Source: a virus. From it: 28,943 nt of DNA. A program made the translations under genes and the position numbers. The stretch covers positions 1-28,943 of IMG/VR virus record IMGVR_UViG_3300025889_013162; one strand, given 5' to 3'. This document shows, in pieces, positions 1 through 28,943 of this stretch (its first letter is position 1; each line of letters begins with the position of its first letter). The notes under the pieces are model-generated. The model searched no databases, had not been told where the DNA came from, and was given only the letters and a program-made list of their open reading frames with translations.

Positions 1-1
1 T

Positions 2-97
2 AAACCACAAGTAGGTGGATATTATGTTGTATACAAAGATGGATACACTTCATTTTCTCCATGTGAAGCATTTGAAGAAGGATATACAAGAATTTAG
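2..97 (+). CDS. C-terminal fragment of a small conserved phage protein
   Basis: The reading frame is open from the window edge and ends at TAG (95-97). The visible 31 residues contain the run VGGYYVVYKDGYTSFSP followed by EAFEEGYTRI. This ending resembles small phage proteins with a G-Y-x-V-x-Y-x-D-G-Y core and an AFEEGY tail, whose function I do not know. The start lies upstream of the window, so length and context cannot be judged. Confidence 0.55.
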   Translation, partial: KPQVGGYYVVYKDGYTSFSPCEAFEEGYTRI

Positions 98-136
98 ATA
101 GATTAACCTGGGGATGGGGTTCAATGAATGAAAATT

Positions 137-222
137 GGGGGCGGCTGTTGTCCTAACAACAAGAGTGCCTGATTAGGTGAGGTAGTGGCTAAGGTTATTG
201 CCAATACAGGTAAGCCGTCCCT
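137..222 (+). ncRNA. possible structured RNA in a 169-base gene-free stretch
   Basis: No convincing coding frame fills 98-266. Bases 138-146 pair with 213-221 (9 bp including one G-U, extendable by G137-U222). Directly stacked inside is a hairpin 147-151/156-160 with a CCUA loop. A further helix 168-171/207-210 can enclose 186-189/200-203. Together these make a closed multibranch fold of about 86 nt. The loop segment AGGTTA (192-197) is complementary to TAACCT (104-109) upstream, which could form a pseudoknot. I do not recognise the RNA family; tRNA, hammerhead and HDV patterns do not fit. It precedes a run of small genes, so it could be a leader or a free RNA. Confidence 0.35.
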
Positions 223-266
223 ATTAATACGAACAACATAGACATAATAACGATAAAGGAGAAATA

Positions 267-446
267 ATGGAAGAAGAAACGCAACAAATAATCGAACAAG
301 TAAAATATATTAAGAGATTTAGTGCTATAGAAAGGTTAGACGAATTAAAGAGAATTTCTTTATCCGATAAAGGAACATCAAGTTTTGACGGGTGGAGCTA
401 TTTAGATAAAAGAAAAAAAGAATTAGAAAAAGAATTGGAGGTTTAA
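267..446 (+). CDS. small acidic/basic helical protein, unknown function
   Basis: This is a 59-residue ORF from ATG 267 to TAA 444-446, preceded by AAAGGAG (256-261) at good spacing. It is rich in Glu and Lys (starting MEEETQQIIEQVKYIKRF, ending KKELEKELEV), predicted mostly helical, possibly coiled coil, with a short Gly/Ser/Trp turn in the middle (residues 36-45). There is no signal peptide or membrane segment. The next gene starts at the base after its stop, suggesting translational coupling. I do not recognise the family. Confidence 0.55.
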   Translation: MEEETQQIIEQVKYIKRFSAIERLDELKRISLSDKGTSSFDGWSYLDKRKKELEKELEV

Positions 447-569
447 ATGGAAGAATGGATCGAAGATAAACCAGTAAAAAGCGGGTGGAGCGAGGACAAA
501 GTTATTACTAAACCGTTAAATGAGATAAATGGAACTGTCATTGATTTTGAATGGATGGGGGCAGATTGA
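447..569 (+). CDS. 40-residue acidic protein, unknown function
   Basis: ATG 447 lies directly after the previous stop, with GGAGG (437-441) inside the end of the upstream gene. It is a short acidic soluble protein (MEEWIEDKPV at the N end, FEWMGAD at the C end). Its TGA (567-569) overlaps a TTG (566-568) in the sequence ATTGA, the same junction seen at 830-833. No family is recognised. It is supported only by its ribosome site, spacing and packing. Confidence 0.45.
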   Translation: MEEWIEDKPVKSGWSEDKVITKPLNEINGTVIDFEWMGAD

Positions 570-622
570 AATATTTTTCAATGTTTTCAGGAATAGGAGG
601 GTTTGAAAATGAATATAAATAA
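566..622 (+). pseudogene. N-terminal stub of a C5-cytosine DNA methyltransferase
   Basis: Reading from TTG 566, coupled to the previous stop as ATTGA, gives MKYFSMFSGIGGFENEYK and then TAA. The segment FSGIGGFE is the motif I (FxGxGG, AdoMet-binding) opening of Dcm-type methyltransferases, which normally begin almost exactly like this and continue for 300 or more residues. Here only 18 codons remain. The rest of the gene is absent, and the end of the stub carries the ribosome site for the gene at 609. I infer a deletion that removed the enzyme but kept its head. A chance match over 14 residues is unlikely but cannot be excluded. Confidence 0.55.
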
Positions 623-833
623 AATAATGAAAGAGTTTGATGATGAATTTGAATGGATTGACGTACCAGAACATAGGTATATTGATATTAAATCATTTAT
701 CTCTGAAAAGCTTACTGAACAGCGTCAGCGTATTGCGGGGGAGTTGGAGAAGTTATTGTCAGAGGATAGAAAGCCGATTGCTCAATTTGAGATAGAAGAT
801 TTAATCAAAACACTACGGGAAGGGGAAGATTGA
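609..833 (+). CDS. small acidic protein, unknown function
   Basis: This is a 74-residue product. I choose ATG 609 over the in-frame TTG 603 because AGGAGGG (595-601) sits 7-8 bases upstream of ATG. The protein is acidic and mostly helical (MNINKIMKEFDDEFEWID near the N end, a Gln/Arg-rich helix around residues 35-50, then LIKTLREGED). It has no membrane segment or Cys motif. Its stop TGA 831-833 overlaps the TTG start of the nuclease gene as ATTGA, so the two are likely co-translated. The family is not recognised. Confidence 0.55.
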   Translation: MNINKIMKEFDDEFEWIDVPEHRYIDIKSFISEKLTEQRQRIAGELEKLLSEDRKPIAQFEIEDLIKTLREGED

Positions 834-1171
834 AGAATATAAGATATTTCTCAAAGAACAAGTACAAGAATGGAAGGTCTTTGTGTGACCAAGGGCATAA
901 TCATCCAAGCGTTATAGAGTCACAGTATTGTAATACGTTACACATGATTAAAAGGACAGGGGAGATAAAAGAGATAATATACGAGAAAGTATTTGAGTTA
1001 AGGATTGAAGGTAAGTTAATTGCAAAGCACAAGCCGGATTTTTATATAACAAGAAAAGACGGAAATGTTGAGGTTCATGAGGTCAAAGGATTTGAAACGG
1101 ATATATGGAGAATTAAGAGGAGAATGTTTGAGGCGTTGTACCCAGAGATACCGTATATAGTTGTTAAATAA
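830..1171 (+). CDS. DUF1064-type phage nuclease (PD-(D/E)xK fold)
   Basis: This is a 113-residue product from TTG 830, coupled to the previous gene by ATTGA. It has the organisation of DUF1064 phage proteins, which belong with endonuclease I/resolvase-like nucleases: an early Glu (E30 in SVIESQYC), a G-E-I-K-x-I strand, then PDFYI (acidic D70) and EVHEVKG (E84-V-K86), giving the PD...ExK metal site. The C-terminal helix (DIWRIKRRMFEALYPEIP) is typical of the family. The expected role is Holliday-junction or branched-DNA cleavage in phage replication. Residues C19, H23 and C34 are extra and could bind metal. The family call is firm; the exact substrate is inferred. Confidence 0.75.
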   Translation: MKNIRYFSKNKYKNGRSLCDQGHNHPSVIESQYCNTLHMIKRTGEIKEIIYEKVFELRIEGKLIAKHKPDFYITRKDGNVEVHEVKGFETDIWRIKRRMFEALYPEIPYIVVK

Positions 1172-1193
1172 GAAAAATAAGAAGGAGAACTTA

Positions 1194-1241
1194 ATGACTA
1201 AACCACATATCCAAGACGGGGGGTGTACAAATGCCATATGA
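1194..1241 (+). CDS. 15-codon leader ORF, doubtful
   Basis: AAGGAG (1182-1187) stands at ideal distance from ATG 1194, which reads MTKPHIQDGGCTNAI and stops at 1239-1241, overlapping the start of the next gene (1231). The strong ribosome site makes translation likely. The peptide may only serve to couple translation to the zinc-finger gene, or may be the head of a gene shifted out of frame. Confidence 0.3.
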   Translation: MTKPHIQDGGCTNAI

Positions 1242-1425
1242 CATTAAGAAATTTCGGTCTATAAAACATGGTCTTTCAGAGACTAATGCCTATTGCCGAC
1301 ATTGCAAATGGTCAGAGCGTGAAGGTAATGTTGCTCTTAAAGCAAAGGTTCACGCTAAGAAAAACCTTCACACAGTCGATGTTTACCGTAAACATCATAC
1401 AGAATATACTTCATTTTATTTTTAA
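1231..1425 (+). CDS. small zinc-finger-like phage protein
   Basis: This is a 64-residue product from ATG 1231 with a G-rich ribosome site (GGGGGG, about 1217-1222). It contains YCRHCKW (CxxC), then AKVHAKKNLHTVDV and a terminal HH, an arrangement C-x2-C ... H-A-x4-H compatible with one zinc site. Similar short phage zinc-ribbon proteins end with A-x2-HA-x3-GHxV. The role is unknown, possibly nucleic-acid binding. An ORF in another frame at 1268-1462 is weaker and hydrophobic only at its end. Confidence 0.55.
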   Translation: MPYDIKKFRSIKHGLSETNAYCRHCKWSEREGNVALKAKVHAKKNLHTVDVYRKHHTEYTSFYF

Positions 1426-1502
1426 TGTGTGTAATTTTATCCGTATGTTCAATTTATGTTAAGAAATCCCACAAGAAAAACGGACTGATGAAAGGATAGG
1501 TT

Positions 1503-1640
1503 ATGGAAACTATTGTGGTTATTTGGTATATTTTTTCTAGTATTATTTGTGCGTGGTATGTGAGTAGAAAACAGTACGGGTTATCTGTTATATATTTTTT
1601 AGAATCGTTATTCATGTTAGCATTTTTTATGAAACTTTAA
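1503..1640 (+). CDS. 45-residue membrane protein
   Basis: ATG 1503 follows AAAGGATAGG (about 1491-1500). The product has two hydrophobic stretches: residues 4-20 (IVVIWYIFSSIICAWYV) and about 28-43, separated by SRKQYG. This suggests a two-pass hairpin with short ends. It lies just before the glycosyltransferase cassette. At 45 residues it is far shorter than GtrA-type flippases (about 120), so I do not assign that function. A holin-like or accessory membrane peptide remains possible. Confidence 0.5.
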   Translation: METIVVIWYIFSSIICAWYVSRKQYGLSVIYFLESLFMLAFFMKL

Positions 1641-1672
1641 CCATAAACTAAGTATAGGATTATGAGGGCTTT

Positions 1673-2439
1673 ATGAACAAAAAAGAAGTGTAAAAAATAA
1701 AAAACCTAGTCCCTACCCTACGAAAGGAAAAACAATCAAACTAGCCATAATACCAGTTAAAAACGAGGGTAAAGCTCCCATAGCCTTATCAAATAAATTA
1801 AATAGTATGGGGATAAAGGTTTTATTTGTTGATGACCATAGTAACGAGGAAAACTATGAGATTTTAAAGAATATTGATAGCGCAGAAACAGTTTCTAATG
1901 TTTTTGATAGGGGTAAGGGGTCAGCGTTGAAATTTGGGTATATCTATTCCTTAATTAAGTACAATCTAAAGCCTAACGACAAAATTGTTATCATAGATGG
2001 GGATGGACAAATAGACCCGAAAGAGTTAGATACATTTTTTAGAATAATGGAATTATATGACGCGCACGCGGTTATCGGGAATAAAAGGCATTTATTTTCG
2101 ACTACCATGTACGGGACAGTACGTCGCATAGTTAGTAAAACCTATAATGCTATAAACAGGTTACTATTTGGTTTTGATTATCGTGATACCCAGTGCGGTA
2201 TAAAAGTTTTTAAAAAGAAAGTACTCGACGACATTATCAGTAAAGTAAATGTGAAAAGATACGCTTTTGATTTAGAATTAATTGTTGCATTAAGAGCAAA
2301 TTCTTACAGAATAGCAGACGCACCCGTAACAATACGGACACAACAGAACAAGGGGTCTGTGTCCGTGACAACAATATTTCAAACTTTTGTTGACACAATG
2401 AAAATTTACGGTAATATGAAGAAGGGTAGATACTTATGA
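1673..2439 (+). CDS. GT2 polyprenyl-phosphate sugar transferase (DPM1/GtrB-like), out of frame near its start
   Basis: The conserved domain reads in one frame from about 1684 to TGA 2437-2439. It has LAIIPVKNEG (nucleotide-binding start), FVDDHSNEEN, DRGKGSALK, the catalytic IDGDGQ and DTQCGIKVF. These are hallmarks of the dolichol-P-mannose/bactoprenol-glucose synthase group, which charges a lipid carrier with one sugar. The first ATG of this frame is 1807, too late because it would remove the essential first strand. ATG 1673, with GAGGG upstream, reads MNKKEV and stops, but one extra A in the A6 run (1679-1684) joins it to the domain. The gene is therefore frameshifted, slippage-expressed or mis-sequenced. 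It lacks the C-terminal membrane helices of GtrB. It would supply the lipid-linked sugar used by the GT-C enzyme at 13420. Confidence 0.75.
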
Positions 2440-3836
2440 GCAAAACAATATTTGCAGTCCCGCCTATAAAAAATAACACTGGTTACGCGCAAGCGACTCA
2501 AAACCGGCAAGCCCAATATTTCAAAGACGACACTTTTATATATCCAGTAGTACCCGCTTATTTTGCTTCAATGCTCATGGCAGAGCAAGGGCAAGAGTTT
2601 TTATGGTTAGATGGGGTTGCTGAGAAATTAACCGAAAAAGAGTTTGCCAAGGTTATTGTTGATATGAAGCCGGATTACATTGTGTTAGAGGCTAATACAA
2701 TGGTGGTTGATAGGTATATTCAGATCGTTAATACATTAAAAGAGTCTATTTCTGATATAAAAATAATATTTACAGGTGAGCATTATACCGCTATGCCTGA
2801 AGATGTAGAGAGTCGGTGCAATGCGGATCATTATATAAAAGGCGGTAAGTGGTACAACGAAGCATTTAAGATTGTGACAGGTAAAGATTGGGTTGGGGAT
2901 TTACCAATAATTAATAGAGATATAACTAGGTGGTGGTTGTATGCCTATAAAAACGGTAATTTTAAATACACCCCTGCAACATATACTATGGCGGCGCAAG
3001 ATTGCTGGTATAGACCTAAACAAGCTTGTACATTCTGCACGTGGGTACATTATCATCCAGATAATAAGATAACAGAAGTGGAGCTTTTTCTTTTAGAGGT
3101 TGAAAGTATGATTAATTTCGGATTCAAAGAGTTTTTCGATGACTCTGGGACTTTTCCAGTCGGTAAATGGTTAAAAGAGTTTTGCGAAAAGATGATAAGT
3201 AGAGGGTATAACGAACATATCGTTTGGGGTTGCAATATGAGGTTTGGCGCTTTACAGCCTGGGGAACTTAAACTTATGCGCGAGGCTGGCTGTCGGTTTA
3301 TCTTATGGGGTTTTGAGAGTTCTAACCAAAGGACTTTAGATAAATTAAGCAAGGGTTATAAGGTTAAAGATATGCTTACAGATTTAGATAATTCAAGCTC
3401 TGTAGGGATATGGAATCATCTAACGGTTATGTACGGTTACCCTTGGGAGTCTTTAGAGGCTGAAAAAGCTACTTGTTCGGAAGTAAAAAGATTACTGTTA
3501 GAGGATAAAGCTGCAAGCGCTCAGGCTACAGTATTCATGCCTTACCCTGGTACTAAAGCGTATAAAGAGTGTGAGGAGCAAGGTATTATTCTGCATAAAA
3601 ACTGGGAGCAATGGGATATGGCTCATCCAGTTATCAAATTAAAGTACCCATTTGAAGAAGTTATTAAACTTCAAAAGGAAACATACGACGTATCTTATAA
3701 GCCTAAATTTATATGGAACAAAATAAAAAAGATTAGAAATATAGATGATTTTAGATTTTATTTTAGATTATCCAAAAAGGTTGTAGATCGATTTGGGACA
3801 ATACTAAACAAACCAGGAGCAGGAATTAATGGATAG
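2436..3836 (+). CDS. cobalamin-type radical SAM enzyme with unusual Cys spacing
   Basis: A 466-residue protein whose ATG overlaps the previous stop (ATGA). Residues about 35-150 form a B12-binding-like Rossmann domain (YPVVPAYFASML, KPDYIVLEANT, IIFTGEHYTAMPE, equivalent to the GGxHxTxxPEE turn). The radical SAM core starts near 184, but the cluster Cys are C190, C198 and C201 (CX7CX2C) instead of CX3CX2C. Core features follow: FDDSGTF, WGCNMRFG, FILWGFESSNQRTLDKLSKG and the YPWES turn. Such proteins methylate unactivated carbon or rearrange carbon skeletons, often in surface-glycan or natural-product clusters. The substrate is unknown; in this cluster a sugar, lipid or CMP-phosphonate is plausible. 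Confidence 0.8.
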   Translation: MSKTIFAVPPIKNNTGYAQATQNRQAQYFKDDTFIYPVVPAYFASMLMAEQGQEFLWLDGVAEKLTEKEFAKVIVDMKPDYIVLEANTMVVDRYIQIVNTLKESISDIKIIFTGEHYTAMPEDVESRCNADHYIKGGKWYNEAFKIVTGKDWVGDLPIINRDITRWWLYAYKNGNFKYTPATYTMAAQDCWYRPKQACTFCTWVHYHPDNKITEVELFLLEVESMINFGFKEFFDDSGTFPVGKWLKEFCEKMISRGYNEHIVWGCNMRFGALQPGELKLMREAGCRFILWGFESSNQRTLDKLSKGYKVKDMLTDLDNSSSVGIWNHLTVMYGYPWESLEAEKATCSEVKRLLLEDKAASAQATVFMPYPGTKAYKECEEQGIILHKNWEQWDMAHPVIKLKYPFEEVIKLQKETYDVSYKPKFIWNKIKKIRNIDDFRFYFRLSKKVVDRFGTILNKPGAGING

Positions 3837-4566
3837 TCCTCTTATTTCTTGTATTATCCCCATCGTCCGCGGCGATATTCACATTCAAAACTGCATAAAA
3901 GCCATAAAGGCGTCAACATACAAAAATGTTGAAATTATCGTTGTGGACGAAGGGTTAGAGAGGAGCGCTCAAAGGAATATAGGAATTAAGAAAGCTAAAG
4001 GGGAATATTTAATATGGATTGACTCTGATATGCGGTTACACCCAAACCTTTTAGAAGATTGCGTAAAAAAAATAAAAGGTCATACAGCCGTATATATACC
4101 CGAAACGATTGTAACTGAAGGCTGGTTCGGTTATTTAAGAAACTGGGAGAGGCAATTTTATAATGGGTCTTTGGTTGATGTAGTACGTTTTATAAGAACT
4201 AAAGACTGTCCCTTATTTGATGAAGATTTACATGGCGTTGAGGATAGTTCATGGGAACGGGAAATTTTAAAAAATAATCCGCAAGCAAATTTTTCAGTTT
4301 CTGATTTTCCTTTTTACCATCACGATAAGGTAGGGCTTATTAAATACCTAAAGAAAAAGGCTTATTATGCCCAATGCCTTAACAAATATAGTCGGAAAAA
4401 TCCAGGCGACAGATTGCTTACGTTTAAGTATCGTTGTTGGGAAGTATTCACAGAAAATGGAAAATGGAAAAGGTTAATTTCCCGCCCGCATTTAGCGGTA
4501 GGTGTATTTTTATTATTATTCGCAAGAGGTATGATATATATATATGCAAGAAAAAGATACGTCTAA
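3829..4566 (+). CDS. GT2 family glycosyltransferase with C-terminal membrane anchor
   Basis: This is a 245-residue product starting 8 bases inside the previous gene. The GT-A fold is visible: SCIIPIVRGD, VEIIVVDEG, RSAQRNIGIKKAKGEYLIW, and the metal-binding DSD at residues 65-67. HGVEDSSWERE near residue 140 is the usual acceptor-side acidic motif. Residues about 219-238 (LAVGVFLLLFARGMIYIYA) form one membrane helix with positive flanks, so the enzyme probably works at the inner face of the membrane on a lipid-linked glycan. Donor and acceptor cannot be read from sequence. Confidence 0.85.
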   Translation: MDSPLISCIIPIVRGDIHIQNCIKAIKASTYKNVEIIVVDEGLERSAQRNIGIKKAKGEYLIWIDSDMRLHPNLLEDCVKKIKGHTAVYIPETIVTEGWFGYLRNWERQFYNGSLVDVVRFIRTKDCPLFDEDLHGVEDSSWEREILKNNPQANFSVSDFPFYHHDKVGLIKYLKKKAYYAQCLNKYSRKNPGDRLLTFKYRCWEVFTENGKWKRLISRPHLAVGVFLLLFARGMIYIYARKRYV

Positions 4567-5590
4567 AAAGATACTTATATTAACACCCTTCTATCCACCC
4601 AATACAGGCGGTGCAGAAACATTCTGCCACGACCTTGTCCAGACAATAAGCGAATACCATAATGTCGATGTATTAACATTCCAGCCTTTTGAGGGTGGTT
4701 TCGTGGATTACCAGGAGTATAATTGCGGTAAAGGGTCAATAAATATAAGGCGCATAAAATGGGGCATAAAACACAAGACCGCTTGGCAAGGTATTAGTTT
4801 TAGAAACTTTTTTTCAGTATTTCCAAAGATGTTTTTCCACGCTAGGTCGCTTATCAAAACCAACCGATACGACGTAGTTCACGCTCAAGGGCTGCTATCC
4901 GCAATGGTAGCAGTCCTTCTGCATAAAAAGGTATTTATTACCTTGCTGGCATTATATGATTTCCCTAGTCAAAAATGGTATGTAAATAAATTAACGCAGT
5001 TTGTTTTAAATAGATGTGAGAAGATATTTGTTGAAGGGGAGAACGGGGCTAACGATATAAGACAGTTTAATGTTGATAAGAAGGTAAGAATGTTTAATCA
5101 TTGGACGGATCATAAAATATTTTGTCTTCCTGATAAAAGGACAGATAAAACTACTAATATTTTATTTGTAGGTCGTCCTATTAAAATTAAAGGTATGCAC
5201 ATTATAAAAGGCGCTGAAAAAATTATTAATAATAATAAATATAGGTTTGAATATGTTACAAAAGTTAAATTCCAAAAACTTCCGGAGATTTATAAAAGGA
5301 ATCATATTTGTTGTGTTCCTAGTCTCTATGATGAAGGGTATTCAAGAGTGGTTATGGAAGCAAGCTCCTGTGGTTGCGCCATTATTACGTCAGATCGTGG
5401 AAGCCTTCCAGAACAAGTGAGAAAGTTCGGTATATATATTAAAGCGACACCTAGGAATTTCTCTGATGTAATAAAAGGCGTAGACCATAAAAAATATGGA
5501 GAACGTGCTTACAAATATTCAAGAAAGTATTTTTCAAAAGATAACGCGAAGGTGTTTTTAGATGCTTACGAGAATGGAAATATTAGATAA
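4544..5590 (+). CDS. GT4 family (GT-B fold) glycosyltransferase
   Basis: This is a 348-residue product starting 23 bases inside the preceding gene. The N-terminal domain opens with KKILILTPFYPPNTGGAE, the classic GT4 acceptor-domain start, and includes YDVVHAQGLLS. The C-terminal donor domain has ILFVGRPIKIKGMHIIKGAE, then PSLYDEGYSRVVMEASSCG, the EX7E-type nucleotide-sugar site, and RGSLPEQV. It is a retaining glycosyltransferase of the RfaB/WcaI type using a nucleotide sugar in the cytosol. The full expected domain set is present in a compact length. The sugar is unknown. Confidence 0.88.
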   Translation: MQEKDTSKKILILTPFYPPNTGGAETFCHDLVQTISEYHNVDVLTFQPFEGGFVDYQEYNCGKGSINIRRIKWGIKHKTAWQGISFRNFFSVFPKMFFHARSLIKTNRYDVVHAQGLLSAMVAVLLHKKVFITLLALYDFPSQKWYVNKLTQFVLNRCEKIFVEGENGANDIRQFNVDKKVRMFNHWTDHKIFCLPDKRTDKTTNILFVGRPIKIKGMHIIKGAEKIINNNKYRFEYVTKVKFQKLPEIYKRNHICCVPSLYDEGYSRVVMEASSCGCAIITSDRGSLPEQVRKFGIYIKATPRNFSDVIKGVDHKKYGERAYKYSRKYFSKDNAKVFLDAYENGNIR

Positions 5591-6050
5591 GGTATTAAAA
5601 AAAAGTAAATTTCATGGGTTAGAAATAGGAACATTACGAGGGGACTTTGTTTGTTATTTCTTAGAAAAATATAAAGAGTGCCGTATAACGTCAATCGATA
5701 AAGACCCTTTTAAATTAGACTCTCATATTGACGTAGAGTATAGGACAGAAAAATATAAGGATAGGTATATTTTAATTATTGAGGACTCTCTTACCGCTTG
5801 GGAGAAAATAATAGGTGTTAAGTATGACTTTGTTTTTATAGACGGAGACCACAGCTACAGCATGACAATGGCAGATATAAAAAACTATAAGAATAATGTA
5901 ATAAAAGGCGGTATTCTTTGCGGACATAATTATGATAAAGATGTTAATCCTAACAATGCCCATCCTGGGGTTAAACGTGCGGTTGATGAAGTTTTTGGGA
6001 ATAGGGTTACAATTAATAGTGACGACGCATTTTGGTGGGTGAAACTATGA
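5562..6050 (+). CDS. class I SAM-dependent methyltransferase (Methyltransf_24-like)
   Basis: A 162-residue protein. ATG 5562 (AAGGTG 8-12 bases upstream) and ATG 5574 are both possible; the former is used. Motif I is GLEIGTLRGDF, the acidic end of strand 2 is ITSIDKDP, and FVFIDGDHSY is the metal/catalytic loop seen in Methyltransf_24 and CmcI-like enzymes, followed by KGGILCGHNY. It overlaps the upstream glycosyltransferase by 29 bases and the downstream radical SAM gene by ATGA. The likely role is O-methylation of a sugar or other small hydroxyl compound. The substrate is inferred only from its neighbours. Confidence 0.8.
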   Translation: MLTRMEILDKVLKKSKFHGLEIGTLRGDFVCYFLEKYKECRITSIDKDPFKLDSHIDVEYRTEKYKDRYILIIEDSLTAWEKIIGVKYDFVFIDGDHSYSMTMADIKNYKNNVIKGGILCGHNYDKDVNPNNAHPGVKRAVDEVFGNRVTINSDDAFWWVKL

Positions 6051-7525
6051 TAACAAATAAAATATCAAGACAACCGACAAAGACTACAGGTAAATGGGAC
6101 GAATCAAAATGTGATAAGGGAAGAACTTGGGCGCCAGGTACTAAGTTCGCATTTTGTGTGGCTGAGGATATTAACCCTGGCGCTGGTTATGTAATGGCAC
6201 AGCTAAGGGCGCAAGGTTATCAAGTGGAACTATTCTTCGACCCCAAGCAAGGGAATAGAGGGTATTCCCAGAATAAGATTATAGATAAGTTATTTAATAT
6301 CCAAGACTGGCTAATTAAAGAAATGAAAGAATATAAGCCGGACGTTATTTGTTTCTCTGTACTATCTGCAACTTATCAATGGGGGGTTAAATTTGCGGAA
6401 CGTGTTAAAAATGAAGTGGGTGGACATATTATCTTTGGGGGTACGTTGCCTACTTTGGTACCCGAAGAAGTTAGCAAAAATTGGTTTATCGATGAAGTAG
6501 TACAAGGGGATGGAGTTAGACATTTTGGCGGTAAGTTTGAACCGGATGATTTATTTCCTGTTAGAGAGGATTTCTTCGATGAATTGCCACCCGAACACCG
6601 CAAGACGCAACTTTTTATGACCTCTTATGGATGTCCTTATAACTGTACTTTCTGCGGTAACCAACAATTAAGGGAAGTCGGTCAATACGTTAAGCTTAAA
6701 AGGTCGGTAGATTGTTGTATTAAAGAACTTAAAATGATGAAAGAGCGCTGGGGTATGAAGAATGTCTTATTCGTTGATGACATATTAACTCTAGATAAAG
6801 CATGGTTAATGGAATTTCTACCTAGATATAAAAAAGAGATTGATTGTGATTTTGCCTGTTTTGGACACGTTAATTGTTTAGATGAGGAAGAAATCGAAGC
6901 TATGGCAAAGGCTAACTGCAAAACTATTTGGTTGGGAATACAATCAGGTTGTCCTGACCATCGTAAAAATATGCTAGACCGTCCTGAAACTAACGAACAG
7001 ATTATAAGGGTGTCAAAGTGGATTAAGAAATACGGTATTAAGTTAATGGTAGATCATATATGCGGGTTGCCTGGGGAGTCGCACAGAACGCATGAATTAT
7101 CTTACCAATTATATAAAACTATTGACGCGGATGTTATTAATGTTTATGAGTGTTTATATTTTCCCAAGGCTAAGATTAATGATTACGCTTTAGAGTGCGG
7201 GTATCTTGTTCCGGAAGATATTGAAAAGATAAACACAGGGCGTCATGTTGTTTATCAGCAAGGGAACAAGGGGCATGAATTTTTTGATAAGTACCAAAAG
7301 ATATTAATAGCTTTACCTTTAAAGAATATGATTTTCGAATGTTTACCACCAAACCTTATTAAATTAATAGTCCATCTAAAGGCTGGGCGTGGTTATATAG
7401 CCAATGCCATGATACAGAACGAGCTTTTCTTTACGTGGCGGGCTATTTTAAAACGTTTAGGGTTAATGAAACATAGAGCCAATGTTAAAAACTTTTCTTT
7501 CAAACACAATTGTAAAACGGTATAA
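6047..7525 (+). CDS. cobalamin-binding radical SAM enzyme (BchE/Fom3-like architecture)
   Basis: This is a 492-residue product from ATG 6047, which forms ATGA with the preceding stop; an in-frame TTG at 6032 is less likely. The B12-binding domain is at about 33-165 (KFAFCVAEDINPGAGYV, KPDVICFSV, GGTLPTLVPEE, VVQGDG). The canonical radical SAM cluster is SYGCPYNCTFCGN (C196, C200, C203), followed by FVDDI, LGIQSGC and HICGLPGES. The C-terminal extension has basic and hydrophobic segments, perhaps for membrane contact. Enzymes of this build include P- and C-methylases such as Fom3, which methylates the CMP ester of 2-hydroxyethylphosphonate. That role would suit this cluster but is not proven by sequence. 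Confidence 0.85.
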   Translation: MITNKISRQPTKTTGKWDESKCDKGRTWAPGTKFAFCVAEDINPGAGYVMAQLRAQGYQVELFFDPKQGNRGYSQNKIIDKLFNIQDWLIKEMKEYKPDVICFSVLSATYQWGVKFAERVKNEVGGHIIFGGTLPTLVPEEVSKNWFIDEVVQGDGVRHFGGKFEPDDLFPVREDFFDELPPEHRKTQLFMTSYGCPYNCTFCGNQQLREVGQYVKLKRSVDCCIKELKMMKERWGMKNVLFVDDILTLDKAWLMEFLPRYKKEIDCDFACFGHVNCLDEEEIEAMAKANCKTIWLGIQSGCPDHRKNMLDRPETNEQIIRVSKWIKKYGIKLMVDHICGLPGESHRTHELSYQLYKTIDADVINVYECLYFPKAKINDYALECGYLVPEDIEKINTGRHVVYQQGNKGHEFFDKYQKILIALPLKNMIFECLPPNLIKLIVHLKAGRGYIANAMIQNELFFTWRAILKRLGLMKHRANVKNFSFKHNCKTV

Positions 7526-8114
7526 ATCCTTCGGGCATTTTGGAGTGTTCCGGTTCCGACTTCTTTATTTTGTATATAAGATATGGGGTGGTTTACATAT
7601 CCGTCATAAGGAATGGGACTGGGTACTTGAATACCTTCCAAAATTACATAACGATAAACAAGTAATCGAGGTTCTTGACGTAGGATGTTCAAGGAATTTG
7701 TTTGTTTATGAGGTTGAGCATAGAGGGTATATTGTTGATGGCATAGACCTTGAACCTTTCCAAGAAAAAATACCTAACGGAATAAATATATTAACAAAAG
7801 TAACTGATGTAACAAAAATAGATTATATAGAATATTATGACTTTGTAACTTGTATATCTGTATTGGAGCATATCGGGAATGATGGCAAAGGTGATTTGGT
7901 AGAACAGAAAAAGGCAATTAATAATATGTGTGCGTCATTGAAAAAAGGCGGGCGTTTATTATTAACTATACCTACAAAAGAATTTGCACAAGGTCATATA
8001 TGGCATGGATTTAGTGTCGGACAGATTGAAGATATGATTAAAGCTGGTTTCTGGGTAAAGAGTTCCGAAGAAAGACTCGGACAACATTGTATTTGCATTG
8101 AAAGGGATATGTGA
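7482..8114 (+). CDS. class I SAM-dependent methyltransferase (Methyltransf_11-like)
   Basis: This is a 210-residue product starting 44 bases inside the previous gene. Motif I is VLDVGCSRN, strand 2 ends in VDGIDLEP, the motif IV region is TCISVLEHIG, and post-motif LKKGGRLLLTIPT is typical of small-molecule methyltransferases. The motif I glycine pattern (GCSRN rather than GCGxG) is slightly unusual but seen in the family. Residues 1-45 are basic and aromatic and may contact membrane or acceptor. It ends in ATGTGA, where the next gene starts at GTG. The substrate is unknown. Confidence 0.8.
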   Translation: MLKTFLSNTIVKRYKSFGHFGVFRFRLLYFVYKIWGGLHIRHKEWDWVLEYLPKLHNDKQVIEVLDVGCSRNLFVYEVEHRGYIVDGIDLEPFQEKIPNGINILTKVTDVTKIDYIEYYDFVTCISVLEHIGNDGKGDLVEQKKAINNMCASLKKGGRLLLTIPTKEFAQGHIWHGFSVGQIEDMIKAGFWVKSSEERLGQHCICIERDM

Positions 8115-8866
8115 AAGAATTTTCAAATGACATATACGAAAATATAAAACTGCCAGCGCTGTTGTTCTGTATAAAGCATAATATAACAGGTAATATGGTT
8201 ACCGTATTTAATCATATTATAACATTAACATTCGGGTGTTATTTCTTTTCTATCGGGACATATTACGGTTGGATAATTGGTTTATGTGTGATGGTTTTAA
8301 ATGGATTTTTAGATTATTTAGATGGAGATATTGCTAAGAAAACGGGTAAAGTTGGAGAATTAGGGGTATGGTTAGATTCTGGATTTGACGTTATTGTTCA
8401 GAACGCGGTGATGGGGGCTATTGCTATCGGGTGTTATAACATGGGGATTCCTATTTTATGGATTATTATTTTCTTTATAGCAAACGCTGCTAATAATTTT
8501 ATAGGGTTTAATTATAACGCAAGGTTCGGTTTTGACTCTTATAGAGGGAATGTGTTATTTAGAAAATATATGGATAAAAAAATGGGTTTACATAATATTT
8601 TTCTAAAAAATCTAATAGACCCAACTGACAGTCATGTAGCATTATTTTTCTACACATTGAGGTACTTAATTGCTATAGGGTGCCTGTTTAATATAATGCC
8701 TATTACTTTTAAGGTTATGACTATAATATCAACTTTTAAGTGGGTTATTATGTATTGTCTTTATGCTATGTATTTAAACGGGAGTAATAACTTTCACGTG
8801 TTAAAAGCTCTTGCTGTGTTAGATGATAAAAGAGCAGAATTTTACAACATAAGGGGTCAGAAATGA
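8111..8866 (+). CDS. CDP-alcohol phosphatidyltransferase
   Basis: This is a 251-residue integral membrane protein from GTG 8111 with AAAGGGA upstream. The family signature D-x2-D-G-x2-A-R-x8-G-x3-D-x3-D is fully spaced: D68, D71, G72, A75, K76 (Lys for the usual Arg), G85, D89 and D93. About six hydrophobic helices surround it. The family transfers a phospho-alcohol from a CDP- or CMP-activated donor to a hydroxyl, releasing CMP. Sitting directly before the phosphonate genes, it is the best candidate to move the phosphonate from its CMP ester onto a lipid or glycan. The alternative is an ordinary phospholipid head-group enzyme. The Arg-to-Lys change is conservative. Confidence 0.88.
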   Translation: MKEFSNDIYENIKLPALLFCIKHNITGNMVTVFNHIITLTFGCYFFSIGTYYGWIIGLCVMVLNGFLDYLDGDIAKKTGKVGELGVWLDSGFDVIVQNAVMGAIAIGCYNMGIPILWIIIFFIANAANNFIGFNYNARFGFDSYRGNVLFRKYMDKKMGLHNIFLKNLIDPTDSHVALFFYTLRYLIAIGCLFNIMPITFKVMTIISTFKWVIMYCLYAMYLNGSNNFHVLKALAVLDDKRAEFYNIRGQK

Positions 8867-9009
8867 AAAAAAGAAAAACAAAGGATGTTTATAGGAGTGC
8901 TATAACTGGAAGGTTTGTAAAAAAGAAATTCGCCGAGAAGAATAATGGAACAACCATAAAAGAAAAAGTAAGGTTTGCTACAAAGTATAAGGTGATTAAT
9001 GAGAAATAG
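8863..9009 (+). CDS. 48-residue basic protein with RSAxTGRFV motif
   Basis: ATG 8863 overlaps the phosphatidyltransferase stop (ATGA), and the gene ends inside the PEP mutase start. The product is strongly basic and contains RSAITGRFVKKKFAEKNNGT and TTIKE. I know this pattern (RSxxTGRFVxxxxAxxxPxTT) from many short uncharacterised phage and bacterial proteins, without a proven role. It may be a filler gene of the phage rather than part of the pathway. Its position between two coupled enzyme genes keeps translation continuous. Confidence 0.6.
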   Translation: MKKRKTKDVYRSAITGRFVKKKFAEKNNGTTIKEKVRFATKYKVINEK

Positions 9010-9757
9010 TGTAATAGTTTCGGCTGGTGATGCGATAACGGCTAAGTTAGTTGAACAGGCAGGGTTTGATGGAATATGGGTTTCAGGTTTTGAAGCTTCG
9101 GCTAGACTAGGTCTTGCCGACAATGGAAGCATAACCATGACTGAAATGTTAAGGGTGTGCGAGCCTATTGTTAAAGCAGTTAATATCCCTGTCTGGGTTG
9201 ATACCGACACCGGATATAATAATTTTCAGCGAACGGTTATGGAGTTTGAGGATATAGGAGTCGCAGGCGTATCAATTGAAGATAACCTTCCAGAGTTAAA
9301 GACCAATTCTTTATGGGGTGAAACTGTCCCGCTTATGAAAGCGGAAGATTTTGCAAATAAAATAAATGTTAGAAAAAAAAATATTAAAGTTATAGCAAGG
9401 ACAGAAGCATTAATAAGGGGACACGGACAGAAAGAAGCGTCCAAGCGATTAAACCTATATTGCGATAATGGCGCGGATATAGTCCTGGTTCATGCGCGTA
9501 AATGGGAAGATGTTTATATTTGGGATTCGTCTGTACCGCTTGCTATAGTTCCGACTAAGTTCCCTGAAATTACGAACAGAAGATTACATGATATGGGGTA
9601 TAGCATGGTTATATGGGCGAACCAAACAGAACGTGTAAAAATAAAGTCAGTTAGGGACGCTTTAAAGTCTCTAAAAGAAAATGATTGTGCAAAGTATATT
9701 GAGAATAATTTATCGGCAACGCTTGATGAAATGAAAGGATTAACACCTGATGTATGA
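8999..9757 (+). CDS. pepM: phosphoenolpyruvate mutase
   Basis: This is a 252-residue TIM barrel of the isocitrate lyase/PEP mutase superfamily. It converts PEP to phosphonopyruvate, the committed step that forms the C-P bond. Visible active-site parts: GFDGIWVSG, RLGLAD (D41), WVDTDTGY (D68, D70 binding Mg), IEDN (E94, D95), KTNSL (K101, N103, S104), IARTEA (R134), VHAR (H165), PTKFPE and MVIWAN. The usual EDKx5NS mutase signature is EDNx6NS here: the first Lys is Asn and the loop is one residue longer, but the loop Lys and Asn next to NS are kept. The N end is short by about 10-15 residues. The following decarboxylase genes make the mutase assignment far stronger than lyase or hydrolase. Confidence 0.9.
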   Translation: MRNSVIVSAGDAITAKLVEQAGFDGIWVSGFEASARLGLADNGSITMTEMLRVCEPIVKAVNIPVWVDTDTGYNNFQRTVMEFEDIGVAGVSIEDNLPELKTNSLWGETVPLMKAEDFANKINVRKKNIKVIARTEALIRGHGQKEASKRLNLYCDNGADIVLVHARKWEDVYIWDSSVPLAIVPTKFPEITNRRLHDMGYSMVIWANQTERVKIKSVRDALKSLKENDCAKYIENNLSATLDEMKGLTPDV

Positions 9758-10073
9758 TTTATCTGTCGGAGTCCCTTTTACTGGGTGTGAGAAATACATA
9801 AGAGGTAAGAATATTACAGCTACAAGAGAAGATGAAGCTATAGCGATTGCTACGGGCGCATGGTTAGCGGGTAAAGAACCTTTTGTATATATGCAGAACA
9901 GCGGTTTTGGCAACTGCGTTGATGTTATTACTTCATTAATAAAGCCTTATGGGATAAAAATAAACATTCATGTGGACAATAGAAAGACGCCTGAACATCA
10001 CGCTTTAATGGGTAAAATATTTATAAAACTATCGGAGTTATTGGAATATGAACCGCGCAGAAGCAATAATTAA
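9750..10073 (+). CDS. ppd: phosphonopyruvate decarboxylase, PYR-domain subunit
   Basis: A 107-residue protein starting 8 bases inside pepM. It is the N-terminal pyrimidine-binding half of a thiamine-diphosphate decarboxylase: TATREDEAIAIATGAWLAG carries the cofactor-activating Glu (E27), followed by VYMQNSGFGNCVDVITSL and the end HALMGK. In most phosphonate clusters both halves form one protein of about 380 residues; here the PP half is a separate, overlapping gene. This resembles ComD/ComE-type sulfopyruvate decarboxylase, but the adjacent PEP mutase favours phosphonopyruvate. It lacks about 50 residues compared with a usual PYR subunit, mostly after MG. Confidence 0.85.
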   Translation: MYDLSVGVPFTGCEKYIRGKNITATREDEAIAIATGAWLAGKEPFVYMQNSGFGNCVDVITSLIKPYGIKINIHVDNRKTPEHHALMGKIFIKLSELLEYEPRRSNN

Positions 10074-10530
10074 AATACTTAAAGAAATTAAAGAAGACGA
10101 CATTATAATTTCATCAACTGGATATATTTCCAGAGAATTATTCAAGCAGAAAGACCGTAAGCTTAATTTTTATATGATGGGTTCTATGGGGTGCGCTGTC
10201 CCGATAGGTTTGGGTTTATCGTTTCACGTGAAACAAAATGTTATTGTGGTTACAGGCGACGGATCGGCTCTTATGGGGCTAGGGTCTTTAGTGACTTGTG
10301 CAAAAGAGGCGCCTAAAAATTTAAGGGTTATTATATTAGATAATAAGGTGCACGAAAGTACAGGGGGTCAAGAAACGTCTTCTATGTACATTGATTTTAA
10401 AGATATATGGGAGAGGGTAGAGGTTTGGAATATAAAAACAGATGATACTATACCGCCAAGAATAAAACTATCTCCGTACATAATACAAAAGAGGTTTAAA
10501 AATGCAGTCTACGCTATTAATAACAAGTAG
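10048..10530 (+). CDS. ppd: phosphonopyruvate decarboxylase, PP-domain subunit
   Basis: This is a 160-residue product overlapping the PYR subunit by 26 bases. It holds STGYISREL, FYMMGSMGCAVPIGLGLSF and the thiamine-diphosphate motif GDG (70-72) ... N99 in GDGSALMGLGSL and ILDNKVHESTGGQ, which match Ppd family signatures. With its partner it should convert phosphonopyruvate irreversibly to phosphonoacetaldehyde, pulling the unfavourable mutase reaction forward. The C-terminal part is shorter than in one-piece enzymes. The paired split genes argue for a heteromeric enzyme rather than a broken gene, since both termini are clean and overlapping. Confidence 0.88.
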   Translation: MNRAEAIIKILKEIKEDDIIISSTGYISRELFKQKDRKLNFYMMGSMGCAVPIGLGLSFHVKQNVIVVTGDGSALMGLGSLVTCAKEAPKNLRVIILDNKVHESTGGQETSSMYIDFKDIWERVEVWNIKTDDTIPPRIKLSPYIIQKRFKNAVYAINNK

Positions 10531-11191
10531 TACGACATTTAAAATTATAAGGAACCGCATAAAATATGATGATATTCTTATCATAAAAGAGCCGCCGAAA
10601 AAAGAAATAACAAAAAAGTACAAGGGTAAAATAATAGCTGTAGGCGGGGGGTCTGTAATAGATTCGGCTAAAATGATGGGAAGGGATAATCCTATATACG
10701 CTATACCGACCACAGCTAGCGGTTCGGCTTGTACAAGTTGGGCTGTTGTGTGGATACCGGACGATAAGGTTTCGATTAATTGCGCTGTTCCTATTCTATG
10801 TGAAGATTATAAGACTTTACCTATATCATTATCTAAAAAGACTTCAGAATCAACATATTATGATTGTAAGGCTCATTTAATAGATTCTCGTATGAGTACA
10901 AAATCTAATAGTTTGAGTTTATCTTACTGCAATATAGCTGACGAATTTCTAAGAAGATACGAAATGCACAAATGTGTTAACGACCTTATAGAAGCTGGTA
11001 ATTATGCTGGACGTGCTATACAAATAACAGGAACTGGGCTTTTTCATGCTTTAAGTTATATCATAACTCTTGAATACGGACTCGATCATGGGCAAGCTTT
11101 AAAAGCTGTCATGTACTTTGATAGTAAGTACGACTGGAATAAGATAATAAGTAAAGCTAAACTTTTTGAAAAATTCGGGGGTCATTTATGA
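10502..11191 (+). CDS. compact iron-type alcohol dehydrogenase, likely phosphonoacetaldehyde reductase
   Basis: This is a 229-residue product overlapping the decarboxylase gene by 29 bases. Group III Fe-ADH parts are GKIIAVGGGSVIDSAKMM (NAD(P) site), IPTTASGSACTSWAV, and the four metal ligands D121, H125, H182 and H196 with family spacing (D-x3-H, H-x13-H in FHALSY ... LDHGQALKA). Typical members have 370-400 residues, so both the N-terminal nucleotide domain and the C-terminal bundle are trimmed. FomC/PhpC-like members reduce phosphonoacetaldehyde to 2-hydroxyethylphosphonate, and the gene order supports that. Activity at this size is unproven. Confidence 0.82.
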   Translation: MQSTLLITSSTTFKIIRNRIKYDDILIIKEPPKKEITKKYKGKIIAVGGGSVIDSAKMMGRDNPIYAIPTTASGSACTSWAVVWIPDDKVSINCAVPILCEDYKTLPISLSKKTSESTYYDCKAHLIDSRMSTKSNSLSLSYCNIADEFLRRYEMHKCVNDLIEAGNYAGRAIQITGTGLFHALSYIITLEYGLDHGQALKAVMYFDSKYDWNKIISKAKLFEKFGGHL

Positions 11192-11592
11192 AGAAGAAAA
11201 TAGGTTATTGTGCGTTAACAGCAGACCCGTTACATTATGGGCATATTATATATCTTGAGAAGTGCAAGGAAAACTGCGGACAGTTGTATGTCGGTGTAAT
11301 GTCTGACGAGGCTGTTATTTCATATAAAGGGAATAAGCCGTTACAGTCTGTTTATGAGAGAGAACGAGTTATTAGAGCATTAAAGATGGTTAGCGGAACT
11401 TTTATACAGAATACTTTCGAGTTTCCATATTTTATAACTGAAATGGCAGAAAGAAAAGATTATCATATATTCGATTCAACAGAGCACTCTCGTTCAGGGG
11501 CTACGATGTGTTTCGATAGAACGGATAATATATCAAGTACAATTATAAGAAAACATAATGAGAATACTTATACTAGCGAACTCAAGATATAA
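11188..11592 (+). CDS. HxGH cytidylyltransferase, likely acting on 2-hydroxyethylphosphonate
   Basis: This is a 134-residue product from ATG 11188, overlapping the reductase stop by ATGA. Signatures of the TagD/Fom1-N-terminal group are present: HYGH (residues 16-19), VGVMSDEAVISYKG, ERERVIRALKMV and ISSTIIR (115-121). Such enzymes form CMP esters or CDP-alcohols from CTP. In known phosphonate clusters a homologous domain is fused to or adjacent to PEP mutase and activates the phosphonate with CMP. The immediate upstream order (mutase, decarboxylase, reductase) makes 2-hydroxyethylphosphonate the likely substrate. Glycerol-3-phosphate is the main alternative. Confidence 0.85.
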   Translation: MKKKIGYCALTADPLHYGHIIYLEKCKENCGQLYVGVMSDEAVISYKGNKPLQSVYERERVIRALKMVSGTFIQNTFEFPYFITEMAERKDYHIFDSTEHSRSGATMCFDRTDNISSTIIRKHNENTYTSELKI

Positions 11593-12652
11593 GGGCGGGG
11601 CAAGCGGTGGAGATAAGATTTACGAGTCATTCGTAAAATATTGGGCTATAAAGTGCGATGTGAAAACATTAGAGCATTTAGATTATAAGCCGTTCACTCT
11701 TTGTTATATCCATAGAATATTAGAAGGTATTAGGTGTGCTTTATTCGATAATAATAAATACGAATTTGTTTATTCTTCGAGTGATTTTCTGCCTGATGTT
11801 ATCCCCGCGTTAATTTATAAAATGAAAGGTAATAGATGGGTAGCTGGGTTTTTTTTAAATGCGTTCAAGGAAAATAAGATTCATTATTTTACTCAGAAAT
11901 TTGTAAAGTCAGCCATTAACAAATGGGCTGATGTTGTTATTTTAACAAACCCGACTATGTACAATATATTTAAAAAGAAGAATAAGACATGGATTAATGG
12001 TGGTATAGATACTGATTTAGCGTATGTAAAAAACAGTAATAAGAAATATGACGCTGTTTTCTGCGGTAGAATACACCCGACAAAAGGTATAAGTATTTTA
12101 ATTAAGATTTGGCATTATGTAAGGCACGTTAGACCTGACGCAAAGTTAGCAATAATAGGTGACGGAGACTTAGGTATTGAGTATGTTAATAAATTAATAC
12201 GCAGAATGTTCGGGTTTAACGACTCTGGTATAACTTTGTTGGGGTATATGGGCGATGAAAGGTATGATATTTATAGACAGTCAAAGATTGTATTATACCC
12301 AACGCCTATGAAGTATGACCATTTCAGCATGGCTCCTGTTGAGGCTATGGCTTGCGGGTGTCCATTAGTTGCTTTTAAGACGTTAACAACAATGTTTTAC
12401 CACGATCATTTAGATATGGAAAAATGCTATTTAGCTGACAATGAAATTACTTTTGCCGAAGCTATTGTTACTCTTATTGATGGGGACTGGAAATTGAATG
12501 TTTTAGAAACGGCAGAATGGGCAAAGCAGTTTGATTATAAACATCAATCTTTAGACGTATTAGATAATATAAGGGAGATACTTGTAGATGAAAATATTGA
12601 TAACGGGACACCGGGGAATGGTGGGGACGGAACTGTTAAGTGTTTCGTCTGA
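11558..12652 (+). CDS. GT4-like glycosyltransferase
   Basis: This is a 364-residue product starting 35 bases inside the cytidylyltransferase gene. The start MRILILANSRYKGGASGGD fits the GT-B acceptor domain; the donor domain has AVFCGRIHPTKGISILI, AKLAIIGDGDLG, ITLLGYMGD, and FSMAPVEAMACGCPLVAF with the nucleotide-sugar Glu. The last 20 or so residues (starting DENIDNGTPGNGG) are the overlap with the next gene and look unstructured, perhaps a run-on after loss of an earlier stop. The sugar specificity is unknown. Confidence 0.85.
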   Translation: MRILILANSRYKGGASGGDKIYESFVKYWAIKCDVKTLEHLDYKPFTLCYIHRILEGIRCALFDNNKYEFVYSSSDFLPDVIPALIYKMKGNRWVAGFFLNAFKENKIHYFTQKFVKSAINKWADVVILTNPTMYNIFKKKNKTWINGGIDTDLAYVKNSNKKYDAVFCGRIHPTKGISILIKIWHYVRHVRPDAKLAIIGDGDLGIEYVNKLIRRMFGFNDSGITLLGYMGDERYDIYRQSKIVLYPTPMKYDHFSMAPVEAMACGCPLVAFKTLTTMFYHDHLDMEKCYLADNEITFAEAIVTLIDGDWKLNVLETAEWAKQFDYKHQSLDVLDNIREILVDENIDNGTPGNGGDGTVKCFV

Positions 12653-13439
12653 CCATGAGTTTATTACTTTACCAAAGTGGCAGTTTAATATAGGGAATTT
12701 AAGTCAAGTTTTAAATGTAAAAAAAGATTTTGATTGTATAGTTCATCTAGCTGCGGAAACAGACCATGAGTATTGCGACGCTAACCCTACTCAATGTTAT
12801 TTTATTAATTCGATAGCGACTGGGAATTTAGCGCGGTTAGCGGATGATCGAGGGGTACACATGGTTTATTTAAGTACGGCTTCAATATTTGATGGGAAAA
12901 CTTGTAAACCTTATACAAATAAGAGGTTCAGCGCAAGACCTGACCCTATAAACCATTATAACGCTTCAAAATGGTACGGCGAACATTTCGTACAACAGTA
13001 TAAATCAAATTATATTCTTCGTGCTGGGTGGATGTTCGGCGGCGGTAAATATATCGATAAGAAATTTATTCAAAAGATGTTTATTAAATTGTCAAGAGGG
13101 GATAAAGAAATTAAGGTCTGTGATGATTGCATAGGAAGTCCTACATATAGCGTTGACCTTGTTAAATGTATTTTGAAAGCTGTTGAGAAAAAAATAGCTC
13201 CTGGTATATATCATGCGGTTAATCCATGCGGTGATGGTGTTAGCCGATATGAAGTTGCGTGTAAAATGATTAAGTATTTAGGTTCTGACTGTAAGATAAT
13301 ACCTTGTAAGATTGATGATTTAAAAGATGAGTTTCCGTGTAAAAGAACTAATTATGAAGTTTTAGAGACAAATTTCCCAGAGCTTAGGAGTTGGGATTTA
13401 GCGCTAAAGGATTACATTAATGATAAATATAGACATTAA
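12588..13439 (+). CDS. NAD(P)-dependent sugar reductase (RmlD-like extended SDR)
   Basis: This is a 283-residue product overlapping the glycosyltransferase by 65 bases. The Rossmann motif is GHRGMVG (G7, G10, G13), then HLAAETDHEYCD, YLSTASIFDG and the catalytic Y125-N-A-S-K129. RmlD family members reduce dTDP-4-keto-rhamnose, and relatives reduce or epimerise other nucleotide sugars. No RmlA, B or C genes are in the window, so the enzyme either draws on a host intermediate or has another nucleotide-sugar substrate. Several Cys residues at the C end (SDCKIIPCK, EFPCK) are unusual. Confidence 0.82.
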   Translation: MKILITGHRGMVGTELLSVSSDHEFITLPKWQFNIGNLSQVLNVKKDFDCIVHLAAETDHEYCDANPTQCYFINSIATGNLARLADDRGVHMVYLSTASIFDGKTCKPYTNKRFSARPDPINHYNASKWYGEHFVQQYKSNYILRAGWMFGGGKYIDKKFIQKMFIKLSRGDKEIKVCDDCIGSPTYSVDLVKCILKAVEKKIAPGIYHAVNPCGDGVSRYEVACKMIKYLGSDCKIIPCKIDDLKDEFPCKRTNYEVLETNFPELRSWDLALKDYINDKYRH

Positions 13440-14892
13440 TATTATTTTAATAGCCGTAGCGTTCGCCTGGCATTATTCATTAATGTGCGGGTATATATCA
13501 GACGACCATGCAGCCGTTGCTAGAAGAAAAGATATAATCCCCGATACTGAGAAGATAGACAGGGGTGAGTCTTTCTGGGTTAAGTTGTTTAATGATGGTA
13601 TTATTTTATATTATCAAAGCAGATTATTCTGGGCTTTAGGGTTAACAAAAATTCCTTTCTTTTGGCATTTGTTCAGTTTATGTCTTCATGTAGCCAACAC
13701 TTATTTGTTATATTTATTCTTAGGTCAATATTTCGGTTATGAGACGGCTTTATATGCTTGCGCTTTCTGGGCGGTTAATCCTATGTTGAACCAGAATGTT
13801 GTTTGGATTAGCGGCAGACCTTATGCGATAGCTTTATTATTAACTCTCTTAGCTTGTATATCATATCAACAGCCGTTAATTTTTATACCATTATACTTAT
13901 TAGCGGTCATAACAAATATATCTATATTTTTTATGCCTGTCATATTATTGGCTATGTACCCGCATGATTTAATGCCTAAAATATATGTTTTAAGTATGTT
14001 TGTGTTTGCTGTTCCTTTTGTTTTATGGAAGTTTAAAATGAGGTTTACTAATGGGCTTGTTATTGACAGGGAAAATTTTCATATAAAATGGCGTAAGTGC
14101 AACACTTTTGTAAGGGTTGCATTGTATTATATATACTGTTTGTTCTTCCCGAATAAAATGGGGTGGTACCATCAAGCGGGGTTCCGGTATAATGAGAAAT
14201 GGGAAAAGTTTAATTACATAACATTAACCAGTTATATAATTGTAGGGGCTATGATGTATTATTCCTTATTGCCCGCGTTGTGGTTCCTGCTTGGTCTTTT
14301 CCCTTTGAGTAATGTTCTAGCGACGAATTCGTTTGTCCAGGACAGGTACACTTATTTTCCAAGTATAGGAATTGCGCTTATGGTATCCCCCTTTTTATCG
14401 GCTTACCCAGAATTATTTTTTTGTGTAATGACGTTTTATATAACAAGAACATATATGTACTCGCGTAATATGAAAAATGACGAAATGATGTATAGAGAAA
14501 ATTTCCGAAATCATCCTAAGAGCGATTATGCTATTAATAATTTATCGTATTTCCTTATTCAGCAACAACGATATGACGAAGCTAGGGTATTCATTGAGCA
14601 AGGTATCGCTATTAACCGGATGAATAAAATGCTTTGGTATAATTTAGGTATTACGTGGGCGGCAACTGGACATTTTAATTCAGATGAGGGTAAGTTCAGG
14701 TTTTTAAGGGCTTTAGAGTGTTGGAAAATGGCTTTACAAATTGAGCCTAGATGGTCAAAGCCGGCAAATGATCTTAATAAGCTTGTTAAGATTTTAGTGT
14801 CTAAGGGGGTAATGAAAGTGTCAGATGATAAAGAGAGCGGGGAGAAAATTACGCTCCCCAATATAAATGGATTAAAAGAGGGTTTAAAATGA
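13420..14892 (+). CDS. GT-C membrane glycosyltransferase with C-terminal TPRs (TMTC-like)
   Basis: This is a 490-residue product overlapping the reductase by 20 bases. About nine or ten membrane helices lie in residues 1-360. The first outer loop contains SDDHAAV, the acidic pair typical of GT-C catalytic loops, and the family markers VWISGRPY and QDRYTYFPSIGIAL match TMTC-type O-mannosyltransferases. Residues about 365-465 hold TPR-like helices (YAINNLSYFLIQQQRYDEA, LWYNLGITWAATGHF, LECWKMALQIEP). GT-C enzymes use polyprenyl-phosphate sugars outside the membrane, which the DPM1-like gene at 1673 would make. The target could be a protein or the host surface glycan, comparable to GtrC in phage serotype conversion. 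Confidence 0.78.
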   Translation: MINIDINIILIAVAFAWHYSLMCGYISDDHAAVARRKDIIPDTEKIDRGESFWVKLFNDGIILYYQSRLFWALGLTKIPFFWHLFSLCLHVANTYLLYLFLGQYFGYETALYACAFWAVNPMLNQNVVWISGRPYAIALLLTLLACISYQQPLIFIPLYLLAVITNISIFFMPVILLAMYPHDLMPKIYVLSMFVFAVPFVLWKFKMRFTNGLVIDRENFHIKWRKCNTFVRVALYYIYCLFFPNKMGWYHQAGFRYNEKWEKFNYITLTSYIIVGAMMYYSLLPALWFLLGLFPLSNVLATNSFVQDRYTYFPSIGIALMVSPFLSAYPELFFCVMTFYITRTYMYSRNMKNDEMMYRENFRNHPKSDYAINNLSYFLIQQQRYDEARVFIEQGIAINRMNKMLWYNLGITWAATGHFNSDEGKFRFLRALECWKMALQIEPRWSKPANDLNKLVKILVSKGVMKVSDDKESGEKITLPNINGLKEGLK

Positions 14893-15035
14893 ATGAAGAA
14901 AAGAGGAGATTATACCCAAGAAAGTTATACCCACCCCCTGAAGTTATGCGAAAAATGATAGAAGAAGAAAAAAATAGGATGCCTAAAAACAAGATTTTAA
15001 GATTTTTTAAAATATTTTTCGGAGAAGGTTATTAG
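14889..15035 (+). CDS. 48-residue basic protein, unknown
   Basis: ATG 14889 overlaps the GT-C stop (ATGA) and the gene ends at TAG 15033-15035. It is Lys/Arg/Glu-rich with a proline turn (RRLYPRKLYPPPEVMRKM) and an aromatic basic tail (ILRFFKIFFGEGY) that could touch the membrane as an amphipathic helix. It is not recognised. Coupling to the cassette suggests it is translated with it. Confidence 0.5.
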   Translation: MNEEKRRLYPRKLYPPPEVMRKMIEEEKNRMPKNKILRFFKIFFGEGY

Positions 15036-15037
15036 TA

Positions 15038-15229
15038 ATGGTTGAGTCTACAAGTTTTCACTTAAAAATAAATCAGCTAACAAGTGAATTAGCGAATCAT
15101 GGATACGGTAGTCTTACTGTTAAAGTTGAGTCTCTTAAAGATTCTAACGTAAAGCTGGTGGTTGAGTGCGGAAAGTCTTACGTTTTTTTTATAAAGAAAG
15201 ATTATAATATAAACGATACAATTATTTAA
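15038..15229 (+). CDS. 63-residue protein, unknown
   Basis: ATG 15038 has GGAGAAGG (15021-15028) upstream. The product begins MVESTSFHLKINQLTSEL and shows alternating hydrophobic beta strands (SLTVKVESL, VKLVVECGKSYVFFIKKD). It appears to be a small soluble alpha/beta protein. No motif or family is recognised. A strong purine-rich AAGGGGGAA follows and serves the next gene. Confidence 0.55.
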   Translation: MVESTSFHLKINQLTSELANHGYGSLTVKVESLKDSNVKLVVECGKSYVFFIKKDYNINDTII

Positions 15230-15239
15230 AGGGGGAATC

Positions 15240-15482
15240 ATGTTGGATAAAAACAATAAAAGAAGTAAGTTTGCAAAAGATTTCGTGGAAGCATTTTCTA
15301 AAATAGGAGAGGTTGCTGTAAGTTTTAATGACCCTGGCGAATGGGTGAGTGCGAATATTAATATTACAAGCGATCCGCAAGGCGAAGCACCTGTTATTTC
15401 TATGGTAGTATACCCAGGAACCACAAAAAATCATGCTTTAAAAATTCAGAAAGATGTAGCGGGGGCTTTCCTTGACCAATAA
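15240..15482 (+). CDS. 80-residue protein, unknown
   Basis: ATG 15240 is preceded by AAAGGGGGAA at good distance. The product has a basic N end (MLDKNNKRSKFAKDFVEAF), then beta-type stretches (GEVAVSFNDPGEWVSANINI, APVISMVVYPG). It is soluble with no Cys. It overlaps the following TTG start by 11 bases. No family is recognised. Confidence 0.55.
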   Translation: MLDKNNKRSKFAKDFVEAFSKIGEVAVSFNDPGEWVSANINITSDPQGEAPVISMVVYPGTTKNHALKIQKDVAGAFLDQ

Positions 15483-15729
15483 TGTTAGCAAATATAATTA
15501 TTCTGATAGCTGCCCTGTTTGTACTAATAATACTGTTGGTGTTGTTAATCTTAGAAGTATTGAAGCTATGGTTCGAGTTCACAAAGACAGACAATTCCCG
15601 ATAACGCTAACTCATCCAGAAAAAGGGTATGCTATGAATGAGATACCTCTATGTGAAGATTCCGTAAATTTCTTCGGGGATATACCAAAAGAAGGTAAAA
15701 AGGTTATTATTTACTGCCAGGACTTATAA
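15472..15729 (+). CDS. 85-residue protein with CPxC, or a shorter form starting at an internal Met
   Basis: TTG 15472 has GGGGGC (15461-15466) upstream and the frame runs to TAA 15727-15729. It carries SDSCPVCTNN near the N end and two later Cys (PLCEDS, IIYCQDL), which could make a metal site. The first third overlaps, in another frame, a strikingly hydrophobic ORF (15482-15604). If that ORF is the real one, this protein may begin at internal ATG 15568 or 15634. It is the last gene before the promoter region. Confidence 0.45.
   Translation: MTNNVSKYNYSDSCPVCTNNTVGVVNLRSIEAMVRVHKDRQFPITLTHPEKGYAMNEIPLCEDSVNFFGDIPKEGKKVIIYCQDL
15482..15604 (+). CDS. 40-residue single-pass membrane peptide overlapping another frame
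   Basis: ATG 15482 overlaps the previous stop by one base (TAATG). The product is MLANIIILIAALFVLIILLV followed by LLILEVLKLW and a polar tail FEFTKTDNSR: one very long membrane helix with a short charged end. Such an uninterrupted hydrophobic run is unlikely to arise as a shadow, yet the other frame (15472-15729) is also open through it. It may be a small holin-like or regulatory membrane peptide. Confidence 0.4.
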   Translation: MLANIIILIAALFVLIILLVLLILEVLKLWFEFTKTDNSR

Positions 15730-15738
15730 ACTTAATTT

Positions 15739-15780
15739 ACCCTACATTAACATAGATAAAAAAAATGCTTGATGTAGGTT
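15739..15780. promoter_or_regulatory. inverted repeat abutting the -35 box, possible operator
   Basis: ACCCTACATTAA (15739-15750) and TTGATGTAGGTT (15769-15780) form an imperfect 12-base inverted repeat (10 of 12 matching, 7-bp perfect core CCTACAT/ATGTAGG) separated by 18 bases. The right arm runs into the TTGACA -35 box. This spacing suits a dimeric regulator. No U-run follows, so it is not a terminator. Confidence 0.45.
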
Positions 15781-15807
15781 GACAAAAATAACAATCGGTG
15801 GTATACT
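15779..15807 (+). promoter_or_regulatory. strong sigma70-type promoter with extended -10
   Basis: TTGACA (15779-15784), a 17-base spacer, then TATACT (15802-15807) with TG at 15799-15800 (extended -10). Only one base departs from consensus over both hexamers. The expected transcript start is near 15814. It lies in the only long intergenic gap of the window and faces the terminase and structural genes, so it probably drives the late operon through host RNA polymerase. Confidence 0.8.
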
Positions 15808-15857
15808 TTTACTGTATTCTTAACGGGATACTATAATTTTAGTTAAGATAGCCTTTT

Positions 15858-15896
15858 AGGGCTACTCAGGCATAAGTTCTGGGTAGCCCTTTTTTT
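15858..15896 (+). terminator. strong intrinsic terminator in the late leader
   Basis: Bases 15859-15869 pair with 15879-15889 (11 bp, one G-U, extendable by A15858-T15890) around a 9-base loop, followed by T15890-T15896. It lies only about 45 bases after the predicted start site and ends 3 bases before the terminase start codon. An upstream hairpin (15818-15824/15842-15848) and a competing pairing AGCC (15850-15853) with GGCT (15860-15863) suggest conditional read-through. Confidence 0.8.
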
Positions 15897-15899
15897 ATT

Positions 15900-16346
15900 A
15901 TGAAAGAAAATACTACACAGACAGAAACAGAATTTGAACCTACAGCGGATATGATTGTATTTGCGGGGTATTGGGCTAAAAACTTGGGTAACATACTGGC
16001 TACTTGTGAAGAATCAGGAATACCTAGAAGCCGGTATTATAAAGAATGGCTGGAAGATGATAGGTTTGAAATATGGTTAAATCAGTTCGTGAAACAGTGC
16101 GTTTTAAAAAGAAGTGGTTTATGGTATGCAACACTTGAGAAGTATGCCAGAGCTGGTTCATATAAACACCTTGAGAAGCTTATGCTTATAGCAAAGGAAT
16201 TTGAGGCTACTCCGGATGTTCTTATCCAAAATATTACAATACCTCAAAAAACAGTAATTTTCAGGGATATAGCGCAGGATGGAAACAATCGAAGTACAGA
16301 TGCCCTTGAAAGTACAGGAAGTGATAGGGGTACCGAGCCGTTATAA
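15900..16346 (+). CDS. terS: terminase small subunit
   Basis: This is a 148-residue product placed directly before, and overlapping by 68 bases, the large terminase gene. Residues 15-60 (ADMIVFAGYWAKNLGNILATCEESGIPRSRYYKEW) form a helix-turn-helix-like DNA-recognition region (split here at GN/IL), then a helical oligomerisation part and a polar tail. It should bind the packaging site and regulate the motor. ATG 15900 has no Shine-Dalgarno sequence because the terminator T-run lies directly upstream. Met18 is an alternative start but also lacks one. Confidence 0.75.
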   Translation: MKENTTQTETEFEPTADMIVFAGYWAKNLGNILATCEESGIPRSRYYKEWLEDDRFEIWLNQFVKQCVLKRSGLWYATLEKYARAGSYKHLEKLMLIAKEFEATPDVLIQNITIPQKTVIFRDIAQDGNNRSTDALESTGSDRGTEPL

Positions 16347-17469
16347 AGTCCTTGAAGGGGGGCGCGGTGGTGGTAAATCCTATTCTTTCGCAGACGCTCT
16401 TATCACTAAAGCAGCGTATGAAAAGACTCGTGTCTTATGCACAAGAGAGACACAGCATAGCATTAAGGATTCAGTCCATAGGTTACTATCTGATAGGATA
16501 GAATATTTAGGATTCAGTCCTTTTTTTGACATAAAGAGAGATTCGATTGTTAGCCGAGTAGGAAGCGATTTCTTATTTAAGGGATTGCTTAGAAATATCA
16601 ATGAGATTAAGTCTACCGAAGGGGTAGACGTTTGTTGGGTTGAGGAAGCCGAGAAGGTAAGTCAGAATAGTTGGGACGTTCTCATACCAACCATAAGAAA
16701 GGCTAATAGCGAGATATGGGTATCGTTTAACCCAGAAGATGAGCATAGCCCAGTATACCAGAAGTTTATAGTAAACCCCCCACCTGATTGCAGACACGCG
16801 CACGTAACATGGAGAGACAACCCGTTATTCCCTGATGTTTTAAGAAAAGAAATGGAGTACGACAAAAGGGTTGATTATGATAAATATTTACACGTATGGG
16901 AAGGTGAGGTTAAGAAGTATTCGGATGCTCTTATTTTCAAGAATAAGGTATTTGTTGAGGAGTTTGAAACCCCAGAGGGAACACAGTTATATTTTGGGGC
17001 TGATTGGGGTTATAGCGTAGACCCTACGACGTTGCAGAGGATGTGGATAAAAGACCACACACTTTACCTAGATCATGAGTTTTATGCTCATGGGGTGGAG
17101 ATTAACGAGTTAGAAGCTGGGTTTGATAAAGTACCAGGTAGTCGCAAATGGAAGATAACCGCTGATAGTGCAAGACCTGAGACAATTAGTCACATGGCTA
17201 GGTTAGGGTTTAATATTGTAGGGGCTGAGAAGGGGAAAGGGTCGGTTGAAGATGGGATCGAGTTTTTACGCAGTTTTGAGCGTATTGTTATCCATCCAAG
17301 ATGTAAGGGCGCAATTGATAACTTTATGAATTATAGATGGAAAAAAGACAGAGTGACCGAGGAAATATTACCAATACCTTTAGACGCTTCCAATCATACT
17401 CCAGACGCTTGTCGGTATGCACTTGAAGATTATATTAAATCAAAGGAATTTAGAATATCATGGGTATAA
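16279..17469 (+). CDS. terL: terminase large subunit (PBSX/SPP1 type)
   Basis: This is a 396-residue product. The ATPase domain has the Walker A motif GGRGGGKS (residues 28-35), CTRETQHSIKDS, and Walker B VDVCWVEEAEKV with the catalytic Glu. The nuclease domain carries acidic metal ligands in YFGADWGYSVDPT and ITADSARPE, and an Asp near the end (SNHTPDACRYALEDYI). It is the DNA-packaging motor and headful-type endonuclease that docks on the portal. The start is kept at ATG 16279; ATG at 16300 (MPLKVQEV) would also leave the domains intact. Confidence 0.93.
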   Translation: METIEVQMPLKVQEVIGVPSRYKVLEGGRGGGKSYSFADALITKAAYEKTRVLCTRETQHSIKDSVHRLLSDRIEYLGFSPFFDIKRDSIVSRVGSDFLFKGLLRNINEIKSTEGVDVCWVEEAEKVSQNSWDVLIPTIRKANSEIWVSFNPEDEHSPVYQKFIVNPPPDCRHAHVTWRDNPLFPDVLRKEMEYDKRVDYDKYLHVWEGEVKKYSDALIFKNKVFVEEFETPEGTQLYFGADWGYSVDPTTLQRMWIKDHTLYLDHEFYAHGVEINELEAGFDKVPGSRKWKITADSARPETISHMARLGFNIVGAEKGKGSVEDGIEFLRSFERIVIHPRCKGAIDNFMNYRWKKDRVTEEILPIPLDASNHTPDACRYALEDYIKSKEFRISWV

Positions 17470-19232
17470 TAAACCGATTGACCGAGTTTTTAACTAAATA
17501 CACCCCATTGGATACAAGCACGATACGCGAGAGTTTACCTTTCGTTCACTTACTTGGGCACGAAAAACAGTACGGTAAGCCGAGACCAGGTGACTACTCA
17601 GCTATGGTTGACGCGTATAAATCATGGGTATATGCTTGCGCCTGGAAAAATGCGACAACGGTAGCACAGAACAGACCTTTAGTATTTAAACGTAAGTTTG
17701 ACGGTACGGGAGAAGAAGAATTACAGCGTATTTATCAACACCCTTTCCTAGACCTCATCAATGGGGTTAATCCTTTCAGCAACAAATTTGAGTTATTCAC
17801 TATTACAGACCTTAACCTTGAGTTAACGGGTAACGCATATTGGTGGATTCCTAAGAACAACTTAGGTATACCGTACACGATATGGAATATCCCTTCTCAT
17901 TGGATGAAGATAGTTCCAGACCCAGAGTCTTATATAGCTGGGTATCTTATGTCCGTACCGGGATCAGGTAAATTTGTTCCTTTTGATGAAGCGGATATAG
18001 TACATTTTAAATTTCCGAGTCCGGCAGATTTATTCTATGGGGGCAGTCCTACACTAGCGGCGGCATTTGGTGTTGACTTAAACGACCAGGTTAAGACATG
18101 GGGAATTAATTTCTTTATGAATAACGCTCAACCTAGCGGTGCTTTAATGACAGACGGCGGGTTAACAGCGGAACAGTTTGATAGGCTACGGAGTCAGTGG
18201 AATAAGAAGCATAGAGGTGCTAAGAACGCGGGTAAGATGGCTATTCTTGAAGCAGGGCTTAAATATCAACAAATAGGGTCTAAGGTTAAAGAGTCTGGGT
18301 TTTCTGAGCTTAACAAAGAAATACGTAACGAGATAATGGCTATCTTCGGCGTTCCGGCTTCAAAGCTAGGGTTAGTTGAGGATGTTAACCGAGCCAATGC
18401 AGATGCGAATGACTACACCTACCAGAAAGAAACTATTTTGCCTAGGTTAAGGTTAATCGAAGAAAAGTTTAATGAGAAGTTCGCTCCGTTGTATGACCCT
18501 AATTTAGTTATACAGTTTGATAACCCTGTTCCGGATGATAATGACTTTAGGTTAAGAGAGAAAGAAACTAATATACGGATAGGGTTAACTTCAATAGATG
18601 AAGAAAGGGAAAAGGACGGATTAGCGCCTTTAAACCTACCTGAAACGTCTACGCCTTTAATCCCGTTTAATATGGTACCCGCTGGACAAGTCCAAGCAAC
18701 TAGCCCGTCCGTTCCCGAACCTGTTAAATCTAAGAGTATAAAATCAGGTAAAACTGATAAGTGGGAAGCTTTTGCAAGATTAACGCGTCCGCAAGAGAAG
18801 CTTATGGAAGAATCAATGCGTAGGTGGTTTGAGAAGCAGCATGGCGAGGTAATGCGACGGTTGAATAATTTTAAGTCTGTTAAGAAAAGCCTATTCAGCG
18901 CGATAATCTTTTCTTTGGAAGAATCAAAGAAAGAACTAGGGCGTAGGACTGAAGGTAATATAAGACAGGCTTATGAGGGGGGGTTAAGGTTAGGATCAAG
19001 TGAGGTAGGCAGTTCTATTGATTTCCATTTGTTTGAACCGAATATATTAAGGGCTGTTTCTGAGAGGGTTTTAAAATTCAGTGAGATAGTCGAATCGGGC
19101 ACTCAGAAGTTGATTAAGAAAGAAATATCTTTAGGTATTGAAAACGGAGAGAGCATTGATAAAATCGCTAGTCGTATTGACTCAGTTTATACACATTCAG
19201 AAAGGTTCCGTTCTGTAAGAATAGCAGACTGA
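17460..19232 (+). CDS. portal protein fused to the N-terminal half of a MuF-type head protein
   Basis: This is a 590-residue product overlapping terL by 10 bases. Residues 1-400 are an HK97-type portal (GDYSAMVDAYKSWVYACAW, HPFLDLINGVNPF, LTGNAYWWI, NEIMAIFGVPASKLGLVED). Residues about 430-590 are a helical linker and the beginning of a Phage_Mu_F head-morphogenesis domain. The frame stops at TGA 19230-19232 exactly at the conserved IA-R-T-E position, and the same frame then continues for 85 more codons of perfect MuF sequence. TGA is a normal stop elsewhere here, so this gene is either interrupted, read through or mis-sequenced. The portal part is intact and forms the DNA entry ring. Confidence 0.88.
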   Translation: MGIINRLTEFLTKYTPLDTSTIRESLPFVHLLGHEKQYGKPRPGDYSAMVDAYKSWVYACAWKNATTVAQNRPLVFKRKFDGTGEEELQRIYQHPFLDLINGVNPFSNKFELFTITDLNLELTGNAYWWIPKNNLGIPYTIWNIPSHWMKIVPDPESYIAGYLMSVPGSGKFVPFDEADIVHFKFPSPADLFYGGSPTLAAAFGVDLNDQVKTWGINFFMNNAQPSGALMTDGGLTAEQFDRLRSQWNKKHRGAKNAGKMAILEAGLKYQQIGSKVKESGFSELNKEIRNEIMAIFGVPASKLGLVEDVNRANADANDYTYQKETILPRLRLIEEKFNEKFAPLYDPNLVIQFDNPVPDDNDFRLREKETNIRIGLTSIDEEREKDGLAPLNLPETSTPLIPFNMVPAGQVQATSPSVPEPVKSKSIKSGKTDKWEAFARLTRPQEKLMEESMRRWFEKQHGEVMRRLNNFKSVKKSLFSAIIFSLEESKKELGRRTEGNIRQAYEGGLRLGSSEVGSSIDFHLFEPNILRAVSERVLKFSEIVESGTQKLIKKEISLGIENGESIDKIASRIDSVYTHSERFRSVRIAD

Positions 19233-19490
19233 AGAGTTATTAGCGCGACTAACGATGGGCAATTAAGGGCATATAAAGAAGCTGGTGTGGAAAAAAAGGA
19301 ATGGTTAGCGTCAAAGGACGAAAAGGTTAGAGACAGTCATGTATCAACAGACGGTCAAGTCGTTGACATCAACGAATCATTTACTACAGGGGACGGCAAC
19401 AAGCTTATGCAGCCTGGTGATTACTCTGCTCCCGCTAGCGATATAATCAATTGTAGGTGTACGGTTTTACCCGTAATACAAAGGAGTTAA
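19233..19490 (+). pseudogene. in-frame C-terminal part of the MuF domain after TGA
   Basis: Continuing the portal frame past TGA gives RVISATNDGQLRAYKEAGVE, KEWLASKDEKVRDSH, VSTDGQVV and INCRCTVLPV, ending at TAA 19488-19490. These are the canonical closing motifs of Phage_Mu_F (W-x4-D-x2-R-DSH, DGQ, C-R-C). The only usable internal start, GTG 19287, has no ribosome site and would begin in mid-domain. The segment is therefore part of the upstream gene and is expressed only if the TGA is read through or is an error. Confidence 0.75.
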
Positions 19491-19492
19491 AA

Positions 19493-19849
19493 ATGAAAAG
19501 ATTATTTCTAATATTAACGGTTATATTATTTTGCTCTGTTCAAACATCTTATGCCAAAGGAACTGACAAGAGTGAGAAAGTAGGAACAGCACTTGCTATT
19601 TCATCCCCTGTTTGGATTGGTATAATTTCAGTAGGCTCAGCATCTATAAGTACACCGGAGATTGTAGCGGCGGCGGCGATAGCTTATGGAGCATATAAAA
19701 CTCATATCGGGGACTGGGGTAAGGATGGAAAGTATGCCATAAAAAATTGCGTAGGAACACATATCAATGGTAATTGTGCGCATTTACCATTAAGTGAAGT
19801 AGGAACAAACCAAACCACTACAAATTTTGGTTTTGTAGGTCATAACTAA
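19493..19849 (+). CDS. small exported protein with signal peptide
   Basis: This is a 118-residue product from ATG 19493, preceded by AAGGAG (19481-19486). Residues 1-21 are a signal peptide (MKRLFLILTVILFCSVQTSYA, likely cut after SYA). A hydrophobic, small-residue stretch follows (about 30-65, SSPVWIGIISVGSASIS and EIVAAAAIAYGAY), then a polar end with two close Cys (NCVGTHINGNCAH) that could form a disulfide outside the cytoplasm. It sits between head genes where no exported protein is expected, so it looks like a moron, possibly acting in superinfection exclusion or the host envelope. The function is unknown. Confidence 0.65.
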   Translation: MKRLFLILTVILFCSVQTSYAKGTDKSEKVGTALAISSPVWIGIISVGSASISTPEIVAAAAIAYGAYKTHIGDWGKDGKYAIKNCVGTHINGNCAHLPLSEVGTNQTTTNFGFVGHN

Positions 19850-19878
19850 AAATATAAGTCCATCTTATAGGGGGTAAT

Positions 19879-20676
19879 ATGAATAGATTAAATAAAGTTT
19901 TCAGTTCTAACATTAAAGCCATAGACGATGTTGAACAGACGCTCACAGCGTTGATTTCTACAAATGCCGTCGATAGGATGGACGAAGTCTTAGACCCTAA
20001 AGGGGTTGATTTAAAGAATTTCAAAAACAATCCTGTCGTGTTATGGGCGCATGATTATGCACAACAGCCTATCGGTAAGGCGTTATGGACGAAGCGTTCA
20101 GGTGACGGGATTATAAGTAAAATTAAGTTTGCGAATACGCAGTTTGCTCAAGAAGTGTTCGAACTTTATAAGGGTGGGTTTTTATCAGCTTTCAGTGTTG
20201 GGTTTATTCCTAAAGAGCATGAGGATGAGGATGTTAAAGGTCAAGGGTTTCCAAGGCGTAAGTTCACGAAATGGGAGTTATTAGAGTTCAGCGCTGTTCC
20301 TGTACCAGCCAACCCCGAAGCTTTAGCTTTGGCTATGAGTAAGGGAATGGTTAAAAGCAATGAATTAATCAAGGCTTTAAATAAGGGGGATACTGATGAC
20401 ACTAACGACGAAGATTTTCACACCGAAGAAGGAAGTAAAAAAGAAAAAACCAAAGAAGTAGACGATAGTTTGGACGATCTAATAGCTGATAACGACCAGC
20501 TAACTAAAAGAGTTGAATTATTAGAGTGTGAATTAAGAGATTTACGTTATAAGCTGTATGAAAAAATGCAAGAAAACGAAGTAAGCGTTCCGGAGATAAC
20601 AGACGAAGATTTAGCGCAAAAAGCCGCTGATACAGTCGCCAGAGTTATCAGGAAGGTTACGGGTAAATTAGATTAA
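19879..20676 (+). CDS. HK97-family prohead protease
   Basis: This is a 265-residue product with GGGGG (19871-19875) before ATG 19879. The protease domain covers residues 20-165: STNAVDRMDEVLDPKGVDL, NNPVVLWAHDY with catalytic His58, GFLSAFSVGFIPKE with the Ser nucleophile (most likely S106), and WELLEFSAVPVPANPEA. Residues about 180-265 are acidic and coiled coil, a likely scaffold or delta-like region. It should cleave capsid and scaffold during head maturation. It lies directly before the capsid gene, the usual order. Confidence 0.9.
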   Translation: MNRLNKVFSSNIKAIDDVEQTLTALISTNAVDRMDEVLDPKGVDLKNFKNNPVVLWAHDYAQQPIGKALWTKRSGDGIISKIKFANTQFAQEVFELYKGGFLSAFSVGFIPKEHEDEDVKGQGFPRRKFTKWELLEFSAVPVPANPEALALAMSKGMVKSNELIKALNKGDTDDTNDEDFHTEEGSKKEKTKEVDDSLDDLIADNDQLTKRVELLECELRDLRYKLYEKMQENEVSVPEITDEDLAQKAADTVARVIRKVTGKLD

Positions 20677-20694
20677 AAAATGGAGAACTAAAAA

Positions 20695-21930
20695 ATGTCA
20701 AAATTAACAAAAGAAGAATTCGATAATCTTTCAAAAAAGCAACAAGACGAATTATTGTCTAAAATTGGTTCAATTGAAGCGGATCAAAAGAAAATTGCTG
20801 AAGAAGAATCCGGTAAACCTAAGTTATCTATGAAAGAATTTGAAGATAGAGTCGAGTCTATCATGGAGAAACATATTAAAGGCATGACGGATGTTGATAA
20901 GAAGTATTTCATGCTTCCTGGTATCGGTAACGATCCAAAAATGGCAGACAATACTTCCGCAGAAGGTAAATTTTCTAAAACAAAAAGATACTTCAACGCA
21001 TTGTTAGGTAAAGAAACTCAAGTTCTTAATCAGATGCACATGGAAGTGGCTAAAAAAGCCAACTTGTCGGAAGGTACCACGACAGCAGGTGGGTTCTTAG
21101 TTCCTGATGAGTTTAAGGCTGAGATTCTTCGGTTAGCTCCTCAATACGGGGTTATCCGCGCGAACGCCCGCTATGTTCCTATGATCAGTGATGTTACTTA
21201 TATTCCGGCGGCTAATAGCGACACGACAGCGCATTGGGTTAACGAATCGGCGGCTGTCCACTCGACAGACCCAAGCTTCAAACAAGTCACTCTGACGATT
21301 AACAAATTGGGTTCAATTCCAAAGTTAACTAACGAGTTGCTTGCTGATGCAAATGTTCAGATTATTAGTTATCTAGCAGAGACAATTGCGGAAGAATTTG
21401 CTAAGGCAGAAGATACGCAAGCGTTTAGCGGTAGCGGGTCACCGTTCATAGGTGTTCTATCTAACACAGGTTCACCTGTAACGACACAAGCATTAGGGAC
21501 TACGGTAGGTTCACTAGCTTATGGCGACCTTGTAACAGCAACGGGTAATATTTACTCTAACGCTAAGGGTAATGCTAAGTTTTACTTTAATAGAAGCGTA
21601 ATTGCTCATATACGCAGTTTAGTTTCTACCACAGGACAACCTATTTTCGGTATTATTACCAATACTATAGGTAATTTCCCTGTTATTGATACAGAAGTAA
21701 TGCCTGGAACTGGGGACGTTTCCGGTACTAACTACGAATATGGTATTTACGGCGATCTTCGCAAAGGATACTTATTCGGAGAACGCGGGTCTATTACTAT
21801 GAAACTGTCTGAAGATGCGACAGTTGCTTCTGACAACCTATTCGAGAAGGATATGGTAGCTTTACGAGTAATTGAACGTGTTGCTATGGGGGTAGCGTTA
21901 CCTAGCGCTTACACTCAAATTAGTACATAA
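20695..21930 (+). CDS. major capsid protein, HK97 fold
   Basis: This is a 411-residue product with GGAG before ATG 20695. Residues 1-100 are charged and helical, a delta/scaffold domain probably removed by the protease. The mature part begins around EGTTTAGGFLVPDEFKAEIL and shows the family pattern: VIRANARYVPM, YIPAANSDTTAHWVNESA, KQVTLTINKLGSIPKLTNEL, the GSGSPFIGVL loop, then AYGDLVTA, the FNRSVIAHI spine helix and the AVIERVAMG-like end (VALRVIERVAMGVALP). It forms the icosahedral shell. A strong stem-loop follows the gene. Confidence 0.93.
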   Translation: MSKLTKEEFDNLSKKQQDELLSKIGSIEADQKKIAEEESGKPKLSMKEFEDRVESIMEKHIKGMTDVDKKYFMLPGIGNDPKMADNTSAEGKFSKTKRYFNALLGKETQVLNQMHMEVAKKANLSEGTTTAGGFLVPDEFKAEILRLAPQYGVIRANARYVPMISDVTYIPAANSDTTAHWVNESAAVHSTDPSFKQVTLTINKLGSIPKLTNELLADANVQIISYLAETIAEEFAKAEDTQAFSGSGSPFIGVLSNTGSPVTTQALGTTVGSLAYGDLVTATGNIYSNAKGNAKFYFNRSVIAHIRSLVSTTGQPIFGIITNTIGNFPVIDTEVMPGTGDVSGTNYEYGIYGDLRKGYLFGERGSITMKLSEDATVASDNLFEKDMVALRVIERVAMGVALPSAYTQIST

Positions 21931-21937
21931 GTTAACT

Positions 21938-21967
21938 TTATAGGGGGGCGATAAAACCCCCCTATAA
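21938..21967 (+). terminator. strong stem-loop after the capsid gene, without a T-run
   Basis: Bases 21938-21948 and 21957-21967 form an 11-bp stem with six G-C pairs (GGGGGG/CCCCCC) and an 8-base loop. No run of T follows and the next ribosome site (AAAGGAAT) comes 6 bases later. It may block 3' exonuclease and stabilise capsid mRNA or partly reduce downstream transcription, rather than terminate fully. Confidence 0.55.
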
Positions 21968-21983
21968 TACCAAAGGAATATAT

Positions 21984-22169
21984 ATGGGACTTAAACCGCA
22001 TGATGTAGTTAGACAAGTTTGTAAGACAGTTAACGATGTTTTGGACTATCAAAAAGGAAAAATAAAGATCGAAGATATATTTACGTTTGAAGGGTGCGAC
22101 CAACATCAATACGAAACCAAAGATATAGTCAGTAAAACCATTGAAAATGTTAAAAAAAGCAAAAAATAG
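21984..22169 (+). CDS. 61-residue protein, unknown
   Basis: ATG 21984 with AAAGGAA upstream. The product is a soluble alpha-helical protein with a basic tail (MGLKPHDVVRQVCKTVNDVL at the N end, ENVKKSKK at the C end). It is located between capsid and connector genes, where small head-completion or decoration proteins occur. No family is recognised. Confidence 0.55.
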   Translation: MGLKPHDVVRQVCKTVNDVLDYQKGKIKIEDIFTFEGCDQHQYETKDIVSKTIENVKKSKK

Positions 22170-22180
22170 GATGGTAAAAG

Positions 22181-22807
22181 ATGGGTCTAATAAGTACGGG
22201 CGATCTTCGCACTTGGATGGGGATAGAAGAAGGCGACAAAAAACCAAACGCAAAGTTAGCCGCAGTAGCGTTGGCTGTTGAGGACTTCTGCGATAGTTTT
22301 ACAAACCGCAAGTTAGAAGCTGATACTTATACGCAAGACTTTACATACTCGTATCTTGATGGAAGCGGAAGCAATGTAATGTATTTACCTCTTTATCCAG
22401 TTAGTTATGTATCGGAGATTAATATAGATTCAGACCGGACTTTTGGTTCAGGGACAGTTTTACCTTCGTCTGATTTCTTTTGGTATCCTAACGGAAAGCT
22501 TATAAGTGAGGGGGGATATTTTACAAAAGGGCGTAGAAATATAAGGATTGGTTATACCGCTGGTTATGCTCCGGTTGTAGGTGGAACGAATAACGCGGTT
22601 GTTAGTTCTTACCCGATTCCTTTAGACCTTAAACAAGTTATGCTTGAAATGGCTGTACAGTCTATTAAAGAAGGTATGACAGCGATTCATTCTTTAAAAG
22701 GGGATAATCCTAAGCTAGAAAAATTGTTTTCTGAAAACTCTTTTTGGCGTCAGACTTTGCTTAAATATAAAGCTTGGGACGCTTCGTTACAGGGATATGA
22801 AGAATGA
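22181..22807 (+). CDS. head-tail connector protein (gp6-like)
   Basis: This is a 208-residue product with AGGATGG upstream. The opening LISTGDLRTWMGIEEGDKKP and the helix ALAVEDFCDSFTNRKLEAD are the usual start of phage connector (gp6/gp15-like) proteins: a DxxxWLG-like first helix followed by a long second helix. A beta region in the middle (VMYLPLYPVSYVSEINI) and AVQSIKEGM near the end complete the fold. It should form the ring below the portal. Position after the capsid gene agrees. Confidence 0.75.
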   Translation: MGLISTGDLRTWMGIEEGDKKPNAKLAAVALAVEDFCDSFTNRKLEADTYTQDFTYSYLDGSGSNVMYLPLYPVSYVSEINIDSDRTFGSGTVLPSSDFFWYPNGKLISEGGYFTKGRRNIRIGYTAGYAPVVGGTNNAVVSSYPIPLDLKQVMLEMAVQSIKEGMTAIHSLKGDNPKLEKLFSENSFWRQTLLKYKAWDASLQGYEE

Positions 22808-23256
22808 TAGGCGCGGAAATAAAATTAAATAATTTACCTCAGTTATTCGCTAAGTTAAAAGCTCCGACTAAGGAAGATGTATTAAAAAAAACTCTGCGTG
22901 ATGTAGCTCTTAATTTAGTTCGTTGGGTAAAGAAGGAAAGGCTTTCCGGAAGGGTAACGGAACCTTCAGGGGATACGCCTGGTGAAGGGTTAAACGTTCA
23001 AACGGGTAATTTAAGGGCTTCCATAACAAAATCGCGTGTAGAGGTAAAAGGTAGTTTGTTCAGCGGTAAAGAATACGAGGTTCGTATCGGCACGAATATT
23101 GAGTATGCTCCTAAGCATGAGTTAGGGCTTAACGGGTTCCCTCAAAGAAGATTTTTACAACCCGCTTTAGAGGATATTGAAAATCAACGGTTTGCATTAG
23201 ATGAATTAACCAGAAGAATAAATATAGGGCTTAACCTAGAAAAGTTGGGATTATGA
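22804..23256 (+). CDS. HK97 gp10-like head-tail joining protein
   Basis: This is a 150-residue product overlapping the connector by ATGA. It starts with a strand and helix (IKLNNLPQLFAKL), then VRWVKKERLSG, the conserved VQTGNLRASI motif, EYEVRIGTNIEYAPKHELG and RRFLQPALED, all hallmarks of the HK97_gp10 family (tail completion/neck). It probably links the connector ring to the tail tube. Confidence 0.85.
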   Translation: MIGAEIKLNNLPQLFAKLKAPTKEDVLKKTLRDVALNLVRWVKKERLSGRVTEPSGDTPGEGLNVQTGNLRASITKSRVEVKGSLFSGKEYEVRIGTNIEYAPKHELGLNGFPQRRFLQPALEDIENQRFALDELTRRINIGLNLEKLGL

Positions 23257-23702
23257 TAGCAAGCACAGTATGGAATCAGTTAATAGATACGCTTAAAGTT
23301 CCAAGTTTAGATTATATTAAGTATGTTTATGAGGGGAGACGCGAGAATATAACTCCGGAGAATTTACCTTGTTTAATGGTTGAGCCAGTTAGAGACGGGG
23401 AACCTAGCCGTAGAACAAACAACGTTGACTTACAATTATTAACTATAGATATATTCGGGTTCAGCAGCAATAATTTTACAGACTTACCGAATACTATAGT
23501 AGGTGACCTTAATTATAGAGGAGTGTTAGACGTTGCTCAGGATTTACGGGCTGTTCTGAAATCAAGCAGTACGTTGGGAGATATAGTTTACGACGTATTA
23601 ATACAACCTGTAGAATATGCGACAATAAATGTTGAAAAGTTTCCAGTTAGAGGATTTCTTCAGTCGATACAGATATTGTACAGGCAAACGGATGGGATAT
23701 AA
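23253..23702 (+). CDS. tail terminator/tail completion protein
   Basis: This is a 149-residue product overlapping gp10 by ATGA. Its N-terminal helix (WNQLIDTL), middle strands (LPCLMVEPVR, VDLQLLTIDIFGF) and end (VRGFLQSIQILYRQTDGI) resemble the alpha/beta fold of gpU/gp17-type tail terminators, which stop tube growth. The assignment rests mainly on gene order directly after gp10 and on size. Confidence is moderate. Confidence 0.6.
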   Translation: MIASTVWNQLIDTLKVPSLDYIKYVYEGRRENITPENLPCLMVEPVRDGEPSRRTNNVDLQLLTIDIFGFSSNNFTDLPNTIVGDLNYRGVLDVAQDLRAVLKSSSTLGDIVYDVLIQPVEYATINVEKFPVRGFLQSIQILYRQTDGI

Positions 23703-23707
23703 TAGTT

Positions 23708-23962
23708 ATGTCTGTAGGAAATATTATAACGCTGGTAGCTGTTTGTATCGGACTTGTTGGTCATATAGTAGCAACCGTGTGGTGGGCGGCAACAGTTAAC
23801 ACAACTTTAAAAATAGTAGTTGGTCAAGTGGGGGATTTAGTGGTTGAACTTAAATCTATGAAAAATTTATATGTTAAAAAAGAACAATACTCAAAAGACA
23901 TGGCATTAGTTGAAAAAAATCAAGAAGCAATTTGGCGTAAACTAGATGAAATTAAATCTTAA
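23708..23962 (+). CDS. 84-residue membrane-anchored coiled-coil protein (XhlA/holin-like)
   Basis: ATG 23708 (starting MSVGNIITLVAVCIGLVGHI). Residues 5-30 form a membrane helix including VATVWWAA, and residues 33-84 a charged coiled coil (LVVELKSMKNLYVKKEQYSK, AIWRKLDEIKS). The layout resembles hemolysin XhlA or phage holin-associated proteins, but with the membrane helix at the N end. It is unusual within the neck/tail operon. It could be a holin accessory or an injection-related membrane protein. Confidence 0.6.
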   Translation: MSVGNIITLVAVCIGLVGHIVATVWWAATVNTTLKIVVGQVGDLVVELKSMKNLYVKKEQYSKDMALVEKNQEAIWRKLDEIKS

Positions 23963-23980
23963 ACAGGGGAGAAAAAACAA

Positions 23981-24409
23981 ATGGCAAATTTAGTCTACAA
24001 TTATTTTAAAAAAGCCGTTATGCAAGGGAGTTTCAATTTAGGCAGCTTCCCTGTATACGGCGCTCTTGTGGGAAGTAATTATACGGCAGATAATGACTTG
24101 CACGTATACCACAGTTCACTTTCTGAAGTCGTAACACCCAGCAATTATCAAGCGTCGTTTGCTTTATCTTCGCCGGTTGTATCAACGAATAGTACGACTA
24201 ATGAGGGTGTATTCGATGCAGCAGATGTTTTATTAGCGAACGTAACGTTCGGTACAGAAGTTAGGGCTTGCGTTCTTTTCGGAAGTTCCGGTTCTGGATC
24301 AGCTTCTGATCCGTTAATCGCTTACGTTGATTTTGGGTCTAACCAGGCAGTTACCGCGGGCACTTTTCAGATACAATGGGCTGCTGGCGGTATCTTAGCG
24401 ATGACATAA
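23981..24409 (+). CDS. probable virion structural protein, beta-rich
   Basis: This is a 142-residue product with AGGGGAG upstream. It is Ser/Thr/Val/Gly-rich with predicted beta strands; the end AGTFQIQWAAGGILAM resembles a common closing motif of phage capsid or collar beta-sandwich proteins (GTFxIxWxxxGI). It has no membrane segment. It lies between tail terminator and tail tube genes. The exact role (decoration, collar or tail) is unknown. Confidence 0.6.
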   Translation: MANLVYNYFKKAVMQGSFNLGSFPVYGALVGSNYTADNDLHVYHSSLSEVVTPSNYQASFALSSPVVSTNSTTNEGVFDAADVLLANVTFGTEVRACVLFGSSGSGSASDPLIAYVDFGSNQAVTAGTFQIQWAAGGILAMT

Positions 24410-24418
24410 GGGGGATAT

Positions 24419-24913
24419 ATGGGAGAAATAATTTTTCCAGTTCAATCTGCAAAAATATCTGGGACAGGTGCGATAGCTTCTTCCTTTGCTTCAATAGATG
24501 GTGGAGCGTTAGGGTGGAAATTATTATTTGACGCTTCTCAGACAGAAAGCGCTTTGTTTCAAGTAAAACTACCAGACGACTATTCCTCTAGCCCTGTTTT
24601 TAAAGGGCTTTATTCTATGGTATCAGGAACGTCTGCGAGTATAAATTTAGAATGTGATGTTATGGCGGTAACGCCAGGGGATTCTGCTAGCATAGACTCT
24701 GTTTCTTTTGCTACAGGGAATGAGGTATCGGCAACCGTACCGACAACAGCCGGATATGTCGGCTCTGCGTACATAACATTAACAAATAACGATTCTATGG
24801 CTGCGGGTGATATTGTAATATTCCGTATCAACCGAGACCACGACGATGCTGGAGATACAGCGACGGGAGATTTAGCTTTATTAACAGCGTCACTAATGTA
24901 CACGTCCGCATAG
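24419..24913 (+). CDS. probable virion beta-sandwich protein
   Basis: This is a 164-residue product with GGGGG just before ATG 24419. Beta strands dominate (FQVKLPDDYSSSPVFKG, INLECDVMAV, SAYITLTNN), and the end has IVIFRINRDHDDAGDTATGD then LLTASLMYTSA. I know this FRIxRDxxDxxDTxxGD ending from jelly-roll-like proteins of many phages. It is probably on the outside of the virion. Substrate or partner is unknown. Confidence 0.6.
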   Translation: MGEIIFPVQSAKISGTGAIASSFASIDGGALGWKLLFDASQTESALFQVKLPDDYSSSPVFKGLYSMVSGTSASINLECDVMAVTPGDSASIDSVSFATGNEVSATVPTTAGYVGSAYITLTNNDSMAAGDIVIFRINRDHDDAGDTATGDLALLTASLMYTSA

Positions 24914-24922
24914 GGGGGGGAA

Positions 24923-25195
24923 ATGTCACAAAATAAACAAAAAATTGTCCAGGCTTTTATAGAAGCAGTCAATGAGATTGCAGATATTGTGGAAGAAGCG
25001 AACGCACTAGCTCAAGATTATAAAACAAAATGGATAGCTTTAAACCCAGACTTAACAGATACAAACTTAAGTACCGCTCAAGTTACGGCTGTTAATGCTT
25101 GGATAACATCTTTAAATAATGTTGCGACAGATCAAGTTGTATCTATCGCTAGAGATAAATTAGTTAAGTCACACGGAACAAAGGCTTTGGGATAA
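24923..25195 (+). CDS. 90-residue helical protein, unknown
   Basis: ATG 24923 follows GGGGGGGG. The protein is alpha-helical (AFIEAVNEIADIVEEANAL, TAQVTAVNAWITSLNN) and soluble, and its stop overlaps the next start by one base. It lies within a set of probable virion proteins and could be a tail or collar component. No family is recognised. Confidence 0.55.
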   Translation: MSQNKQKIVQAFIEAVNEIADIVEEANALAQDYKTKWIALNPDLTDTNLSTAQVTAVNAWITSLNNVATDQVVSIARDKLVKSHGTKALG

Positions 25196-26667
25196 TGTTC
25201 AGAAGATTAGGTAAAGTATTATCAAATAATAAGGGCGCTCTTGGGTGTCTCGATGGTTCCGTTTCGATAAATTGCGGAGCGGCTACCGGTATGACAGGGG
25301 CAAACGAGCTGACTTTCTACCTTAGAATTAAGTTTAACTCGCTTTTAACAGGTAGACTCATAGTGGGACATAGTGGCACTGACTATACAAATAGAAGTAT
25401 TTTTATTCAACCTTCAACTAGTCAAGGGGCAACCAATCTTTTTGTATTGTTACAGACAGGTCAGGGTTCTAACGCTCAAAGATGGCTTGTTGATACAACT
25501 AACGCCGGTCTGGTTGTTGATAAATGGTATGATATATTCATACGTTGTGACTGTACTGTAGCTTCAGGAACTATATATGTAAATGGAACAAGTGTTTCTA
25601 TGAACGTCACACAAGCATTTGGCGGAACTCTCCAAGCGTGTACGGAAAACTTCTATTTTGGTTGGAGAAAAGCTGGCGATTATGCGCCTATTGCTGATTA
25701 CGGTGCTTTTGTAATGTGGAAAGATATTCAATTATCCATAGACCAAATGGATAGAATAAGAAATTCCCATATAAAAGAAACAGCGTTAGGTATTAGACCC
25801 GATCTTATTAAGGGAGCATGGCTATTTGATGGAGTACCAGATCAAGAAGACGCGGTAGGCAGAACTTTATTTGATTATAGTCTTAGCGGTTATGACGCTG
25901 TTGTTGACCAAGGGCAAGCGTTAGGTATTGCGGATCAAGATGTTAGTTATAGGACAGGTGCTATTTCTGTAATATCTTCACCAGTAGGTGGTGGCGAAAT
26001 AATAACAACAGCAACCCCTTCGCTTATAAACATAACCTTAAACTTAAACACGCCGACAAGTTTAATATCTAAAAGTAAAATAGCGAGTCCTTCTGTTTCA
26101 ACATCTTCTATTTTAGTCGGAACCGCTTCAGCGTCAACTTCAGCAACTGTTTCGTCGATAGCAACTACTTCTCTTGAATTGGTAAGGCTTACCGTCGGGA
26201 CGGCAATTGCTTCAACGGCGGCGAGTGTAAGTGCAATAGCAACCCCGTCGGTAGCGTCATCTAGTCTAACGGTAAATACGCCAGTAACGGTCATACAAGG
26301 AAATGCGACAGCAACACCGTCGGTAGTTTCTGTATCGGTTAATGTTAATAGTGTAACTATTACAGGCGGGGCGAGTAATACAGCAACACCGTCGTTAGCG
26401 TCTGTTATGGCAACTATACAAACGCCTACGGTAAGCATATCAAACGGACGATCTGTTCAACCATCATTAGTCACCTCAAGATTTAATGTTAATAGTCCGG
26501 ATATATCTATAATTCAGAGTAGAACGGTTACACCGGATTCTTTACAGACTACGGTTAAAGTTTTTACTGCCTCGGCGACTCAGTTAGGATTAAGCGGTAT
26601 TGTCAACGTTATATTAGAGGAGTCTAAAATTAGTAAATATTGGTATTTAAAAAGTGGGGTCAATTAA
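25195..26667 (+). CDS. LamG-like lectin domain protein with eight 24-26-residue repeats
   Basis: This is a 490-residue product. Residues about 15-200 form a concanavalin/LamG-type sandwich: SVSINCGAATGMTGANELTF, a central WYDIFIRCDCTV strand, GTIYVNG, ENFYFGWRKAGD and AFVMWKDIQLS, followed by KGAWLFDGVPDQEDAVG. From residue 273 to about 467 a threonine/serine-rich repeat is iterated eight times (key residues A-T-P-S-[LV] ... [LV]-x-V-x-[TS]). The last 20 residues are distinct (SKISKYWYLKSGVN). The layout suits a virion surface fibre or decoration that binds carbohydrates. Ser/Thr density makes the repeats a natural acceptor for O-glycosylation by the phage GT-C enzyme, which is my inference. 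Confidence 0.75.
   Translation: MFRRLGKVLSNNKGALGCLDGSVSINCGAATGMTGANELTFYLRIKFNSLLTGRLIVGHSGTDYTNRSIFIQPSTSQGATNLFVLLQTGQGSNAQRWLVDTTNAGLVVDKWYDIFIRCDCTVASGTIYVNGTSVSMNVTQAFGGTLQACTENFYFGWRKAGDYAPIADYGAFVMWKDIQLSIDQMDRIRNSHIKETALGIRPDLIKGAWLFDGVPDQEDAVGRTLFDYSLSGYDAVVDQGQALGIADQDVSYRTGAISVISSPVGGGEIITTATPSLINITLNLNTPTSLISKSKIASPSVSTSSILVGTASASTSATVSSIATTSLELVRLTVGTAIASTAASVSAIATPSVASSSLTVNTPVTVIQGNATATPSVVSVSVNVNSVTITGGASNTATPSLASVMATIQTPTVSISNGRSVQPSLVTSRFNVNSPDISIIQSRTVTPDSLQTTVKVFTASATQLGLSGIVNVILEESKISKYWYLKSGVN
26011..26598 (+). repeat. eight tandem coding repeats, mostly 72 bases
   Basis: Repeat starts (codon for A/V of the xxPS motif) fall at 26011, 26083, 26161, 26239, 26311, 26383, 26455 and 26527, giving periods of 72, 78, 78, 72, 72, 72 and 72 bases. 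Copies four, five and six share the near-identical nucleotides GCAACACCGTCGGTAG or close variants, so part of the array duplicated recently while the outer copies have diverged. Confidence 0.85.
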
Positions 26668-26981
26668 TGAGTGATAAACACTATGTAGGTGAAGCTGGAA
26701 CTTCTTTAAGGTTAGACACGGGTGTACTTGTTGGTTCAGCCGCTTTTTCATGGATTAAATACCGTGATCCTTCGGGGGTTGAGGGTACTTGGACGTCTTC
26801 CCTATTTGATAGTTATAGTTCTATAGCAGGAGCGACCGGAACTTATTTTTTATCACATACATTAGAGACAACAGATTTAAGTATTCCTGGTGAATGGAGA
26901 TTTCACGCTTTAATAGGTGCCGTAGACGGCACTTGGTTGGGGGAGATGGTCAAAGTACAAGTCTTTGACGAATTTGAATAA
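26667..26981 (+). CDS. small beta-rich virion protein
   Basis: This is a 104-residue product from ATG 26667, which overlaps the previous stop by one base (TAATG) and has AGTGGGG upstream; an in-frame upstream TTG (26640) is less likely. Strands such as AFSWIKYRDPSGVEGTW, SHTLETTDLSIPGEWRFHAL and GTWLGEMVKVQVFDEF form an immunoglobulin-like sandwich, comparable to BppU/receptor-binding N-terminal domains. It lies before the tail tube gene. The role is inferred only from position. Confidence 0.6.
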   Translation: MSDKHYVGEAGTSLRLDTGVLVGSAAFSWIKYRDPSGVEGTWTSSLFDSYSSIAGATGTYFLSHTLETTDLSIPGEWRFHALIGAVDGTWLGEMVKVQVFDEFE

Positions 26982-26999
26982 TAAAGGGAGAAGAATAAA

Positions 27000-27947
27000 A
27001 TGGCACAAACTAGAAGAACAGTAATTTGGGTTGCTAAAGAGACAGTGACTGGAACTGACCCCGCCATGACAAGCTCAAACGCTTTACTAGCGTATGATGT
27101 TGATTTCACTGTCAACGGTGAGAAATTAGAGCGCCCTATTCTTAGGGATTCGTTAAGTCCTTTGGCTCACGTTAACGGTATAGCAGAGACAAGCTTAACT
27201 TTTAAAGTAGAGCTTAAAGGGGCAGGGTTAACAGGAACACAGCCGGACGTTCCGGAGATCGGAACGTTGTTAAACGGGTGCGGGTTTAATACTGGCGTGG
27301 CTAGCGGTACGGCGCGAACGTACAGTTTGGTCTCAAGTGAGTCTGATATAGGGTCTTTGGCTTTTCGTGTATTCCACGATCAGGGTACAGTTAATAAGGC
27401 TTTAGGTTCAAGAGGGAATGTTAAATTCACAATGCAAGCCGGACAGTATGGTGTTGCTGAATTTACTTTTACAGGGACGTATGTAGCTGTTGCTTCTTCG
27501 ACAGTTCCTTCTTTAGCTGGCGGGGCTGATATACCGCCTGTTATTTATAACGCAGGGTTTCAAATAGCTGGGTTTAGTCCTGTTACAAGTCAAGCTGAAA
27601 TTGACATGGGTAACGAAATATCCAGGAGAGACAATCTTAATGCTGTTACAGGTGTTGAGAATTTCCGTCTTACGGCAAGGAAACCAAAATTGAGCTTTGA
27701 CGCTGACGCGGTAGCTGAATCAAGCAATCCATTTTGGGGAGATTGGGACGGCAACGTTATAGCGACATTTGCAATCCAAGCGGGAACCAACGCGGGCAAT
27801 ATCGTTGAGTTTACAGGATTGTTCGAGTACGAGCAAGCCCCTAAGAATTCGGATACAGACGGAATTAGAACATACGATTGTGTTGCGGCTATTGTATCAA
27901 GCGACGCTTCAAGTTCTAATGACGAACTGACTATTCGATTCCTTTAG
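27000..27947 (+). CDS. major tail tube protein
   Basis: This is a 315-residue product with AAGGGAGAAG upstream. It begins with RTVIWVAKETVTGTDPAMTS, then YDVDFTVNGEKLERPILRDS and a middle region with AGQYGVAEFTFTGTYV, and ends with DELTIRFL. This matches tail tube proteins of long-tailed phages (beta-sandwich with long loops, tandem domain). It directly precedes the chaperone pair, the expected place. It polymerises into the tail tube. Confidence 0.82.
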   Translation: MAQTRRTVIWVAKETVTGTDPAMTSSNALLAYDVDFTVNGEKLERPILRDSLSPLAHVNGIAETSLTFKVELKGAGLTGTQPDVPEIGTLLNGCGFNTGVASGTARTYSLVSSESDIGSLAFRVFHDQGTVNKALGSRGNVKFTMQAGQYGVAEFTFTGTYVAVASSTVPSLAGGADIPPVIYNAGFQIAGFSPVTSQAEIDMGNEISRRDNLNAVTGVENFRLTARKPKLSFDADAVAESSNPFWGDWDGNVIATFAIQAGTNAGNIVEFTGLFEYEQAPKNSDTDGIRTYDCVAAIVSSDASSSNDELTIRFL

Positions 27948-27956
27948 GAGATAATT

Positions 27957-28307
27957 ATGATAAGCGGTTTAGACTTAAACGCTACGGTAGACTTCACAAT
28001 TCCTTCGGACAAAAAAAATCCTACTATATGGAAGTTAGGAGTTCTACCGAGCAATCTGTACGCAAGAATTGTTGAATCAGGCTCATCAAGCGGTGTTAAC
28101 TCAGCGTATAGCCTTATTCAATGCGGTTTAAAAGGATGGGAAAACTTCAACATTGATTATTCAACTGAGGAAGTTTTTATAAACGGAGAGAAAGTAAACG
28201 CTGTTCCTATGTCTAAAGTTTCGAGAATACCTATTTCAATTATAAATGAGTTATCTTCTGAGATTATGAGAATACAGGAGTTAACGGGGGATGAAATAAA
28301 AAACTAG
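27957..28307 (+). CDS. tail assembly chaperone, short form (G-like)
   Basis: This is a 116-residue product starting after AGGAG. Strands (DLNATVDFTIPSDKKNPTIW, KLGVLPSNLYARIVESG) lead into a helical C end (ISIINELSSEIMRIQELTGDEIKN). It is the usual soluble chaperone that coats the tape measure protein. The stop TAG 28305-28307 immediately follows the slippery heptamer A AAA AAC, so a fraction of ribosomes should continue into the T frame. Confidence 0.82.
   Translation: MISGLDLNATVDFTIPSDKKNPTIWKLGVLPSNLYARIVESGSSSGVNSAYSLIQCGLKGWENFNIDYSTEEVFINGEKVNAVPMSKVSRIPISIINELSSEIMRIQELTGDEIKN
28298..28304 (+). promoter_or_regulatory. -1 ribosomal frameshift site A AAA AAC
   Basis: In the G frame the codons are ATA AAA AAC TAG. 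The heptamer 28298-28304 fits X XXY YYZ in phase, and slipping one base back reads on from C28304 (CTA GAA CTG) in an open frame that runs to 28660. The placement between a tail-tube gene and the tape measure gene is that of lambda-type G/GT frameshifting. Confidence 0.88.
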
Positions 28308-28660
28308 AACTGGCAGTCGATATACTCGACGAGTACGGGGGTGTATTAGATTGCCGAACGTGTGACGAAACTTTAATGAAAGAAAGAGGACACTATGAAG
28401 AAGGGATAGTTCCTTTTTTTGTAGACGGTAAACAGGTTTATAGATGCCCGATAACATTCATTACAAACTTGACATGGGAATATTTAAGAGCATACAGCTT
28501 TTATGATAAGAACTGTTTTCCTAACGGTACAGCATGGATAAAAGAATCAAAGCGGTATTTAACAGCTATGATGATTTTATCAAATGCTTACGGAAAAGCA
28601 CAAAAAAGGCGTTTAGATGGCGAACACAGACCTAAACATAAGTTTAAAGCTCAACGATAA
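28304..28660 (+). CDS. frameshift extension of the tail chaperone (T domain of GT)
   Basis: After the -1 shift the extension reads LELAVDILDEYGGVLDCRTC and continues for 118 residues to TAA 28658-28660. It has two CxxC-like positions (CRTCDE, YRCPITF), a tryptophan-rich middle (NLTWEYLRAYSFYD) and a basic end (HRPKHKFKAQR). The internal ATG 28376 lacks a good ribosome site, so expression as the GT fusion (27957-28304 joined to 28304-28660) is preferred. It should bind tail tube or tape measure subunits in assembly. It overlaps the tape measure start by 44 bases. Confidence 0.8.
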   Translation, partial: LELAVDILDEYGGVLDCRTCDETLMKERGHYEEGIVPFFVDGKQVYRCPITFITNLTWEYLRAYSFYDKNCFPNGTAWIKESKRYLTAMMILSNAYGKAQKRRLDGEHRPKHKFKAQR

Positions 28661-28943
28661 GGCGAGCGCAAAAGTTTTAGATATTATTTCTAAGATGGAA
28701 GGGGCTAACGTCAAGCTTGAGAAAAGCCAAAGGCGCGTTAATAGTTCCGTATCTGCGGGGACAAGCGTGTTCAGGACTCTAGGGCGTGTTGTCGCTGGGG
28801 TTCAGGTTTTAAGGTTCTTAAAAGATACTGGTAGCGCCGCTGTTAACTTTGAGGAAGCTTTTGCGGGTGTAAGAAAAACCGTCAACGCTACAGAAGCAGA
28901 GTTTAATCAGTTATCAGACGGACTTAAAGATATGTCCCGCGAG
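28617..28943 (+). CDS. tape measure protein, N-terminal part (runs off window)
   Basis: From ATG 28617 the frame is open for 109 codons to the window end. It starts MANTDLNISLKLNDKASAKV, has a heptad-rich charged helix (KLEKSQRRVNSSV), a hydrophobic segment (VFRTLGRVVAGVQVLRFL) and the well-known motif NFEEAFAGVRKTVNATEAEF, typical of TP901-type tape measure proteins. It sets tail length and helps DNA entry. Its length cannot be seen. Confidence 0.88.
   Translation, partial: MANTDLNISLKLNDKASAKVLDIISKMEGANVKLEKSQRRVNSSVSAGTSVFRTLGRVVAGVQVLRFLKDTGSAAVNFEEAFAGVRKTVNATEAEFNQLSDGLKDMSRE

Follow-up and report, generated by a model that had tools for sequence, protein, structure and literature searches.

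Phosphonates are compounds with a rare and tough carbon-phosphorus (C-P) bond. Phages carry genes for phosphorus uptake and phosphonate degradation, and they alter host surfaces, as in serotype-conversion and other envelope-modifying loci, where phage-borne glycosyltransferases change the surface of the host. To our knowledge, the making of C-P bonds has so far been regarded as a cellular trait. In bacteria, phosphonoglycan clusters are believed to act in decorating the cell surface (Rice et al. 2019, PMC6697681; Acker et al. 2022, PMC8931226), and bacterial surface phosphonates have been proposed as protection from phage and grazers (Acker et al., PMC8931226). In the open literature that we searched, we came across no phosphonate pathway of a phage. 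The first-pass annotation of the DNA described here had likewise known of none, a claim that we soften because Vibrio phage Va2 has an annotated phosphoenolpyruvate (PEP) mutase and a protein resembling phosphonopyruvate decarboxylase (Ppd), and Borg elements have a likely fusion of PEP mutase (PepM) and cytidylyltransferase. These two are the closest precedents.

The window, a stretch of 28,943 nucleotides of viral DNA, harbors an apparently complete set of phosphonate biosynthesis genes embedded in a larger sugar-building cluster. On the + strand between 8999 and 11592, a PepM homologue is followed in pathway order by two Ppd subunits (PpdA and PpdB), a short Fe-type alcohol dehydrogenase (Fe-ADH) and a Fom1-like HxGH cytidylyltransferase (CyTase), the successive open reading frames overlapping by 8, 26, 29 and 4 nt. 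These five genes had been named in the first-pass annotation, and the profile searches proposed there as a check matched each of them (PF13714, TIGR03297, PF00465/TIGR03405 and PF01467). However, the functional unit is much larger than these five genes: a same-strand run from 1807 to 14892, lying between phage genes, surrounds the module and also holds glycosyltransferases, B12-radical-SAM enzymes, methyltransferases, a membrane/TPR protein and a CDP-alcohol phosphotransferase (8111 to 8866) that had not been mentioned. In agreement with the first-pass annotation, no aminotransferase family matched among the cassette proteins in the profile search. The features are as follows.

830 to 1171, + strand: DUF1064/Holliday-junction-resolvase-like phage gene, left flank (PF06356, E 5e-11; phrog_190, E 2.1e-18)
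1807 to 2439, + strand: GT2 polyprenyl-phosphate-sugar-synthase-like glycosyltransferase (PF00535, E 1.1e-6)
2436 to 3836, + strand: B12-binding radical SAM protein 1 (PF04055 and PF02310; HpnJ-like, below cut-off)
3829 to 4566, + strand: GT2 glycosyltransferase (PF00535, E 7.7e-15)
4544 to 5590, + strand: GT4 glycosyltransferase (PF13439, E 3e-11)
5562 to 6050, + strand: methyltransferase (PF13578, E 2.5e-14)
6032 to 7525, + strand: B12-binding radical SAM protein 2 (PF04055, E 1.5e-18)
7482 to 8114, + strand: methyltransferase (PF13489, E 7.8e-11)
8111 to 8866, + strand: CDP-alcohol phosphotransferase, integral membrane by family (PF01066, E 2.6e-13)
8999 to 9757, + strand: PepM-like phosphoenolpyruvate mutase (PF13714, E 1.7e-43; PDB 1m1b, E 1.4e-43; AF2 model)
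9750 to 10073, + strand: PpdA, alpha (N-terminal) subunit of phosphonopyruvate decarboxylase (TIGR03297, E 1.1e-16)
10048 to 10530, + strand: PpdB, beta (TPP-binding) subunit (PF02775, E 1.6e-14; TIGR03297, E 2.1e-40; TIGR03846, E 1.1e-41)
10502 to 11191, + strand: miniaturised Fe-ADH, 229 aa, predicted phosphonoacetaldehyde reductase (PF00465, E 1e-8; TIGR03405, E 1.2e-13)
11188 to 11592, + strand: HxGH CyTase, predicted 2-hydroxyethylphosphonate (HEP):CTP cytidylyltransferase (PF01467, E 2.4e-11; 5x3d, E 2.8e-7)
11558 to 12652, + strand: GT4 glycosyltransferase (PF13692, E 3.4e-20)
12588 to 13439, + strand: RmlD-like dTDP-4-dehydrorhamnose reductase (PF04321, E 4e-50; PDB 1vl0, E 4.6e-32)
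13420 to 14892, + strand: multipass membrane protein with C-terminal TPRs (TPR matches and sequence only)
15900 to 17469, + strand: small terminase (15900 to 16346) and TerL (16279 to 17469), right flank
17460 to 21930, + strand: portal, head maturation protease and major capsid protein (PF04860, E 1.3e-57; phrog_2662, phrog_617, phrog_10)

The phage flanks described earlier are real. The DUF1064 gene lies upstream, and TerL (PF04466, E 3.4e-42; phrog_3717, E 2.1e-67), portal, protease, major capsid, connector and tail proteins lie downstream. The small terminase is so labeled from its position before TerL and from homologues before TerL in L010 and L040. The closest named relatives of TerL belong to Nitratiruptor phages (52%) and are too distant to assign a host; for the host there is only a hint of Elusimicrobiota.

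By an alignment-based viral scan, we recovered PepM relatives in 32 IMG/VR records, 14 of them with a terminase match; a first scan with a single protein as the query had given no matches. No PepM-like viral structure was found in BFVD at E ≤ 0.001, no PHROGs v4 family matched the window PepM, CDP-alcohol transferase or Fe-ADH, and in a search for T4-type portals the control itself matched nowhere. The search for the same block in other phage genomes, also proposed in the first-pass annotation, was successful. Indeed, L008 and L009, from two other samples, display the gene order of the window, being 99.985% identical to each other and sharing 35 to 75% protein identity with the window; L008 continues into TerL and portal, and the L009 contig also carries tape measure, Dit and endolysin genes. 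Two further related phages (L010 and L011) have rearranged or partial versions, the L010 cassette lying on the strand opposite TerL and portal, with no Ppd detected. In every gene tested, divergence by codon position followed the order 2 < 1 < 3, which is purifying-type. The recurrence of related blocks across virus sequences suggests that some phages produce phosphonates as a decoration for the cell or virus surface.

The window PepM scores 149.4 bits against PF13714 (gathering score, 31.5). Against the TIGR02320 equivalog it reaches 172.7 bits, below the cut-off of 319.55, but this is still the best of all models and leads phosphonopyruvate hydrolase by more than 50 bits (NCBIfam). The best fold matches of its AF2 model (pLDDT 94) are the PEP mutases 5unc and 1pym (TM 0.93). 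In the alignment, it has equivalents of W44, S46, D58, D85, D87, E114, K120, N122, R159 and H190 of mussel PEPM, which we take to be the active-site residues. The equivalents of W44, S46, D58, D85, D87, K120, R159 and H190 are invariant across 28 homologues, and that of E114 is replaced by Q in L008 and L010. The key residues noted in the first-pass annotation are thus present, but the loop reads EDN-LPELKT-NS and not EDK-X5-NS, being one residue longer, with K changed to N. Since the EDKX5NS signature, used by Rice et al. (2019) and Acker et al. (2022), was not met, we filed the protein, from its sequence, as a putative PepM-like sister subfamily rather than a strict member. The missing signature and the score below the TIGR02320 cut-off count against our main reading. 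Throughout the window's clade, EDN, QDD or EDV takes the place of EDK; the signature is satisfied in the viral contigs L016 to L039, and the PepM of L016 clears TIGR02320 (387.4 bits). The PepM of L015 is frameshifted. Clade members co-occur with Ppd and/or Fe-ADH and mostly with CyTase, and in the only cellular member found, L120, a surface-glycan-type cluster encloses CyTase-PepM, Ppd and Fe-ADH. An ordinary prpB/isocitrate-lyase homologue was ruled out by profiles, loop, fold and neighbors; the phage-collection matches H3 and H4 (Acinetobacter) are annotated prpB genes beside prpC and acnA.

PpdA and PpdB do not reach the cut-off of the single-chain model TIGR03297 (60.8 and 138.9 versus 312.5 bits). 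The TPP motif VTGDGSALM...LDN of PpdB and the REDEA region of PpdA, with the TPP-activating/catalytic Glu, are kept across relatives. The Fe-ADH exceeds the PF00465 gathering score (35.4 versus 31.3 bits), matches the phosphonate-cluster Fe-ADH PsrA model (TIGR03405) and has all four metal ligands (D121, H125, H182 and H196); the fold matches of its AF2 model (pLDDT 94) are Fe-ADHs. Its length is atypical (229 versus about 355 aa in the model), and its relatives have only 158 to 169 aa, with one ligand changed from H to Q in the 169-aa protein of L008. This miniaturization, the lost ligand and the absence of a detected Ppd in L010 also speak against the main reading. The CyTase scores 44.4 bits against PF01467 (threshold, 21) and has the HYGH and RTDNISSTII motifs (HxGH and RTxxISST-type). 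Its specificity for HEP is only a prediction from sequence, the top PDB match being ethanolamine-phosphate cytidylyltransferase and the second the Fom1 CyTase domain (5x3d).

The CDP-alcohol phosphotransferase scores 51 bits against PF01066 (threshold, 22). Its motif (DYLDGDIAK..GVWLDSGFD) has Asp residues kept in three phage relatives, and DYLDGDIAKKTGKVGELGVWLDSGFD fits the family pattern D(x2)DG(x2)AR(x8)G(x3)D(x3)D at all positions except that R is K. It is a candidate for the transfer of the CMP-activated phosphonate. In L010 it directly precedes CyTase, which links the two enzymes. PF01066 genes occur in 4 of the 32 PepM records, all within the window's clade, and were rejected as a partner in all viral PepM loci, as was the CDP-glycerol-type transferase (PF04464; 2/32) as a general partner. 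In L044, a related phage, the CDP-alcohol phosphotransferase is retained without a PepM block at that place, so the enzyme may use another donor, a further observation against the main reading. Among the glycan genes, the GT2 protein at 1807, whose start codon is uncertain since in-frame coding sequence extends further upstream, matches NF058614 (E 1e-11) and an AglJ-like model (E 3e-11) below cut-off. Radical SAM protein 2 is closest to the P-methyltransferase models NF038361 (E 4.1e-22) and PhpK TIGR04479 (E 7.1e-22), far below cut-off. The membrane/TPR protein may be a GT-C-like glycan transferase, a label inferred because its YISDDH motif is kept in four phage relatives.

What we observed is the content and order of the genes, their recurrence and phage context, the purifying-type divergence of their codons and the key catalytic residues. 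The probable explanation is a tailed-phage locus for glycan decoration that has a phosphonate module built into it. In this module, PepM would convert PEP to phosphonopyruvate, PpdA/PpdB would decarboxylate this to phosphonoacetaldehyde, the short Fe-ADH would reduce it to HEP, and CyTase would activate HEP to CMP-HEP. The membrane CDP-alcohol phosphotransferase may then transfer HEP to an acceptor, either a lipid or a lipid-linked glycan, which is presumably built by the neighboring glycosyltransferases, RmlD, methyltransferases, radical-SAM enzymes and membrane/TPR protein. The likely benefit would be an altered surface of the infected host (superinfection exclusion or receptor change) or a decorated virion. 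Enzymatic steps, acceptor and benefit are all inferred, without biochemical, host or expression data. A phage-encoded C-P bond pathway, as first proposed, is nevertheless supported as the best reading by recurrence beside structural genes within one phage family and across independent samples, codon divergence and a PepM model closest to PEP mutases. HEP and its CMP ester, the products predicted earlier, remain the most economical inference, drawn from the CyTase match to Fom1 (5x3d) and the PEP-mutase-like PepM.

Other readings were weighed against this one. A first enzyme that is no mutase but a divergent member of the isocitrate-lyase superfamily, supplying a decarboxylase for 2-oxoacids (sulfopyruvate-type), would fit the aberrant loops of the clade and the fact that PpdB matches not only TIGR03297 but also TIGR03846 (sulfopyruvate decarboxylase beta). 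We regard it as quite improbable in view of the lead of TIGR02320, the PEP mutases among the top PDB and fold matches, the retained K-x-N-S loop residues and the pathway genes accompanying the clade. It is unlikely, although less easily set aside, that a phosphonate other than HEP is made, for example one derived from phosphonoacetaldehyde or phosphonolactate, or one that the two B12-radical-SAM proteins methylate further, at C or P. The shrunken Fe-ADHs of the relatives, L010 without Ppd and the weak P-methyltransferase likeness of radical SAM protein 2 point that way, but the window Fe-ADH retains its ligands in a confident model and CyTase resembles the HEP-specific Fom1 domain.

As to the target, the module could decorate the virion or phage DNA and not the host envelope, since the locus adjoins the structural genes, is co-directional with TerL and portal, and may therefore be expressed late. 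We hold this to be doubtful but possible: with a membrane CDP-alcohol phosphotransferase, a polyprenyl-phosphate-sugar-synthase-like GT2 and a multipass TPR protein, the locus looks suited to lipid-linked assembly that faces the envelope, and the L010 cassette runs opposite to TerL and portal. Finally, the chimeric phage-bacterial join, named in the first-pass annotation as a possible refutation, was ruled out because the arrangement repeats in two further samples, whose contigs are nearly identical, as well as in divergent syntenic relatives, with flanking phage genes in independent assemblies. Bacterial DNA misassembled onto a phage contig, or a decaying passenger, is hence largely refuted and scarcely credible; metagenomic contigs are the only source, GC over the window's cassette is slightly below that over the structural genes and the L015 PepM is frameshifted, but the reading frames are intact, with purifying-type divergence, and phage genes flank both sides.

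Returning to the glycan-decoration locus, we lean towards the view that at least one family of tailed phages encodes every step of de novo C-P bond formation, with a divergent PepM of the EDN type, a Ppd in two parts, a miniature Fe-ADH and a CyTase on a gene of its own. In this view, the genes form a cartridge that can be exchanged within a phage-encoded glycan locus, the infected cell or virion is coated with hydroxyethylphosphonate, and unrelated phages gained separate PepM lineages. If true, a phage-made decoration would reverse the idea of Acker et al., phosphonates serving to exclude competitors or cloak the phage, and a viral source would be added to environmental phosphonates. This can be tested now, since such genes recur in many virus records and in one isolated phage, Va2.

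Compared with known systems, the locus has the enzymes of the early fosfomycin pathway (Fom1 CyTase-PepM, Fom2 Ppd and FomC Fe-ADH; PMC6697681), and the same intermediates are predicted as far as CMP-HEP; the Fom1-type CyTase domain and B12-radical-SAM proteins close by are further shared features. However, the phage encodes CyTase separately and Ppd as two proteins, its Fe-ADH has about two-thirds of the length, the context is glycan assembly and the radical-SAM proteins have no demonstrated likeness to Fom3. Bacterial phosphonyl-tailoring and phosphonoglycan clusters (PMC6697681; PMC8931226) likewise place PepM and nucleotidyl activation beside glycan genes, but they are cellular and their commonest partner is PntC (PF12804), acting on AEP, whereas the phage locus has no phosphonate aminotransferase and its PepM lacks EDKX5NS. 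The Borg elements (PMC12660748) are mobile and virus-like, with the likely PepM-cytidylyltransferase fusion in a glycoconjugate region, but they are huge and archaeal, whereas our locus belongs to a tailed phage and has PepM, Ppd, Fe-ADH and CyTase all together. Va2 (MW073017.1) is an isolated phage with a Ppd match (TIGR03297, E 1.6e-44) near its PEP mutase; it differs in phage type, single-chain Ppd and PepM lineage (EDK; 25 to 30% identity), no Fe-ADH or CDP-alcohol transferase was seen in the stretch, and no paper on it was found in our literature search. Lastly, serotype-conversion loci generally use host sugar donors, whereas the locus described here would make a new C-P donor from PEP.

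The five genes reported by the first-pass annotation were recovered as open reading frames (ORFs) at 8999-11592, all on the plus strand, with overlaps of 8, 26, 29 and 4 nt between successive frames. The functional unit exceeds these five genes, forming a single same-strand run in which nearly all genes overlap:

1807 onward, same strand: glycosyltransferase (GT) 2, B12-radical-SAM, GT2, GT4, methyltransferase, B12-radical-SAM, methyltransferase, CDP-alcohol phosphotransferase
to 14892, same strand: PEP mutase (PepM), phosphonopyruvate decarboxylase (Ppd) genes PpdA and PpdB, Fe-type alcohol dehydrogenase (Fe-ADH), cytidylyltransferase (CyTase), GT4, RmlD, multipass protein with TPRs

A 132-nt gap separates the CDP-alcohol phosphotransferase and PepM genes. 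Profile matches bore out the phage flanks on both sides, with a DUF1064/Holliday-junction-resolvase-like phage gene upstream and TerL, portal, protease, capsid, connector and tail genes downstream. The window is an entire IMG/VR record and a linear fragment. The GT2 frame extends 5' of its first ATG (1666-1807, TIKLAIIPVKNEGKAPIAL...) without ATG, GTG or TTG; GT2 at 1807 would thus either use an unusual start codon or carry a frameshift near 1690.

Pfam and NCBIfam searches supported all the enzyme assignments. PepM matched PF13714 (Pfam, E 1.7e-43), and the two Ppd pieces matched TIGR03297 (NCBIfam, E 1.1e-16 for the first and 2.1e-40 for the second). Fe-ADH matched both PF00465 (Pfam, E 1e-8) and TIGR03405, the phosphonate-cluster Fe-ADH (NCBIfam, E 1.2e-13), and the HxGH CyTase matched PF01467 (Pfam, E 2.4e-11). 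The second-ranked PDB match of this CyTase was 5x3d, a Fom1 domain that makes the CMP ester of 2-hydroxyethylphosphonate (CMP-HEP) (Rice et al., PMC6697681).

On alignment, the window PepM has equivalents of mussel W44, S46, D58, D85, D87, E114, K120, N122, R159 and H190, with an Asn at the K116 position and a loop one residue longer. Its structural model (pLDDT 94) best matched the PEP mutases 5unc and 1pym. Although the Fe-ADH has only 229 aa, its four metal ligands are all there, and the predicted structure (pLDDT 94) is that of a compact Fe-ADH, with TM 0.74 (by query) against 1vhd. Because these residues, modeled folds and ligands are retained, HEP and CMP-HEP are the likely products, as inferred from sequence and models. 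Divergence within the window's clade, including E114Q in PepM of the viral relatives L008 and L010, means that a different product is possible. Fe-ADH miniaturization in phages is progressive, from about 355 aa to 229 (window 10502-11191) and then to 169 aa in L008 (11516-12022, one metal ligand H-to-Q) and 158 aa in L012 (11451-11924); in several other viral copies, DxxxQ replaces DxxxH.

The cassette is not a chimeric join of phage and bacterial DNA, since L008 and L009, from other samples, and the divergent relatives L010 and L011 carry it or a version of it beside phage genes. Over 13.6 kb, L008 and L009 (IMG/VR contigs, two other samples) share 99.985% identity. L008 follows the window's gene order at 35-75% protein identity, except that the short MT24 methyltransferase is unmatched and a DegT-family ORF precedes PepM. 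Its locus continues into TerL, portal and protease, and the L009 contig additionally has tape measure, Dit, endolysin and a Cas4-type exonuclease. In L010 the cassette is rearranged and faces the other way from the TerL, portal and capsid genes, and L011 holds a partial block, PepM-PpdA-PpdB-Fe-ADH, with portal, protease and capsid genes after it. In every cassette gene tested, codon position 2 had diverged least between the window and its relatives and position 3 most, which at sequence level is a pattern characteristic of purifying selection on the proteins; TerL and portal display the same pattern.

An alignment-based scan found PepM relatives in 32 viral records, with Ppd-like genes nearby in nearly all and an Fe-ADH-like gene in most. 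TerL (phrog_2) was matched in 14 of the 32, two of them weakly, and portal in 5. For the records without such matches, viral status is the IMG/VR assignment alone, and bacterial sequences may be among them. The PepM tree has two groups, one with the canonical EDKX5NS, often fused to CyTase (its member L016 exceeds the TIGR02320 cut-off), and the window's, with an EDN, QDD or EDV loop. The window's clade (support 100/99) comprises seven viral sequences and one Elusimicrobiota MAG, and a genome scan of 84,980 species, limited by its search patterns, returned no further members. In the MAG, CyTase and PepM are fused, PpdA, PpdB and Fe-ADH accompany them, and the surroundings look like a surface-glycan cluster. 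In cellular loci from Planctomycete, Nitrospira and Chlamydiota sequences (L121, L122, L125, L128, L132), EDN..CS replaces EDK..NS, and Ppd-like genes adjoin some of them; these form an uncharacterized PepM sister group. Among the viral loci, the PpdB frame of L013 (11141-12375) is extended at its N terminus by an HNH-endonuclease-like stretch, which looks like a homing endonuclease lying between PpdA and PpdB, and that of L014 (from 11167) seems to form a fusion with a large glycosyltransferase-like protein. In G012, the record holding L019, the TerL match (32234-33778) contains ten stop codons in frame, which points to an intron or an inserted element.

Membrane and lipid-linked glycan enzymes flank the cassette on both sides, which suggests that CMP-HEP would be transferred onto a lipid or glycan. 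In the CDP-alcohol phosphotransferase the catalytic Asp residues are conserved and the motif has K in place of R; in L010 the CyTase gene lies directly 3' of the phosphotransferase gene. The related phage locus L044 (201-6317) speaks against a strict link between this enzyme and the PepM block: it keeps the phosphotransferase, GT4, RmlD and the TPR protein, while a DegT-like gene and a methyltransferase-like ORF take the place of the block. From this apparent swap we infer that phage glycan loci may exchange the PepM block as a cartridge, as surface variation would predict.

No PHROGs v4 family matched the window PepM, no similar viral structure was present in BFVD, and PepM-like matches were few among 50,697 phage records. 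Acinetobacter phage MD-2021a (CAKLQH020000009.1) was rejected; its contig has lctD, prpB, prpC and acnA and looks like a bacterial chromosome mislabeled as phage. Two fecal 'Bacteriophage sp.' contigs, MT836947.1 and MT837901.1, encode CyTase-PepM and Ppd; no phage genes were seen among their ORFs, and they are probably bacterial. The first-pass annotation knew of no described phage pathway for C-P bond synthesis. This holds for the open-licence literature, in which no paper on phage phosphonate synthesis was found (subscription papers and most preprints lay outside coverage), but needs softening for sequence records: Vibrio phage Va2, the credible phage-record case, has an annotated PEP mutase and also a Ppd-like protein. 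The nearest literature precedent is a note on Borg elements (PMC12660748).
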